64,000 bases of DNA, from positions 1,488,001 to 1,552,000 of the forward strand of contig NZ_CP092427.2 in the NCBI RefSeq assembly GCF_022374875.2. The letters run 5' to 3'. Both the position numbers and the translations under genes were made by a program. The notes under the pieces were generated by a model, which was given only the letters and a program-made list of their open reading frames with translations, ran no database searches and was not told the DNA's origin. The DNA is from Mycolicibacterium rufum. Lineage in GTDB: Bacteria > Actinomycetota > Actinomycetes > Mycobacteriales > Mycobacteriaceae. Position 1 is the stretch's first letter, and the number at the start of each line of letters is the position of its first letter. Positions 1-64,000 of this stretch are shown here, piece after piece.

Positions 1-386
1 ACTTTGGGCGAATGCAGCGTCCAACTGCTTGGTTGATTTAGAAGCTTGAACATCGTAAGCACCGGCCTCGGACCTTGCCCATAAGCACCGAGCTCGCAAC
101 CAAGAGGCGGCGCCAGTTCGCCATAGAAAGTATCGCCTCGGCGGAACAGCACTCGAGCGTAATCAGGAGTCGAGAAATTCATTCTCTTTATAGAACGCCA
201 TGCCGTGTCGGGCGTGAGACCGTCGGCGTTGTCGTCGCCGGTGTTCGCGACGTAGAAAGTAACCATCGGTGCCGCCACCGCTGTCGGAACACCAACTTCG
301 AGCGGATCGGTGAGGAGCGACGCGCCCGCCAATGCCCCCAGGGCGAGCCGCATGGCGTCACGGCGTGATGTGCGAATTGTGGCCAC
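1..386 (-). CDS. Tat-secreted protein, right-handed beta-helix-like N-terminus (partial, 3' end off window)
   Basis: Read on the minus strand from a GTG at 386, the frame is open to the window edge, so only about 128 N-terminal residues are visible. The N-terminus has a twin-arginine signature ([16 protein letters not shown]) followed by an Ala-rich region ending near AVAAP, which suggests Tat export. Right after it comes [21 protein letters not shown], which resembles the opening strand of secreted pectate-lyase-like/DUF1565 beta-helix proteins. Being divergent from rmlA at the edge of a polysaccharide locus, it may be a polysaccharide lyase, hydrolase or polymer-binding protein. An ATG at 353 is an alternative start but would lose the Tat motif. 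Family assignment is by eye from the N-terminus only. Confidence 0.66.
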
Positions 387-640
387 CGTTCTGCGAAACT
401 CGCTCTCCGACCGTGAGGTGTGTTCACCACTATAGCGTCGGCTTCCCCCGCAAGTGCGCGCCGAGCGCCCGGACTTCCCTGCGCCGCGCGGCATTAGCTT
501 ACGTGCCTAGACATTACGAGTACAACGAGTGGCGCCTCATCACTGACCTCCGCGAGCGTCGATGCCGAAGCGCTTGGCGGCGCAGCGCTCCAGAGGCCCC
601 TCGGCCGGACGAATCGGCGGCCGTATGCCACGATCTGACT
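387..640. promoter_or_regulatory. Divergent intergenic region between the beta-helix gene and rmlA
   Basis: These 254 bases separate two divergent genes and should hold both promoters. I could not identify a convincing -10/-35 pair. An open frame runs from 332 into rmlA, but its translation before 641 is Arg-rich and unlike any RmlA N-terminus. Confidence 0.4.
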
Positions 641-1510
641 ATGCGCGGAATTATCCTGGCGGGAGGGTCAGGGACTCGGCTCTATCCGATCACCCTCGGC
701 ATTTCCAAACAGCTCATGCCGGTCTATGACAAGCCGATGATATATTACCCGTTGTCAACCCTGATGCTTGCTGGAATCCAGGACATACTCGTCATCACGA
801 CCCCGTCGGATGCGTCAGCGTTCCAGCGCCTCCTCGGGGATGGGTCGCAATTTGGAATATCCCTGCAATATAAGACTCAGCACACACCAGATGGTCTCGC
901 GCAAGCATTCACGCTAGGCGCAGATTTCATCGGCGACGAGTCCGTAGCGTTAGTTCTGGGCGATAATCTGCTATATGGACCCGGCCTCGGCACGCAACTC
1001 AATAAGTACCGGATACCGAGCGGTGGAGCCATTTTCGCTTATTGGGTCGGGAATCCGAGCGCATACGGCGTAGTTCAGTTTGACGACGCCGGGCGCGCCA
1101 TTTCCCTAGAGGAGAAGCCAGCGGCGCCGAAAAGCAATTACGCTGTGCCAGGCCTGTATTTTTACGACAACGATGTCATCGAGATCGCGCGCAACCTTAG
1201 ACCCAGTTCTCGCGGAGAGTACGAGATAACGGACGTCAACAAGGCCTACTTGCGGAACGGCCGCCTGCATGTGCAGGTGCTTCCGCGCGGCACGGCGTGG
1301 CTTGATACAGGCACCTTCGACCAACTGACCGACGCGGCGGACTACGTTCGTACAATGGAACGCCGCACGGGCCTCAGGATCGGAGTCCCTGAGGAAATCG
1401 CGTGGCGCCTAGGCTACATTGACGGCGATCAACTTCGAGTCCGCGCGGAAGGCCTTCTGAAGTCGGGGTACGGCGCTTATTTGCTGGAGTTACTCAAGCG
1501 GCAATCGTAG
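641..1510 (+). CDS. rmlA: Glucose-1-phosphate thymidylyltransferase RmlA
   Basis: RmlA makes dTDP-glucose from glucose-1-phosphate and dTTP, the first step of dTDP-L-rhamnose synthesis. The ATG at 641 gives 289 residues, the usual family length, and begins with the nucleotide-binding motif [18 protein letters not shown]. The signature [15 protein letters not shown], the GDN motif ([10 protein letters not shown]) and EEKP are all present. The open frame extends upstream to 332, but that part has no family similarity. The RmlC-RmlD fusion follows 107 bases later. No rmlB is in the window, so this locus probably relies on a dTDP-glucose dehydratase elsewhere. Base composition is lower in GC than in the housekeeping genes nearby. 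Confidence 0.96.
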
Positions 1511-1617
1511 TTGCTGATGCGCGGATTTATTCAACGACGACCGAGATCTTGCAAGATCGAGAGGTTATAATTGAGGCGACACGAACTCCCCTTCGATCGT
1601 AGCGGAGCCGGCTTCCA

Positions 1618-3045
1618 TTGACGACTATCGACGAGCCGGTCCGTTGCACCCAGACGCCAATTCCAGGCCTGCTCTTATGTGAGCTGCCGGTGCACCTAGA
1701 CGACCGCGGCTGGTTCAAAGAAAATTGGCAGCGGAGAAAGATGGCTGCTGCAGGATTGCCGGACTTTGCGCCTGTGCAGAACAACGTGTCTTACAACGTC
1801 AGACGTGGCACTACGCGGGGCTTTCACGCTGAGCCATGGGACAAGTATGTCTCTGTTGCGGCTGGGAAAGTTTTCGGTGCTTGGGTGGACCTGCGCGCAG
1901 GAGATACATACGGAACCATGTTCACGGCGGAAGTCGATACTTCACGAGCCGTTTTTGTGCCTCGTGGCGTCGCCAATGCGTTCCAGACCCTAGAGCCATA
2001 CACGGTCTACACGTATCTCGTGAACGACTTGTATTCGCCACATGCCGACTATGTCTCGGTTAGCCTTTTCGATCAAGCTATTCACATTGAATGGCCGATA
2101 CCGCTCGATGCAGCGACAATCTCGGCCAAAGATCGGGCACAAGCCCCGCTTTCAAGCATCAAACCTCTGCAAACAAAGAAGATTCTAGTTCTTGGCGGCG
2201 ATGGCCAACTGGGTAGATCTCTGCGCAACGAGTACGCGAACGAACCGAACGTAGACTTCGCCGGTAGGGAAGACGTGGATATCACCTCGAGTGATCTTGA
2301 GTCTTGTCTTGATTGGCGAAGTTACGATTACGTCATCAACGCAGCAGCGTTTACATCCGTTGATGAGGCGGAGAGCGGCCAAGGACGCGAGACCGCTTGG
2401 GAAGTGAATGTTACCGCGGTTTCGAGATTGGCCAAGATAGTAGCGCAGAATATGGCTACCCTGATCCATGTGTCAAGTGACTACATTTTCGATGGGTCAA
2501 AAGACCAACCTTACGATGAAGCTGATAGCCCAAGCCCGGTCAACGTTTACGGGCAAACCAAGGCCGCTGGCGAACACGTCGTGCAGATGGTGCCGCGTCA
2601 TTACATAGTACGGACATCTTGGGTAATCGGAGACGGTCACAACTTTGTGCGCACAATGCTTTCACTCGGAGCACAGGGCGTAGAGCCTTCTGTTGTGGCT
2701 GATCAACATGGTCGCTTAACCTTCTCCAACGAACTCGCGCGTGCAATTAAGTATTTGATAAATGTACAGCCGCCCTATGGAACTTACAACATCACGCAGG
2801 ACGGACCTGTGTTCTCGTGGGCCGAAATCGCTCGCCAAGTGTTCGCTATTGCGGGCTATTCGCATCTGACTGTCAAAGGCATCAGCGCAGCGGATTTTGC
2901 CTCAAGTGCCTCAGGGCCCGTCGCGCGCCGCCCCGCCAACAGCGCGTTGAGTCTCCACAAAATTCGGAGGGCTGGCTTCCTGCCAAAAGACGGCACGGAA
3001 TTGCTTACTGATTATGTGGCCCAACTAGTGTCTGTTGACCGTTAG
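1618..3045 (+). CDS. rmlCD: Bifunctional dTDP-4-keto-6-deoxyhexose 3,5-epimerase / dTDP-4-dehydrorhamnose reductase (RmlC-RmlD fusion)
   Basis: One 475-residue frame joins the last two enzymes of dTDP-L-rhamnose synthesis. Residues about 1-180 are an RmlC cupin, with the RGFHAEPWDKYVSVAAGKVF region holding the expected catalytic His, and FVPRGVANAF. Residues about 188-475 are RmlD, with the Rossmann motif GGDGQLGRSL, HVSSDYIFDG and the short-chain dehydrogenase YGQTK pair. The start is a TTG at 1618, which matches the RmlC N-terminus. Fusions of this order are known in some Actinobacteria, whereas the mycobacterial cell-wall rml genes are normally separate, so this copy is probably dedicated to the local polysaccharide. 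Confidence 0.93.
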   Translation: MTTIDEPVRCTQTPIPGLLLCELPVHLDDRGWFKENWQRRKMAAAGLPDFAPVQNNVSYNVRRGTTRGFHAEPWDKYVSVAAGKVFGAWVDLRAGDTYGTMFTAEVDTSRAVFVPRGVANAFQTLEPYTVYTYLVNDLYSPHADYVSVSLFDQAIHIEWPIPLDAATISAKDRAQAPLSSIKPLQTKKILVLGGDGQLGRSLRNEYANEPNVDFAGREDVDITSSDLESCLDWRSYDYVINAAAFTSVDEAESGQGRETAWEVNVTAVSRLAKIVAQNMATLIHVSSDYIFDGSKDQPYDEADSPSPVNVYGQTKAAGEHVVQMVPRHYIVRTSWVIGDGHNFVRTMLSLGAQGVEPSVVADQHGRLTFSNELARAIKYLINVQPPYGTYNITQDGPVFSWAEIARQVFAIAGYSHLTVKGISAADFASSASGPVARRPANSALSLHKIRRAGFLPKDGTELLTDYVAQLVSVDR

Positions 3046-3530
3046 GCGACACAGCCGGCTTAAGGTCGCTGAGCACACCGGCTTCCCTCTGCCGTCAATG
3101 CGCCCTGCGCCGACGGAACGCTGCGTAGAAGGCGGTGGGCCCAGCTGCTGACACCCATCAGAAGCCGACCTGTGGCGAAGGGCCAACGCCGAAAGCCAAC
3201 ACGCCGACAGAGGCACGCTCCGTACCAAAGCTAATGCATCTGAGTCATTGGCTTCTGAGTCTGTTTCATATGCATGCGGGCTCAATCTACGGCGGCGCCT
3301 CATCCTCGGGCGGCCTCGACAGGCACGGTGCGAAATTATGCGTACGGCAGGGCGGGATGGCGTCGTTGATGGCCGATAGTACCGTGAGGACGATCCACGG
3401 ATATCACAGCAGCGCCCTGATCGAGTCGATCCAATCTCGGTGGTGACAACGCTCTCGAACAAGTGGACCTCGGCGCAATCTCCGAATTAAGAACCAGTCT
3501 TACGCCTGACGCGGGCTAGCACCCTGCTGG
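3046..3530. other. Gene-free stretch between rmlCD and the DUF1972 glycosyltransferase
   Basis: About 485 bases between the convergent ends of rmlCD and the next gene. Open frames of 103 and 145 codons occur, but both translate to low-complexity Arg/Ser-rich sequence with no recognisable fold. I see no strong terminator hairpin and no transposase remnant I can defend. Confidence 0.5.
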
Positions 3531-4631
3531 TCATGTGTCGCGGACCAAGCGGCTTAGCGAAGCTTCATATGCAGCACAGACATTCCGCCACGAATACTCC
3601 TCGACCGCGCGCAAAACGTTGCGCCGGCTATCCTCGACGAGCTGCGAGCTGTCGCTCATTAGGCTGACGATGGCGCCTGCAATCTGGTCAGCATCGGGTG
3701 GGACATAGGTGCCGTTATCGCCAAGAACTTCGCGGTTGTAAACAGTGTCCCGCGCCACGATGGGCGCGCCAGCAGCCATCGCCTGCACGAGGGCAGGATT
3801 AGTTCCTCCAACGCTGTGACCGTGGAAGTAGACGCCCGCATGCTGCCAAAGCCCTACCAGCAGATCGTCATCGCTGATGTGTCCTAGCCATGAGACGTTG
3901 GAGTGTTCGTTAGCTAAACCTTGAGCTTTCTCATCAAGTTCACCGCCATAACCCGAAGTACCAACGATAACAACGGGATGGGATGCAGCAATCTTTGGAA
4001 CGGCAGCGAAAAATTCCGGGACGCTGTTCTCAGGGACGAAACGTGCTACAACGAGTACATAGCCACGATGTGGAAGTCCCATAGGAACCTCGGTTGAGTC
4101 GGGCACATCGCCGCCGTACGGAATAAAGGTGCCACCAACTCCGAATTCTCGGCGCCAGTAAAGCTCAATAGCACGGGCGTCGAAGACCAGTTCGTTCGCC
4201 CACCGCGCAGTGCATTGCGCTCCGCCCCGAAACGCGCGTCTGGCCAGGGGACTCCACTTCGCACGCTCCCACTCGATACCATCAACGTTTACCAGAGTAG
4301 GAATGCTCCGGGCACGCAGCATCGGCAGAAAGTACCCGTTGGCGACGTTCATTACTAGGGCGACATCCGGCTTTAATATCGACGCACTGGCCGTCGCTGT
4401 AAAACCGTAGGACAACGTACTGAGATTTTTTGTTTCCACACCTGGGGTTATCCGGGTCAGCACTCGAAGTTCGGCGCTCGGGTCCTGCGATTTCGTCGCC
4501 CCCTTGCGGCCATACACAGTCACATCCCAGCCGCACTGCACTAGGTAGGGAGCGAGCTTACGGACTGCCGTTTCGAAACCACCGTAATAGCTCGGATACC
4601 CTCGAGTACCTATTACCGCAACTGATGGCAC
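3531..4631 (-). CDS. DUF1972-type glycosyltransferase (rhamnosyltransferase-like)
   Basis: A 366-residue GT-B glycosyltransferase. The N-terminus VAVIGTRGYPSYYGGFETAV is the hallmark of DUF1972 enzymes such as the capsular rhamnosyltransferases of streptococci. The C-terminal half has the GT4 donor-site pattern HSVGGTNPALVQAMAAG. Start is a GTG at 4631 preceded by an A/G-rich stretch. Convergent with rmlCD, it is the most downstream of the five minus-strand genes at 3.5-9.3 kb. Rhamnosyl transfer onto an undecaprenyl-linked intermediate is plausible because rmlA and rmlCD lie next door, but substrate and linkage are inference. Confidence 0.9.
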   Translation of the reverse strand: MPSVAVIGTRGYPSYYGGFETAVRKLAPYLVQCGWDVTVYGRKGATKSQDPSAELRVLTRITPGVETKNLSTLSYGFTATASASILKPDVALVMNVANGYFLPMLRARSIPTLVNVDGIEWERAKWSPLARRAFRGGAQCTARWANELVFDARAIELYWRREFGVGGTFIPYGGDVPDSTEVPMGLPHRGYVLVVARFVPENSVPEFFAAVPKIAASHPVVIVGTSGYGGELDEKAQGLANEHSNVSWLGHISDDDLLVGLWQHAGVYFHGHSVGGTNPALVQAMAAGAPIVARDTVYNREVLGDNGTYVPPDADQIAGAIVSLMSDSSQLVEDSRRNVLRAVEEYSWRNVCAAYEASLSRLVRDT

Positions 4632-4711
4632 CAGTCCCCCTGTCGAATCTAAAACGTTAACGCTTCAAAGCGAACCCGCAGCTCTCACCAACTATATGCT
4701 TAACATCACAC

Positions 4712-5503
4712 CTACGCCTGTCTCCACAGCTCAGTCGGAAAAGAATCTAGCAGCTCGCGGAAATTCCAATGCCTAAGCGGTGGGCATGCATCAGCATCAT
4801 GCGCAGCCAACCATCCCGAGACTGGTGTCGGTAGAGCGCGACCAGTACCGCTGAAATAATCATCGTACTTAAATTTGCTTTCGCTGCCGGAGGCGACAAG
4901 AACGGCGGGCACACCATAGGCCTCCGCAATCACGATTCCGTGAAGCGAACTAGCGATCACGCGTTTGGCCGAGGCGATCGTCCTTACCCGGTCCATCGCA
5001 TCACCTCGCGGGTCAAGCGATCCTGGAGGTGCGGACGCTAGGTCATGCTGATTAGGCACGAGCACTGTGCCACCGCTTCCTCGATCTATCCCCAGTTCAG
5101 CGTCATCCCATAGGTGGGGAATCAGCAGCGCCGGGTCGCCGTAGGCCTCCGGGACCCTATTCCCCGCTTCAGTTAGGAGACGAGCAGTCAAGCGACCCCT
5201 GACCGCGCGAACGTCGAATAGAGGAAAGTCCTGCGGGAGGGGCAGGTGGTTTCCATGAATGCCGGCACCCCAGATGACATCGCCGGCACGTCCCAACACG
5301 TTGATGATCGATCCGATGGCTAAAAGCCTCGTATACGGCGATACGTCGATCCTCAAGTCTCGCTTCTCGCAAATCCTGCGCACGACAATCGGCCCAAGAA
5401 GGTCTCCAAAATTGCCTTCGCGTTTAGTGGATTTTGGGACTCGCCACAGCGGTCCGCTTCGGGCGAGCCTCCTGCGCGGATTCCAATGCACTACTTGAGG
5501 CAC
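4712..5503 (-). CDS. Polysaccharide pyruvyl transferase family protein (ExoV/CsaB-like)
   Basis: A 263-residue protein of the polysaccharide pyruvyltransferase superfamily, whose members form ketal pyruvate on sugars using phosphoenolpyruvate. The family pattern is clear: NFGDLLGPIVVRRI near the N-terminus, GSIINVLGRAGDVIWGAGIHG, the VRAVRGRLTARLL block, YGDPALLIP, SSLHGIVIAEAYGVPAV and the tail KYDDYFSGTGR. The start is a GTG at 5503 with AAGGAG 5 bases upstream. It implies that the repeat unit made by this locus may carry a pyruvate ketal, adding negative charge. The acceptor sugar cannot be read from sequence. Confidence 0.9.
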   Translation of the reverse strand: MPQVVHWNPRRRLARSGPLWRVPKSTKREGNFGDLLGPIVVRRICEKRDLRIDVSPYTRLLAIGSIINVLGRAGDVIWGAGIHGNHLPLPQDFPLFDVRAVRGRLTARLLTEAGNRVPEAYGDPALLIPHLWDDAELGIDRGSGGTVLVPNQHDLASAPPGSLDPRGDAMDRVRTIASAKRVIASSLHGIVIAEAYGVPAVLVASGSESKFKYDDYFSGTGRALPTPVSGWLAAHDADACPPLRHWNFRELLDSFPTELWRQA

Positions 5504-5572
5504 ATTGCTCCTTCGACATAGATGATCAATGTTGCGGGTAGACCTGCCAGCTGTTGGCGTAGAACCCTTGCC

Positions 5573-7066
5573 CTAATTCCTTTGCAGGAGGGGCTTCACC
5601 CGGGCAGCCACTGGACTGAGAACGCTACGAAAGACCGTTCTGTTCGATTTTCTTAGACATAAGAGGGTGGCGTAAATCGCACCGCCGGCCAAGAACCCGA
5701 TTGACAGAATTACGACGGAAGGCGCGTGGTCTCCAAACTTGCTATTCAACAGCCAGAGCACGGCCCCCGTGACTAGACCGCTTTGCAATACGTATAGTCC
5801 AGCAGACAGAAAGACGCGCGCAGGCATGCCATCGCACTTTGCAAGCCAGCCAAGGCTGATAAACCACGATACGACAAGACCTAGAGAGAACCCCCAGGCG
5901 ACGCCGGTTAAACCCCACACTGAGCCAAGTACAATCGCGACTGCTAGGATTGGTTTAGTTACCAAACTATGTAGAAATAGTTGGCGCGCATTGCCAGAGG
6001 CGAGAAAAGCCCAATATGCCATAAAGCTGAGAGCTTGCGCAGCTCCCCCAATCGACAAGATTGATAGGAGCGGAGCGGATTCTCTCCAGGCAGAGCCTAA
6101 CGCGAGTCGCACCAGAGGCTCAGATAAAGACCCTACTACGGCAAAAACAAACGTGAGTGCCGCGGAGATAGCAATCTGAGCTTTCAGCAATAGCGGGTAG
6201 AAATCCCTGCCTTCGTGGCGCTGCCGCGAGAGAATCGGCAACGCAACGTTTGTAAGGGGTGCCAAAAGTTGGTTCGCCGGCGCGGAGAAAATCTGAAACG
6301 CGCGATTGTAGATGCCAAGCGGAGCAGCGCCCCAACGTATCCCAATTGTAAAAGAATCCGCATTAGACGCCACATACTGCACAAGTTGGGCGAGGCCCGA
6401 ATGTAAGCCGAACATGTACAGCGCGGACATGCCGGCCTCCCGCCGGGGCGCCCCAGGCACCCAACGAGCAGTTCCAGCACGAAGTACTAGAAGTGTCGCA
6501 CTGGCTACCAAAAGCTGGACAACCAGAGCCCAGTAGGCGGCTCCAAGAAGCGCCGCAATAAGGCCCAGAACTAGTCCCGCTAACTGCGAGAACACGTCCG
6601 TAAGCGTTAGCGTCAAAAACCGGAAATCGCGAGCCAACCGGACTTGAAATTGCATCTGAAGCGCATTAATGGTGAAGGTCACTGCTATCCACGGTGCGAT
6701 TGAGGACAGCGCTGGTTCATTGTATAAATCCGCGACTGCAGGGGCAGCAACGAATAGTGACGCCGACATAACCAGGCCAACAAGCGCATTAGTCCAGAAT
6801 AAGTTGCTGGCCTGCCCGTGACTCAGTTCGGCCGTCTGAATTGCTGCCTGCGACAAACCAAAATCTCGGATCAACTCACCGAGGAGCAAAAAGACGGCTA
6901 CCATACCGATTAGCCCAACGTCTCTCGGCGTAAGAAGATGAGAGAACGCGATTAGCCCCGCCAACTGGACCAATGCTTTGGCCAGCTGCCCAGTTAGGGT
7001 AATCACCCCGGCCTTCTTGGCCGAGGTGCGCGTCTCATCTTCCCGTGGCTTAGTCATCTTCAACAT
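5573..7066 (-). CDS. Polysaccharide flippase, Wzx/WzxC-like (MATE/MOP superfamily)
   Basis: A 497-residue integral membrane protein with about 12-14 hydrophobic segments, consistent with a MOP-superfamily lipid-linked oligosaccharide flippase. After a short charged N-terminus it enters GVITLTGQLAKALVQLAGLIAF and FSHLLTPRDVGLIGMVAVFLLL, the characteristic opening of WzxC-type proteins, followed by FGLSQAAIQ. It would move the undecaprenyl-linked repeat unit across the plasma membrane. Its start overlaps the end of the upstream GT4 gene by 17 bases, so the two are probably co-translated. A second flippase lies in locus 2. Confidence 0.93.
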   Translation of the reverse strand: MLKMTKPREDETRTSAKKAGVITLTGQLAKALVQLAGLIAFSHLLTPRDVGLIGMVAVFLLLGELIRDFGLSQAAIQTAELSHGQASNLFWTNALVGLVMSASLFVAAPAVADLYNEPALSSIAPWIAVTFTINALQMQFQVRLARDFRFLTLTLTDVFSQLAGLVLGLIAALLGAAYWALVVQLLVASATLLVLRAGTARWVPGAPRREAGMSALYMFGLHSGLAQLVQYVASNADSFTIGIRWGAAPLGIYNRAFQIFSAPANQLLAPLTNVALPILSRQRHEGRDFYPLLLKAQIAISAALTFVFAVVGSLSEPLVRLALGSAWRESAPLLSILSIGGAAQALSFMAYWAFLASGNARQLFLHSLVTKPILAVAIVLGSVWGLTGVAWGFSLGLVVSWFISLGWLAKCDGMPARVFLSAGLYVLQSGLVTGAVLWLLNSKFGDHAPSVVILSIGFLAGGAIYATLLCLRKSNRTVFRSVLSPVAARVKPLLQRN

Positions 7067-8237
7067 TGCTCGCTGCGTCGGCGTTGGTCATCTCGCCTCG
7101 CGAGCAGGTGATTGACGTTCCGCACTTTCGGCCGTTGTCAGAGTTCGGGCGCAGCAGCGACCTGTACATCGTGTCGAACTTCCGCGAAATCACTTCAACG
7201 TCGAAGTCTTGCAAGGCGCGACGCCGTCCGTTGATGCCAAGTGCCTCTCGATATTCAGCATCGCGCAACACTGATTTCAAAGCTTCAGTGAGTTCGCGGA
7301 CATTTCCCGGCTGTACTAGTACGCCCTCGCCGTCACCTATCATTTCAGGTATCCCGCCGGCGGTAGTAGACACCACACAGATACCTCTTGACATCGCCTC
7401 CAGGATCGCCATCGGCTGCCCCTCGTTGATGGAGGGCAACACGAGAACGCATGTACGATCCAGCAGATCACTCACTTGCGATTTCGATAGCCAGCCGCAA
7501 AGGCGAACGCTGTCTGCCACCGCAAGAGTATTAATTTGAGTCCGAGCCTTCTCGATCTCTCCCCAACCCGCAACCGATAGCACCGCCGTTGGGCCATCGG
7601 AGGCTTTAATCAACTGCGCCCACGCTTTAATCAGATTGCCTATCCCCTTCCTGTCGCAGAGTTCGCCCAAAAATGTGAATTGGATAGTGTTATGGGGGCG
7701 CAGCATCACTTGGTCGTGTCGCTTAATAGCGTTCGGCACTATCTCGACCCGGGCGCCCGGCGCCACTTCCCGCACGCGGGATGCCCACGTCTCTCCCAGC
7801 GCGACAATAACGTCCGCTCGCACCAACGTTGTGCTGATAAGCCGCTGAACCGACGGTCTCGCTCCGCGAAAGTACTCGTGAAATTCCCCGCCATGCATGT
7901 GAAGGATCGTCGGCACGCCATATAGGCTCGATAGCCATACAAGGAAACCTTTTCGTACGAAGCTTCCTCGCTCTGAGGTGTGAAGGTGGACAATTTGGGG
8001 TCGGTTGAAGGTCATTTGGAACGAAAACAGAATCAATCCTCGCGCAAAAATACCCACCCTACGCAACTTTGATCCATCACAATGAGTGGCGACGTGGTGC
8101 ACATCCCATTCCTGCCATAACGCAGTTTCACGCATATTGTTGACAAAGGTGGCGATTCCGCCATAAGTTGACAGACTTGACGACACCCAGAGGGCGCGAG
8201 TTGGCGGTTTCGAACTCGCTTGACGCCGTGACGCCAT
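7050..8237 (-). CDS. GT4-family glycosyltransferase
   Basis: A glycosyltransferase with GT-B fold. The N-terminal domain has SSLSTYGGIATFVNNM, the C-terminal domain has FTFLGELCDRKGIGNLIKAW and the donor-site block PSINEGQPMAILEAMSRG with VSTTAGGIPEMI. Start choice: the frame opens at 8318, but the upstream gene ends at 8254, so a GTG at 8246 or the ATG at 8237 (MASRRQ, 395 residues) avoids a 65-base overlap; GGAGAGG lies 22 bases before the ATG. It adds a sugar to the lipid-linked repeat unit. Donor and linkage are unknown. Confidence 0.9.
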   Translation of the reverse strand: MASRRQASSKPPTRALWVSSSLSTYGGIATFVNNMRETALWQEWDVHHVATHCDGSKLRRVGIFARGLILFSFQMTFNRPQIVHLHTSERGSFVRKGFLVWLSSLYGVPTILHMHGGEFHEYFRGARPSVQRLISTTLVRADVIVALGETWASRVREVAPGARVEIVPNAIKRHDQVMLRPHNTIQFTFLGELCDRKGIGNLIKAWAQLIKASDGPTAVLSVAGWGEIEKARTQINTLAVADSVRLCGWLSKSQVSDLLDRTCVLVLPSINEGQPMAILEAMSRGICVVSTTAGGIPEMIGDGEGVLVQPGNVRELTEALKSVLRDAEYREALGINGRRRALQDFDVEVISRKFDTMYRSLLRPNSDNGRKCGTSITCSRGEMTNADAASNVEDD

Positions 8238-8253
8238 TAACTTCACGGTCTTT

Positions 8254-9324
8254 TTAATACCTCTCCGATGTGCAGGAATCGACCGAATCGGTCGCCGCAA
8301 TTTGACCCAAGATATCACTTAGCTTCGCCCCTACAACGGATGCGCTGTAATACTTGTTGTAATGATTCAGCGCAAGCCGCGATTGAATCGCCACTTCTCT
8401 CGAGTCAGCCAGGGCATCAATTGCGCTCAAGAGTCCCCCTACGTCATCAATGCCGGTAACGCTGAGACCATCTGGCTGATATTGAGGTAACGCACCGGCA
8501 TCGGAAACAAGGGTAGGAACACCTAGTTGCAGAGAAAGTACCTGAACACCGCTCTGAGAGGCAGCACGACTATGAACTATTGACCCCTTGGCCGCTGCCA
8601 GTTGACCGGCCATCTGCCGGTAGGTGTATGCCCCCCGCTCCCACCTTGTCTCGGGAGGCAGTGGCGGCACCACGTCGCCGTCACCGAGGAGCACCAATTG
8701 GTCTCCCTGCCAGGCACTCCCACTCACATGTGCCTCCCAGGCGGCGAACACAACCTTGTGATTCTTGTACGGATACTGTCGGCCGACGAGGAGGAAGTCG
8801 CGCCTCTCGTTTGCTGGGACAAATTCAGGAACCCTAGCTTGATCTAGGTCACTTGTAAGTGGGCACAGAAAAATCGATTCTGGCGCCTGGCTACCACGTG
8901 ACAACTGCCGCTGAACAAAGTCACTGAATACGATCGTCGCATCGGCTCTCGCATCCCAACGCTCAAAGAACAATCGATTCCACCACGGTAGACGTTGTGT
9001 GACGTCGTGAGGTTGGGCATCGTGCAACATCCTCGCGCGCGGCGCCAATCGTCCGAATAGTCTCCACCTCGGATCACGAAGAAACTCGGTGACAACAACA
9101 TCAGGGTTGAACCGCTTCGCTTGCCGCAACGCGGCGATGAAAGGCAGCCAATCGCGGTGAGGAATCGGGCGGCCCAACAGTTCGACCTCGTAATCGCGAG
9201 GACTGTCTGATTCCGGATGAAGCGCAGCGGTTATCAGCATGACTTCGCAACCGTGCGACTGCAGCGCCTCAGCGTGCACCCGGGCCAACGGACGCAGCCA
9301 TGGACAGAGCCACAAAACTCTCAT
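8254..9324 (-). CDS. GT4-like glycosyltransferase
   Basis: About 356 residues with GT-B architecture: N-terminal MRVLWLCPWLRPLARVHAEAL, a mid-region VFSDFVQRQLSRGS, and a donor domain with FLLVGRQYPYKNHKVVFAAW, LVLLGDGDVVP and SQSGVQVLSLQLGVPTLVSDAGALPQY. The frame opens earlier (9459), but the ATG at 9324 has GGGAG 4 bases upstream and matches the normal GT start. First of the five minus-strand genes at 3.5-9.3 kb; the next gene begins within about 20 bases of its end. More divergent from typical GT4 than its neighbour; donor and acceptor unknown. Confidence 0.85.
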   Translation of the reverse strand: MRVLWLCPWLRPLARVHAEALQSHGCEVMLITAALHPESDSPRDYEVELLGRPIPHRDWLPFIAALRQAKRFNPDVVVTEFLRDPRWRLFGRLAPRARMLHDAQPHDVTQRLPWWNRLFFERWDARADATIVFSDFVQRQLSRGSQAPESIFLCPLTSDLDQARVPEFVPANERRDFLLVGRQYPYKNHKVVFAAWEAHVSGSAWQGDQLVLLGDGDVVPPLPPETRWERGAYTYRQMAGQLAAAKGSIVHSRAASQSGVQVLSLQLGVPTLVSDAGALPQYQPDGLSVTGIDDVGGLLSAIDALADSREVAIQSRLALNHYNKYYSASVVGAKLSDILGQIAATDSVDSCTSERY

Positions 9325-9682
9325 CGGTCTCCCAGGCCGAGCACGCGTCATCACCCAGCTACTGTGCGATCGAAGGGACGGCGCCCGTCGAGGCTTTAGC
9401 CCCGTTCCTTCTCGATACTCGCAACACGGTGCGACCAATCGACCTATCGCTGTTAGCACGAGCGCGGTCCACCGTGCTAAATACTGTGCTAGCCAATGTG
9501 TGCACCACTACCCCCTCTGCCCATTTCGTGGAGTCTAGATTTGCCCCCCGATGTGCTGAGCCGAGCATACAGTGAACAACATCTCGCTGCCTGCTCGACG
9601 GGGTGGTTAGCGGTGCAGCGAACCATTAGACTCGCCGAACAAGACGGGCGGATCATCCCTCGCGGAAGAGTGGGTAAAGAAG
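9325..9682. other. Divergent intergenic region between GT4 gene and wzy-like gene
   Basis: About 358 bases between divergent genes, AT-richer than the genome. It should contain promoters in both directions. I found no convincing hairpin or consensus promoter, and the overlapping short frames have no recognisable coding content. Confidence 0.4.
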
Positions 9683-11035
9683 ATGGCTTCAACCATATTG
9701 CTGGCAATAACGCTTATTGTATTTGCGCTTGTCGCCCTGCCTTCGTTGGGATATCTGAAGACGGCGCTGTTCTGTTTTCTGATAACCTGCGTAGTCGCGC
9801 CTTTCCCGATTTTTTTATGGAGCTCTGAGGCGCCGAACCACACGGGCATCACTTACGCCACGCCGGCAGTCCTTACCTATACTTCAGCGCTCGTAGCGCT
9901 GCTCTTGGGTTTGATTCATAAGTGGAAGAGGAATGGCCTTCTGCTGGGATACGGTTGCGTGGTACTTATTTATCTTATTGTCGGCATCTTTGCAGTTTGG
10001 TCGGGCGCGGGCGAACAGTGGGCTGGCCTGATACATCTCGTCTCCGCCGTTGTAGCCCTTGCAGTTGGTTACCAGTTCGGTTCGCAACTGAATCCCAGTG
10101 TGTACCGGTTCCTGATCGGCACAATCCTCTTCTTGCTGGTGATCAACCTCTTACTTTGCTTCGCGCAATTGTCGGGCCTTCCATTAACCCTCTTCCCGGA
10201 CCAACTTGCTAACCAACTGCAATACGGCCGACCGGTAGGAACCTTTGGTCACTCATCGACACCCGGAAAGTTCATTCTTATGATGTTCGTGGTGCTGTTG
10301 CCGGCCCTACGTTCGTACGATTCCGCCACGCGCCGTATGGCTTGGTGGTCCGTTGGCGTGGCGGTTCCGCTCGTAGCAATAACGCTCGCACGCGCAAATC
10401 TCGCCGCTGTTGTAGCAGCTATTGGGCTTTGGCTGATATGGGATCGGGGCAGCAGGAAGGCGAATTCAAAGAGACTCTTCCTATTGATAGCCGCATTCGC
10501 AGTGTCCGCCCCCGTTTTGGCCGCGACATTAGACCGTTTCTCATCTGATCCGGGAGGTGGCGACCGCGCCGTCATCTACCACACGGGCCTCAAGCAACTC
10601 GAGTCAAATCTCTGGGAGGGCACGGGGCCCAACTACTACGCCGAGGATGTTGGGCGTTGGGATCAAATGACGGCTTGGGGCTTCCCGCTGCACAACTCTT
10701 TCCTGTACCCCGTGGCGGAAATTGGCTTGGTCGGGGGCTTGCTTTTTTTACTGCCGGTATTCGTTGTATGTGCGATCGCGATCGTCGATTGCATACGTGG
10801 TGGGGATGTATCGCTGTGGTCGAAATCGTACTTAGTAACATTTCCGGGGCTGGTGGCTATTGCCATGACCGGGTGGGGGATGCTGGTCGGCAGCACGCTA
10901 TGCCTCTGGTACTTCGTAATCGGTTTTGCGGTTAGTCGGATGGTGAAGAAGGATTGTTATATCTTGACCAATCAGACCGAGGCGGCGCTTGCTGGGACAT
11001 CTAACGTTCGCATTCCGCCCGCGCGGGTGCAGTGA
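9683..11035 (+). CDS. O-antigen polymerase/ligase family protein (Wzy-like)
   Basis: A 450-residue protein with about 10-12 transmembrane segments and one larger extracellular loop. The loop contains the Wzy_C/WaaL-type pattern RAVIYHTGLKQLESNLWEGTG followed by GPNYY and FPLHNSFLYPVAEIGLVGG, where the conserved Arg and His are functionally important in this superfamily. It probably polymerises the flipped repeat units on the outer face of the membrane. Start ATG at 9683 begins the first hydrophobic segment. It is the only plus-strand gene between rmlCD and accD5 and is convergent with the small membrane gene and the chain-length kinase. Confidence 0.9.
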   Translation: MASTILLAITLIVFALVALPSLGYLKTALFCFLITCVVAPFPIFLWSSEAPNHTGITYATPAVLTYTSALVALLLGLIHKWKRNGLLLGYGCVVLIYLIVGIFAVWSGAGEQWAGLIHLVSAVVALAVGYQFGSQLNPSVYRFLIGTILFLLVINLLLCFAQLSGLPLTLFPDQLANQLQYGRPVGTFGHSSTPGKFILMMFVVLLPALRSYDSATRRMAWWSVGVAVPLVAITLARANLAAVVAAIGLWLIWDRGSRKANSKRLFLLIAAFAVSAPVLAATLDRFSSDPGGGDRAVIYHTGLKQLESNLWEGTGPNYYAEDVGRWDQMTAWGFPLHNSFLYPVAEIGLVGGLLFLLPVFVVCAIAIVDCIRGGDVSLWSKSYLVTFPGLVAIAMTGWGMLVGSTLCLWYFVIGFAVSRMVKKDCYILTNQTEAALAGTSNVRIPPARVQ

Positions 11036-11051
11036 AAGCCTCGACCGCTCT

Positions 11052-11228
11052 TTACTCCTGCAATGAAAAATAAAGGTGGCCGGTCAGAAGCAGGTAACAA
11101 AGCATCGCGGTTATGCCAATCAACACGATGGTTATCATCACGACATGGAGGGCATTGAACTGTCTGTCGGCTTCAGCGGCGGAGTCGCCCGAGTTACTCG
11201 GCGAAGCGTTCTCAGCCACTACGCTCAC
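11052..11228 (-). CDS. Small single-pass membrane protein (58 residues), unassigned
   Basis: A GTG at 11228 opens a 58-codon frame ending in TAA at 11052. The translation has a polar N-terminus (SVVAENASPSNSGDSAAEAD) and one clear hydrophobic segment at about residues 29-49 (VVMITIVLIGITAMLCYLLL), then a short tail HLYFSLQE. It starts 31 bases after the stop of the Wzz/BY-kinase gene on the same strand, so it is probably the last cistron of that transcript. No family is recognised. A small accessory partner of the chain-length kinase or polymerase is one possibility. Ribosome-site support is weak, so it could be a chance frame. Confidence 0.5.
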   Translation of the reverse strand: MSVVAENASPSNSGDSAAEADRQFNALHVVMITIVLIGITAMLCYLLLTGHLYFSLQE

Positions 11229-11259
11229 ATTGCCCTAACGGCTTCATTCCACGGCGCAA

Positions 11260-12783
11260 TCACTGCATATCCGATCCTCGCTTGATGCTGGAATTCTCGG
11301 CAATTGGTTGTCCCGTCGCTATATGTGACGCGGCATTGACGCCCGTGTTAGGTGTCTCGACTGGTTCAACTTGAAACGAGTCCTGAGTGAGTTCTTTGGG
11401 ACCTGAGGACCTGGTCTGGGTGGTTCTCGCCGAACCTTCTTCGCCGTAGTAACCGTAGCCATAGGAGCCGTGCCCGCGCTCAGGTGTCATTGTGAGGACG
11501 GCACCGAGCAATCGCGCCCCAACATCTCGCAGGCTGCTCACAGCATGCGCGAGCTGATCGCGCTTCGTCTCTCCAAAACGCGCAATCAGGAGTACTCCGT
11601 CGGAGTTTGCAGCCAGAATGGCTGCGTCGGTGACGGCCAGCAACGGTGTTGTGTCAATGACGACGTAATCGAATTGGGCGCGAAGCTCAGCCAAGACCTT
11701 CTTCGCAGACTTCGAACCCAACAGTTCGCTTGGATTGGGAGGTATCGCGCCGGAGGTCAAGACCGTCAGGCCAGAAAAACGAGTCTTTTGGAGCGTTTCA
11801 GGCAGTGAAGCGGCGCCGCTTAACACCGTACTGAACCCTACGGCACCAACCAGGTCGAGATATCGATGAAGCATGGGCCGTCGCATGTCGCCATCGACCA
11901 GCACAACATTGTGATCGGCCTCCGCTAGCGCCAGCGCAATGTTAATTGCCGTCGTGGACTTTCCTTCATGTGGCATCGAGCTTGTAGTCACGATCACGCG
12001 GGGCGGATTGTCGACTGCCAAAAACTTTAGGTTAGTACGTAGTTTTCGGAATGCCTCGGCGATACCGGAGTTGTCGCTTTCGAAGTTTATTGCTGGCTGT
12101 TTCCGACGCTCTTTATCGAGCGGCACTGTACCCACCAGTCCAGCCCCCGTGAGTTCCTCGACAATCGACCTCGACTTCACGGTGTTATCTAGCAGGTCTC
12201 TGATCACTGCCAGGCCTATGCCTAAGACAACACCCAACCCAAGGCCAAAAGCTAAGTTTCGGGCCGTCTTCGGGACTACAGCGTGGCTCGGAATGGACGC
12301 TCGCTGCTCGACAACCACACGCGAGTCGGGATTGGCACCACTGTCAGGCGTTTCGAGCTCGCGGACCATCGCTACAAATTCGTCTGACAAAGTATTTGCT
12401 ATATCGCGCGCTCGAACAGGTGATGCATCGAGCACTTCTACATCAATCAGCACGGTTTCTAATTTGGCGCTAGCTTTGACGTGCTGCTGCAAATCATGCG
12501 CCGTCATATCCAGTCCGAGCTTATCAATCGTCCGCTGCGCGAGAGTTTCCCCCATAAGCAATTCGGTGTATGACAGAACCCTTTCTTGCGAGAACCTATT
12601 GCCTTGGTAGGTCTCTGTCAGTGTGGAACCGGCAGGTGTAGAGACGAATAAGCGCGTGGACGCCTGGTAGAGCGGTGTTGTCAGCAGTGTGACAATCACA
12701 GCGACTAACAAGGCCGTCACAGTGGTTACGCATACGATCAGCCAGCGAGCGCGCAAGAGCTTGAGGTAGTCCTGCAAATTCAT
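11260..12783 (-). CDS. Polysaccharide co-polymerase with C-terminal BY-type tyrosine kinase (Wzz-CpsD fusion)
   Basis: 507 residues. Residues about 1-240 form a Wzz chain-length domain with membrane helices near 15-35 and about 180-200. The C-terminal part is a bacterial tyrosine kinase: Walker A SSMPHEGKSTTAIN with the key Lys, Walker A' VVLVDGDMRRP, Walker B YVVIDTTPL, and a Tyr-rich cluster GYGYYGEEG as the likely autophosphorylation site. The open frame begins at 12915, but the ATG at 12783 (MNLQDYLKLLRARW) has GGAG upstream and matches the paralogue at 28540-29886. It should control chain length or export of the locus 1 polymer. Confidence 0.95.
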   Translation of the reverse strand: MNLQDYLKLLRARWLIVCVTTVTALLVAVIVTLLTTPLYQASTRLFVSTPAGSTLTETYQGNRFSQERVLSYTELLMGETLAQRTIDKLGLDMTAHDLQQHVKASAKLETVLIDVEVLDASPVRARDIANTLSDEFVAMVRELETPDSGANPDSRVVVEQRASIPSHAVVPKTARNLAFGLGLGVVLGIGLAVIRDLLDNTVKSRSIVEELTGAGLVGTVPLDKERRKQPAINFESDNSGIAEAFRKLRTNLKFLAVDNPPRVIVTTSSMPHEGKSTTAINIALALAEADHNVVLVDGDMRRPMLHRYLDLVGAVGFSTVLSGAASLPETLQKTRFSGLTVLTSGAIPPNPSELLGSKSAKKVLAELRAQFDYVVIDTTPLLAVTDAAILAANSDGVLLIARFGETKRDQLAHAVSSLRDVGARLLGAVLTMTPERGHGSYGYGYYGEEGSARTTQTRSSGPKELTQDSFQVEPVETPNTGVNAASHIATGQPIAENSSIKRGSDMQ

Positions 12784-12847
12784 CGAGAGCTCCTTCGGTA
12801 GCTCGTCATCTTTATGACACGTTCGTCCGCCACACCTAGCGCCATGT

Positions 12848-14692
12848 CTATCCCTTGCACTCGGGCACCAGGACTTTCGAATCGACAGTGTTGACGAGGG
12901 GCTGGCTGGGCACACGCGCTTTACCTGGCACCGTGGGTTCCGAAAGTTGGAAGCTGATATTCGCAGGTTGTCCGGGCGGGATGATCACCTGTACTTCAAA
13001 GACGGGATGCCCGCGTTCAGTGCTCACAATTGCGGGGACACGCTCTCCATTGAGAATCGCAGCGGAAAGTTTTGCGTCCTTGGTCGCGAAGAGACGAACT
13101 GAAGTGATATTCGTACCGCGTGGTATTTCGATTGGAACGTCAGGCGAAAGGCCCGCAGCTGCAGCCACGTAATCCGGCAGCGGCTTGTTCGGAACTGTGT
13201 TATCCAGATTCACCGTGACCGTAGATGCTCGGGTGGCGCCTCGACAGTCATCCGCCGCGTATTCGATGCTGGTCTTTAGGTAGTAGTCCAGCTTGTTACC
13301 GCCTAGATTATTAAGCACCACGGCCGCGAATGGTGCCGCATCGTCCGGGATCGCATGCGCTAACGGCGTCTCCTCAAGCAGTTTTTGCTCCTCGGCGACG
13401 GAACTCCATATAGCGATGCGACGTTCGCTGACCGCCCTACCTAGGGCGTCTAAAAGTTGCCGAGGTGATTTCACTGGTCCAGTGATCTTGGTAACGACGG
13501 CGGTGGCGATGTTCTGAAGGTATTGCTTACGCGCCAACTGATCCTCGGGAAAGCGAATGTACGCGGTTGACTCCGTCAGCTCGACGACATTATCCTTTGA
13601 AATGACTTCGCCATCCGCCATAGTAATTGGCCCGACGGCGCCAAGAATATAGCTAAGCGCCACAGGGTCAATGGCAATTACGCCATCAACGTTCGTCCCC
13701 GTCTGCTGCGCCCACATCGTCCTCCAGATCTGCGCGGTGTACGGGAAGTGTGGACTCAGGTTGCTGTTACGGAAGTCTGTGAATGGATTCGCAAAGCCAT
13801 ATTGCTGGTCGTACTCTAAGCCGAGGTCAATGGGCGCGATGGCGTCCGCGAGATCGACGTTCGACCCCAATGTATCGACCGTCGGTGTGCCGTTGTCGAA
13901 GCGCAGGACCCCGAATCCGCCCAGCAATCCACCGGTCCCCCGCGCCTCAGCGTTGGTCTGGAAACCCATGAAGTAGGTGCGCGGACCGTCGGCTCCCATC
14001 ATCGGCGGGACCAAGCGCGCGGCCAACGCTGTGTTCTCCAATATCGAGGTGAGATCGGCGATTTGGTCCTGCAACTGGGTCCGTGCGTCGCCGATGGTCG
14101 CCATGTAGTGCGGATCCTGGATCGCGCCAGCTTCGGCGTTGAGCCGGGTCGCCTTCTCCGCCAAGGTGCTCAGTTGATCCTCCTGGCTGCGCAGCAGGTC
14201 GACATCGACGCGGCCGTCTTTGTACAGCCGCTCGGGCGAGATCGTCACACCGATATCGGCTGCCGGCTGCAACACGTTCGTCGCCAGACCGGACACGACA
14301 TCGGTGATCTGCTGGCCCGTCTTGAACGGACTGCCCAACCACGGAACGGCGGCGACGATGTTCCACGCCAGCGAGTGCGTTGCATCGCGTGCCGCCTGAG
14401 CGCTGTCGGTGGCATCGCGGGCCAACGCGGCAGCGGTCTTCGTATCCGCTTCTAACAGAGAGTCTTTGGCCTTCTGAGCGCTGCCCCGCGCCTGCTCGAG
14501 ATTCGACTTCGCCTGGAATGCGCCAACAGCGACCCAGCAGCCCAAACCGAGGATCAACAGGACCACAACCATCGACGCAATGACGAATCGACGACTGCGA
14601 AGCAGCCCCGGGTACCGACGGCGCTCCTCGTCGTCGGCTTCTTCCTCGGCGTTCAGTCGGTGGTCATGTTGACGTCGCGAAAAGAGACCCAC
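12848..14692 (-). CDS. DUF4012 domain-containing membrane-anchored protein
   Basis: 614 residues from a GTG at 14692. A charged cytoplasmic N-terminus (about 1-35) precedes one transmembrane helix at about 36-58; the rest is extracytoplasmic. Residues about 65-110 are Ala/Lys-rich and probably coiled. The large C-terminal part (RTYFMGFQTNAEARGTGG, GFGVLRFDNG, TGTNVDGVIAIDPVALSYIL, GPITMADG) is the DUF4012 pattern found in actinobacterial polysaccharide loci, function unknown. It precedes the chain-length kinase gene by 64 bases. GC content changes inside the gene: the first ~230 codons look GC-rich like the chromosome, and the remainder is lower, so it may be a recombinant gene. Confidence 0.87.
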   Translation of the reverse strand: MGLFSRRQHDHRLNAEEEADDEERRRYPGLLRSRRFVIASMVVVLLILGLGCWVAVGAFQAKSNLEQARGSAQKAKDSLLEADTKTAAALARDATDSAQAARDATHSLAWNIVAAVPWLGSPFKTGQQITDVVSGLATNVLQPAADIGVTISPERLYKDGRVDVDLLRSQEDQLSTLAEKATRLNAEAGAIQDPHYMATIGDARTQLQDQIADLTSILENTALAARLVPPMMGADGPRTYFMGFQTNAEARGTGGLLGGFGVLRFDNGTPTVDTLGSNVDLADAIAPIDLGLEYDQQYGFANPFTDFRNSNLSPHFPYTAQIWRTMWAQQTGTNVDGVIAIDPVALSYILGAVGPITMADGEVISKDNVVELTESTAYIRFPEDQLARKQYLQNIATAVVTKITGPVKSPRQLLDALGRAVSERRIAIWSSVAEEQKLLEETPLAHAIPDDAAPFAAVVLNNLGGNKLDYYLKTSIEYAADDCRGATRASTVTVNLDNTVPNKPLPDYVAAAAGLSPDVPIEIPRGTNITSVRLFATKDAKLSAAILNGERVPAIVSTERGHPVFEVQVIIPPGQPANISFQLSEPTVPGKARVPSQPLVNTVDSKVLVPECKG

Positions 14693-14716
14693 TCAGATGA
14701 TCCTGACAATAAACGA

Positions 14717-14744
14717 GGCCTGCACGTCAGACGACGTGCAGGCC
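14717..14744 (-). terminator. Perfect 12-bp hairpin downstream of the small secreted gene
   Basis: GGCCTGCACGTC at 14717-14728 pairs perfectly with GACGTGCAGGCC at 14733-14744 around an AGAC loop. It lies 33 bases past the stop of the minus-strand gene at 14777. Reading on the minus strand, only a weak T-containing tail follows, as is common for mycobacterial terminators. Confidence 0.75.
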
Positions 14745-14776
14745 CCAGCACGACAGATGCTCAGCAAGGTCCGCCT

Positions 14777-15196
14777 TTAGCAAGAACCGGTGCTGACCGT
14801 CCCGTACGGACCGATTCCCACGGAATTGCCACCCAGGCAGACGTCGAACTTGACGCCCCGGGAAATCGCCTCATTCTTGCGAAGCTGGGCTGCCCGCGTG
14901 GCAGCGAGCTGACCGAAGAAGCTGTCGGGATTCGCCGCTGCGAAGGCCTCGAGGCGAGTAGCCCTCCGGTCCTGCGACTTCGCGCTCTGATCGAGGAACA
15001 CGCTGATCAGCTGCAGCGAAGTTGCCGTAACGATGTACACGGGGCCTTTCGGCTGCGCCGGGAGGTCCGCGAAACTAGGCGCAGCCGGAAGCTGGATCGC
15101 CGGCGCCGCATTCGCGGCGACCGGAACAAACGCGGCGCCGACCGCAACGGCGGCAGCAGCGGCAGTCACCTGGAATTTGGTAGCAACGGTGGTCAT
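14777..15196 (-). CDS. Small secreted protein of unknown function
   Basis: About 139 residues from an ATG at 15196 (MTTVATKFQ); the frame also allows an upstream ATG at 15208. The N-terminus is a typical Sec signal peptide (AAAAAVAVGAAFVPVAANA, cleavage after ANAAP). The mature part is about 110 residues with two Cys (FDVCLGG and the C-terminal TGSC) that could pair. I do not recognise a family. It is followed by a strong hairpin at 14717-14744, so it is a separate transcript from the DUF4012 gene. It sits where the lower-GC locus meets the accD5 region. Confidence 0.75.
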   Translation of the reverse strand: MTTVATKFQVTAAAAAVAVGAAFVPVAANAAPAIQLPAAPSFADLPAQPKGPVYIVTATSLQLISVFLDQSAKSQDRRATRLEAFAAANPDSFFGQLAATRAAQLRKNEAISRGVKFDVCLGGNSVGIGPYGTVSTGSC

Positions 15197-17232
<2,036 letters not shown>

Positions 17233-17263
17233 CCAATTCGTCTGCCAGACAAGGAGTTCAGCT

Positions 17264-17545
17264 GTGGACCATGATGCCGACATCGTCGAGGTGTCCGATG
17301 CCCGGGACATGACGATCGACGACCCGCCCCAGCCCGACCCGCACTTCCAGATCGTCAAAGGCAACGCCTCTCCAGAGGAGATCGCCGCGCTGGTGACCGT
17401 GCTGGCCGGGGCGGGAGGCGCCGGGCACGCCGAACCGGGCCCCCAGGAACTCAATCCCTGGGGCCACCCTGTCGACAAGCTGCGCTACGACGTGACCAGC
17501 TGGCAGCGCGTCACGCTGCTAGAGCGGATGCACATGCGACGATGA
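17264..17545 (+). CDS. accE5: Acyl-CoA carboxylase epsilon subunit AccE5
   Basis: 93 residues from a GTG at 17264, preceded by AAGGAG. The C-terminal region [23 protein letters not shown] is the signature of the actinobacterial acyl-CoA carboxylase epsilon subunit, which stabilises the AccA3-AccD5 complex. The acidic N-terminal 30 residues ([15 protein letters not shown]) are variable between species. It sits directly after accD5 and its end overlaps the maf start by 4 bases (ATGA), indicating translational coupling. Confidence 0.95.
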
Positions 17546-18171
17546 CCCAGTTTGTTCTGGGTTCCGCCTCGGCCGGTCGGCTGCGCGTACTGCGGCAGGC
17601 GGGCATCGATCCGTTGGTCGTAGTGTCCGACGTCGATGAGGACGCACTGATCGCGTCGCTAGACCCGGAAACGCCGCCCGAAGCGGTCGTGCTCAAACTT
17701 GCCAATGCGAAGGCGGTCGACGTGGCAGCGCAATTGCCAGATGACGTCGCAGTCGACTGCGTCGTGCTGGGCTGCGATTCGATGCTCTACCGGGACGGCA
17801 AGCTTTGGGGGAAGCCGGGCAGCGCCTCGGCAGCGCACGCGCAGTGGTTGGCTATGGCGGGGTCCACAGCTCACCTGCTCACCGGGCACGCACTTCTAGC
17901 GATTTCGAAGGGCGTAATCGTGCACGCGGACGGCCTGACTGACTCCACTAACGTCCGCTTCGGCACCCCGTCGGAAAGCGAGATCGGAGCCTACGTGGCC
18001 AGCGGGGAACCGGCGAACGTGGCTGGTGCCTTCACGATTGACGGCCTCGGTGGATGGTTCGTTGATTGGATTGAAGGGAATCCGTCTAACGTCGTTGGTC
18101 TAAGCCTTCCTCATGTGCACCGCATGCTCGCCAGCGCGGGCATTTCCCCTGTTTCGTTTTGGAAGCATTGA
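17542..18171 (+). CDS. maf: Maf-family nucleoside triphosphate pyrophosphatase
   Basis: 209 residues, ATG at 17542 overlapping the accE5 stop. The N-terminal [18 protein letters not shown] is the Maf signature, with [20 protein letters not shown] (catalytic Asp) and a C-terminal [11 protein letters not shown]. Maf proteins hydrolyse canonical or modified NTPs and are linked to cell-division control. This order accD5-accE5-maf is conserved in mycobacteria (Rv3280-Rv3282), but here sseA does not follow. The last third of the gene is visibly less GC-rich than accD5, matching the composition of the following 1.4 kb. Confidence 0.94.
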
Positions 18172-18442
18172 GGAGCACGGGGGCCATCGTACTGATTCCG
18201 TCGAGCACCGAATGCGGGCGGAGCGACGGCGGCGTCCAGTCAATTGACATTCAGGGCCGTTCATGCAGTCGCCGGCGAGCAGCGATAATGGACACCGCGT
18301 TCTGGCCATGCCCGCTCACGTCGCCAACTAAGCGCACGGTCCATTCGGACTCGCGCGAAACCGTGTCTTGACTGATCCAGTGGAGCACGTGAATGAACTA
18401 GGCAACGCTAGCCCAGGGTGCGAGACACGTGTCCGCAGCGCC

Positions 18443-18787
18443 TCACCAGCACTTCTCGTTCGGCCTGCTTACGCCGAGGCTCACCGCCTTCGACTTCATA
18501 GGCACTTCAGTCCCCTGCTTCGGCCACACCCAGCACACAATCCAGTTAGTCAAGTTCAGTTGATCGCGGTTGCCGTTTTGGTCAATAGTCTTGATTTTGA
18601 CTCCAGCTGGCGCGGCCGCACGAAGGTCGTCGAAGGCCTTCGCAAGTACCATCTTTCGCACATCTGGCATCTCCCAGGTAGTAGCTGTGGCCGTCGGTGA
18701 AGTATCAGCTGCGGCAGGTACAGCAAACCCAGTCGATGCAATTGCGATAGCGGCTGTCAAGCCAGCGATTCTGCGCCACCCCACCAT
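18443..18787 (-). CDS. Small secreted PASTA-like protein, copy 1
   Basis: 114 residues. A Sec signal peptide (LTAAIAIASTGFAVPAAAD) precedes about 85 residues with the PASTA-like opening WEMPDVRKMVLAKAFDDLRAA. Shared with the neighbour at 19233: MPDVR, a central NW-x-VC, and a C-terminal NEKC, suggesting one disulfide-stabilised degenerate PASTA domain. PASTA domains bind peptidoglycan fragments or act as cell-wall spacers; a single stand-alone secreted domain could bind cell wall, but this is inference. GC content is below the surrounding core genes. Confidence 0.78.
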   Translation of the reverse strand: MVGWRRIAGLTAAIAIASTGFAVPAAADTSPTATATTWEMPDVRKMVLAKAFDDLRAAAPAGVKIKTIDQNGNRDQLNLTNWIVCWVWPKQGTEVPMKSKAVSLGVSRPNEKCW

Positions 18788-19232
18788 AACCCCCTACTTT
18801 GAGCCTCTAAACTTTTGTCATACAGTAGCGGATGCGGCCGCGTCTGGCCGCTCGTCGGCCGTATGGATTATTCCCGTGTCCTTCTGCATCTTTTGACGGT
18901 CAGCAACTAGGTTTGCGGCTGCGGGATGTAGAGACAGCCGATTTGCGCGCCCAGGCAGTGTGAGCCCCAGGTTGTCGGACTCAAGAGTCGTTTCGGGTCG
19001 TCTTATTGAAGGCTGACGGCACAATTATGCGGAAAAGCTGGCTCACTCAGGCCTCTTGTAGCGCGTTCACTCAGCCGCGAGCTGGGAGGCGTCCGAGCGG
19101 TGCGTTTTGCACTTTCGTCGTCGTCCCCAAGTTCACGAACGATGGAATGACAGATTATCGAGCTTTCGCGACCAGGGTGAACTGACCAGAGACTCGCGAG
19201 TTGATCCTGCAATCAATGATCTTCAGCCGGAT
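18788..19232. other. Gene-free stretch between the two PASTA-like genes
   Basis: About 445 bases of lower-GC sequence between two same-strand paralogues. It presumably holds the promoter of the first copy. The open frames present have no recognisable coding content, and I see no repeat or hairpin that stands out. Confidence 0.4.
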
Positions 19233-19553
19233 CTAGCACTTTTCATTGAGTCGCCGGAGCGCGAAAATCACTCTCTTGGTCTTTTGTGAGATCTCTCTGT
19301 CCGGTCGGGGTGACGTGGCACAGACCGCCCAGTTCGAGTAGTTGTAGACCACCTGATTGACGTTGGGCTGGAGTCTGATGTCCAACTCGACATCACCCGT
19401 TACGGCGCGCACGTCGTTGATCGCCGTCTCTAGGATCTCACCACGGACGTCGGGCATGATCCATTCGTCCTGGGCAGCGGCCGGTCCGGCGAGCCCTACC
19501 GACGCCACCACCGCGGTTGATGCCATTGCAGCAGCGGCCATTTGCTTTCGCAT
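19233..19553 (-). CDS. Small secreted PASTA-like protein, copy 2
   Basis: 106 residues from the ATG at 19553, which has GAGGGG 7 bases upstream; the frame continues to 19643 without similarity. A signal peptide (AMASTAVVASVGLAGPAAAQ) is followed by a PASTA-like domain WIMPDVRGEILETAINDVRAV, then SNWAVCATSP and a C-terminal NEKC. It is a diverged paralogue of the gene at 18443-18787, same strand and order. The pair lies between maf and polysaccharide locus 2, where other mycobacteria would have sseA. Confidence 0.8.
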   Translation of the reverse strand: MRKQMAAAAMASTAVVASVGLAGPAAAQDEWIMPDVRGEILETAINDVRAVTGDVELDIRLQPNVNQVVYNYSNWAVCATSPRPDREISQKTKRVIFALRRLNEKC

Positions 19554-19646
19554 GGACAAACCCCTCGGCTCGGTTCCGGATCGCATAGGGGACCATAACC
19601 GATTCGGGAGTGCGGCGAGCGAACTCTTGCCTGGTCGATTCACCGC

Positions 19647-20762
19647 TCAACTCCCGAGGCGCACCATTTCCGCCACCGCCTCCGCAGCCGGCGCCAACGA
19701 CAACCCCGCCTGCCGCGCCGTCACGTGCGCCCACCCCCGGGCCGCCAGCTTGGCCCGCGCGTCCTCGTCCCGGCAGAGCGCCCGCAGCAGCGCGGCCAGT
19801 CCCGCACGATCGGTCGGGTCGAAGTAGTCCGCGCCGTCCCCGCACGTCTCCCGCAGCGCCGGGATGTCCGACGCGAGCACCGCGGTGTGCGACGCCATCG
19901 CCTCGATCGGCGGCAGGCCCGCCCCCTCGTGCAGCGACGGCATCACGAGCAGGTCCGCGCCGGCCACCAGCGCCCGCAGCACCGCGAAGTCGAGCCGGCC
20001 CATCACCTGCACCCGGTCCCCCAGCGCGGCGGCCAGCGCCGGCACCCGCTCGTCACCGCCGCGCAGCGCCTCCCCGCTGCCCGCGATCACCAGCCGGTGC
20101 GGCACCTCGCCGGCCACATCCCCGAACGCCGTCAGCAGCAGCGGGAGGTTCTTGTGCCACTTGGCATTCCCGACGTACAGCACATACGGCCCGGATACAG
20201 GAGACAGCGCCGGGTCGACGGGCGCGAACCACTCCTCGTCCACCGGAATCGGCGTCACCATCGTCCGGGCGCGCGGTGACAACGCCCTCAACGTCGTCGC
20301 CGTCGCCTCCGACGGCGTGAACACCAGATCAGCGAATCGCCCGTCCAGCCGGAACATGGTGCGCGCATACGCCCGCCGCGCCGTGCTCTGCCCGCTGATC
20401 TCCGCCGGCCGCACATGCATCGTGTCGTGCACGGTCGTGAACAGCTTCATACCGCGATGCCGCAGCGCCGCGAACGGAAACGGGTAGTGCGGCACCCAGA
20501 ACCCGCGCGGCCGCGCCGTGCTCAACGCATGAGCCCACACCCTCTGCTCGCCCACCGTGTACATCACCGCCGGCGCGGCCGTCACGACGGTGGCGTGCTG
20601 CACCTCCGGCACCGCACCCTCGTTGGCCAATACAGCCAGCGACAGCCCGCGCTTGACGAACGTCTCCTCCAGGCTCGGCAGCAGCGTCGCGATGTAGGTC
20701 CCAATGCCGCTCTGCCGGATGTGCCGTGCGTCGAACAGCAGATCGACCCGGCGGTCGGTCAA
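19647..20762 (-). CDS. GT4-family glycosyltransferase
   Basis: About 371 residues with GT-B fold: N-terminal LLFDARHIRQSGIGTYI, FTTVHDTMHV, then PYVLYVGNAKWHKNLPLLL and the donor site PSLHEGAGLPPIEAMASH with ASDIPALRETCGDGADYF, as in GT4 mannosyl/rhamnosyltransferases. The chosen start is a TTG at 20762 whose last two bases begin the TGA of the upstream epimerase gene, with AAGG 12 bases before it; a GTG at 20807 in the same frame is possible. Last gene of the minus-strand trio at 19.6-22.8 kb. Confidence 0.87.
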   Translation of the reverse strand: MTDRRVDLLFDARHIRQSGIGTYIATLLPSLEETFVKRGLSLAVLANEGAVPEVQHATVVTAAPAVMYTVGEQRVWAHALSTARPRGFWVPHYPFPFAALRHRGMKLFTTVHDTMHVRPAEISGQSTARRAYARTMFRLDGRFADLVFTPSEATATTLRALSPRARTMVTPIPVDEEWFAPVDPALSPVSGPYVLYVGNAKWHKNLPLLLTAFGDVAGEVPHRLVIAGSGEALRGGDERVPALAAALGDRVQVMGRLDFAVLRALVAGADLLVMPSLHEGAGLPPIEAMASHTAVLASDIPALRETCGDGADYFDPTDRAGLAALLRALCRDEDARAKLAARGWAHVTARQAGLSLAPAAEAVAEMVRLGS

Positions 20763-21712
20763 GTCAACCGGCCTTCGAGCTGCGGCAGGAAATCGGGATT
20801 GGCCCACATCCGCTTCAGCGTCTCATCGAGCTCCCACTTCGGCGCCCACCCGAACAGCTCGCCGATGCGCGAGATGTCAGCCCCCAAATACGGTCGGTCG
20901 ACCGCCCGCATCCGGCTCGGGTCCTGCCGCACCTCGAACTCCAGCCCGAGCACCGAACGCATCCGGTTGACGATGTCGTCCACCGAATACTGCTGCCCGC
21001 TCCCCAGATTGACGATCTCGTACCCGCCCGGCTCGGGAGCGGCACCCAGCGCGGCCGCGGCGAAACCGCCCGCGGCGTCCTGCACGTCGATGTAGTCGCG
21101 CTTCGGCCAGGTGTTGCCGAGGTTGATCGCGTCGGGCTTGTCCCGCAGCTGCGCGACGATCGCCGGCAGCAGATGCGGGTTGGTCTCCCCGGGGCCGATG
21201 ACGTTGAACAGCCGCACGATCACCCCGGCGATGCCGCGGCTCTCGGCGAACATCCGCACGTAGTCCTCACCCTGGTCCTTGGTGATGCCGTAGATGTCGA
21301 CCGGGGCCACCACGGAGTCCCGTTCACGGTGCGGCGCCTCGTCCGGCTGATACACCGCACCGCTGCTGGCGAACACGAAACGGGTGCCGGGCGCGAGCGC
21401 GGAGAGCACGTTCACCGTGCCGGTCACGTTGGTGGCCACCGCATTCGCCGGATCGGCGTCGCATTCCGGGATGTAGTGGATGGCCGCCAGGTGCACCACC
21501 ACGTCAGGAGCGAACCGCTCGACCACCGCCTTCGTCGCCGCAGCATCCCGGATGTCGACCCGTTCGAAGCCGAACCCGTCCAGGTCGCCGGCGAGCCAGT
21601 CGGGGGTGCCGTACCGCAGCAGGTCGGCCACCAGCACCTCCGCACTGTCCCGCAGCGTCTGCACCAGCTCCTTGCCGACGAAACCCGCTCCGCCCGTGAC
21701 CATGACCTTCAT
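20759..21712 (-). CDS. NAD-dependent sugar epimerase/dehydratase (extended SDR)
   Basis: 317 residues of the extended short-chain dehydrogenase family acting on nucleotide sugars. It has the Rossmann motif MVTGGAGFVG, the FASSGAVY block, the catalytic YGITK pair and RLFNVIGPGETNPHLLPAI. The NPHLLP region and RDYIDVQDAAGG are typical of UDP-glucose 4-epimerase or GDP-mannose 4,6-dehydratase relatives, so it probably supplies an activated sugar for locus 2. Exact substrate is not decidable by eye. Three bases separate it from the upstream GT4 gene, and its end overlaps the next transferase start. Confidence 0.88.
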   Translation of the reverse strand: MKVMVTGGAGFVGKELVQTLRDSAEVLVADLLRYGTPDWLAGDLDGFGFERVDIRDAAATKAVVERFAPDVVVHLAAIHYIPECDADPANAVATNVTGTVNVLSALAPGTRFVFASSGAVYQPDEAPHRERDSVVAPVDIYGITKDQGEDYVRMFAESRGIAGVIVRLFNVIGPGETNPHLLPAIVAQLRDKPDAINLGNTWPKRDYIDVQDAAGGFAAAALGAAPEPGGYEIVNLGSGQQYSVDDIVNRMRSVLGLEFEVRQDPSRMRAVDRPYLGADISRIGELFGWAPKWELDETLKRMWANPDFLPQLEGRLT

Positions 21713-21715
21713 CGC

Positions 21716-22819
21716 CTACCGCTCCCCTCTGGACATCTGCCGTTCGGCATGCTTCTCGAGCTTCTCCGCAATGTGGGACCAGTCCAGGTCCAGGGCTCCT
21801 GCTTGACCCCCTCGGGAGTAGGTCTCCCAGCCCGCCTGCGCGTCCAGCAGCGCCTCGGCGAAGTCGACGGGCTGGGTGCCGCACACCACGCCCGCGCCGT
21901 ACTGCTTGACGACGTGCTTGCCGCCGTTCTCCGAGAAGTCGGCCGTCACGACGGGAAGGCCGCTCGCCATGGCCTCGGCGATCACCCGCGGGAAGCCCTC
22001 ACGGCGGCTCGGCATGCCCAGCACCGACGACTCCGAGAGCAGTGCGAGTTTCTTCGCCTCGTCCACTGAGCCGAGCACGTGCACCCGTGCCGCGGCCGGG
22101 CTCTGCGCGGCGTAGCTCTCGATATCCGCGCGGGACGGCCCGTCCCCGGCGATGGTCAGATCACCGCGGAAGCCGCGGTCGACCGCCAGCGCGAAGGCGT
22201 CGATGAGCAACGGCAGGTTCTTGTGCTGCGCCAGCCGCCCGACGTACAGAGCGCCGGCACGCTCGCTCTCCGGCGCCACCCGGTACCGAGACGCTTCGAT
22301 CCCGCTGGGCAGCACCCCGCAGGGGCGCCCGGACTGCTCGATGATGGTGGCCGCGACCGCCTCACCGACCGCGAAATTCGAGCCCACCAGCTTCGGGAAC
22401 TGCGCCTGCAGCGTGCGCAGCAGCGGGTCTTCCCGAATCTCGCACCAGTGCAACGCACTTCGCGGCCGAACTTTGCCAGGAAGGGCCAGCACGTGCATCA
22501 GCGGCCACTCGTTGAGCAGGTAGAAGTCATGCTTGCCCTGCGCGGCGACGCGACGGATCCGTGCGCTGTATCGGGTGATGTCCGACCAGTTCCGCCGCAG
22601 CGCCTTGATCCGGGGTGCCTTGTACCGACCGGAATTGGCTTCGCGGTGCACGGTGACGCCGTTCATCACCTCGACGTCGGCCAGGCCGCCCACATGCCCG
22701 ATGCAGTAGACGTCGACGGTGTGACCACGCCGCACCATCGCCTCGCCCAACTCCTGGAAGAACACTTCCTGGCCACCGACGCTCGGGAAATACAACTCGG
22801 TCAGAAACGCGAACCGCAT
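21716..22819 (-). CDS. GT4-family glycosyltransferase
   Basis: 367 residues from the ATG at 22819 (MRFAFLTELYFPSVGGQEVF), which has GGGGGAG 7 bases upstream; the frame opens earlier at 22882 without similarity. The SVGGQEVFFQEL opening and the C-terminal VGRLAQHKNLPLLIDAF, GMPSRREGFPRVIAEAMASGLPVV block are typical of GT4 enzymes. First gene of the trio GT4-epimerase-GT4 and divergent from the GT2 gene at 22965. Role: sugar addition to the lipid-linked repeat of polysaccharide locus 2; specificity unknown. Confidence 0.9.
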   Translation of the reverse strand: MRFAFLTELYFPSVGGQEVFFQELGEAMVRRGHTVDVYCIGHVGGLADVEVMNGVTVHREANSGRYKAPRIKALRRNWSDITRYSARIRRVAAQGKHDFYLLNEWPLMHVLALPGKVRPRSALHWCEIREDPLLRTLQAQFPKLVGSNFAVGEAVAATIIEQSGRPCGVLPSGIEASRYRVAPESERAGALYVGRLAQHKNLPLLIDAFALAVDRGFRGDLTIAGDGPSRADIESYAAQSPAAARVHVLGSVDEAKKLALLSESSVLGMPSRREGFPRVIAEAMASGLPVVTADFSENGGKHVVKQYGAGVVCGTQPVDFAEALLDAQAGWETYSRGGQAGALDLDWSHIAEKLEKHAERQMSRGER

Positions 22820-22964
22820 CTTCGGACTCCCCCGTGACCGTCGTGACTCGGCAATTCCAGATGCCAACGTCGGTCGTGTCATGAAATGTTCTGACGTGCG
22901 ACGGGGGTCATCGTATCGGGTGGAACCAGTTCACGGCGTTCGTTTGCCGGTTACGCTTTCGACC

Positions 22965-23852
22965 ATGGGGGCACGCGATCCACGCTTCGGCATCGCCGTC
23001 ACCACGGTGGGTCGCTGGGCGCCGCTGCGCGATCTGCTCGGTGATCTCGCCGCGCAGACCCGGCCGCCGGCCGCCGTCGCGATCGCCCACCACGACCCCG
23101 CCGGCGCGACGGAACTCAACGCGGTGATCGCCCCGTTCGCCGACACGCTGACCATCCGCACCGTCCTCAGCGACCGCGGGATCTCCAACGGCCGCAACGC
23201 CGCCGCGGCAGCGCTCGGCGACGACGTCGACTGGTTGTGGTTCCCCAACGACACCAGCCGTGTCGACGCCGACTTCCTCGAGCGCGCCGCGCAGCACTGC
23301 GCGCCGCCCGCGACCGTGTGCGCGGGACGACTGATCGACCGGGAGGGCCCGCGCAATCCCCTGCCCCCACCGGGAACCGCTCTGACCAAGCGCAGCGCCT
23401 GGGGTGCGATCGAGCCGGCCACCCTGTTCCGCCGCGACGCCTTCACCGCGGTCGGCGGCTTCGACCCGGGCCGTGGATCGGGCGCGGACACGCCGTGGCA
23501 GTCGGCCGAAGGACCCGATCTGCTGCTGCGCATGGCCGCACGCGACGGCTTCACCATCGTGTGGGCCGATGAGCTCGTGGTGCACGCGCAGACCGAGTTC
23601 GCCCATCTGCCGCCCGAGGAACGGCGCCGCAAGCTGCGCAACTACGGCCGCGGCGCCGGAAACGTGCTGCGCACATGGCATTACCCGTTCTGGTACAAGG
23701 CCGCGCACCTGGTGGCCGCGGCGCTGATGCCGGTGCGCAACCCCGCGAAGTTCGGCCCCCGCGACGCCTTGGCGCTGCTGGTCGGCCGGGCCGAGGGACT
23801 GGCGGGCAGGCCGTTGCGCCGGGAAGCCGACACCCGTGCGATCCTGCGCTAG
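22965..23852 (+). CDS. GT2-family glycosyltransferase
   Basis: 295 residues from the ATG at 22965 (MGARDPRFGIAVTTVGRW). It is a GT-A glycosyltransferase: TTVGRWAPLRDLLGDLAAQT, SDRGISNGRNAAAAAL, then WFPNDTSRVDADFLERA, where the DTSRVD segment replaces the usual DDD/DxD metal-binding motif, and GGFDPGRGSGADTPW. The C-terminal RRKLRNYGRGAGNVL region resembles rhamnosyltransferase-like GT2 enzymes. Its 3' end overlaps the start of the glycoside hydrolase gene by 17 bases. An upstream start at 22881 is open but lacks similarity. Confidence 0.86.
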   Translation: MGARDPRFGIAVTTVGRWAPLRDLLGDLAAQTRPPAAVAIAHHDPAGATELNAVIAPFADTLTIRTVLSDRGISNGRNAAAAALGDDVDWLWFPNDTSRVDADFLERAAQHCAPPATVCAGRLIDREGPRNPLPPPGTALTKRSAWGAIEPATLFRRDAFTAVGGFDPGRGSGADTPWQSAEGPDLLLRMAARDGFTIVWADELVVHAQTEFAHLPPEERRRKLRNYGRGAGNVLRTWHYPFWYKAAHLVAAALMPVRNPAKFGPRDALALLVGRAEGLAGRPLRREADTRAILR

Positions 23853-24885
23853 CCGACTTCTGCTGTGTCTGCTGGTGATCGTCGGTTCCGTCAGCGCGTG
23901 CCAGCTGCACGGCGCGGCCGTCGCCATCGGCATGACCGTGCACTACCGCAGCGCCGACACGGCGACGCTCGACCAGCAATTCGACGCGATGGCGGCGATG
24001 AAGGTCACCTGGGTGCGGGTCGACGTCGACTGGTCGGTGATCGAACCGGTGCAGAACCGGCTGAACTGGGGCGCCTCCGACGCACTCGTCGACCGGGCAC
24101 TGGCGCACGGCATGCGGGTGCTTCTCGTGCTCGCCTTCACCCCGCCGTGGACCACCAGCCGGCCTGACTCGAACCGGGTGCGCCCCGACGACCCCGCGGC
24201 GTTCGCGAACTTCGCGCGCGTCGCGGCACAGCATTACGCCGCGCGCGGGGTGCACCACTGGGAGATCTGGAACGAACCCAACACCGGCAAGTTCTGGCCG
24301 CCCGCGCCCGGCGTCGCCGAGTACGGCCGCCTGTTCCGCGCGGCGGCCGGCGCGGTACGCGATGTCGACCCCGAAGCCACCCTGCTCATCGGCGGGCTCT
24401 CCCCCACCTACGGCACCCCCACCGCCGACGTCGACCCTGCGACCTATCTGCGCCGGCTCTACGATGACGGGGCAGCACAGATCGCCGATGGAATCGCGGT
24501 GCATCCCTACACGTTTCCCTCGCTACCGACGAGCCGCGCCCAGCGCACCACCGGCGGGTTCCGCGACCTGCCCGCGCTGCACGACCTGATGGTGCAGCGC
24601 GGAGACGGCGACAAGAAGGTCTGGATCACCGAGTACGGGGCCCCCACCGGCACCGGCGCCTACGCCGTGTCCGAACAGGACCAGGCGTCGACACTGCTAC
24701 AGGCGCGGCAGGTCGTCGACACCTGGGACTGGGCCGGCCCCCTGATCTATTACGAACTCGAGGACGGCGGAACCGATCCCGCCGAGATCGAGCAGAACTT
24801 CGGGGTGCTGCGCGCCGACGGCAGCTTCAAGCTCGCCGCGATCGCGCTGATCGACACCGCCTCCGGCGTGACCCTCTTCGGCTAG
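23836..24885 (+). CDS. Secreted (probable lipoprotein) clan GH-A glycoside hydrolase, GH39-like
   Basis: 349 residues from a GTG at 23836. The N-terminus LLLCLLVIVGSVSAC is a short signal ending in a lipobox-like SVSAC, so it may be lipid-anchored outside the membrane. The rest is a (beta/alpha)8 glycosidase: VTWVRVDVDWSVIEP, WEIWNEPNTGKFW with acid/base Glu147, and KVWITEYGAPTG with nucleophile Glu266. The arrangement resembles GH39 or PslG-type endoglycosidases found inside polysaccharide loci, where they trim or release polymer. The start overlaps the GT2 gene, so the two are co-translated. Confidence 0.85.
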   Translation: MRSCASRLLLCLLVIVGSVSACQLHGAAVAIGMTVHYRSADTATLDQQFDAMAAMKVTWVRVDVDWSVIEPVQNRLNWGASDALVDRALAHGMRVLLVLAFTPPWTTSRPDSNRVRPDDPAAFANFARVAAQHYAARGVHHWEIWNEPNTGKFWPPAPGVAEYGRLFRAAAGAVRDVDPEATLLIGGLSPTYGTPTADVDPATYLRRLYDDGAAQIADGIAVHPYTFPSLPTSRAQRTTGGFRDLPALHDLMVQRGDGDKKVWITEYGAPTGTGAYAVSEQDQASTLLQARQVVDTWDWAGPLIYYELEDGGTDPAEIEQNFGVLRADGSFKLAAIALIDTASGVTLFG

Positions 24886-26375
24886 ATCTTCAGGATCTTG
24901 CGCACCGCCGGCCTGCGCTGCTCCGGCACCTTCTCCACCAGACGGTTCATCAGTCCCGGATCCACCAACGCGGTCACCTGCAGGAGGCGCAGCGCCAGCA
25001 GGTAGACGACGATGGCGGCGGGAATCGAGACCACCAGGGACAGCGCACTGCCCCACTCGACCGTGATCAGGTACGCCGCCGCGCCCGACGCCGTCGCCGC
25101 CACCGCGATGACCCCCAGCACGCGGTACGGCGGAGCGAACCCCAATTGCCTTGTCACGTAGTACGTTTCGATGAGGACGACCAGCACCTGGGCGATGCCA
25201 CGAGACCACGCCGCGCCCATCAGCCCGTAGTGCGGGGTCAACAGGAAGCCCAGCGCGACGGTCAGCGCCAGCCCCGCGGTGTTCGACACCACCAGCAGCC
25301 CCGTCTTGCCCGTGCTGTACAGCAGATACAGCGTGCTGACGCCGAGGCTGCTCAGTCCCGCCGCGATCAGCAGCACGGCGGCGGCCGGCACCGCGTCGGC
25401 GAAGTCGGCGCCGAACATCGCCGGGATCAACACCGGCGCGACCGCCGCCAGACCCACACACAGCGGCACGATCGCCATCGCGATCAGTGCCGTCGTCGTG
25501 CGGTACAGGCGCAGCATGTGCTCGTGATCGCCCATGCCGTGCTGCTCGCTGAACCGCGGCAGCAGCGCCGAGAGCAGGAACTGCGGCAGTTGCGCCGCCA
25601 CCTCGGCGATGGTGACCGCCGCGGCGAACAGCCCGACGGCCTGCAGGCCGGTGTAGTGCTCGAGGAACACCACCTGGGTGCGGCCGAACACCAGGCTGCC
25701 GATCACCCCGACCGCCCAGCTGCCGAGGGCGAATCTCACCACTTCCCGGCGCAGCGCCGACCCGACCCGCGGCTTCTTGCGTAGCAGCCGGTACACCCGG
25801 GACGCCGGCATCAGGTTGGCGGCGATGTATCCCGCCAGCGCGCCCGGAATCCCGAACAGCCACGCGCCCAGCGCCATCGCGAGAACCTTCAGCAGCGCCG
25901 ACACCGAGGACAGCCGCGCCAGTTCGTCGAACCGTTGCTCCCCGCGCAGATAGAACAGGTACAGGTCGCCGAGTTTCCACGACACGAACCACACCGCGGC
26001 GACGGTGACCACCACCTCCGGCGAGGTGCCCGCCAGCGCACCCTTGCCCGGCAGGAACAGATAGGCGACCAGCACAGCGCCCACCACGACCATGGCCGTC
26101 ATCGCGAACCGGGTGGTCGCGCCGATCAGGCCCTCGGCCTCGTCGCCGCGACCCTCCGCGCGCAGGTTCGGGATGAAGCGCTGCTGCACCACGTCGATGC
26201 CGACCGACGCGACCGTCGCCGCGACCGTCACGCACCACACCACATAGGCGAAGACACCCAGCCTCTCGGGGCCCAGCAGCCGGGCGACGATCGCGTTGCC
26301 GATGAATCCCGCCAGCGCCACCAGAGCCCCGGAGGTGAAGCCCAGCAGCGTGTTGCGGGCGAAGCTGGGCGACAT
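24882..26375 (-). CDS. Polysaccharide flippase, Wzx-like (MOP superfamily)
   Basis: 497 residues with about 14 transmembrane segments. The start ATG at 26375 overlaps the stop of the upstream GT2 gene (TGATG) and begins MSPSFARNTLLGFTSGALVALAG; the frame upstream to 26423 lies within the GT2 gene. FIGNAIVARLLGPERLGVFAYV is typical of MOP-family flippases. It would translocate the lipid-linked repeat of locus 2. Its 3' end overlaps the glycoside hydrolase stop by 4 bases in convergent orientation. It is the second flippase in the window. Confidence 0.92.
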   Translation of the reverse strand: MSPSFARNTLLGFTSGALVALAGFIGNAIVARLLGPERLGVFAYVVWCVTVAATVASVGIDVVQQRFIPNLRAEGRGDEAEGLIGATTRFAMTAMVVVGAVLVAYLFLPGKGALAGTSPEVVVTVAAVWFVSWKLGDLYLFYLRGEQRFDELARLSSVSALLKVLAMALGAWLFGIPGALAGYIAANLMPASRVYRLLRKKPRVGSALRREVVRFALGSWAVGVIGSLVFGRTQVVFLEHYTGLQAVGLFAAAVTIAEVAAQLPQFLLSALLPRFSEQHGMGDHEHMLRLYRTTTALIAMAIVPLCVGLAAVAPVLIPAMFGADFADAVPAAAVLLIAAGLSSLGVSTLYLLYSTGKTGLLVVSNTAGLALTVALGFLLTPHYGLMGAAWSRGIAQVLVVLIETYYVTRQLGFAPPYRVLGVIAVAATASGAAAYLITVEWGSALSLVVSIPAAIVVYLLALRLLQVTALVDPGLMNRLVEKVPEQRRPAVRKILKI

Positions 26376-27256
26376 CAGCCGGCCCGGCGCAGCCGCAGCA
26401 GCGACTTGGCCGCGCTCGCCCACGCCAGCGCCCCGGGCCGGCCGTACCGCACCCCCGCCCCGATCGAGGTCAGCACCCCGCGCGCCGACCCCGCCCCCAG
26501 AGCCGATCCCACCGCGGAGGTCAGCATGTAGTCCCCCCGCACCCGCGCCGACTCGCCGGCGAGTTCCCGCCTGCCCCAGTCGATGTACTCGGCGCTGCGG
26601 TCCACGCCCGCCCGGGACACCGACGCCGCGGTCCAGACGATGTCGACCAGCGGCTCCGGGAGCTGGATGATCGGCAACCCCGGGAACGTCCGCCGCACCT
26701 CGAGCAGCCAGGTCGGGTCGTCGTGAACCGATCCGGCGGCCACCGACATCGGCACCGCCTCGGCCAGGCGGCGCGGGAACACCAGCGTCGAGGTCTGCAC
26801 CATGTTGAAGGCCTGCCGCTCCCGCATCTCGAACAGGTACGGCGCGACCGGTTCGTGCGGCTCGATCAGCGTGCGCGGGCCGATGACCGGCTCAGTGCCG
26901 TCGAGGAGGCGGCGGAACCGGCACGACATGATCCACTCGTCGCCCGCCGGCGCGGCGCCCACCTGACGTTCCAGCTTCTCGGGCAGCCACCGGTCGTCGT
27001 CGTCGAGCAGCGCGATCACATCACCACCGGCGGCCTCGACACCGAGATGCTTGGCCCGGCTCGGACCCACCCCACCGGGGGTTCTGATCACCCGCACCGT
27101 CGGCGCGTCGGGCAGATCCGGTGTGCAGTCCTTGTCGAGGACGACCACCACCTCCCGGGGCGGGAGTGTTTGGCGCAGCGCCGATTCCACCGCCTGCCGC
27201 AGGCTCGGCCGGCCGATCGTGGGGATCACGACACTGACGGCGGCGTCGCGCGTCAC
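26375..27256 (-). CDS. GT2-family glycosyltransferase
   Basis: 293 residues from the GTG at 27256, which overlaps the TGA of the upstream wzy-like gene (GTGA). The N-terminal AAVSVVIPTIGRPSLRQAVES, VVVVLDKDC, GVGPSRAKHLGVEAAGGDVIALLDDDDRW (DDDD metal site) and HDDPTWLLEV identify a GT-A family 2 enzyme. The same frame is open back to 28438, but that part is the shadow of the wzy-like gene in another frame. The tail (LGAGSARGVLTSIGAGVRYG) is weakly hydrophobic. Part of the minus-strand operon wzz-wzy-GT2-wzx. Confidence 0.9.
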   Translation of the reverse strand: MTRDAAVSVVIPTIGRPSLRQAVESALRQTLPPREVVVVLDKDCTPDLPDAPTVRVIRTPGGVGPSRAKHLGVEAAGGDVIALLDDDDRWLPEKLERQVGAAPAGDEWIMSCRFRRLLDGTEPVIGPRTLIEPHEPVAPYLFEMRERQAFNMVQTSTLVFPRRLAEAVPMSVAAGSVHDDPTWLLEVRRTFPGLPIIQLPEPLVDIVWTAASVSRAGVDRSAEYIDWGRRELAGESARVRGDYMLTSAVGSALGAGSARGVLTSIGAGVRYGRPGALAWASAAKSLLRLRRAG

Positions 27257-28527
27257 GCGGGTTCCCGGAACCGGGACAGCACGAGCATCGCGAAGATCAT
27301 CCCGCTGATCGGGAACAACTGCAGGTTGGGCAGCAGCCCCCACACCGCCTCGGTCGACGCGGCCACGAAGAACGCACCGAGATAGCCGAACAGCGCGATC
27401 TGCTGGTTGCGGGCGGGAAGGGCGCGCGCGCCGAGGATCGCGACGATCAGCACCGTGGCGATCACCGCCAATCCGATCACCCCGGATTTCACCAGCGTGT
27501 CGACCACCAGGTTGTGCCCGGTGCCCACGTACGCCCATGCCGCGACGTTCGCGTTCGCCTGGGCGTCGATCAGGAACCAGTTCACCCCGAGACCGACCAG
27601 CGGGGACTGCTGCCACACCGCCAGGCTGGCCGCCCAAACCGCGGCGCGTTCGGTGAACGCGTGCGGATCCCAGGGCAGGAACGGCAGGATCAGCACCGCC
27701 GAGGCGGCGGCGCTGACGAACACGGTGCCGGCGAATCGGACCGACACCACCGACCGGATCCGGCACGCCGCCCACCACACCACCACCATCGCGACCGCGA
27801 TCACCGCCGTCCGCGACGCCGACGCGAGGACCGTCGCCATCAACACCGCGCCGCAGAACAGCCGCCACCGCATCCCGGGGATCAGCGGCACGAGGGAAAA
27901 GGCTACCGCGCAATACATTCCGAGCACGTTGCCGTGGCCGAACGGTCCGGCGAGCTCCCACCCGCCGATGATGGCCTTCTCCGAGATGAGGTTGTACATC
28001 ATGTACTCGGGTACGAGCAGGCCGCCGATCAAGGAGTACACCCCGATCCCGGTGACGAGGATCGGCAGCCACTTCAGCGCGTCGATCGACGCTCCCGTCT
28101 TCCACAACGCGATGACGAACAGGTTGGCCAGCAGGATCTTGGGTAGATCCGCGGTGGGCGGCAGGCCCGGACTGAGCACGTAGGGCAGGTCCACGGCGAG
28201 CAGCACGATGAGCAGGCCGCCGACCCGGCGGTCCGGCCGGCCGCGAGTGAAGGCCACGATGATCGCGGTGTAGGCGAGCAGCACCGCCGATCCGCCCAGC
28301 CGCGCGAGGTGGGCCAGCGCGACCTCCGAGCCGCCCGAGGCGTCCTCCAGCGGAGGCAGATCCGGCTGGTGCTTGATGAAGATGTGGTTGATCGCCTCGG
28401 GGACGACGACCAGGGCGACCGCCAGGATGATCAGCCACGTCAGCGCGTGGCGTTCCAGCCGCGGATAGCGGACGTCAGTGTTCGCGGCCTCGCTCGTCGG
28501 AGCGGCGGCGAACACGGTGTGGCGCAT
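27253..28527 (-). CDS. O-antigen polymerase/ligase family protein (Wzy-like)
   Basis: 424 residues with about 10-12 transmembrane helices. GPFGHGNVLGMYCAVAFSLV, SRTAVIAVAMVVVWW, and the loop ERAAVWAASLAVWQQSPLVGLG followed by VGTGHNLVVDTLVKSGVIG give the R...G.G...H pattern of Wzy_C/O-antigen ligase proteins. It should polymerise the repeat unit of locus 2. It starts 12 bases after the end of the Wzz-like gene and its end overlaps the GT2 start. It is only distantly similar to the locus 1 polymerase at 9683, so the two loci probably make different polymers. Confidence 0.9.
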   Translation of the reverse strand: MRHTVFAAAPTSEAANTDVRYPRLERHALTWLIILAVALVVVPEAINHIFIKHQPDLPPLEDASGGSEVALAHLARLGGSAVLLAYTAIIVAFTRGRPDRRVGGLLIVLLAVDLPYVLSPGLPPTADLPKILLANLFVIALWKTGASIDALKWLPILVTGIGVYSLIGGLLVPEYMMYNLISEKAIIGGWELAGPFGHGNVLGMYCAVAFSLVPLIPGMRWRLFCGAVLMATVLASASRTAVIAVAMVVVWWAACRIRSVVSVRFAGTVFVSAAASAVLILPFLPWDPHAFTERAAVWAASLAVWQQSPLVGLGVNWFLIDAQANANVAAWAYVGTGHNLVVDTLVKSGVIGLAVIATVLIVAILGARALPARNQQIALFGYLGAFFVAASTEAVWGLLPNLQLFPISGMIFAMLVLSRFREPA

Positions 28528-28539
28528 GACCTCGCCCGC

Positions 28540-29886
28540 TCACTTCCCGTGCGCGGCGCGCCGTGACGCGCCTGCGGTGGCCTTGCCGGCAGGCACCATG
28601 GCGACCGCGCCCACCAGCGGGGCACCGGCCCGCTTCAGCGCGGCGACACCGATCGCCAGCGCACGGCGGTGGCTCGTGCCGTAACGCACGACGAGGAGCA
28701 CTCCTTCGGCGGACGACGCTGTCAGCGCCGCGTCCTTGACCGTCATCGGCGGCGTGTCGACCACCACGTAGTCGAACCGGCCACTGAGCTCCTCGAAAAT
28801 CGTTCGCGCGGCCTGTGTTCCGAGCAGCTCAGTCGGGTTGGCGGGCAGCTCGCCGGCGGGCAGCACCGTCAGTCCGGCGAACCGGGTCTGCTGCAGTGCA
28901 TCGGTCAACGGTGTGGCACCGGCCAGCACGGTGCCGAACCCCGTCTGGTCCGGAAGGTCGAAACACGCCGCGACGCGCGGCCGGCGCAGATCGGCGTCGA
29001 CGAGGACCACGCTGCGGTCGGCCTCGGCCAGGGCGAGCGCGAGGTTCACCGCTGTCGTGGTCCGCCCCTCCCCCGCAGACGGACTCGCCACCAGCACCAC
29101 CCGCGGACCGGGCGACATCTCGAGGGACTGCAGGTTGATCCGCAACTCGCGGAACGCATCTGCGACGGTCGTATCGTCGCGCCCGAACGCCACCGGCGGG
29201 CCGTTGCGGTGACCGGTCTGGATCGGGATCTCGCCGATGACGCCGACCCCGGTCGCGGTCTCCACCGTCTCCGGGCGTCTGATCGTGCCGTCGAGACGGT
29301 CCCGCACCAACGCGGCGAGGACTCCGAGCAGCAGACCCACCACCCCGGCGATGGCCAGCGTCCGCGCCTTCTTCGGCGACACCGGGTCCTCGGGGACCCC
29401 GGCCCGCTGCTGCACCACCACCTGGGCGTTGGGTCGCGCACCGAGGTCGGGGGTCTCCAGCGCGGCGGCCATTACGACGAACTCGTCGGACAACGTGTTC
29501 GCGATGTCGCGGGCCCGGGTCGGCGAGGAATCCTGCACCATGACGTCGATCAGCACGGTGTCGGTGGGCGCCGTCGCGGTGATCTCACGCTGCAATTCGG
29601 CCGCGCTCATGTCGAGGCCGAGCTTGTCGATGGTGCGCTGCGCCAGCAGCGCCCCCTGCAGCAGCTGCGTGTAGGACAGCACCCGGCGCTGCGCGAACAG
29701 TCCGCCGTCGTTGGTCTGGGTGTTGGTGCCGTCGGACGTGGTGGAGACGAAGAGCCGCGTCGACGCCTGGTACTGCGGCGCGGTGAGCAACAGATAAGCG
29801 ACAGCCCCGAGAATGGCGACCACGAATACGCCGCAAATGATTTTCCAGCGGGTCCGCAGAATCCGCGTGAAATCGTGAACAGTCAA
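28540..29886 (-). CDS. Wzz/BY-kinase homologue with altered Walker A (possible pseudokinase)
   Basis: 448 residues from the TTG at 29886 (MTVHDFTRILRTRWKI), with AAAGG 7 bases upstream; this matches the start of the paralogue at 11260-12783 and is preferred to 29919. The N-terminal Wzz domain has two membrane helices (about 20-40 and 170-190). The kinase-like domain has VVLVDADLRRP and YVVVDTPPM, but its Walker A reads SAGEGRTTTAVN, where Arg replaces the nucleotide-binding Lys (codon CGG). The C-terminus ends GKATAGASRRAAHGK with no Tyr cluster. Chain-length control is likely; tyrosine kinase activity is doubtful. Confidence 0.92.
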   Translation of the reverse strand: MTVHDFTRILRTRWKIICGVFVVAILGAVAYLLLTAPQYQASTRLFVSTTSDGTNTQTNDGGLFAQRRVLSYTQLLQGALLAQRTIDKLGLDMSAAELQREITATAPTDTVLIDVMVQDSSPTRARDIANTLSDEFVVMAAALETPDLGARPNAQVVVQQRAGVPEDPVSPKKARTLAIAGVVGLLLGVLAALVRDRLDGTIRRPETVETATGVGVIGEIPIQTGHRNGPPVAFGRDDTTVADAFRELRINLQSLEMSPGPRVVLVASPSAGEGRTTTAVNLALALAEADRSVVLVDADLRRPRVAACFDLPDQTGFGTVLAGATPLTDALQQTRFAGLTVLPAGELPANPTELLGTQAARTIFEELSGRFDYVVVDTPPMTVKDAALTASSAEGVLLVVRYGTSHRRALAIGVAALKRAGAPLVGAVAMVPAGKATAGASRRAAHGK

Positions 29887-30195
29887 TGGTGACCTTTCAG
29901 GGCGCGACAGTGGGCTCACGTTATCTCAGAATGAATCGCACCGACGGCGATACTCACGACAGCTTTTGTGTGACGAAGACGCCGTGAATTTCGGCGCGTC
30001 GATCAACGGCCTTTCGGGGAAAGACGCCGGTATAGTCCTAGCACTGTTGCCATTACGACCGTCGACGGCGGGAAAAGAGAATCGCGTGCGGCCGCTCCTT
30101 TCAGTCTCCGTGCCGAGCCCGCTGCCGCGGACCCGGCGTGCGCTTCCCATGACCGAAAGCGTGGGTCCCCACGGCGACCATTCCGGAGTGCAGCT
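29887..30195. promoter_or_regulatory. Divergent intergenic region between the wzz-like and bcsB-like genes
   Basis: About 309 bases. A TATAGT hexamer at 30031-30036, preceded by CCGG, is a possible extended -10 for the bcsB-like gene, but I see no matching -35. The region is lower in GC than both flanking genes. No coding frame here is convincing. Confidence 0.35.
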
Positions 30196-32160
30196 ATGAC
30201 GCGGCCGGCGATTGCGCGAGCGTTGATGTCGGCTTTGTTGTTCATGGCCCCAGCAATGGCAACGATGACGACGACCGCCCACGTGCAGGCTCAGCCCAGC
30301 AACGCGGCCGACCAGCCCGCCGCGGTGACGCTGGCCTGGCGCACGCTCGGCGTCAACGACGGGCTCTACCTCGGGCCCGACAGCCCCACCACCGTCTCGG
30401 TCCCGGTGCCCCCGGGGCTGACGGCCACGCGGCTGCAGGGCACCATGCAGGCCCCGATGAACGTCGACGCCGGCTTCCTCGAAATCGCCGACGGCAACGG
30501 CACATTGCTGGCCAGCATCCCCGTGCCGCCCGCGGCGACAGCACCGCCGCAGACCCCGCTCGACATCGACATCTCCGCAGCGCGGGCGCGCGCGTCCTCC
30601 GTCGCGCTGACCTTCACCCTGCGTGCCACCGACAATCGGGACGGCTTCTGCGGACCGTTGCAGCAGCTGCCGCTGAGCGGCCTGACCACCGTGTTCACCG
30701 GTGTCGAAGCGCCCCCGACGACCGTCGCCACCTTCTTCCCCCCGGTGCTCCAGCGCGTCAGCATCTACACCCCCACCGACGCCGACACCGCAGAACAGCA
30801 GTCGGTGCTCTCGATGGTCTCGACGCTGACCCGGCTCTACCACAACCAGCCACTCGCGGTCGACGTCATCACCCAGCCGCGGGGCGCGACCCCGCCGCCT
30901 GCGGGCGAGTTCGCCCGCACGGTCGTCGTCGAATCAGGCGGCACGGCAGGACTGTCGGTCGACGGTGCGGGCAATCCCGATGTGCGCCTCCGGGTTTCGG
31001 GCAGAGGCGACGAACTCACCACCCAGGTCGGGCTGCTGGTCAACCAGCTGCAGACGCTGGTGCAGACACCGGCTGCCCGCGTCGACCAGGCCGGGGCCAT
31101 CCCCGCCGTCAGCGGCGACACCCTGACGTTCGACCAGCTGAAGATCACCGGCAAGACGGACGTGCTGCGGACCGGCACCCTCAGCGTCGGCGTCGACCGG
31201 TCTGCGCTGGGCAACGGACGCGTGAACGGTGTGACCGTGCACCTGCTCGCCGACTACACCCCGGTGCCGACGGATGACGCGGCCAGCGTGGTGATCCGGT
31301 CCAACGACCGCGTGCTGTACCGCGCGGCACTGAACGACAGCGGCCGCCTCGACGCGACGTTCGACGTCGGAGGCCGCGCGCTGACGCAGTACCTCACCCT
31401 CGACATGGCGCTCGTCTACACCCCGCACCAGACCTGTGGGCCGCTGATCGCGCCCATCACGTTCCAGGTGGACCCGAAATCCACCCTGACGCTGCACCGC
31501 GGCGGTCCGCCGATGAGCGGATTCACCGCTCTGCCCTCGGAATTCAGTCCCAGCTTCATGGTCGCGATGGACGGCAGCGACCCGGGTCAGCTCGTCGACG
31601 CCGCCCGTGTCATCAACGCCATCGCCCGCCAGACCAGCTACCAGCTGACGCCGCAGGTGGTCGACCTGAAGACGGCGGCGGATTCGCGGTCGGGGGCGTT
31701 GATCGTCGCGAAGTCGGGGGCCATCGCCGACACCACGCTCAATCCGCCGGTCGGTGGCGACGCGACGACCGTCGACATCGGGCTGCCGACCGAACTCAAG
31801 GCCGACATCGCCGACGGGCTTGGCTCGATCCAGGTCTTCGGCGATCAGCCGCATGACCGCACCGTCGTCCTCGTCACCACGACCGACGACTGGCGGCTGA
31901 TCGACCCGCTGCTCGACTACATCGACGCCCAACCCGGCGGATGGTCCGCGCTCACCGGCGACGTCCTGGCCGCCGGCGCCGCGGGCGTCCCGACCAATGT
32001 GACGGTGCGCGATGTCGCGTCCGAGAGCGCGGAAGCACCGGCGGCGGCGACGCAGAAGTCCTGGGTGCCCCTCGCCGTGGCCGCGGCCGCCATCCTGGCC
32101 GTCGCGGCGGTGGGCGCGGTGCTGCTGACGCGCCGGCGCTCCTCGGCACCGACGAAGTAA
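30196..32160 (+). CDS. BcsB-like exported protein (cellulose synthase subunit B family)
   Basis: 654 residues. A signal peptide (ALMSALLFMAPAMATMTTTAHVQAQ) precedes a large extracytoplasmic region, and one C-terminal helix (about 626-645, VPLAVAAAAILAVAAVGAVL) ends in RRR, so it is anchored with its bulk outside. BcsB-like features: alternating beta-rich blocks, RDGFCGPLQQLPLSG, TFFPPVLQRVSIYTP, and the pair TLDMALVYTPHQTCGPLIAP then ITFQVDPKSTLTLHRGG. BcsB guides nascent glucan away from the BcsA synthase. No bcsA is in the window, so it may pair with another synthase or the Wzx/Wzy machinery. GGAG precedes the ATG. Confidence 0.72.
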   Translation: MTRPAIARALMSALLFMAPAMATMTTTAHVQAQPSNAADQPAAVTLAWRTLGVNDGLYLGPDSPTTVSVPVPPGLTATRLQGTMQAPMNVDAGFLEIADGNGTLLASIPVPPAATAPPQTPLDIDISAARARASSVALTFTLRATDNRDGFCGPLQQLPLSGLTTVFTGVEAPPTTVATFFPPVLQRVSIYTPTDADTAEQQSVLSMVSTLTRLYHNQPLAVDVITQPRGATPPPAGEFARTVVVESGGTAGLSVDGAGNPDVRLRVSGRGDELTTQVGLLVNQLQTLVQTPAARVDQAGAIPAVSGDTLTFDQLKITGKTDVLRTGTLSVGVDRSALGNGRVNGVTVHLLADYTPVPTDDAASVVIRSNDRVLYRAALNDSGRLDATFDVGGRALTQYLTLDMALVYTPHQTCGPLIAPITFQVDPKSTLTLHRGGPPMSGFTALPSEFSPSFMVAMDGSDPGQLVDAARVINAIARQTSYQLTPQVVDLKTAADSRSGALIVAKSGAIADTTLNPPVGGDATTVDIGLPTELKADIADGLGSIQVFGDQPHDRTVVLVTTTDDWRLIDPLLDYIDAQPGGWSALTGDVLAAGAAGVPTNVTVRDVASESAEAPAAATQKSWVPLAVAAAAILAVAAVGAVLLTRRRSSAPTK

Positions 32161-32274
32161 CCACCCGCCCCGGTGAGGGGCCGTGACTCAGATCACTGTG
32201 TATTGCCGTAGAAGCAACTGTGGGTAATCAGCGATCATCTGACGGAGCCGCATAATGTGCACCGGGGGGATGTC

Positions 32275-33567
32275 ATGGTTACTGCGCTGGATCGTTTCCG
32301 CGAATCGTCGTTGCGTCGACGCCGACGGGCAGAACGAGCAAACTATCGTCTAGACGTTCAAGGTTTGCGAGCACTCGCCGTGCTCGCGGTGGTGGCCACC
32401 CACCTCGTCGGCTGGCCGCGCGGCGGCTTCGTCGGCATCGACGTCTTCTTCGTCATCTCTGGCTTCTTCGTCACCGACATGCTGCTGCGCGGCGCCGAAC
32501 CCACCGGGACCGTGTCGCTCGGCCGCTTCTGGCTCGACCGCGCCCGCCGCATCCTGCCCACCGCGATCGCCGTCCTGATCGCCACTTACGCGGCCTCAGT
32601 CGTGCTGCTGCCCGACCGCACGCACACCATCGGCGTCGACGCTCTGTTCTCGTTGGCGTTCCTCGCCAACTGGCGCTTCGCCGCCCAGGGCGCCGACACG
32701 TCGGGCGTCCTCGACACGGCGTCGCCGCTGCAGCACTTCTGGCCGCTGTCGATCGAGGAGCAGTTTTATCTCCTGTGGCCGCTGCTCCTGCTGGCGGTCA
32801 CGGCGCTCGTCGTCCGCCGGGCCTGGAGCCGCGACCGCTGGTTCGGTCTGATCGCCGGCGCCAGCGGCCTGCTCACCGCCGCGTCCCTGGCCTGGGCCAC
32901 CTACGAGACGGCAGTGTCCCCGCACTGGGCCTACTTCAACACGTTCGCCCGCGCCTGGGAACTCGGCGTCGGCGCCCTGCTGGCCACCGGCGTCGGCGTC
33001 TTCACCCGCATGCCGGTCTGGCTGCGCCCGCTGCTGTCCTGGGCCGGCGTCGCGCTCATCGTGGCGAGCCTACTGCTCATCAACCCCGAATCGGGTGGCT
33101 TCCCCGTCCCCTGGGCACTGCTGCCCGTCGCCGGCGCCGCGCTGGTCATCGCCGCCGGCGTCGGCAGCGAACCGATGTTCCAACCACTGCTGCGCAATCA
33201 GGCCGCCACCTACCTCGGCGACCTCTCCTATGCCCTCTACCTGGTGCACTGGCCCGTCATCGTGCTGCTCGGCACCGCGATGGAGACCAGCGTCTACTTC
33301 GACGCCAGCGCCCTGGCCCTGTCCTTCGGCCTGGCCATCGCCTGCCACCACTTCCTGGAAAGCCCTCTGCGACACGGCAGTTGGAGCGCCGTCCAGCAGG
33401 CCCGCGAGGACATGAGGCACGGTCTCTACCACGTCGAGCGATCCACCAAGGTCGCGGCCGTCGCCGCACTGGTCCTCATCACGCTGTCGGTCATCACGTT
33501 CGCCGCCCGCCCCGACCGCTACGAGCAGGCCCACCCCGCCGTTCCGTGCTGCAGGACCATCGAGTAA
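32275..33567 (+). CDS. Acyltransferase family 3 (OafA/YrhL-like membrane acyltransferase)
   Basis: 430 residues from the ATG at 32275, with a GGGGGG run 5 bases upstream; a GTG at 32257 is in frame. It has about 10 transmembrane helices and the family signature YRLDVQGLRALAVLAVVATH (the His is catalytic), FVGIDVFFVISGFFVT and FWLDRARRILPT. SPLQHFWPLSIEEQFYLLWP is the second conserved block. These enzymes O-acylate extracellular or lipid-linked sugars. The C-terminal SGNH domain of longer relatives is absent. Placed after the bcsB-like gene, it probably decorates the locus 2 polymer. Confidence 0.92.
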   Translation: MVTALDRFRESSLRRRRRAERANYRLDVQGLRALAVLAVVATHLVGWPRGGFVGIDVFFVISGFFVTDMLLRGAEPTGTVSLGRFWLDRARRILPTAIAVLIATYAASVVLLPDRTHTIGVDALFSLAFLANWRFAAQGADTSGVLDTASPLQHFWPLSIEEQFYLLWPLLLLAVTALVVRRAWSRDRWFGLIAGASGLLTAASLAWATYETAVSPHWAYFNTFARAWELGVGALLATGVGVFTRMPVWLRPLLSWAGVALIVASLLLINPESGGFPVPWALLPVAGAALVIAAGVGSEPMFQPLLRNQAATYLGDLSYALYLVHWPVIVLLGTAMETSVYFDASALALSFGLAIACHHFLESPLRHGSWSAVQQAREDMRHGLYHVERSTKVAAVAALVLITLSVITFAARPDRYEQAHPAVPCCRTIE

Positions 33568-33656
33568 CGACCGGGTGACATCTCGGCGCGGTGCTTTGCT
33601 GCAGTTCGGCAACACTGGTTAGCTTGACTTTCCTTCCCCGAACAGGCGAGGCGCCC

Positions 33657-34892
33657 ATGACCGACATCCTCGACGATGCCGCGTTGGGTACCGGTGTGCG
33701 CCCGAGCTTCCAGCAGGTGGTGTCGCTGCCCGGCGGGACCGTCGTCGGTTACGAGGCCCTGGCCCGGTGGCCCCATCTCGACGGGGCCGGTCCGCTGGAG
33801 GTGTTCGCTCACGCCGCCCGCACCGGCACGCTGGACGCGCTCGACAGCGAGTGCATCCGCCGCGCGGCGCACGGCGCACTGGAAGGCAGCAGCACACCCG
33901 GGATGCTGCTGTTGATCAACTGCGAGCCCACGACCGCGCACCCCGACCTGGCCGACGGTGCGCTCGCCGCGGCCGCCGACACCTTCCACCTGATGTTCGA
34001 ACTCACCGAGCGCGGACTGCTGGACAACCCCCGCGCACTGCTGCGCAAGGTCGACGCGCTGCGCTCACGCGGGTTCATGATCGCCCTCGATGACATTGGC
34101 GCCGAACGTGATTCGCTGGCCCTGCTCGACATCATCTCGCCGGAGATCCTCAAACTCGACATGGGGCTGGTGCAGAACCAACCCGACGACATCCAGGCCC
34201 GCACCGTCGCCGCGATCATCGGTCACCACGAACGGACGGGCGCGACGATCCTCGCCGAGGGCATCGAGACCGACCTGCACCTCGAGCAGGCGCTGGCCTA
34301 CGGCGCCACGCTGGGCCAGGGCTACCTGTTCGGCCACCCCGGCGCGCTGAGCACCGTGCCCGACGTGCGGGCGCTGCCCTCGTGGGCGCCGCGCGCTCCG
34401 GAACCGACCGGCCGGTCGGTGTTCGACCTGGCCACCCCGGGCCTCGCCGTTCGCACGGTGCGCAAGCAGACGCTGCACGAACTGTGCCGGCACATCGAAC
34501 GCCTGGCGCTGACCGCCGACAGCACCCCCATCGTGCTCGCGACCGTGCAGAACGACCGCTACTTCGACGGCGCCACGCTCGACATGTACACCCAGATCGC
34601 CCAGCGCTCACCGCTGGTCGTCGTGTTCGGCGAAGACGTGCCCGCCGAACCCGAACCGGGCATCCGTGGGGTTTCTCTGTCTCCCAGCGATCCCCTGTCC
34701 TCCGAGTGGACCGTGCTGGTGCTCGGACCCGACACCGCGGCGGCCCTGATCGCCCGCGAACAGCCCGACGGGCACCCGCATCTCGACGACGGCGACCGGC
34801 GCTTCGAATCGGTGATCACGTTCGACCGGGACCGCGTCGCCGCCGCGGCCCGCAGCCTGCTCGCCCGGCTCCCCGACGGCGCAGCCGGCTAG
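33657..34892 (+). CDS. EAL-DICT protein, probable c-di-GMP phosphodiesterase
   Basis: 411 residues from the ATG at 33657. Residues about 15-245 are an EAL domain: YEALARW (EAL at 33-35), INCEPTT, FELTERGL, IALDDIGAERDSL, ILKLDMGLV, ILAEGIET and GQGYLFGHP, so the metal and substrate residues appear intact. The loop-6 DDFG motif reads DDIG. Residues about 265-400 match a DICT sensory domain (KQTLHELCRHIERLAL, TVQNDRYFDGATLDMYTQIA, VVVFGEDV). It would break down c-di-GMP under sensory control. Its stop overlaps the stop of the convergent PAS-GGDEF gene in a shared CTAG. Confidence 0.9.
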   Translation: MTDILDDAALGTGVRPSFQQVVSLPGGTVVGYEALARWPHLDGAGPLEVFAHAARTGTLDALDSECIRRAAHGALEGSSTPGMLLLINCEPTTAHPDLADGALAAAADTFHLMFELTERGLLDNPRALLRKVDALRSRGFMIALDDIGAERDSLALLDIISPEILKLDMGLVQNQPDDIQARTVAAIIGHHERTGATILAEGIETDLHLEQALAYGATLGQGYLFGHPGALSTVPDVRALPSWAPRAPEPTGRSVFDLATPGLAVRTVRKQTLHELCRHIERLALTADSTPIVLATVQNDRYFDGATLDMYTQIAQRSPLVVVFGEDVPAEPEPGIRGVSLSPSDPLSSEWTVLVLGPDTAAALIAREQPDGHPHLDDGDRRFESVITFDRDRVAAAARSLLARLPDGAAG

Positions 34893-36526
34893 CGGCTTCG
34901 CGTCACCCGGAAAGACGTTCCCGTGCGCAGGATCTTGGCCTGATACATCGCCGCGTCCGCGTCGCGCAGAATGTTCTCGACGGTGCGCTCATCCTCGGCC
35001 GACAGCTCGGTGACGCCGATGCTGATGCTGACCCGGCGTAGCCGTCCGCCCACATGGATCGGGTCCGCGAACTCTCCGTGCATGCGCGCGGTGAGAGCTT
35101 CCAGCGCAGGGCGGTCGAGGATGCCGTACAGCAGGATCACGAACTCGTCGCCGCTGAGGCGGCCGACGAAATCGCCGTCCCGCACGCTGTTGCGCAGCCG
35201 TCGCGCGGTCTCCCGCAGCGCGCCGTCGCCGGCGTGGTGGCCCAGATCGTCGTTCATGGCCTTGAGGTTGTCGAGATCGACGAACAGCACCGCCGCCAAG
35301 CGCTGACTGCCCCTTGTCGTGGCGTCGGTGAGGCGCGCCTCGATCTGCGCGCGGTTGGGTAGCCCCGTCAGCGGATCGTGGTGAGCCTGATAGGCCAGGT
35401 GGGTCTTCGCGTTGTGTTCGGCGGTGATGTCGGCGAACGAGACCAGGAGAGCCGAGTTCTCCGCATCGGCGGGATCGAGCAGACAGCAGTTGATCGACAG
35501 CCACGCCCGCGATCCGTCCGCCCGCTCCACACCGAGCACCACGTTCTCCAGCGGCGCGTTGGCGAACATCAGCTTGACGGAACTCATTTCGTTGTCGTCG
35601 ATCTTGACGCCCCGGCGATCGAAGATGGGGAACGCGAGCGTCCCGTTGGCGTAGTCCTCGACGAGCCCGTCGGTGTCCAGCCGCAGGATGCGCCGGGCCG
35701 CCGGGTTGATCGACTGGGGTTTCCCCCGCCGGTCGAGCACGACGACGCCGTCATGCAGGGACCGCACGACGGACTCGAAGTGGATCTCCGCCCGCCGCTG
35801 CGCGGTGTAGTCCGAACACAGCACCACGTAGCCATCGTCCATCGCCGTCACCGACAGCCGGACGTTCACCGCAGTGCCGCCCGCCGAGCGGTGCGTCGCG
35901 TGCACCACGCCGCCGCCGGCGACGATGCCGGGCAGGTCGACGTCGGCGTCGACGGCTTCGGTCAGAGGCAGGCCCAGAGCGCGCTCCACCGGGCGGCGGT
36001 AGATCGCCGCGGCGGCGGCGTTCCAGCTGGTGACGATGCCGTCCGCGGTCGTGGCGATGATGGCGTCGCTGACATGGTTCACCAGCGCCGCCTGGTAGCG
36101 CAGCGCCGCCTCGGCCGCCTTCTGCGCGGTCAGGTCGCGGAAGATCACCTGGTAGGCGGGGTCACCGTCCCAGGTGGTCAGCACCGACACCACCTCGACC
36201 TCCAGTGGGCTGCCGTCGAGGCGTAGCAACACGGCCTCCGACGCCGGCGAGCTGTCGCCCTCCTCGGACAGCGCGAGAATCCGGGTCAGCATGTCGCCGA
36301 CCGAGTCGGGGTGGACGAAGTCCGTGATCGGACGCCCCACCAACTGCTCCTCGCTCTGGGCTCCGAAGCCGCGGACGCCCGCAGGATTGACGTAGACCAC
36401 GCGACCGTTCGAATGCACGCACATGGGACCGGGGCTGAGGTCGACCAGCCGCCGGTAACGCTCCTCCGCCGTGTCGACGTGGCGTCCGGGGTTGCCCCTC
36501 GTGGCCGAATCTGACGTTGTGCTCAC
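34889..36526 (-). CDS. Multi-PAS GGDEF protein, probable diguanylate cyclase (SGDEF variant)
   Basis: 545 residues from the GTG at 36526, which has AGGGG 5 bases upstream. Three PAS-like domains fill residues about 20-360 (RYRRLVDLSPGPMCVHSNGRVVYVNPA; LVNHVSDAIIATTADGIVTSWN; VVRSLHDGVVVLDRRGKPQSIN). A GGDEF domain follows: HDPLTGLPNRAQIEARL, FVDLDNLKAMNDDLGHHAGD, and the active-site motif RLSGDEF with Ser instead of the first Gly (458-462). An RDGD sequence exactly five residues before it matches the inhibitory RxxD I-site. No transmembrane segment, so cytoplasmic. It lies tail-to-tail with the EAL gene. Confidence 0.92.
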   Translation of the reverse strand: MSTTSDSATRGNPGRHVDTAEERYRRLVDLSPGPMCVHSNGRVVYVNPAGVRGFGAQSEEQLVGRPITDFVHPDSVGDMLTRILALSEEGDSSPASEAVLLRLDGSPLEVEVVSVLTTWDGDPAYQVIFRDLTAQKAAEAALRYQAALVNHVSDAIIATTADGIVTSWNAAAAAIYRRPVERALGLPLTEAVDADVDLPGIVAGGGVVHATHRSAGGTAVNVRLSVTAMDDGYVVLCSDYTAQRRAEIHFESVVRSLHDGVVVLDRRGKPQSINPAARRILRLDTDGLVEDYANGTLAFPIFDRRGVKIDDNEMSSVKLMFANAPLENVVLGVERADGSRAWLSINCCLLDPADAENSALLVSFADITAEHNAKTHLAYQAHHDPLTGLPNRAQIEARLTDATTRGSQRLAAVLFVDLDNLKAMNDDLGHHAGDGALRETARRLRNSVRDGDFVGRLSGDEFVILLYGILDRPALEALTARMHGEFADPIHVGGRLRRVSISIGVTELSAEDERTVENILRDADAAMYQAKILRTGTSFRVTRSR

Positions 36527-36707
36527 CCTACCCCTGACAAAACGTTTGCTGCGCAAGCACACTCGGCAAATCTGACAGTCCACGACACGTGTGCCCCGTA
36601 CATCAGTATGGCCGTGACCCGGCGTTTGGGCTAGTGATCTGCCGTCGATTGGGTGTTAATCGAGCTAGGGGCCCATCGGGCACCGCCGACGACAAAGGGG
36701 AGATCAG

Positions 36708-37868
36708 ATGACCACAACACACATGGGTATCGCAGGAATCGGGGCGGTCACCGGCTACGGGTGGGGGCGGGAGACGTTGTGGAACGGGCTGGCGAGCGGG
36801 AAGCCGGCCGCGACGCTGTACCCCGGTTTCGGGCCCGGCGAGAACGACGACGCCTGGCTGGCCCGGATCGCTGACGAGGGCGATCCGCGCGACGGCCTGA
36901 GCCGCTTCGGCCAGGCGCTGCGCGCCGCGGCGCGCGAGGCCATCACCGACGCCCGCGCGCGCGGCTGGACTCCCGGGCCGCGGGTCGGCCTGCTGCACGC
37001 GGTCGTGATCGCCGAGGTCGAGGGTTGGCGCGACTTCTACCTCAAGGACCACGCCAGCCGGCGAGTCCGCGACTACCTGACGCTGATGCCGTCCACTCCG
37101 GTGTCAATGCTGATGCGCGAGTACGGCTTTCACGGCCCGGCGATGAACGTGTCGGCGATGTGCGCCTCGGGCAACGCCGCGCTCATCACCGCCAAGATGT
37201 GGCTCGACGCGGGCATCGTCGACGACGTCGTGTTCGTCTCGACCGACCTGTCGTTGACCCCGGAGAACGTCGAACACTTCGTCCGGCTCGGCGTCGGCGT
37301 CGTCGACACCGATCCGCTGGACGCCTGCCGCCCGTTCCAGCAGGGCAGCCGCGGGTTCCCGGCCGGTGAGGCCGCGGTGGCGTTCGTGCTCTCGCGCCGC
37401 AGCGACGCGCCCTACGTGCACGTGCTCGGCGGGGCGATGTCGCACGACGCCTTCCACCTCACCTCGGTGGATCCGTCCCGGACCGAGGTGGACCGCTGCG
37501 TTCTCGACGCGCTGGCCTGCTCCGGCGTCGACGCCGCCGACATCGCCTACATGAACGCGCACGGACCCGGTACCCAGCAGTGCGACACCGTCGAGGCCGC
37601 GGTCCTCGACGAGGTACTCGGCGGCACGGCCCACATCTACTCGGTCAAGCCGCTGACCGGGCACTGCCAGGGCGCGGCGGCCGCCGTCGAGGTCGCGTCC
37701 GCGGCGCTGGGCTACGCCCAGCAGCAGGTGCCGGCCCCACCCACCGTCGCGCCCGGCCATCCCCGGCTGCTGGACGGCCTCACGCCGATGCGGCAGGGGC
37801 TGACCCTGAAGACGTCGCTGGGCATGGGAGGGCACAACGCCGCCGTCGTCCTCGCCCCTGTCGCATGA
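36708..37868 (+). CDS. Stand-alone beta-ketoacyl synthase (FabF/KAS II-like)
   Basis: 386 residues from the ATG at 36708, with AAGGGGAG 5 bases upstream. It is a thiolase-fold condensing enzyme: SAMCASGNAAL with nucleophile Cys152, YMNAHGPGTQQCD, VKPLTGHCQGAAA and GMGGHNAAVVL give the Cys-His-Lys-His set of elongating ketosynthases. MGIAGIGAVTGYGWG is an altered N-terminal KAS motif, and the usual FGFGG is LGMGG. No ACP, reductase or acyltransferase partner is nearby. It precedes sseA by 24 bases on the same strand and may share its transcript. Its lipid product is unknown. Confidence 0.9.
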   Translation: MTTTHMGIAGIGAVTGYGWGRETLWNGLASGKPAATLYPGFGPGENDDAWLARIADEGDPRDGLSRFGQALRAAAREAITDARARGWTPGPRVGLLHAVVIAEVEGWRDFYLKDHASRRVRDYLTLMPSTPVSMLMREYGFHGPAMNVSAMCASGNAALITAKMWLDAGIVDDVVFVSTDLSLTPENVEHFVRLGVGVVDTDPLDACRPFQQGSRGFPAGEAAVAFVLSRRSDAPYVHVLGGAMSHDAFHLTSVDPSRTEVDRCVLDALACSGVDAADIAYMNAHGPGTQQCDTVEAAVLDEVLGGTAHIYSVKPLTGHCQGAAAAVEVASAALGYAQQQVPAPPTVAPGHPRLLDGLTPMRQGLTLKTSLGMGGHNAAVVLAPVA

Positions 37869-37892
37869 GCGCTCAGCGGTAGGCTGACACCC

Positions 37893-38785
<893 letters not shown>

Positions 38786-38789
<4 letters not shown>

Positions 38790-39199
38790 GCATGCCGGCC
38801 GCGCTGGCCGAGGTGGTCTCCGACTTCCAGGACGTCGAGGGCCAGGACAAGCTCGCGATGCTGCTCGAGTTCGCCAACGAGCTGCCCGCGCTGCCGTCGA
38901 CCCTCGAGGAGGCGGCGATGGAACCGGTCCCCGAGTGCCAGTCCCCGCTGTTCCTGCACGTCGACGCCGACGACCGCGCGCACGTGCGGCTGTACTTCAG
39001 CGCCCCGGCCGAAGCCCCCACCACCCGCGGGTTCGCCGCGATCCTGGCGGCGGGCCTGGATGGGCAGTCGGCCGACGACATCCTCGCCGTGCCCGACGAT
39101 TTCTACACCGACCTCGGGCTGGGCGCGTTGATCAGCCCGCTGCGGCTGCGCGGCATGTCGGCGATGCTGACTCGGATCAAGCGCCGACTGCGGGGCTGA
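38786..39199 (+). CDS. SufE-like sulfur acceptor protein
   Basis: 137 residues from an ATG at 38786 overlapping the sseA stop. It has a SufE fold pattern: [32 protein letters not shown], the conserved sulfur-accepting Cys in VPECQSPLF, and a C-terminal [21 protein letters not shown]. SufE proteins accept persulfide sulfur from cysteine desulfurase; in mycobacteria this gene (Rv3284 type) is coupled to sseA, implying a shared sulfur relay. In M. tuberculosis accA3 is the next gene, but here it lies about 18 kb further on. Confidence 0.94.
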
Positions 39200-39256
39200 C
39201 GACGCACTACGCTTGACTATTCACGGGTGTGCCGACGTCTCGAAGGGAGTCTTTCG

Positions 39257-40759
39257 ATGACATCCGGCGTATCGCCGATTGCCGGGCAGGCGCAGAAGCC
39301 TGCTGAGGACGGACCAACCCCCTTCTCCGAGGCCGATTACGTCCGAGGAATGACGCGGCTGACCGACGTCATCCAGGAGCTGTCGTTGGTACGCACGGCA
39401 CACGAGGTGCAGCGGATCGTCGCCACCACTGCGCGGGAGGTGACCGGCTGCGACGGAGCCACTGTCGTGATCCGCGAGCATGACATGTGCTTCTACGCCG
39501 ACGAGGACGCGATCACGCCGCTGTGGAAGGGCAGGCGCTTCCCGCTGGAGGCGTGCATCAGCGGGTGGGTGATGCTGCACAAGCAACCGGCGGTGATTCC
39601 CGACATCTACGCCGACGCCCGCGTCCCCCACGACGCGTACCGACCGACCTTCGTCAAGAGTCTGGCCATGGTGCCCATCCGCCGTCGCGATCCCCTCGGC
39701 GCTCTCGGGACGTACTGGGCGCAGCTGCGGCACCCCACCGAGCGCGAACTGGCGCTGTTGCAGGCACTGGCCGACGTGACGTCGGTGGCGATGGAGAACG
39801 TCCAGGTGCACGCGGTGCTCGAGCAGCAGATCGGAGAGCGCCCGGCGTCGTCGGATTTTCTGACGCTGTCCGGCGTCCCGTCGGACAGCCGGGACACCAC
39901 GTTCGCCGCAGCGTTCGCCAACGCACCGATCGGTATGGCCGTCATCGGGCTCGACGGGAGTTTCCAGCGCGTCAACGGCGAGTTCTGCCGGATCACCGGG
40001 TACAGCTCGGAAGCGTTGATGGGCATGACGTTTCAGGACATCACCCATCCCGATGATCTCGACATCGACCTCGCCGAGGCGTCGCGACTGCTCGCCGGTG
40101 ACATCGCGAGCTACCAGATGGACAAGCGGTATTACTCCCAAGGCGGTCACGTCGTCTGGGTTCGGCTGTCGGTCTTCCTCGTCCACGACGACGCCGGTGA
40201 GCCGCAAGCCTTCATCTCCCACATCGAAGACATCTCCGCGCGCCGCCGCGATGAGGAAATGCTGAGACGGCAGGCGACGCTCGACGCCCTCACTGGCGTC
40301 TACAACCGCAACCGATTCGACGAGGAGCTGCAGCGGTTCCAGGTGCGGGCAAGCCGGCACGCGACCGTCGACGAGGCGGCCGTGTTCATGATCGACCTCG
40401 ACGGTCTGAAGCAGGTCAACGATCAACACGGGCACGGAGCGGGTGACGCCTACCTGAGGAACGTCGCAGACATCATCAGCCGTCGGCTGCGCCTGTCGGA
40501 TGTCCTGGCCCGGATCGGTGGCGACGAATTCGTCGTGCTGCTGCCCCGGACCACCGCGGCGCAGGCCCAGCAGATGGCGCAGACGTTGGTGGAGCGCGTC
40601 GACGCGCTGTCTCCGGGCAGCATCTGCATCGGCATCGCGATGATCACGCCGGACACCATCGGGGAAGCGCTCGAGCGCGCCGACCGGGCCATGTACAGAG
40701 CCAAACGTCAGGGCGGAAGCCACTGGTGCGGTCCTGAGCCCTCACTTCTCACGGACTGA
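39257..40759 (+). CDS. GAF-PAS-GGDEF protein, probable diguanylate cyclase
   Basis: 500 residues from the ATG at 39257, which has GGGAG 7 bases upstream. Domain order: a GAF domain (about 30-190; VIREHDMCFYADEDAITPLWKG, ISGWVMLHKQPAVIPDIYADARV), a PAS domain with PAC (about 215-335; FANAPIGMAVIGLDGSFQRVN, ISARRRDEEMLRR), and a GGDEF domain (about 340-500; LDALTGVYNRNRFDEEL, IDLDGLKQVNDQHGHGAGD). The active site is canonical, RIGGDEF at 421-425, with RLSD five residues upstream as the RxxD inhibitory I-site. Likely a soluble c-di-GMP synthase sensing a small ligand. It follows the sufE-like gene by 57 bases. Confidence 0.94.
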   Translation: MTSGVSPIAGQAQKPAEDGPTPFSEADYVRGMTRLTDVIQELSLVRTAHEVQRIVATTAREVTGCDGATVVIREHDMCFYADEDAITPLWKGRRFPLEACISGWVMLHKQPAVIPDIYADARVPHDAYRPTFVKSLAMVPIRRRDPLGALGTYWAQLRHPTERELALLQALADVTSVAMENVQVHAVLEQQIGERPASSDFLTLSGVPSDSRDTTFAAAFANAPIGMAVIGLDGSFQRVNGEFCRITGYSSEALMGMTFQDITHPDDLDIDLAEASRLLAGDIASYQMDKRYYSQGGHVVWVRLSVFLVHDDAGEPQAFISHIEDISARRRDEEMLRRQATLDALTGVYNRNRFDEELQRFQVRASRHATVDEAAVFMIDLDGLKQVNDQHGHGAGDAYLRNVADIISRRLRLSDVLARIGGDEFVVLLPRTTAAQAQQMAQTLVERVDALSPGSICIGIAMITPDTIGEALERADRAMYRAKRQGGSHWCGPEPSLLTD

Positions 40760-40773
40760 GGCGCCGGTCCGCG

Positions 40774-40802
40774 TCGACCACGCGACCGCGGCTGCCTATA
40801 AT
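40774..40802 (+). promoter_or_regulatory. Candidate SigA-type promoter upstream of the second SigF-like gene
   Basis: TCGACC at 40774-40779 and a perfect TATAAT at 40797-40802 are separated by 17 bases, giving a good vegetative promoter. The first gene downstream starts at 41004, so the leader would be about 190 bases, unusually long for a mycobacterial mRNA. It could instead drive a small RNA. Confidence 0.45.
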
Positions 40803-41003
40803 CAAGATCGTTTTCCCGCGTGGACGGCTCCGTTTAAGGCGAAGCGGAGTCTCTTCCTGGCGATATTCGATCGAGCACCCGGTCGCACCGACAGGGACAC
40901 GCGTCACGCCCATCGGTGACGCCTGACCGGGCGCGCTGCGAGCCGATCGTCATGGCCCGGGCCCGCCGCTCACGCGTCGTCGACCGAGATCCGAGGATCC
41001 GAC

Positions 41004-41819
41004 GTGTCCGCCGCCGACTCGCCATCGACACCGTCCCGACCCAACGACTTCGCGGACGTCACCGACATGCTCCGCGCCCTGCGGTCGCTGCCGGCGGACT
41101 CGCCGGAGTACGTGCGCCAGCGTGACCGGATCATCGCCCGATGCCTGCCGCTCGCCGATCGCATCGCCCAGCGCTTCGCTCGGCGGGGCGAGACCTTTGA
41201 CGATCTGCAGCAGATCGCACGGGTGGGGCTTCTCCATTCCGTCAACCGCTTCGACCCTGACAACGGCGCCGACTTCCTGGCCTACGCGGTCCCGACCATG
41301 ATGGGCGAGGTCCGGCGCTACTTCCGGGACCATGCCTGGGCGATGCGCGTCCCGCGCCGGCTCAAGGATCTCCACGTGCGCATCGGCACGATGACACCCG
41401 AGTTGACGCAGACGCTGGGGCACACCCCCAGCGCGGGCGATCTGGCCGCGGCGCTCGAGGTGCCGCGCGAGGATGTCGTCGAGTGCCTGGTGGCCGCGAG
41501 CGCCTACAGCTTGAGATCCCTCGACGCACCGTCGAGCGATCACGACGATGCGCGGCAGGCGCTCGCCGAGACCCTCGGCACCCAGGACGCCCGGCTCGAG
41601 GCGATCACCGACCGCGAGAGCCTGCGTCCCCTTCTGAACCGGCTGAGCGAGCGGGAACGCCTGATCCTCAACCTGCGGTTCTTCGCGGGCATGACGCAAT
41701 CGCAGATCGCCGAACAGATCGGCATTTCGCAGATGCACGTCTCCCGCATCCTGGCCGCGACCCTGCACACGCTCCGCGACGGGTTGCTCGACGAACGCGG
41801 CGCGCACTCACCCCGCTGA
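41004..41819 (+). CDS. SigF/SigB-type RNA polymerase sigma factor (second copy)
   Basis: 271 residues from a GTG at 41004. It has all group 3 stress-sigma regions: region 2 (RCLPLADRIAQRFARRGETFDDLQQIARVGLLHSV, MMGEVRRYFRDHAWAMRVPRR), region 3 (LTQTLGHTPSAGDLAAALEV) and region 4 (LSERERLILNLRFFAGMTQSQIAEQIGISQMHVSRILA). It is clearly related to SigF at 60904-61695 but much diverged between regions 3 and 4. No anti-sigma gene is adjacent, unlike SigF. The C-terminal codons overlap the convergent F420-type reductase gene by 12 bases. Confidence 0.93.
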   Translation: MSAADSPSTPSRPNDFADVTDMLRALRSLPADSPEYVRQRDRIIARCLPLADRIAQRFARRGETFDDLQQIARVGLLHSVNRFDPDNGADFLAYAVPTMMGEVRRYFRDHAWAMRVPRRLKDLHVRIGTMTPELTQTLGHTPSAGDLAAALEVPREDVVECLVAASAYSLRSLDAPSSDHDDARQALAETLGTQDARLEAITDRESLRPLLNRLSERERLILNLRFFAGMTQSQIAEQIGISQMHVSRILAATLHTLRDGLLDERGAHSPR

Positions 41820-42287
41820 GCGCTGGGGAGTCAACACGATCACCGGGATCTGCCGCGTGGTGCGGCGCTGGTACTCGGTGAAGTACGGGTACATCTCGAC
41901 GAGTCGACGCCACAGCTCGGGCCGCTCATCGGCGTCGGCCCGGGCCGCCTGCACCTGAATGTGTTCGCCGCCGACGAGGAGTTCGGCCTGCGGATTGTCG
42001 TGGAGATTGCGCCACCACACCGGGTCGGTGTCGCTGCCCGAATAGGCCGCGGCGATGACGAAGCGGTCGCCGTCGCGGATGTAGATGACCGGCACGGTCC
42101 GCGGTTTCCCGGTCTTGCGTCCTGTCACGGTCAACAACATCGTCGGATACTTCTGATTCTGGGCGCGGCCGCCGGTGAGCCGATAAGCCGCGGCATGCAT
42201 GCTGCTGAACGCTCTGGTGACGGGCCGCATCGCGGGGCGGCGCAGCACATCGCTGGCCGCATTGAAGAGCTGCGAACCCATTCCCAC
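41808..42287 (-). CDS. Deazaflavin (F420)-dependent nitroreductase family protein
   Basis: 159 residues of the DUF385/Ddn family. MLLTVTGRKTGKPRTVPVIYIRDGDRFVIAAAYSGSDTDPVWWRNL is the signature of F420-binding split-barrel proteins such as Ddn; the GRKTGKPR loop contacts the cofactor phosphate. HDNPQAELLVGGEHIQVQA and the C-terminal PYFTEYQRRTTRQIPVIVLTP fit the family. Mycobacteria carry many such paralogues with mostly unknown substrates, including quinones and nitro compounds. It converges on the sigma factor gene and overlaps its end, so antisense interference between the two is possible. Confidence 0.93.
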   Translation of the reverse strand: MGMGSQLFNAASDVLRRPAMRPVTRAFSSMHAAAYRLTGGRAQNQKYPTMLLTVTGRKTGKPRTVPVIYIRDGDRFVIAAAYSGSDTDPVWWRNLHDNPQAELLVGGEHIQVQAARADADERPELWRRLVEMYPYFTEYQRRTTRQIPVIVLTPQRSAG

Positions 42288-42453
42288 TGCCAGCTACCGT
42301 CCTCTGTGACCACGTGATTCCGCCAGCTTAGGCATTTCGAATCCCGGCCTGCCGCTGAGTTAATATCTTCGGCGACAATTGAGGGCTGAGTGGGTACAGA
42401 TGCGTGCCGAGGCTCTCCGGTGACGAGAATCGGACATCGAGACGAGGCCCGAC

Positions 42454-43164
42454 GTGAGCGAACGACTAGCCGACTACCCCGCCGACCCAGCGACGGTCTT
42501 CACCGGCCTCGCGCAGGTGGTGTACCAGGGGACGGATCTGTCGGAGGTGTACAACGCCATCTGTATCGCAGCCACGCTGATGGTGCCGGGATGCCACCAC
42601 GCCAGCGTCATGGTGCGCCACGGCAAGAGGTACCGGACCGTGGCCGCGAGCGACCAGTGTGCCCGGGACGTCGACGCGCTCGAGCGCAAGACCGGCGAAG
42701 GGCCCTGCCTGGACGCGATCGTCGAGGAGGCGCCACAGTTCGAGCACGACCTGCGAGAACCGCAACGCTGGCACGAACTGGCGCGCGAAGTGGTCCGGCA
42801 GACACCCGTCCGCGCCATGATGGGGTTCCCGTTCGTCATCGAGGGCGAGAAGACCGGCGCCCTGGACATTTTCAGCGACACCCCGCAGGGATTCTCGGCG
42901 GCGGCGATCGAGCGGGCCGTCGTGTTGGCGGCGTTCGCGACGATCGCCGCCACCGCCGCCGTACGCGGCGAGGACGCCTCCGCGTTACGCGCCGGCCTGC
43001 TGAGCAACCGGGAGATCGGCAAGGCGGTCGGCATGCTGATGGCATTGCGGAAGGTCTCCGATGACGAAGCATTCGATCTGTTGCGTCACGTTTCGCAGGA
43101 CATGAACGTCAAGCTGGCCGAGGTGGCGCGTCAAGTGGTCGATCGCCGCGGGACACTCGGCTGA
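42454..43164 (+). CDS. GAF-ANTAR domain transcription antiterminator
   Basis: 236 residues from a GTG at 42454. A GAF domain (about 15-160: ICIAATLMVPGCHHASVMVRHG, TGEGPCLDAIVEE, GALDIFSD) is followed by an ANTAR RNA-binding domain (about 175-230: LLSNREIGKAVGMLMALRKVSDDEAFDLLRHVSQD, KLAEVARQVVDRR). ANTAR proteins bind twin-hexaloop RNA and prevent termination. The target RNA is unknown; no obvious twin-loop leader lies next to the gene. It belongs to a run of regulators (GGDEF, sigma factor, ANTAR) that points to stress or signal response. Confidence 0.93.
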   Translation: MSERLADYPADPATVFTGLAQVVYQGTDLSEVYNAICIAATLMVPGCHHASVMVRHGKRYRTVAASDQCARDVDALERKTGEGPCLDAIVEEAPQFEHDLREPQRWHELAREVVRQTPVRAMMGFPFVIEGEKTGALDIFSDTPQGFSAAAIERAVVLAAFATIAATAAVRGEDASALRAGLLSNREIGKAVGMLMALRKVSDDEAFDLLRHVSQDMNVKLAEVARQVVDRRGTLG

Positions 43165-43995
43165 GACCCGGCCGTTGCGCGGCGTGCGATCCGGACAGGT
43201 CATCGCTGAGCGGACGGGCCGGCGGTTACGCCTGGGCGGCGACTGGCGCGCCACACGCGCTGTCGCACAACCATATTGGCACAGCGGACGCATGTAGGCC
43301 CTGCGCCGCCGCACTCGGAGGACCAGACATGAGTATCGCGACGTCGTGCCGACGTGAAGTGTGATGCCTAGGGTTTTCATTTGCTGGATGGGGTCGCCCC
43401 CCGACGTTTCGTTCCGCGCATGAGGAATTCAGCCTCCTCGATTCGGGTGGCCGACACAGCGGGGTGGTGTGGTCGCGTCCAGACCGCCCAGACGTCTGTT
43501 GATGCGGCAGAAGCGCTTCGCCGACCGGACTGACGGCGTCGAAGTTTTCGCTATCCGGACAGCGGTGAGGGCCGTGACGTCGGGCGGTCTGTCCTACAGT
43601 TGATGTGCGGCGGAGGGGAAAGGTTGGTTCTGGGTCCGACGCGAGGCGACGAAGTGGAGCCAACCTCGACTCTTGAGCAAACAGGACCGACCCCTGAGTC
43701 GCCGCCCTCCCTTCACCGCAGCGTATCCGCAACGAGGGCGAACGCGACCCTGGAGGCTTTGACCAGCATGTCCGGGATCAGGGAAGTCTGGCGCATGGTC
43801 TCCCGGCGCTCCGCACGAGACTGCCGTCAAGGCTGTGCACAGCCGCTGAGGCAACCTCGCTCCTAGGCTCCCACATCGTTACCCGCCCGTCCCGGCTCCG
43901 AGATACCTCGTACAGAACAGCAGTCACTCCGGTAACGTTCGGCGCTCGGGGGACGACGCACTTTGCACACACCTATCACGGGGGGCACGTTGACG
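43165..43995. other. Long gene-free stretch between ANTAR gene and small secreted gene
   Basis: About 830 bases with no gene I can support, lower in GC than neighbours. Open frames on both strands translate to Arg/Ser/Pro-rich sequence. It is large enough for a small RNA or degraded gene, but I see no strong hairpin, tRNA or transposase motif. Confidence 0.45.
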
Positions 43996-44292
43996 ATGTC
44001 GAGGACCCGGCGCTCGGCGCTGACACTGGTCGCACTGGCCGCAGCCATGACTGCGGGCGCTCTGAGCTTCGGCAGCGCACTCGCCAAGGCCGACGACATG
44101 AAGCCGAGCCCGTGGGTGAAAAGCCCGCAGTCCGGCGAGGTCCGCCGCGACGCCACCCAGGGCGACGTGCGCGACGGCTACATCCTCGCCCCCGCCGGCG
44201 GCGCCGTCCGGCAGTCCCCGATCGCGACGCCGAGCACCAGGGCCGGCGGCTTCCAGGGCGTGCGGGTCGGCCCCGGCATCGGCGGCTGGTAA
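43996..44292 (+). CDS. Small secreted protein of unknown function
   Basis: 98 residues from the ATG at 43996, preceded by a G-rich stretch (GGGGGG, 9 bases upstream). A signal peptide (RSALTLVALAAAMTAGALSF, cleavage near ALAKA-DD) precedes a 60-residue mature part rich in Gly, Pro and Ser (KPSPWVKSPQSGEVRRDATQ ... GVRVGPGIGGW) without Cys, probably disordered. No family is recognised. It converges on the Ala-rich coiled-coil gene with 7 bases between stops. Confidence 0.65.
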   Translation: MSRTRRSALTLVALAAAMTAGALSFGSALAKADDMKPSPWVKSPQSGEVRRDATQGDVRDGYILAPAGGAVRQSPIATPSTRAGGFQGVRVGPGIGGW

Positions 44293-44299
44293 CCCGGCC

Positions 44300-44650
44300 T
44301 CAGCGGTCCTTCTCGGCGGCGTCGAACGCCGCTTCCGCGGCGGCGCGGTCGTCCGCAGCGGCTCGCCGATGCCGATACGCCGCCGCACGGTGTTCGGCAA
44401 CGTCACCGACGCCCTCGGCTGCGGCCCGCTCGTGGCTCTGGGCCGCCTGCTCATGCGTGGCAGCGGCCCTCTCGTGGGCCAGCGCCGCCGCTTCGTGCGC
44501 CTCGCTGGCCCGCGCGCGCCCCCGCTGCACCGAGGCGCGCGCCTTCTCGACGTCCCCCTCGGTCACCGGATGATCGGCGGCCAGTTCGGCGCGGCGGCGC
44601 TTCAGCTCCTCGGCCCGCTGCTGCGCGCGGCGCCCCGCCAATTCCGACAC
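44300..44650 (-). CDS. Ala/Arg-rich coiled-coil protein
   Basis: 116 residues from a GTG at 44650. Almost the whole protein is Ala, Arg, Glu and His, with a heptad-like repeat of the form AHExAA (AHEAAALAHERAAATHEQAAQ, SHERAAAEG), predicting one long charged coiled coil. No signal peptide, membrane segment or Cys. Similar short proteins occur in mycobacteria and are annotated as hypothetical; a structural or stress role is only a guess. Its repeat may bias base composition, but the frame is continuous with a sensible start and is convergent with the secreted gene. Confidence 0.65.
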   Translation of the reverse strand: MSELAGRRAQQRAEELKRRRAELAADHPVTEGDVEKARASVQRGRARASEAHEAAALAHERAAATHEQAAQSHERAAAEGVGDVAEHRAAAYRHRRAAADDRAAAEAAFDAAEKDR

Positions 44651-44697
44651 GTCTCAAACGGTATGCCCGTACACGCCGTCGACGGCGCGAATCGGGC

Positions 44698-45762
<1,065 letters not shown>

Positions 45763-45766
45763 CGCC

Positions 45767-46642
45767 TTACCCCTTGATCCCGGTACTGGCCACCGACTGT
45801 ACGAAATACCGCTGCGCGACGACGAACACCAGCAGCATCGGCAGCAGGCTCATCACGTTGGCCGCCATCAGCAGCGGCCACTGCACATGGTGGGCGCCCT
45901 GGAAGTAGCTCAGTCCCAACGGGATCGTCATCTGATCCTGCGAGGTGATCACGATCAACGGCCACAGGAAGTCGTTCCACGACGTCAGCACCGTCAGCGC
46001 CGCCAGCGTCGACATCGCCGGCAGCGACAGCGGCAGCACGATCTTGAACAGCACCCCCAACCGGGACGTGCCGTCGACACGGGCGGCCTCCTCGAGTTCC
46101 ACCGGCACCGTCTGGAAGAACTGGCGCAGGAAGAAGATCCCGAACGCGGTCGCCAGGTTCGGCAGCATCAACGCGCCGATGTGGTCGATGCCCAGCCCTT
46201 CCCAGACGTTGTCGCCGAACCACTTCACGATCAGGAACACCGGGATCATCGTCACCTGGAACGGCACCATCAGCGTCGCCATCAGCGTGACGAACAGCGC
46301 GCCGCGACCCAGGAACCGGATGCGCGCGAACGCGTACCCGGCCAGGCTGCACACCACCAGGTTGCTGACCAGCACCACCGCGGTCACCGTCAGGCTGTTG
46401 AGGAAGAAGTGCCCGAACGGCGCCTGCGCCCACGCCTCGGTGTAGTTCGCGAACCGCGGGTTGGCCGGGAACAGCACCGGCGGGAAGTGGTTGGCCTCAC
46501 CCTCGGTCTCCAGCGACGTGATCAGCATCCACAACAGCGGAACCAGGAGCAGGAAGCTCAGCGGGATCAGCACCAGATGCCACGGGCTAAAGGGCAAGCG
46601 CCACCGCGTCGTCGGGGTCATCCCCGTGGCCGTCGCGGTCAT
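45767..46642 (-). CDS. Carbohydrate ABC transporter permease (MalG-like)
   Basis: 291 residues from the ATG at 46642, which overlaps the stop of the partner permease (ATGA). Six transmembrane helices; the ATPase-coupling EAA loop reads ELEEAARVDGTSRLGVLFKIVLPLSLPA. The start MTATATGMTPTTRWRLPFSPW is short and cytoplasmic. The frame is open much further upstream, but that stretch is the partner permease in another frame. Forms the membrane channel with the gene at 46639-47583. Confidence 0.95.
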   Translation of the reverse strand: MTATATGMTPTTRWRLPFSPWHLVLIPLSFLLLVPLLWMLITSLETEGEANHFPPVLFPANPRFANYTEAWAQAPFGHFFLNSLTVTAVVLVSNLVVCSLAGYAFARIRFLGRGALFVTLMATLMVPFQVTMIPVFLIVKWFGDNVWEGLGIDHIGALMLPNLATAFGIFFLRQFFQTVPVELEEAARVDGTSRLGVLFKIVLPLSLPAMSTLAALTVLTSWNDFLWPLIVITSQDQMTIPLGLSYFQGAHHVQWPLLMAANVMSLLPMLLVFVVAQRYFVQSVASTGIKG

Positions 46643-47583
46643 GGGTGGTGTGCGAATCTGCGTGAGAGCCGGAACTGCACGGCCGTGACGATCAGGATGA
46701 CGACGAACAGCGCGTACGCCATCGCCGCCGCGTAGCCGGCGTCGAAGTGCACGAACGCCTGGTCCCACAGGTAGTAGACGATCACCGTGGTGGCCCGCAG
46801 AGGACCGCCGCGGGTGGTGGCGTACACCTCGTCGAACAACTGCAGCGCGTTGATGGTCAGCCACACCAGCAGGAACAGGTTCGCCGGACCCAGCAGCGGC
46901 ACCGTGATGGTGCGGAACCGGGTGAACGACTTCGCTCCGTCGATGGCCGCCGCCTCGTGCAGCTCCTGCGGAACACCCTGCAGCGCAGCCAGATACACGA
47001 TCACCGAGAAGCCCGTCCAGCCCCAGATCGTCATCGCGACGATCACGTAGATGGCCTGCGACGGCGACGCGAGGAACGGTTGCGACGGCAACCCGACCGC
47101 GTTCAGCCCGGCGTTGACCAGACCGTAGTCGCGGTCGGTCAGCCACAGGAAGATGATGCCCTGCGAGATCGTCGACACCGCCATCGTGATGTAGGCGGCG
47201 GTCCGGTACAGCGAGATGAACCGCACCGAACGGTTCAATGCGGCCGCGACCAACAGACCCACGATCATCGTGCCCGGCACGAACAGCGCCGTGTAGATGA
47301 TCGTGTGCTTGATGGCGTCGAGGAACACCGGATCGTCGGCCATCTTGCGGTAGTTGTCCCACCCGACCCACGGCGTCTCCGGGGTCAGCAGATCCGAGCG
47401 CTGGAACGACAGCTGCAGCGACATCAGCACCGGCAGCAGACCGAAGATCCCGATCAGCACCACCGCCGGGGTGACCAGCGCCCAGCCCGTCACCCCGTCG
47501 GTGCCGCGCGGGCGCCACCGGCGTCGCGGCCGCGGCGACCGAGGCGGCGCCTCCACGTCAGGAGCGGTCAGCATGGTGCTCAT
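46639..47583 (-). CDS. Carbohydrate ABC transporter permease (MalF-like)
   Basis: 314 residues with six transmembrane helices after a basic N-terminus (RSPRPRRRWRPRG). LVTPAVVLIGIFGLLPVLMSLQLSF begins helix 1, and the coupling loop is QELHEAAAIDGAKSFTRFRTITVPLLGPA. It pairs with the MalG-like permease through a 4-base gene overlap and lies 15 bases after the solute-binding protein gene. Confidence 0.95.
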   Translation of the reverse strand: MSTMLTAPDVEAPPRSPRPRRRWRPRGTDGVTGWALVTPAVVLIGIFGLLPVLMSLQLSFQRSDLLTPETPWVGWDNYRKMADDPVFLDAIKHTIIYTALFVPGTMIVGLLVAAALNRSVRFISLYRTAAYITMAVSTISQGIIFLWLTDRDYGLVNAGLNAVGLPSQPFLASPSQAIYVIVAMTIWGWTGFSVIVYLAALQGVPQELHEAAAIDGAKSFTRFRTITVPLLGPANLFLLVWLTINALQLFDEVYATTRGGPLRATTVIVYYLWDQAFVHFDAGYAAAMAYALFVVILIVTAVQFRLSRRFAHHP

Positions 47584-47598
47584 CCTCGCGCGCCGCGC

Positions 47599-48885
47599 CT
47601 ACTTCTCGGCGAGTTTCGCGTCCGCGGTCTGGGCAGCCGCGTCCAGCGCCGCCGCCGGCTCTTCCTTGCCGAGCATCACCGCGACGATCGCCTGCCCCAG
47701 CGCCTCGGAGATGTCGGGGTACTGCTCGACGGTGGGCCGGACCTTTTGCACGTTGTTCAGATTCTGCACGAACGCCGCTGTGCCCGGGACGTTCTGGTTC
47801 AGCGTGTCCAGCACCGCCTGGTCGCTACCGACCGACTTGCGGATCGGCAGGTCACCGGTGCCCAGCGAGAACGCCTTGACCTGCTCGGGGGCCGACAGCC
47901 ACTTCACGAAGTCGATGGCCGCCTGCTTCTTCTTGTCGCCGTTGTTGAACACCACCCAGTTGTCGGGTCCGGCGATGGTCTGGTGGCCGCCCGACGAGCC
48001 GGCGAACGTGGGCGTCACCTGCACGTCGTAGTCGATGTCGGAGAGCTGGCTCAGATCCCACGGGCCGGTGACGAGCATCGCCACCTTGCCGCTGTTCATC
48101 AGCTTGGGGCCGTTCTCGTTGGTGGTGTCCAGGTACAGCGACTTGTCGGTGACCGCCATCTGCTGCAGCACGGTCAGCGCCTTCACGCCGGCCTCGGAGT
48201 TGAACACCGCCTTCTCGTTGTCGGGCGACAGGATGTCCCCACCGGCCTCCCACAGCATCGGGATGTAGTGCCACACCGTGTCCTCGCTGCCGTCGGCCGG
48301 GATCAGCCAGCCGTACTGCCCCTTCGACGGGTCGGTGAGTTTGGCTGCGGCGGCGCGGAAGTCGTCCCATGTCCAGTCCGGGCTGGGCGGCGCCACCCCG
48401 GCGTCGGCGAACAGCTTCTTGTTGTAGACGATCGCCAGGTTGTCCACCAGCGCCGGCACCCCGACGATCTTGTCGCCTACGGTCGCTGCCTCCCGCTCGG
48501 CGGGATAGAAGTCATCCCACTGCCAGTCGGGGTTCTTCACCTCGCTGGCCATGTCGACGACCTGAGGGATCTGCGCGATGTTCGGCGACCACGACCCGAA
48601 CATGTACGCGACGTCGGGCGCGCTGCCGCCGCGGACCGCGGTCAGCACCTTCTGCAGCACCAGGTCGTTGCTGGAGTACAACTCGTTGACCTTCACATCG
48701 GGATGGTCCTTGTTGTACTGCTCGATCAGGCCTTTGAACACCTCTCCCTCGGTGTCCTGATATCCGTGCCATACCGCGATCTCGGTGGGCCCGGACGACG
48801 AGCCGCCGCCCCCACAGCCGGCGAGCACCAGCGTGAGAACGGCGAGCAGTGCGATGCAGAGGCGGCTTCTGATCACGGGGAACAC
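47599..48885 (-). CDS. Extracellular sugar-binding lipoprotein (family 1)
   Basis: 428 residues. The signal peptide ends in a clear lipobox (VLTLVLAGCGGGG), so the mature protein is lipid-anchored at the outer face of the membrane. EIAVWHGYQDTEGEVFKGLIEQYNKDHPDVKV is the characteristic opening of family 1 solute-binding proteins, and PDVAYMFGSW, VGVPALVDNLAIVYNKKLF and VAMLVTGPWDLSQ follow the family order. It captures the substrate and delivers it to the MalF/MalG-like pair. Placed 3 bases after the GH4 gene, so uptake and cleavage are co-expressed. Confidence 0.95.
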   Translation of the reverse strand: MFPVIRSRLCIALLAVLTLVLAGCGGGGSSSGPTEIAVWHGYQDTEGEVFKGLIEQYNKDHPDVKVNELYSSNDLVLQKVLTAVRGGSAPDVAYMFGSWSPNIAQIPQVVDMASEVKNPDWQWDDFYPAEREAATVGDKIVGVPALVDNLAIVYNKKLFADAGVAPPSPDWTWDDFRAAAAKLTDPSKGQYGWLIPADGSEDTVWHYIPMLWEAGGDILSPDNEKAVFNSEAGVKALTVLQQMAVTDKSLYLDTTNENGPKLMNSGKVAMLVTGPWDLSQLSDIDYDVQVTPTFAGSSGGHQTIAGPDNWVVFNNGDKKKQAAIDFVKWLSAPEQVKAFSLGTGDLPIRKSVGSDQAVLDTLNQNVPGTAAFVQNLNNVQKVRPTVEQYPDISEALGQAIVAVMLGKEEPAAALDAAAQTADAKLAEK

Positions 48886-48888
48886 TCC

Positions 48889-50193
48889 TTAGTGGTGGGT
48901 ACGCAGCGGTTCGGGCAGCAGATCGCCGTGGGCGGCGGTCAGTTCGTCACACAGGTCGGCGATCTGGTCGACGCTCAGCGTGGCCGCGGTGTTCGGGTCG
49001 ACCATGGCCGCGGCGCGGACCAGTCGGGGATCGCCCTCGACGGCGGCGCGCACCGTCAGATCGACCGGGCCGAGGAAACTGCGGTTGAGCGCCGCGCACT
49101 GCGGCGGCAGGTCCCCCACCGCCATCGGATGCGCACCGAGAGAGTCGAGGAGCGTCGGCACTTCGACCGCCAGGCCGTCGGGCAGGTTCGCGATCAGGCC
49201 GGCGTTGACGACGTTGGCCGAGATCACCCGTGGCGTCCCGGTTTCCAGCGAGTGGATCACCTGCGGGGCGTACTCCGTGGACTCCGTGTCGATAGGCAGC
49301 GTGTCGGTGCCGGCCAATTCTTCGCGCAGCCGGCGGTATTCGGCGAGGTTGGCCTCGCTGATCCCGACGTACTCGCCGACGTTGAGCCGCAGTCGCGCGA
49401 TCTCGTCGGGGTCGTGCAGGTACCACGGGACGTATTCGCTGCTGTGCTCACTGGTCTCGGTCGGGTAGTAGCCGAGCCGGCGGTACATGTCGACGCGGAC
49501 CCGGCGCTGCAGTTCGGGGTCGGCGGCGATGCGCTCGTCGAGCAGCGGGTACAGGTTCTGGCCGCCGCGCTCCCAGCGCAGCACCCACGCCTGGTGGTTG
49601 ACGCCGGCCGACCAGTAGGACACCTCGTCGTAGGGCACGTCGATGAGCTCGCACAGGCCGACCATCGTCCAGTACACCGAGTGGCACAGCCCGAGCACCT
49701 TCAGCGTCGGCGCCACCCGGTGCAGGTAGGTGACATTCATCGCCATCGGGTTGGTGTAGTTCAGCAGCCACGCGTCCGGGCACACCTGCGCCATGTCCTC
49801 GGCGATCCCGGCGAGCACCGGGAACGTCCGCAGCCCGCGGAAGATGCCGCCGACGCCGATGGTGTCGGCGATGGTCTGGTTCAGGCCATACGTGGCGGGA
49901 ATCTCGAAGTCGCGTACCGTCGCCTCGTGCCCGCCGACGGCGATGGTGTTGATGACGTAGTCGGCGCCGTCGAGGGCGCGCCGGCGGTCGGTGGTGGACA
50001 CCACCTCCGGCTGCGCACCGGCCGCGCGGGCGGTGGCCCGGGCGATCGCCTCGGCGGTCTCGAGCCGCTCGGTGTCGATGTCGTGCAACACCACCCGCAC
50101 GGCGCCGAGTTCAGGGAAGGACAGGATATCGCCGAGCAGTTCGCGGGTGAACTCGACGCTGCCCGCCCCGATGATGGTGATCGTCGGTTTCAC
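48889..50193 (-). CDS. Family 4 glycoside hydrolase (alpha-galactosidase/alpha-glucosidase, MelA-like)
   Basis: 434 residues from the GTG at 50193, overlapping the stop of the DMT permease gene (GTGA). GH4 enzymes use NAD+ and Mn2+ to cleave glycosides by an oxidation-elimination route. Seen: the NAD motif IGAGSVEFTRELLGDILS, LLNYTNPMAMNVTYL, the metal ligands in GLCHSVYW and GVNHQAWVL. These MelA-type motifs favour an alpha-galactoside or related glycoside over a phospho-glycoside. No signal peptide, so it acts in the cytoplasm on imported substrate. The frame open further upstream is the neighbour's shadow. Confidence 0.9.
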   Translation of the reverse strand: MKPTITIIGAGSVEFTRELLGDILSFPELGAVRVVLHDIDTERLETAEAIARATARAAGAQPEVVSTTDRRRALDGADYVINTIAVGGHEATVRDFEIPATYGLNQTIADTIGVGGIFRGLRTFPVLAGIAEDMAQVCPDAWLLNYTNPMAMNVTYLHRVAPTLKVLGLCHSVYWTMVGLCELIDVPYDEVSYWSAGVNHQAWVLRWERGGQNLYPLLDERIAADPELQRRVRVDMYRRLGYYPTETSEHSSEYVPWYLHDPDEIARLRLNVGEYVGISEANLAEYRRLREELAGTDTLPIDTESTEYAPQVIHSLETGTPRVISANVVNAGLIANLPDGLAVEVPTLLDSLGAHPMAVGDLPPQCAALNRSFLGPVDLTVRAAVEGDPRLVRAAAMVDPNTAATLSVDQIADLCDELTAAHGDLLPEPLRTHH

Positions 50194-51137
50194 GCCTTCG
50201 TCGCTCTCGTGTCGGGTTCCAGCACCGCGGCGGTCGGCTCCTCGCCGCGCTTCTCGTCGGCGTAGACCATCAGCGTCGAACCGACCAGTGCCAGCACGAT
50301 GCCGATGGCGCCGAACGGGCTGGGCAGCGTCTGGTAGGCGATCAGCGACACCACGATGGTCAGCGCCGGGGCGAGCGCGTTGGTGGTGGGCGCGACGATG
50401 GTGGCCTTGCCGCGGGCCAGCGCCATCACCAGGAACAACGCGCCGACCGCGTTCAGCAGCTGGGTGCCCGCGGTGAGAACCGGCGCCTGCCAGGGGAAGT
50501 CGAGCGGCAGGCCGCCCATCGAGATCAGCGCGACCGGGATCAGCGCGATCCCGGTGATCGCCATCCAGCCGAACGTGGTGGCCTCGTTGACGCCCAGCGT
50601 CGCGGTCTTGCGCATGAAGTAGGCCTGCACGCCCCATGCCACACAGATCAGGATCGCCAGCAGCAGCCACGGCCCCGAGGAGGCGTCGGAGTCGCTGCTG
50701 GTGATGCTGAACAGCACGATCGCCGCGAGCGCGCAGATCAGCCCGACGACCGCGAGCCCCCGGATGCGTTCGCGCAGCAACACCATCGCCATCAGCACGG
50801 TGATCGCCGGGGAGATCGACACGATCGGAAAGATCAGGTAGGCGGGGCCGATGGTGAGCGCCTGGAACAGCAGCAGTTGGCCACCGGCGCCGGTGAGGCC
50901 GATCAGCAGACCGTAGATGGTGGCCTTGGGCCTGCGGTCGAAGCGCTCCCCCTTCAGCGCGAACGCGGCGGGGATGATCATCGTCAGCGCCCAGATGCAG
51001 TAGATCATCTCGTCCGGGTAGCCGTACCAGGTGGCGGGCAGCGCGGAGAACGCGCCCCACACGCCCCAGAACAGCACCAGCAGGGTGGCGTAGAAGATCC
51101 AGCTGCGGGTGCGCTTGGTCGGTGTCATGTCGGTCAT
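50190..51137 (-). CDS. DMT-superfamily permease (EamA-like)
   Basis: 315 residues with about ten transmembrane helices in two repeated five-helix halves, as in EamA/DMT transporters (AGGQLLLFQALTIGPAYLIFP and NAVGALFLVMALARGKATIVAP end the two halves). The start ATG at 51137 overlaps the stop of the sugar-kinase gene (ATGA), and its own stop overlaps the GH4 start. A DMT carrier inside a sugar-ABC operon is uncommon. It could export an amine or a surplus pathway product or import a related sugar; substrate is unknown. The frame open upstream to 51530 is a shadow of the kinase gene. Confidence 0.88.
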   Translation of the reverse strand: MTDMTPTKRTRSWIFYATLLVLFWGVWGAFSALPATWYGYPDEMIYCIWALTMIIPAAFALKGERFDRRPKATIYGLLIGLTGAGGQLLLFQALTIGPAYLIFPIVSISPAITVLMAMVLLRERIRGLAVVGLICALAAIVLFSITSSDSDASSGPWLLLAILICVAWGVQAYFMRKTATLGVNEATTFGWMAITGIALIPVALISMGGLPLDFPWQAPVLTAGTQLLNAVGALFLVMALARGKATIVAPTTNALAPALTIVVSLIAYQTLPSPFGAIGIVLALVGSTLMVYADEKRGEEPTAAVLEPDTRATKA

Positions 51138-52132
51138 GGTGTCGTCACCTTCTCGGATGTGGTTGCGGCACCGGCGAGTTCCTTGACCGATGTCGCGCTC
51201 AACGGGTGTCCGCTGTGCTTGGCGGCGTAGAGCGCCGCCCCGACCGCCGGGTCGAGCAGCGGCTGCCGCAGGTCGTAGCCGGCGGGCAGCGCGCCCAGCG
51301 CGGCGGTGAAACCGTCGAGGAGACGACGGTCGGAGAACATGCCGCCGGAGTACGACACCGGCACCGTCTCGTCCTCGGTGAAACCGACCAGCACGCGGGT
51401 GGTTTCGACGAGCGCGACCAGTTCGTCGACCGCGTCGGCGAGGATCCTCGACGCGGCGTCGTCGCCGGCCTGCGCGGCCTGGCACACCGTGGTGGCCAGC
51501 GCGGCGATCGATCCGCGGCTGCCCTTCCACGTGTCGATCACCAGGCTGACGACGTCGAGATCACCGCCGACCTCCAGCCGCGTCTTGAGCAGGTCGTAGA
51601 GCGGGCCCCGCGGCATGCGGCCGTCGCTCATCCGGCTGAACGCGTTGAGCCCGCGGGTGGCGACCCAGTACGCGGAGCCCTCGTCGCCGAACAGCTCACC
51701 CCAGCCGCCGACGCGGTGCCCGGTCCCCTGCCGCTCCCCGTAGGTCATCGACCCGGTGCCGCTGATGACGTTGATGCCGTCTTCGCCGGCCAGCGATCCC
51801 GCCCAGCCGCACACCATGTCGTTGTCGCAGCTGTAGCGGTCGTGCCCGAGCACGCCGGACGGTACGGCGTTCAGGGCCGCGATGTCACCGCTGGCCTCGC
51901 CGTAGCCGGGCAGGCCGAAGAACGCGGCGTCGATGCCGGCGGTGTCGATGCCGGCCTGCCCGCAGATGTCGGAGACACCCTGGGCGAGAACACGTTCGAC
52001 GACGTCGAAGCCGTCGTTAAAGTAATAGGATGTCGGGGCGGTCGCGCGGGCCAGCACGTGGCCGCCGTCGTCGATCAGCGCGAACGCGGTCTTCGATCCG
52101 CCGCCGTCGACCCCCAGATAACGCGCCATCAC
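51134..52132 (-). CDS. BadF/BcrA-type ATPase family sugar kinase (N-acetylglucosamine kinase-like)
   Basis: 332 residues from a GTG at 52132 (an ATG follows as codon 2). ASKHA-fold kinase: phosphate-1 LGVDGGGSKTAFALID, adenosine/phosphate-2 NVISGTGSMTYG, and GWGELFGDEGSAYWVATRGLNA, typical of NAGK-like BadF proteins. DNDMVCGWAGSLAG holds the expected catalytic Asp. It would phosphorylate a hexosamine or hexose released by GH4. With an AgaS-like protein next to it, galactosamine or N-acetylgalactosamine is a reasonable guess. Both ends overlap neighbouring genes by 4 bases. Confidence 0.87.
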   Translation of the reverse strand: MMARYLGVDGGGSKTAFALIDDGGHVLARATAPTSYYFNDGFDVVERVLAQGVSDICGQAGIDTAGIDAAFFGLPGYGEASGDIAALNAVPSGVLGHDRYSCDNDMVCGWAGSLAGEDGINVISGTGSMTYGERQGTGHRVGGWGELFGDEGSAYWVATRGLNAFSRMSDGRMPRGPLYDLLKTRLEVGGDLDVVSLVIDTWKGSRGSIAALATTVCQAAQAGDDAASRILADAVDELVALVETTRVLVGFTEDETVPVSYSGGMFSDRRLLDGFTAALGALPAGYDLRQPLLDPAVGAALYAAKHSGHPLSATSVKELAGAATTSEKVTTP

Positions 52133-53262
52133 CGGTCTCCGTTCATCGGGTAGATGGTGACGCCCCGCACGACGCGGCTGACCTCACCGGACGGGAACGG
52201 ATTGTCCGGCGTCTTGCCGTAGTCCAGCGACGTGAACAGCGCCAGGTACTGACCGAACACCAGGTACGGCAGCGCGACCAACGCATCGGTGACACCGGCC
52301 AGACCCGGCAGCACCACTGCCGGCCCCAACTCCTCGGGAATCGGCTCCGCGCTGATGACCGTCACCGCGTCGCGGCCGAGCTGGCCCCGCAACTCGGCGA
52401 TGATGTCGAGGTCGTAGCGGCGGGTGTAGGGGTCGGTGGACAGGTACACCACGGCCAGCGTGTCGGTGTCGAGCACCGACTTGGGGCCGTGCCGGAACCC
52501 CAGCGGCGAGTCGAAGTACGTGACCACCTCGCCGGCGGTCAGTTCCAGCAGCTTGAGCGCCGACTCCCGCGCGAGGCCCTGCAGCGGGCCGCTGCCGAGG
52601 TAGACGAACCGCTGCTTCTTGGTCTGCGCCAGCGCCCGGATGTCGGACTGCAGACCGACGACGTGCTCCGCGGCCCGAGCCAGTGTCTCGACGTCCTGCG
52701 GTCGCGCTGGGCCGAGCAGCAGCAGGCAGCTCAGCAGCATCGACGTCAGGCTCGAGGTCATCGCGAACCCGGAATCGTTGGTGCGCTCCGGCATGTACAC
52801 CACCAGCGAGTCCGGCCGGTCGAGGTGGGCGCGGCCCAGCTTGCCGTCCCGGTCGCAGGTCAGCACCAGATGCCACACGTGGTCGACCAGTTGGTCGGCC
52901 AGTGCGGTGGTCGCCAGGCTCTCGGGGCTGTTGCCACTGCGGGCGAACGAGACCAGCAGCGTGGGGGTTTCGACCTCGAGATGGTCGCGGGGGCTGGCGA
53001 CGATGTCGGTGGTGGCGATCGGCTCGACGCGGCGGTGCAGATGCCGGCGCAGCACCGGCGCGGCGATCTCCCCGGCGAACGCGGAGCTGCCCGCGCCGGT
53101 CAGGACGATCCGCAGATCGGGGCGGGCGAGCAGGTCGCGCAGGAAAGCGTCGGCGTTCTCATCGGATCTGCCGGCGACCTCCCGCCACGCGTCGGGCTGC
53201 TGCCCGATCTCCAGAATGGTTGCGCCGCCGTCTTTCTGGTCGGGAATGGCGGTGTGCGTCAT
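52129..53262 (-). CDS. SIS-domain sugar isomerase/deaminase, AgaS-like
   Basis: 377 residues from the ATG at 53262, with GGAGG upstream and a 4-base overlap with the gatZ-like stop. Two SIS domains: the first with VLTGAGSSAFAGEI and LLVSFARSGNSPES, the second with FVYLGSGPLQGLARESALKLLELTAGE and YFDSPLGFRHGPKS. The SPLGFRHGPKS motif is typical of AgaS, which converts galactosamine-6-phosphate to tagatose-6-phosphate and ammonia. This supports a galactosamine-type pathway together with the following tagatose-bisphosphate aldolase genes. Confidence 0.88.
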   Translation of the reverse strand: MTHTAIPDQKDGGATILEIGQQPDAWREVAGRSDENADAFLRDLLARPDLRIVLTGAGSSAFAGEIAAPVLRRHLHRRVEPIATTDIVASPRDHLEVETPTLLVSFARSGNSPESLATTALADQLVDHVWHLVLTCDRDGKLGRAHLDRPDSLVVYMPERTNDSGFAMTSSLTSMLLSCLLLLGPARPQDVETLARAAEHVVGLQSDIRALAQTKKQRFVYLGSGPLQGLARESALKLLELTAGEVVTYFDSPLGFRHGPKSVLDTDTLAVVYLSTDPYTRRYDLDIIAELRGQLGRDAVTVISAEPIPEELGPAVVLPGLAGVTDALVALPYLVFGQYLALFTSLDYGKTPDNPFPSGEVSRVVRGVTIYPMNGDR

Positions 53263-54578
53263 CGGGTACCTCCGGGGTTGTCGGCGCGGCACGCGTCCGC
53301 GTAGGGCCGCAGCGCGTCGCGGACACGGTCGATCACGAGGGCCTGCGCGCTGTGGGCGAGGCGGCCGGCACGCAGGCGTTCGTATTGCAGGGGCAGGAAC
53401 TGGCTGATCAACGGCAGCGGAATGCCGACGCGATCGAGATTGTCCAGCAACATCTTCCGGGCCGCGTCGACCTCGTCGTCGGCCCAGTAGTAGCGCAGCC
53501 GGTCGCTGTAGCTGTAGCGACGTGCGGTGCGCTGGGCCACGGGATCGCCCTCGTAATAGTCGCGCCAGTACTTCGGCTCGGCGAGCATGCGGCGCTCGAT
53601 CACCTCGATCAGGTTCGACCGCGACGGCCTCGGGAGGAGTTCGGTCTCGATCATCGCCAGCGCGAACAACGCCTCCCGCATCGCGAATGTCAGTCCGGGG
53701 CCGACTTTGAGCACGGCCCAATGGTCTTCGACGAGCTCACGCAGCTGCGCCGGACGCTGGTAGTCCGTGGAGTGCGCCTCGAACACCAGGTGGGGCTCGC
53801 TGTCGAGGACGTGGCGCAACTCCGCGGTCGCGGCGTGCTCGTAGTCGATGACGTGCAGGTGGTCGAATTCCACACCGGGCTGGACCACCAGCGCCATCAC
53901 CCGCGGCCACACGTCGTCGGCGCCGACCGCGGCGAACGCGGCCCGGTGCGCGGCCAGGGTGCGCTTGGCCCGCTCGGCCGGCGTCGGGGTGAGCCGGTCC
54001 AGCGTCTCGTGCGCGCCGCCGGGCACCGGCACCTCGGTGCCGATCACGTACACCGGGGCGTCGACACCCGCCCGACGCGCGGTGTCCTCGGCGACTCGCA
54101 GCAGCCGGGCGCTGCGCTCGGCGACCACCTCGTCGGCGAGGACGGCCGGATCGTCGGCGCAGCTCATGCTGCAGTCCAGATGGATCTTGGTGTAGCCCGC
54201 CTCCACGTACGCGGCGATCAGCGTCTCCGCGTGATCCATGGCCACGTCGGCACTTTCGCGCTGCCAGCGGTTGGGCCCCAGGTGGTCGCCCCCGAGCACC
54301 ACCCGGTCCCGGGCGAAGCCGTGCGCGTCGGCGATACCGAACACCAGATCGCGGAACTGCGCCGGGCGCAGACCGGTGTAGCCACCGAACTGGTCCACCT
54401 GGTTCGACGTCGCCTCGATGAGCACGTAACCGTCGTCGGCGGCGGCCTGCAGGATCGCCGCCTCCAGCACCGTCGGGTGCGCGGAGCACACCGAGTAGAC
54501 GCCGACGGGTTCGCCCGCCTTGTGCCGCTCGACGGTGTCGGCCAACCCGTCGACCCGCAACATCGGCGCGCCCGTCAT
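53259..54578 (-). CDS. GatZ/KbaZ-like tagatose-1,6-bisphosphate aldolase subunit
   Basis: 439 residues from the ATG at 54578, which overlaps the stop of the class II aldolase gene (ATGA). The motifs GVYSVCSAHPTVLEAAI, IEATSNQVDQFGGYTG, VVLGGDHLGPNRW, YTKIHLDCSMSCADDP and WAVLKVGPGLTFAMREALF are characteristic of the GatZ/KbaZ family, which supports the GatY/KbaY catalytic aldolase. The C-terminal region has RYSYSDRLRYYW and IPLPLISQFLPLQY, also conserved. Its pairing with a GatY-like gene makes a complete two-subunit tagatose-bisphosphate aldolase likely. Confidence 0.92.
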   Translation of the reverse strand: MTGAPMLRVDGLADTVERHKAGEPVGVYSVCSAHPTVLEAAILQAAADDGYVLIEATSNQVDQFGGYTGLRPAQFRDLVFGIADAHGFARDRVVLGGDHLGPNRWQRESADVAMDHAETLIAAYVEAGYTKIHLDCSMSCADDPAVLADEVVAERSARLLRVAEDTARRAGVDAPVYVIGTEVPVPGGAHETLDRLTPTPAERAKRTLAAHRAAFAAVGADDVWPRVMALVVQPGVEFDHLHVIDYEHAATAELRHVLDSEPHLVFEAHSTDYQRPAQLRELVEDHWAVLKVGPGLTFAMREALFALAMIETELLPRPSRSNLIEVIERRMLAEPKYWRDYYEGDPVAQRTARRYSYSDRLRYYWADDEVDAARKMLLDNLDRVGIPLPLISQFLPLQYERLRAGRLAHSAQALVIDRVRDALRPYADACRADNPGGTR

Positions 54579-55453
54579 GACGCCTCCACCGCGGTCGCCG
54601 CCACCACGCGGCACAGCGCGGCCACGGTGTCGGCGACGGCCTGCCGCGCGGGCACGAGGTACTTGCGGGGATCGGACAGCGTGGGGTCGGCCTCCAGGAC
54701 CGCGCGGACCGCACCCGTGTAGGCGACGTTCAGCGCGGTGCCGACGTTGACCTTGCGGATGCCCGCCGTCACCGCGGAGCGCAGGCTGTCGTCCGGCACC
54801 CCCGAGGAGCCGTGCAGCACAAGGGGAACCGGGACCGCCGCGGCGATGCGCCCGATCAACGCCATGTCGAGTTCGGCGTCGCGGGTGGTCATGGCGTGGG
54901 AGCTGCCGACGGCGACCGCCAGCGCGTCGACCCCGGTCTGCGCGGCGAACGCGGCCGCCTCGTCCGGATCGGTGCGGGCACCGGGCTCGTGCGCACCGAG
55001 AGTCCGCCCGTCCTTGCCGCCGACCTGACCGATCTCGGCCTCCACGAACAGCCCGACACGGTGTGCACGCTCGACGAAAGACGTTGTCTGCGAAACATTT
55101 TCGTCATCGGGCAGGTGCGCGGCGTCGATCATGATGGACGTGACGCCCAGCGCGGCCGCGGTGCCGACGGCCTCGTCGAGCAGGGCCGCGTCGGTGAAGT
55201 GGTCGAGGTGTACGGCCAGCGGCGCGCTGGACCGCGCGGCGATGCGGGTGCACGCCCCGACGATCGGCGCGATCTGTCCGCCGTGGAAGCGCACGGTGTT
55301 CTCGCTGATCTGGATCAGCGCCGCGGCCCCGGCGCGCTCGACGCCCTCGGCGATGCCTTCGGCGTGCTCCAGGGTGATCGCGTTGAACGCCAGCACGGCG
55401 CTGTTGGTCTCGATCGCCGAGGCGAGAAGTTCGGACGTCGACGCCAGCGTCAC
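54575..55453 (-). CDS. Class II ketose-bisphosphate aldolase (GatY/KbaY-like)
   Basis: 292 residues. A zinc-dependent class II aldolase: FNAITLEHAEGIAEG opens the fold, the metal ligands lie in APLAVHLDHF, GLFVEAEIGQVGGKDG, VGSSHAM and LVLHGSSGVPD, with a C-terminal KVNVGTALNVAYTGAV. Paired with a GatZ-like subunit, it should cleave tagatose-1,6-bisphosphate to glyceraldehyde-3-phosphate and dihydroxyacetone phosphate. It is the first gene of the minus-strand operon, transcribed away from the DeoR-family repressor across 131 bases. Confidence 0.92.
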   Translation of the reverse strand: MTLASTSELLASAIETNSAVLAFNAITLEHAEGIAEGVERAGAAALIQISENTVRFHGGQIAPIVGACTRIAARSSAPLAVHLDHFTDAALLDEAVGTAAALGVTSIMIDAAHLPDDENVSQTTSFVERAHRVGLFVEAEIGQVGGKDGRTLGAHEPGARTDPDEAAAFAAQTGVDALAVAVGSSHAMTTRDAELDMALIGRIAAAVPVPLVLHGSSGVPDDSLRSAVTAGIRKVNVGTALNVAYTGAVRAVLEADPTLSDPRKYLVPARQAVADTVAALCRVVAATAVEAS

Positions 55454-55538
55454 GAAGTCACCTCTTCCGGCGCGGCTGTGTGGTACATCACTCGAGCATG
55501 AGAAGCTCGCTCACAGCGCGCAATACCAAGCGGTCAAA

Positions 55539-55557
55539 CGATCAGGAAAACTGATCG
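55539..55557. promoter_or_regulatory. Candidate operator for the DeoR-family repressor
   Basis: CGATCAG (55539-55545) and CTGATCG (55551-55557) form a perfect 7-bp inverted repeat with a 5-base AT-rich centre (GAAAA). It sits 27 bases before the repressor start and about 85 bases before the first catabolic gene, in the only shared regulatory region. A second weaker palindrome, GAGC-N7-GCTC, lies near 55494-55508. Confidence 0.55.
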
Positions 55558-55584
55558 ACGCGCCTACACCCGAGGAGGTCGGAG

Positions 55585-56370
55585 ATGTCGATCAAGCGCA
55601 CCGACCGGATGCGCGCCGTGCTGTCGCTGCTGCGCGACCGCGGCGAGGTGGCGTCGTCGGTGCTGTGCGCCGAACTACGCGTGTCCCCGGCGACGCTGCG
55701 ACGGGACCTCACCGAGCTCGAGGAGCAGGGCCTGCTCGTGCGCACCCACGGCGGCGCCAAAGCGCTCGACCCCAGCGGCAGCGAGATCCCGGTGCGCCTG
55801 CGCGACCACCGGATGGTGGCGATCAAGCGGCGCATCGCCCAGCACGCGGCGGCGCTGATCCCCGCCGGGCCCCAGGCGGTCGCACTGACCGGCGGCGTCA
55901 CCTGTGGTGAGGTGGCCCGCGCGCTCAAGGGCCGGCCGCACATCACGATCGTCACCAACTCGTTGACCATCGCCGCCGACTGCGCCGTCGACGCGCACAT
56001 GAAGGTGATCGCCACCGGCGGGCTGGTGCGGGCAAACTCGCTCGAGGCCGTCGGCCCGATGTCGGAGCACGCGTTCCAGGTGATCACCGTCGGCACGGCG
56101 GTGCTGGGCGCCGACGGCATGACCGCCGAGATCGGGGCGACCACCTACGACGAGGCCGAGGCGCGGACCGCGATCGCGATGGCGAGCAACGCCCAGCGGG
56201 TGGTGGTCGCGGTGGACGGCTCCAAGATCGGCAAGGTGACGCTGGCCAAGATGGTCTCGCCGTCGCAGATGCACCACCTCGTCACCGACTCCACCGCCGA
56301 CCGCGACCAGCTCGACCGCATCGCCGCGGCCGGTGTGCGGGTCCATGTCGTCGAGATCGGTGACGAGTGA
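55585..56370 (+). CDS. DeoR/GlpR-family transcriptional repressor of the sugar operon
   Basis: 261 residues from the ATG at 55585, preceded by GAGGAGG. The N-terminal winged helix is RMRAVLSLLRDRGEVASSVLCAELRVSPATLRRDLTELEEQGLLVRTHGG, the DeoR signature. The C-terminal effector domain (DeoRC fold: ALTGGVTCGEVARAL, IVTNSLTIAADCA, GTAVLGADGMTAEIGATTYDEAEARTAIAMA, VVVAVDGSKIGK) binds a phosphorylated sugar intermediate. Being divergent from the operon with an operator-like palindrome between, it most likely represses that operon and itself. The expected inducer is a tagatose or galactosamine phosphate. Confidence 0.92.
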   Translation: MSIKRTDRMRAVLSLLRDRGEVASSVLCAELRVSPATLRRDLTELEEQGLLVRTHGGAKALDPSGSEIPVRLRDHRMVAIKRRIAQHAAALIPAGPQAVALTGGVTCGEVARALKGRPHITIVTNSLTIAADCAVDAHMKVIATGGLVRANSLEAVGPMSEHAFQVITVGTAVLGADGMTAEIGATTYDEAEARTAIAMASNAQRVVVAVDGSKIGKVTLAKMVSPSQMHHLVTDSTADRDQLDRIAAAGVRVHVVEIGDE

Positions 56371-56425
56371 CCGTCGGAGCCTCAGATCTCGATACAACGG
56401 CGCGTCGGAGGACCACACTGGAGGC

Positions 56426-57004
56426 GTGCCGAGCTCCCAGCCGGCGCGGGGGCTGCGCCAGCGCAAAAAGATCGCAACCCGTCGGACGATCCGCCGGGCG
56501 GCCATCCGCCTGTTCGAAGAGCACGGCTTCGCCGACACCACCATCGAGCAGATCGCCGAGGCGGCCGACGTCTCCCCCAGGACGTTCTACCGCTACTTCG
56601 CGACCAAAGAGGGCGTGCTGATCTGCGATCAGGCCGAACCGGTCGTGGCGATGTTCGAGCGGGCGCCCGCCGAGCTGTCTCCGGTGGCCGCCTACCGGTA
56701 TGCGGTGGCGGCGTACTTCGACGGCCTGACCGACGACGAACGCCACGAGACCATCGTCGCCCAGCACCTGCTGTACTCCATCCCGGAGGCTCGGGGCCTG
56801 CTGTACTCGGAGTACGCCCTGTTGATCCGACTGATGACCGACGCGCTGGCCGTCCGGCTGGGCCCGGCCGCGACGCGGACCGAATGCCGTGTCATCGCCG
56901 GCGCGATCGTCGGGGTGTTGATGGCCGTCTCCGACGGAGACCCGCTGCCGGAGGAATCGCTGGCGCGCAGCCTGGACGTCCTCGAGGCGGCAGCCCGTTG
57001 GTGA
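56426..57004 (+). CDS. TetR-family transcriptional regulator
   Basis: About 192 residues if started at the GTG at 56426 (VPSSQPARGLRQRKK); earlier starts in the same frame overlap the end of the DeoR gene. The N-terminal TetR helix-turn-helix is KIATRRTIRRAAIRLFEEHGFADTTIEQIAEAADVSPRTFYRYFATKEGVL. The C-terminal ligand domain is not assigned to a subfamily. It lies between the sugar operon repressor and accA3, same strand as both; it could regulate itself, accA3 or a distant target. I saw no strong palindrome next to it. Confidence 0.87.
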   Translation: MPSSQPARGLRQRKKIATRRTIRRAAIRLFEEHGFADTTIEQIAEAADVSPRTFYRYFATKEGVLICDQAEPVVAMFERAPAELSPVAAYRYAVAAYFDGLTDDERHETIVAQHLLYSIPEARGLLYSEYALLIRLMTDALAVRLGPAATRTECRVIAGAIVGVLMAVSDGDPLPEESLARSLDVLEAAARW

Positions 57005-57098
57005 ACCCGCCCTGCGGGGCGGGTTACTCGCGGGTAAGGGACCGGCGCGCCGAGACTCAGATTGGGCCGCCTAAACTGCCCCGGGATACATTCTTTAA

Positions 57099-58937
<1,839 letters not shown>

Positions 58938-58952
58938 GCTGACGCCGACCGT

Positions 58953-58994
58953 ACGGTTTCTGATGGATTCGCGCCGAATCCCGTCAGAAACCGT
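58953..58994 (+). terminator. Long hairpin after accA3
   Basis: ACGGTTTCTGA (58953-58963) pairs with TCAGAAACCGT (58984-58994), and inside it GGATTCG (58965-58971) pairs with CGAATCC (58975-58981) around CGC. The stem is about 18 bp with a small bulge and lies 15 bases after the accA3 stop. There is no U-tract, as is usual in mycobacteria. Confidence 0.7.
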
Positions 58995-59017
58995 GCACTC
59001 GGCGATCGTCTGATCCT

Positions 59018-59332
59018 GTGGAGCCCGTCGAGATCAACGCCGGAGCGTGGTATCTGCGCGCACTGCGGGCCGACGACCGCGTCGACGACCGGCCCGCGCT
59101 CGCCGACCTGGGTGAGCAGCGGGCCGATCACGTGGATCAGGCGGCCGCCGGGTGGGAGTCCGAGACGCTGTTCACCTGGGCGGTCTGCGAGCCGACGACG
59201 GGCGAACTGCTGGCCGAAGTCACCCTCGACCCCACGACACGGGCCGTCGCAACGCGCGCCCGGCCCGGCCACGAGCAGGCCGCGCAGACCGGGGCCGAGG
59301 CGGTGGGACGCTTCGCCGACGCGATGCTCTAG
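59018..59332 (+). CDS. Short hypothetical protein, GNAT acetyltransferase-like fragment
   Basis: 104 residues from a GTG at 59018. TLFTWAVCEPTTGELLAEVTLDP resembles the central strands of RimJ/RimL-type GNAT acetyltransferases, and the flanking helix (GEQRADHVDQAAAGWE) fits the same fold. It is shorter than a full GNAT domain (about 150 residues) and lacks a clear acetyl-CoA loop, so it may be a reduced family member rather than an active enzyme. Its stop overlaps the stop of the convergent secreted-protein gene. It follows accA3 and its terminator hairpin. Confidence 0.55.
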   Translation: MEPVEINAGAWYLRALRADDRVDDRPALADLGEQRADHVDQAAAGWESETLFTWAVCEPTTGELLAEVTLDPTTRAVATRARPGHEQAAQTGAEAVGRFADAML

Positions 59333-59577
59333 TGGCTTTGGTGGATCGACCAGCTCGGCGACGAGAAGCTCTGCTGCGGCCAGTAGTAGCCGTAGCCGTA
59401 ACCCACGCGCGGCCAGCCGACCCACGGCTGAGCGACGGTGTCGGGGGTGGCGACCATGCTGCCGTCGTCATTGACGGTCATCGCCGCGGAGGCCGTGCCG
59501 GCCAGGCCGAGCGCGGCGCCGCCGATGATGCCGGCCGACAGCAGGGGCAGGGCGACGATGCGGGTGATGCGGTTCAT
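59329..59577 (-). CDS. Small secreted protein of unknown function
   Basis: 82 residues from the ATG at 59577, which has AAGGAGG 6 bases upstream. A Sec signal peptide (RIVALPLLSAGIIGGAALGLAGTASA) precedes a mature ~50-residue part, MTVNDDGSMVATPDTVAQ then a Tyr/Trp/Gly-rich tail (GWPRVGYGYGYYWPQQ). No Cys and no recognised family. A 7-bp inverted repeat sits just upstream of the ribosome site at 59591-59608. Confidence 0.75.
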   Translation of the reverse strand: MNRITRIVALPLLSAGIIGGAALGLAGTASAAMTVNDDGSMVATPDTVAQPWVGWPRVGYGYGYYWPQQSFSSPSWSIHQSH

Positions 59578-59590
59578 GGTGTGCCTCCTT

Positions 59591-59608
59591 GTTGAGTGAT
59601 GACTCAAC
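59591..59608 (-). promoter_or_regulatory. Perfect 7-bp inverted repeat upstream of the small secreted gene
   Basis: GTTGAGT and ACTCAAC flank a 4-base centre (59591-59608), ending 14 bases before the start codon at 59577 and touching the ribosome site AAGGAGG. It could be an operator or a leader hairpin controlling translation. No regulator is assigned. Confidence 0.5.
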
Positions 59609-59689
59609 TCTCGCTGGTCAGAGGCATGTCGTCTGTCCGGCGATCAGGCGATGCACCGGTGGAGATCGGTGTCCCCCGATCGGTGGACG

Positions 59690-60238
59690 TCACCGGTGAT
59701 CGATGTCGGAACCACTGCTCAGATCGGCACAGTCGACGACGGCGACGTCATCGCGCGACCGCAGAAACGGCCCGGCGCCCTCGTCGCCGGACAGCACGTC
59801 GAGCAGCGCGGGCCAGTGCCTGCGCGCGATGACCACGGGGTGCCCCGGTCGTCCGGCGTAGCTCGCGCGCGCCAGACCGGAGCCGTCGGCCGCGGTCAGC
59901 ACCCGGCGCACGGCGGCGGCGGTGACGTCCGGGGTGTCGACGGTCGTCAGCACGGCGTAGTCGACGCCCTCGCCGAGCGCGAGCAGTCCGGCGCGCACCG
60001 ACGCGCTCAGTCCGTCGGCCCAGTCGCGCGCGACGACCGCGCAGGCACGCGCGGGTACGTCGACGCCCTCGACGGCCGCCCCGAGGACCACCACGACGTC
60101 ACCGCAGCCGCCGTTGCGCAATGCCGCCACCGCGGATGCCACCCACTCGCCGCCCTCGGCGAGCGCCTTGGGCATTCCGTAGCGCGTTCCCGCCCCCGCG
60201 GCCAGCACCACGCCCGCCGCTGAAAGCTGTTGTGTCAC
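59690..60238 (-). CDS. MobA-like NTP transferase domain protein
   Basis: 182 residues from the GTG at 60238 (VTQQLSAAGVVLAAGAGTRYG). The glycine-rich VVLAAGAGTRYGMPKAL is the nucleotide-binding loop of MobA/MocA-type transferases (molybdenum cofactor cytidylyl/guanylyltransferases); VLTTVDTPDVTAAAV holds the metal-binding Asp, and YAGRPGHPVVIARRHW the conserved GHP segment. The actual NTP and acceptor are not decidable; no other molybdopterin gene is nearby. Divergent from the STAS gene. Confidence 0.85.
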   Translation of the reverse strand: MTQQLSAAGVVLAAGAGTRYGMPKALAEGGEWVASAVAALRNGGCGDVVVVLGAAVEGVDVPARACAVVARDWADGLSASVRAGLLALGEGVDYAVLTTVDTPDVTAAAVRRVLTAADGSGLARASYAGRPGHPVVIARRHWPALLDVLSGDEGAGPFLRSRDDVAVVDCADLSSGSDIDHR

Positions 60239-60483
60239 GGCAGATTTCACCAACTCTCGGAAACGATGTGACAAATTTGACAAAGCGAACCTGAGGATTT
60301 GTGAACAACTGCTGAAAGTCATTGTCCAAGATCGCGGCGTGCGCGTATGGTTCAGCGCAGGGGTTGAACGAACAGCCTTTCGAAGGAAACGTCATCGACA
60401 CGCGGGCGAGTTGTCCCCGCGCAGGCTTTAAGAACTCTAGGGCCCCCCTTGGCGCGACCACAGATCCGAAGCTATTTCGACTG

Positions 60484-60933
60484 ATGGAGCCAACAGTGCC
60501 TCAAGCGCCCGGCGATTCGCCACCCGATCTGACCCCCGACTACCGCATCTGCCACTCCGCGCACTTCGAGACCCGCTGGCCGCAACCGGCGACGGCGGTC
60601 GTGTCCGCCCGCGGCGAGCTCGACGCCGCCAACGGCAACCAGTTCGTGAAGTACGCAATGCGCCATCCCAAGCACACCCAGTGGCTGGTGATCGACCTGA
60701 CCGGGTTGACCTTCTTCGCCACGGCCGGCTTCTCGGCGCTGCACACTCTCAACGTGCAGTGCGCGGGTGAGAACATTCGCTGGGCGCTCGTGCCGAGCCT
60801 GGCCGTCGACCGCCTCCTGCGGCTCTGCGATCCCGACTCCACGCTGCCGATCTGCGTCGACATCGCCAATGCGCTGACCACCGTGCACAGTGATCCGCCG
60901 CGGCTACTGAAGCTGATCCCGCAGACGCGTTAG
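60484..60933 (+). CDS. STAS-domain protein (anti-sigma factor antagonist-like)
   Basis: 149 residues from the ATG at 60484; the frame is open back to 60322. Residues about 40-135 are a STAS domain: TAVVSARGELDAANGNQFVKYAM, WLVIDLTGLTFFATAGFSALHTL. In RsbV-type antagonists the phosphorylated Ser lies in D-S-S/T-G; here the segment reads FATAG, so the usual Ser is replaced by Thr and the preceding Asp is Ala. It converges on sigF and overlaps its 3' end by 30 bases, and probably belongs to the SigF/RsbW control network, as STAS antagonists bind RsbW. Confidence 0.83.
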   Translation: MEPTVPQAPGDSPPDLTPDYRICHSAHFETRWPQPATAVVSARGELDAANGNQFVKYAMRHPKHTQWLVIDLTGLTFFATAGFSALHTLNVQCAGENIRWALVPSLAVDRLLRLCDPDSTLPICVDIANALTTVHSDPPRLLKLIPQTR

Positions 60934-61695
60934 CGACTTCGCCAGCAGGCGGGACACGTGCATCTGCGAGATGCCGACCCGCTCGGCGATCTGCGTCTGC
61001 GTCATCGACTCGAAGAACCGCAGCACCAGCACGGTCCGCTCCCGCTCGGGCAGCGCCTCCAGCAACGGTCGCAGTGCCTCGCGGTTCTCGATCTGGTCGA
61101 GGCTCATGTCCATGTCGCCGAGCGTGTCCGCGATCGCGGGCGCGTCCTCGTTGCCGCCACTGCCACCGCTGTCGATCGACAAGGTGTTGTAGGAGCTGCC
61201 CGCGACCAGGCCTTCGATGACCTCGTCGCGGTCCATTTCCAGTTCGGCCGCGAGTTCGGTGGCCGTCGGCGCGCGACCCAGCCGCTGTGACAGGTCGGCG
61301 GTCGCGGCGCCGAGGCGCAGGTGCAGTTCTTTGAGCCGGCGGGGAACCTTCACCGACCAGCTGTTGTCGCGGAAGTGACGACGGACCTCACCCATGATGG
61401 TGGGCACCGCGAACGAGACGAAGTCCGATCCGGCGTTGACGTCGAAGCGGATCACGGCATTCACCAGCCCGACGCGGGCGACCTGGACCAGGTCATCGCG
61501 CGGCTCGCCGCGACCGTCGAAGCGGCGGGCGATGTGGTCGGCCAGCGGAAGGCAGCGTTCGACGATGCGGTCGCGCTGGCGCTGGAACGCCGCCGACCCT
61601 TCTTCGAGTTTCTCCAACTCTCGGAACATGTCGGCCACGTCCGCATATTCAGAGCTCGGTCGTGATGACGAACCCTGGGAGGACGACCGGGTCAC
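60904..61695 (-). CDS. sigF: Stress-response sigma factor SigF
   Basis: 263 residues from the GTG at 61695, overlapping the rsbW stop (GTGA), which fixes the start and implies translational coupling. Region 2 (RCLPLADHIARRFDGRGEPRDDLVQVARVGLVNAVIRFD, MGEVRRHFRDNSWSVKVPRR), region 3 (LSQRLGRAPTATELAAELEM) and region 4 (LPERERTVLVLRFFESMTQTQIAERVGISQMHVSRLLA) are all present. In mycobacteria SigF controls envelope and stationary-phase stress genes and is held by RsbW (UsfX). The promoter at 62263-62288 fits SigF autoregulation. Confidence 0.96.
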   Translation of the reverse strand: MTRSSSQGSSSRPSSEYADVADMFRELEKLEEGSAAFQRQRDRIVERCLPLADHIARRFDGRGEPRDDLVQVARVGLVNAVIRFDVNAGSDFVSFAVPTIMGEVRRHFRDNSWSVKVPRRLKELHLRLGAATADLSQRLGRAPTATELAAELEMDRDEVIEGLVAGSSYNTLSIDSGGSGGNEDAPAIADTLGDMDMSLDQIENREALRPLLEALPERERTVLVLRFFESMTQTQIAERVGISQMHVSRLLAKSLTRLRDQLQ

Positions 61696-62123
61696 TGCAA
61701 CGAACTCGCTCGCCTTGTCGTCATCGAGATGCCGAATACCTGACCTCCGGGCGACTGGCCGTCGGAGAACGTGGTGACCTCGTCGGTCAGGGAGCTCAGG
61801 ACGTGCCAGCTGAAGCTGCCCGGGGCGAGGATGTCGGGGCTGTCGCAGGTGGTCGACGCGTGCACGACGAGGGCGTCCGGCTGCGGGTCGACCACCAGCA
61901 GCAGTGTCGAGTCCGGCACCGCGGAGCGGATCAGCCGTGTGCACGCCTCGTCCACGGCCAGCCGCAGGTCGGCGACGGCGTCGAAATCGAGGTCCTCGAA
62001 CGTGCCGATGGCGGCTACCAAGGTGCGCAGCACGGCGAGATTCTCCAGGGTGGCAGCCACCCGGAGCTCCACCGACTGGGCACTCTGACGCTTCCCGTTG
62101 ATGTGGCTCGCACCCTCCGCCAT
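61692..62123 (-). CDS. rsbW: Anti-sigma F factor RsbW (UsfX)
   Basis: 143 residues from the ATG at 62123, with GGGAGG 4 bases upstream; the frame continues to 62219 without similarity. GHKL-type anti-sigma fold: VELRVAATLENLAVLRTLVAAIGTFEDLDFDAVADLRLAVDEACTRLI, then the FSWHVLSSLTDEV segment. In kinase members the N-box reads E-x-x-x-N; here the E is followed by ACTR, so Arg occupies the Asn position, arguing against kinase activity. It binds and inhibits SigF and is released by antagonists. The gene is coupled to sigF. Confidence 0.94.
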   Translation of the reverse strand: MAEGASHINGKRQSAQSVELRVAATLENLAVLRTLVAAIGTFEDLDFDAVADLRLAVDEACTRLIRSAVPDSTLLLVVDPQPDALVVHASTTCDSPDILAPGSFSWHVLSSLTDEVTTFSDGQSPGGQVFGISMTTRRASSLQ

Positions 62124-62262
62124 GTGACCTCCCGAAAACTTCCCCGAGAGACTACCCCAGGGCGCATTACCGCTACCCATGGGCGCTCCGGCCCAGCGTC
62201 CATGGCGGCAGATTGTCATCCTCGCGCCGTTGATGAAGTGAGTCTGTCATGGTCCGACTTCC

Positions 62263-62288
62263 ATACCCCGGGCCCCAAATGCGCAAAC
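62263..62288 (-). promoter_or_regulatory. SigF-type promoter of the rsbW-sigF operon
   Basis: On the minus strand GTTT (62288-62285) and GGGTAT (62268-62263) are separated by exactly 16 bases, matching the mycobacterial SigF consensus GTTT-N15-17-GGGTA. The rsbW start codon is about 140 bases downstream. This implies that SigF activates its own operon. Confidence 0.82.
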
Positions 62289-62352
62289 TCGGGTCCGAAT
62301 TGCCTTGCGATGTCGCGGATTCTGTGGTTCACCGGTGAGACGGGCGTCACTC

Positions 62353-62378
62353 GTTTAGGTGCCGAGGGGCCCGGGAAG
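62353..62378 (+). promoter_or_regulatory. Candidate weak SigF-type promoter for the csbD gene
   Basis: GTTT at 62353-62356, a 16-base spacer, then GGGAAG at 62373-62378. The -35 and the GGG of the -10 match SigF consensus at the correct spacing, but TAT is replaced by AAG. It lies 62 bases before the csbD start, back-to-back with the strong rsbW promoter. Confidence 0.42.
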
Positions 62379-62439
62379 CCTCTCGGCAGCCGGTCACCGG
62401 AGCCGGAGTTCCCACCGATCCCCGCAGTGGAAGGTAGTC

Positions 62440-62676
62440 ATGACCGAGAAGAACAGTGGTCCTGAAGAAGGCATCAAGGGCGTCGTCGAGGACGTGAAGG
62501 GCAAGGCCAAGGAGACGGTCGGCACGGTCACCGGCCGTGACGACATGGTCCGCGAGGGCAAGGCCCAGCAGGACAAGGCCGACGCGCAGCGCGATGCGGC
62601 GCAGAAGGAAGCCGAGGCCGAGGCAGCCCGTGGCGGGGCCAAGGCCGCCGAGGAGCGTCAGAAGGCCGAGCAGTAA
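62440..62676 (+). CDS. CsbD-family stress protein
   Basis: 78 residues from the ATG at 62440, with GGAAGG 5 bases upstream. GIKGVVEDVKGKAKETVGTVTGRDDMVREGKAQQDKADA is the CsbD domain, a small helical family whose B. subtilis founder is controlled by the general-stress sigma factor. The C-terminal half (AQKEAEAEAARGGAKAAEERQKAEQ) is a charged Ala/Glu helix. Biochemical role is unknown. It is divergent from rsbW-sigF and may be a SigF target. A perfect 14-bp hairpin follows. Confidence 0.9.
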   Translation: MTEKNSGPEEGIKGVVEDVKGKAKETVGTVTGRDDMVREGKAQQDKADAQRDAAQKEAEAEAARGGAKAAEERQKAEQ

Positions 62677-62689
62677 GACGGCAGCTTTC

Positions 62690-62721
62690 ATGGGCCCAAC
62701 CGGATCACCGGTTGGGCCCAT
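62690..62721. terminator. Perfect 14-bp bidirectional terminator hairpin after csbD
   Basis: ATGGGCCCAACCGG (62690-62703) pairs with CCGGTTGGGCCCAT (62708-62721) around an ATCA loop. It lies 14 bases after the csbD stop and 14 bases before the end of the convergent DUF559-like gene, so it can serve both. Confidence 0.88.
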
Positions 62722-62734
62722 TGCCGTTAAGGGG

Positions 62735-63619
62735 TCAGTCCAGGGAGATGCCGCCCCGTCGAGGTCGGTAGCCCCGCTTGTCGAAGGCGTTCTGCGTCAG
62801 CGCGAGCACCCCGCCGACGGTGCTCTCGCGGAAGACGAGAATGTAGATCCATCCCGCTCCGGCGACGTACCGTGCCTTTCTCGCGAACTCGGGGCGCATA
62901 CCGCCGCACCACCGGTTGGCGAAGATCTCGGTGTGGCTCTTGTCGACGACGTCGAGCGCGATCTTCGGCACGCGGTAACCGATGTCGACGAAGAAGTCGG
63001 TTCCCAGCCGGACATGAACGTGCGGCACATCGCTCCACTGCTTCCGTAACAGGAGGCGCACGCTCGTCGCCTGCAGTGAGTCGGCTCGGCCATCCATCAG
63101 GCCGACCGTCTCGATGGCATGCCGCCACCAGCGGGAGGCGCGGTATCGGCCGACGAGTCGGAGGACATCGCCGATCCCGACGCCGGTGGCCCGGGCCAGA
63201 GCGTCGAGGTACCCGACGGCGGGGGCGCGAGGCAGGTGACGCGCGAGGTCGAACGCGGTGCGCGCCGGTGTGGTGACGGGGATCCCGTCGATCACGGTGA
63301 TCTCGTCGGCGGTAATGGCCTCGTTGCGGACGATGATCCCGCGGGGCGGACGCGGGCACCGACGGATCATCTCGATGGGCATGCCGTCGTCCACCCACGG
63401 GACGCCGTGCAGCGCAGCGGCCGCGCGCCCGGCGATCACCCCGGCGCCGCGGGACCAGAGCGAGGCCCCGATGGTGCGATCGCGCAGCGACGGTAGCGCG
63501 GTAGCCGGTATGTAGATGTCGGGGTAGAGGCGGCGGAAGTTGTAGCGGAGTGCGCCACGGGTGAGGCGTCCGTCGGCGAGGGCCTCGCTGCCCCTGAAAA
63601 TCTGGAAGATCTCGTCCAT
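62735..63619 (-). CDS. AbiEi/DUF559-like hypothetical protein
   Basis: 294 residues from the ATG at 63619 (MDEIFQIFRGSEALADGRLT); the frame opens earlier at 63688. The N-terminal part (SEALADGRLTRGALRYNFRRLYPDIYIP, GAGVIAGRAAAALHGVPW) matches the winged-helix AbiEi-like region of a large actinobacterial family. The C-terminal part (DFFVDIGYRVPKIALDVVDKSH, FARKARYVAGAGWIYILVF) aligns in order with the Vsr/DUF559 nuclease fold, where the usual ExDG is DVVDK, so the active site looks degenerate. Possible defence or toxin-antitoxin relative; no partner gene is adjacent. Confidence 0.78.
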   Translation of the reverse strand: MDEIFQIFRGSEALADGRLTRGALRYNFRRLYPDIYIPATALPSLRDRTIGASLWSRGAGVIAGRAAAALHGVPWVDDGMPIEMIRRCPRPPRGIIVRNEAITADEITVIDGIPVTTPARTAFDLARHLPRAPAVGYLDALARATGVGIGDVLRLVGRYRASRWWRHAIETVGLMDGRADSLQATSVRLLLRKQWSDVPHVHVRLGTDFFVDIGYRVPKIALDVVDKSHTEIFANRWCGGMRPEFARKARYVAGAGWIYILVFRESTVGGVLALTQNAFDKRGYRPRRGGISLD

Positions 63620-63636
63620 CACGTGATCGTGAGCCC

Positions 63637-63841
63637 AGAGACCGACAGATCTCGGCGCGAAGCGGCCGAGGCTGTGAATAGTCCGCACGTGCGGTATATC
63701 AGCGGCAGCCGTCCAGGTCTCTGTTCTGGATGCTCACCGCGAGATTGCTCCCACGGTCGTCAACCGCCCTCACGGCAATCTCGCTGCAAGAGCCGGGAAC
63801 AGGGTGGTCAGCTCGGCGCAGAGACCGACAGATCTCGGCGC
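63637..63841. repeat. 22-base direct repeat pair near the right edge
   Basis: An identical 22-base segment (AGAGACCGACAG then ATCTCGGCGC) occurs at 63637-63658 and 63820-63841. The first copy lies just upstream of the DUF559-like start; the second precedes the second 115-base unit. It contains the palindrome-like CGACAGATCTCG. Confidence 0.75.
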
Positions 63842-63934
63842 TGGATGCTCACCGCGAGATTGCTCCCACGGTCGTCAACCGCCCTCACGGCAATCTCGCT
63901 GCAAGGGCCCGGAACAGGGTGGTCAGCTCAGCGC
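63726..63934. repeat. Two-copy tandem repeat, 115-base period, with internal inverted repeats
   Basis: About 94 bases from 63726 recur almost unchanged at 63841, offset 115 bases; two mismatches occur after the inverted arms. Each copy has arms GCGAGATTGC (63739-63748, 63854-63863) and GCAATCTCGC (63775-63784, 63890-63899), perfect 10-bp complements, enclosing a smaller CGGT/ACCG stem. Copy 2 runs into the end of the next gene, so the duplication includes its last codons. Confidence 0.85.
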
Positions 63935-64000
63935 GGCGATGAGCTCGCCGATGCTGTGTGCCGCTTCCAGCGGGTGCCGCATGGGCCGCTCCGGATTCAC
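63923..64000 (-). CDS. C-terminal end of an unidentified gene (partial)
   Basis: The minus strand has an open frame from the window edge to a TGA at 63925-63923, giving the last 25 residues, NPERPMRHPLEAAHSIGELIAALS at the end. It looks like a soluble helical C-terminus, but too little is visible to name a family. A similar stretch of its last codons and downstream bases is duplicated at 63810-63820. Confidence 0.5.
   Translation of the reverse strand: MNPERPMRHPLEAAHSIGELIAALS

What the first reader, a model, noticed from the sequence alone, without database searches (positions are those of the whole stretch)
30196..40759. BcsB-like export protein without a BcsA, next to three c-di-GMP enzymes
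Seen: a BcsB-like envelope protein (30196-32160) with no cellulose synthase in the window, then an acyltransferase, an EAL-DICT protein, a PAS-GGDEF protein and a GAF-PAS-GGDEF protein. In proteobacteria BcsB works with BcsA, which is activated by c-di-GMP through PilZ. No PilZ domain is seen here. Inference: this could be a c-di-GMP-tuned exopolysaccharide system in an actinobacterium in which BcsB supports a Wzy-type or distant synthase.
Basis: partly seen in the sequence, partly recalled or inferred. Interest (0 to 1): 0.78.

Follow-up and report, generated by a model that had tools for sequence, protein, structure and literature searches.

The report
Cellulose-synthase partner protein lacking its synthase
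An environmental mycobacterium carries the export partner of bacterial cellulose synthase but no such synthase; the partner sits instead inside a sugar-coat gene cluster of a quite different type, a pairing that recurs across the genus and hints at how these bacteria move polysaccharides outward.

Summary

The main result is comparative. In 396 genomes of the genus, 235 have a BcsB homologue and 117 a BcsA-like GT2; 116 have both, 119 only BcsB, one only GT2. Among 97 BcsB genes with neighbourhoods (some from the same contigs), 72 of 82 without the GT2 have a Wzx or Wzy within 9 kb, against 0 of 15 GT2-paired ones. A single clade of EPS-linked genes is rejected on a 48-row subset (AU p 2e-5). 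Most simply, BcsB left BcsA and joined Wzx/Wzy clusters at least twice.

The c-di-GMP part is weak: the three enzymes are real, but their linkage to BcsB was seen in one clade only.

The parts
30196..32160 (+). BcsB-fold envelope protein: N-terminal signal-like segment, BcsB ectodomain (model 41-607), single C-terminal TM anchor (625-648), no BcsA partner found
28540..29919 (-). Wzz chain-length protein fused to a tyrosine-kinase-type ATPase, divergent from BcsB
   Evidence: PF02706, PF13614; TIGR01007 over its cut-off
27253..28527 (-). Wzy-type polymerase (Wzy_C, about 10 TM)
   Evidence: (PF04932, 37.5 bits, cut-off 31.7)
26375..27256 (-). small GT2 glycosyltransferase, no TM, no QxxRW
   Evidence: (PF00535)
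24882..26423 (-). Wzx-type flippase (about 12 TM)
   Evidence: (PF01943, PF13440)
23836..24885 (+). glycoside hydrolase with a signal-like N-terminus, sequence relative of PslG
   Evidence: PF00150; PslG 5bx9 E 9.7e-17
22881..23852 (+). GT2-like gene by reading only; no Pfam hit at 1e-4 on the trimmed frame
21716..22882 (-). GT4 glycosyltransferase
   Evidence: PF00534
20759..21712 (-). NAD-dependent sugar epimerase/dehydratase
   Evidence: PF01370
19647..20807 (-). GT4 glycosyltransferase
   Evidence: PF00534
32257..33567 (+). membrane acyltransferase (Acyl_transf_3); homologues also lie in the Maf-sseA gap of L138 and L139, which have no BcsB there
33591..34892 (+). EAL-DICT putative c-di-GMP phosphodiesterase; seen near BcsB in one clade only
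34889..36583 (-). PAS-GGDEF putative diguanylate cyclase; seen near BcsB in one clade only (its genus-wide distribution was not searched)
39227..40759 (+). GAF-PAS-GGDEF putative diguanylate cyclase; seen near BcsB in one clade only (genus-wide distribution not searched)

Best explanation
This is a BcsB homologue that has separated from its BcsA-type synthase and now serves a Wzx/Wzy-dependent exopolysaccharide pathway in the envelope of an environmental Mycolicibacterium. Repeat units are built by the GT4 and GT2 enzymes, flipped by Wzx, joined by Wzy and sized by the Wzz-kinase. The membrane-anchored BcsB ectodomain receives the polymer outside the inner membrane and guides it through the periplasm toward the mycomembrane, perhaps as a ring like the crown that E. 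coli BcsB forms. Shown by calls: the fold, the lack of a detectable BcsA and PilZ, the repeated neighbourhood with Wzx/Wzy, purifying selection, a C-terminal anchor. Inferred: the physical partnership with Wzy/Wzz, polymer guidance, the ring.
For: Full-length BcsB fold. Own genome: no PF03170 hit, one BcsB homologue, no PilZ, no BcsA-like GT2 at E 1e-30 with all 10 candidates scored; 13 PF13641 loci, none with TED/SED and QxxRW in one frame, while 3 of 3 GT2s from pairs are positive. Genus: 119 of 235 BcsB-bearing genomes lack the GT2, 1 of 117 GT2-bearing genomes lacks BcsB. Neighbourhoods: Wzx or Wzy within 9 kb for 72 of 82 unpaired BcsB genes and 0 of 15 paired ones; 0 of 20 control loci around sseA (G000, G019 and G078, known to hold the EPS cluster there, were left out of the control). 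Orphan loci fetched before their neighbours were seen: 39 of 42 BcsB genes in 40 loci. EPS-linked genes are not one clade (AU p 1.93e-5, 48-row subset). dN/dS 0.20-0.22 against four relatives; Wzx about 0.27, Wzy about 0.19 against one. C-terminal TM in 97 of 97. No Wza-type exporter domain (PF02563) in the genome. Entry titles name BcsB pentamers and hexamer crowns.
Confidence: 0.6

Rival explanations
1. A c-di-GMP-tuned EPS system: the EAL-DICT and two GGDEF proteins set a local c-di-GMP level that controls this cluster, through a non-PilZ receptor such as a transcription regulator.
For: Enzymes present with intact motifs. Two of the genome's 17 GGDEF domains lie within 10 kb of BcsB. Homologues of the PAS-GGDEF and ketosynthase genes accompany the EPS cluster in all 4 other loci of the window's clade (L031, L032, L106, L124) and in 0 of 20 sseA loci of other species (species known to hold the EPS cluster there were left out). 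A mycobacterial non-PilZ receptor, Lsr2, is reported (PMC10808224: start of the abstract; one search showed only a reference line).
Against: One clade only, so one event. EAL-DICT homologues near BcsB in 2 of 29 and 1 of 40 loci; absent from L106 and, at E 1e-60, from its genome G078. No PilZ in the genome. No homologues of these genes were hit in the other 27 of 29 and 38 of 40 BcsB loci; unrelated c-di-GMP genes would not have been seen.
Confidence: 0.2
2. BcsB works in trans with an unrecognised processive synthase elsewhere in the genome.
For: 13 PF13641 loci exist in the genome; the profile test could miss a very distant synthase.
Against: None of the 13 has TED/SED plus QxxRW in one frame. 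119 species have BcsB without the known GT2, and unpaired BcsBs lie beside Wzx/Wzy in 72 of 82 examined cases. The two small GT2 genes of the cluster have no TM or QxxRW.
Confidence: 0.12
3. BcsB is a docking platform for polymer modification (acylation by the 32257-33567 transferase, trimming by the PslG-like hydrolase) rather than for export.
For: PslG relative in the cluster, with homologues near BcsB in 12 of 29 loci. Acyltransferase next to BcsB in window, L106, L124. A BcsA-BcsG3-BcsB6 complex is named among the solved structures (9b8v title).
Against: Acyltransferase not hit in L031 and L032 and found without BcsB in L138 and L139.
Confidence: 0.12
4. The gene is a relic of a lost BcsA-BcsB pair.
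For: GT2-BcsB pairs are plausibly the older state: present in Gordonia (L059) and in both halves of the tree.
Against: Intact frame, dN/dS 0.20-0.22, 79% identity kept to M. kyogaense, EPS-linked relatives at several chromosomal sites.
Confidence: 0.03

Closest known systems
BcsB of the bacterial cellulose synthase (E. coli, Rhodobacter)
   Same: Whole ectodomain fold, single C-terminal TM
   Different: About 13-16% identity to the E. coli chains, no Pfam match, no BcsA or PilZ found, sits in a Wzx/Wzy cluster
Mycobacterial GT2-BcsB modules (M. neoaurum and M. cosmeticum are cited as having cellulose synthase components: PMC7952908 and PMC6364259, passages seen; whether those are the modules seen here was not tested)
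   Same: Homologous BcsB (25-38% to the window protein)
   Different: Those modules hold a BcsA-like GT2 (TED, QRSRW, no PilZ hit) and, in most, two further membrane proteins; the window's genome lacks the GT2
Wzx/Wzy-dependent EPS pathway
   Same: Wzx, Wzy, Wzz-kinase, GTs; five initiating PHPT domains in the genome, three of them 4-20 kb left of the window
   Different: No Wza-type exporter domain; a BcsB protein added
Psl of Pseudomonas
   Same: A PslG hydrolase; Wzx/Wzy type (recalled)
   Different: Psl has no BcsB (recalled)
B. subtilis Yda and Listeria Pss operons
   Same: BcsB-like protein in an EPS operon with c-di-GMP control (recalled; B. subtilis rings for PF03170)
   Different: They keep a GT2 synthase (recalled)

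Membership tests
BcsB fold family | BcsB ectodomain fold over its full length | tested here: met
BcsB fold family | Score over Pfam PF03170 cut-off | tested here: not met
   no hit for the window protein; a group III relative scores 19.3 bits, cut-off 21, E 3.9e-4
BcsB fold family | C-terminal TM anchor | tested here: met
   (97 of 97)
BcsA-BcsB cellulose synthase | BcsA-type GT2 with TED and QxxRW | tested here: not met
BcsA-BcsB cellulose synthase | PilZ domain for c-di-GMP | tested here: not met
BcsA-BcsB cellulose synthase | beta-1,4-glucan product | not testable with these tools
   needs chemistry
Wzx/Wzy-dependent EPS cluster | Wzx flippase, Wzy polymerase, Wzz chain-length protein | tested here: met
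Wzx/Wzy-dependent EPS cluster | Initiating phosphoglycosyltransferase | tested here: met
   5 matches in the genome, none inside the cluster itself
Wzx/Wzy-dependent EPS cluster (Gram-negative type) | Wza outer-membrane exporter | tested here: not met
c-di-GMP-controlled EPS system | c-di-GMP receptor acting on the machinery | tested here: inconclusive
   no PilZ; other receptors not tested

The most novel reading that the evidence does not exclude
A BcsB crown is a general, synthase-independent conduit that carries Wzx/Wzy-made polymers across the mycobacterial envelope, doing the work that Wza does in Gram-negative bacteria; it was recruited at least twice in the genus from a PilZ-free cellulose-synthase-like module.
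Probability: 0.35. Interest if true: 0.8.

Novelty: new variant of a known kind. Interest (0 to 1): 0.6.

Why it matters
BcsB is known as the partner of BcsA, and Wzx/Wzy pathways as a separate export route. A BcsB that works without BcsA inside Wzx/Wzy clusters would break that division and suggest a part of the unknown route by which mycobacteria move polysaccharides through their periplasm and mycomembrane. It also warns against reading a BcsB annotation as a sign of cellulose: about half of the BcsB-bearing species sampled in the genus lack the synthase (119 of 235). The question can be tested with one gene deletion.

Tried and rejected

Rows dropped and choices made: A1 uses 26 of the 32 matches (L020, L021, L029, L030 and two places without loci left out; L021 has a stop mark). 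A3 uses the window and 28 of 29 loci (L041 left out as near-copy of L039). One search listed 150 BcsB places, more were not listed; I fetched 40 of the 87 unpaired ones. Searches scored only 3 and 4 candidates a genome; for the 37 same-genus genomes, with all listed candidates scored, the same 11 have the GT2 at 1e-120. The tree uses 48 rows picked by me from 97, and its groups were named. The 20 sseA control loci were picked from the list, leaving out G000, G019 and G078. L053 was trimmed and left out because its frame runs long upstream.

Papers: searches listed no paper that I recognised as describing BcsB with Wzx/Wzy in mycobacteria; the lists of 37, 38 and 69 were cut (15 of 20, 15 of 49, 12 of 73 shown). 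Passages only were seen of PMC7952908, PMC6364259, PMC12167362 (M. marinum EpsH, said to have a BcsA domain), PMC4594306, PMC7112194 and PMC10808224 (there one reference line); the other papers were seen as listings.

Full report

No BcsA in the genome. The same genus has GT2-BcsB pairs: a GT2 with TED and QRSRW motifs and no PilZ hit in the two scanned with Pfam, beside a BcsB and usually two other membrane proteins. They sit next to genes that I recognise from memory as fgd1, pta and ackA, or between rpsQ (recalled) and a sulfatase gene (atsA recalled). A profile of 11 such GT2s finds none in the window's genome. Of 13 PF13641 loci there, none carries TED/SED and QxxRW in one frame; three GT2s from pairs are positive. 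There is no PilZ hit and no Wza-type exporter hit.

What it sits in. BcsB is divergent from a Wzz-kinase gene, followed by Wzy, a small GT2, Wzx, a PslG relative, a GT2-like gene, GT4s and an epimerase. For the 28 mycobacterial loci L031-L058 (the 29th is a Gordonia), 25 have Wzx or Wzy within 9 kb of the group I BcsB, 2 have a PHPT marker only, 1 has none. In several the homologues of the window's glycosyltransferases are missing while BcsB stays, which fits a role in export or assembly more than in making one particular sugar unit (inference).

Genus-wide pattern. Among 396 genomes, 235 have BcsB at E 1e-15 and 117 the GT2 at E 1e-120: 116 both, 119 BcsB only, 1 GT2 only. Of 150 BcsB places that one search listed, 63 have the GT2 within 6 kb and 87 do not; 72 of the 87 lie in genomes with no such GT2. 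I fetched 40 of the 87 before seeing their neighbours. They hold 42 BcsB genes; 39 have Wzx or Wzy within 9 kb and 3 have none. Over all 97 genes with neighbourhoods: 72 of 82 without the GT2 have Wzx or Wzy, 2 have PHPT only, 1 Wzz only, 7 none; of 15 with the GT2, 0 have Wzx or Wzy, 3 have Wzz only. These rows include copies of the same contigs (92 different sequences). Twenty control loci around sseA, chosen without the three genomes known to hold the EPS cluster there: 0 with Wzx or Wzy, 4 with PHPT.

History. The tree splits into two deep halves, each holding GT2-paired and EPS-linked BcsBs. The window's group is one clade of 37 rows, 35 of them EPS-linked, support 100; a second clade of 34 rows, all EPS-linked, support 100, lies in the other half, most of it beside genes that by reading and recall are metS and rpfB. 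On a subset of 48 rows, forcing the 32 EPS rows into one clade is rejected (lnL 317 lower, p 1.9e-5); the groups were named after the first tree. With a GT2-BcsB pair also in Gordonia (L059), the simplest reading is an older pair from which BcsB was recruited at least twice into Wzx/Wzy clusters; direction and root are inferred. Five orphan BcsBs at the rpsQ-atsA site (L066, L067, L112, L118, L120) have neither GT2 nor EPS markers near; I cannot explain what they do. The window gene is under purifying selection much like Wzx and Wzy.

c-di-GMP. The three enzymes are real and look active; the genome has 17 GGDEF domains in all. The block accD5-Maf-sseA-sufE is present in 20 of 20 loci of other species. 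In two of these (L138, L139) a homologue of the acyltransferase lies in the Maf-sseA gap, and in L139 an EAL-DICT gene follows sufE, without Wzx, Wzy, PHPT or BcsB hits. Homologues of the PAS-GGDEF and ketosynthase genes occur in none of the 20. They occur in all four other loci where I saw the EPS cluster at this site (L031, L032, L106, L124), which form one clade with the window. So the linkage to BcsB looks like a single event. It may be meaningful in this lineage, but it is not a general part of the BcsB-EPS unit.

Mechanism. Best reading: membrane-anchored BcsB takes the Wzy-made polymer outside the inner membrane and leads it outward, perhaps as a crown. The fold, the missing synthase, the recurrent neighbours and the constraint are shown; partner contact, guidance and the ring are inferred. 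Failing the BcsA and PilZ tests means that this is not a BcsA-BcsB cellulose synthase; it does not speak against a BcsB-like role in polymer passage. Published work seen in passages (PMC7952908, PMC6364259) says that some mycobacteria have cellulose synthase components and that the M. [quoted passage not shown] the lists of my searches (three of them cut) showed no report that I recognised of BcsB in mycobacterial Wzx/Wzy clusters.

Noticed in passing
332-14692: A second Wzx/Wzy cluster with rhamnose genes, a polysaccharide pyruvyl transferase, GT4s, Wzz-kinase and a DUF4012 protein, without a BcsB of its own.
   Followed up: partly
23836-24885: A relative of the Psl hydrolase PslG (E 1e-16) in a mycobacterial EPS cluster.
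   Followed up: partly
41004-41819 and 60904-61638: Two SigF/SigB-like sigma factor genes about 19 kb apart; 15 of 20 sseA loci of other species show one minus-strand homologue and no plus-strand one, so the copy beside the GAF-PAS-GGDEF gene looks extra.
   Followed up: partly
L060-L064, L071, L075-L078: A four-gene PilZ-free synthase-like module in mycobacteria: membrane protein, BcsA-like GT2, BcsB, GT-C-like membrane protein.
   Followed up: partly
L066, L067, L112, L118, L120: BcsB genes between rpsQ and atsA with neither GT2 nor EPS markers near, frames intact.
   Followed up: no
36708-37868: A stand-alone ketosynthase-like gene that travels with the PAS-GGDEF gene in the window's clade.
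   Followed up: no
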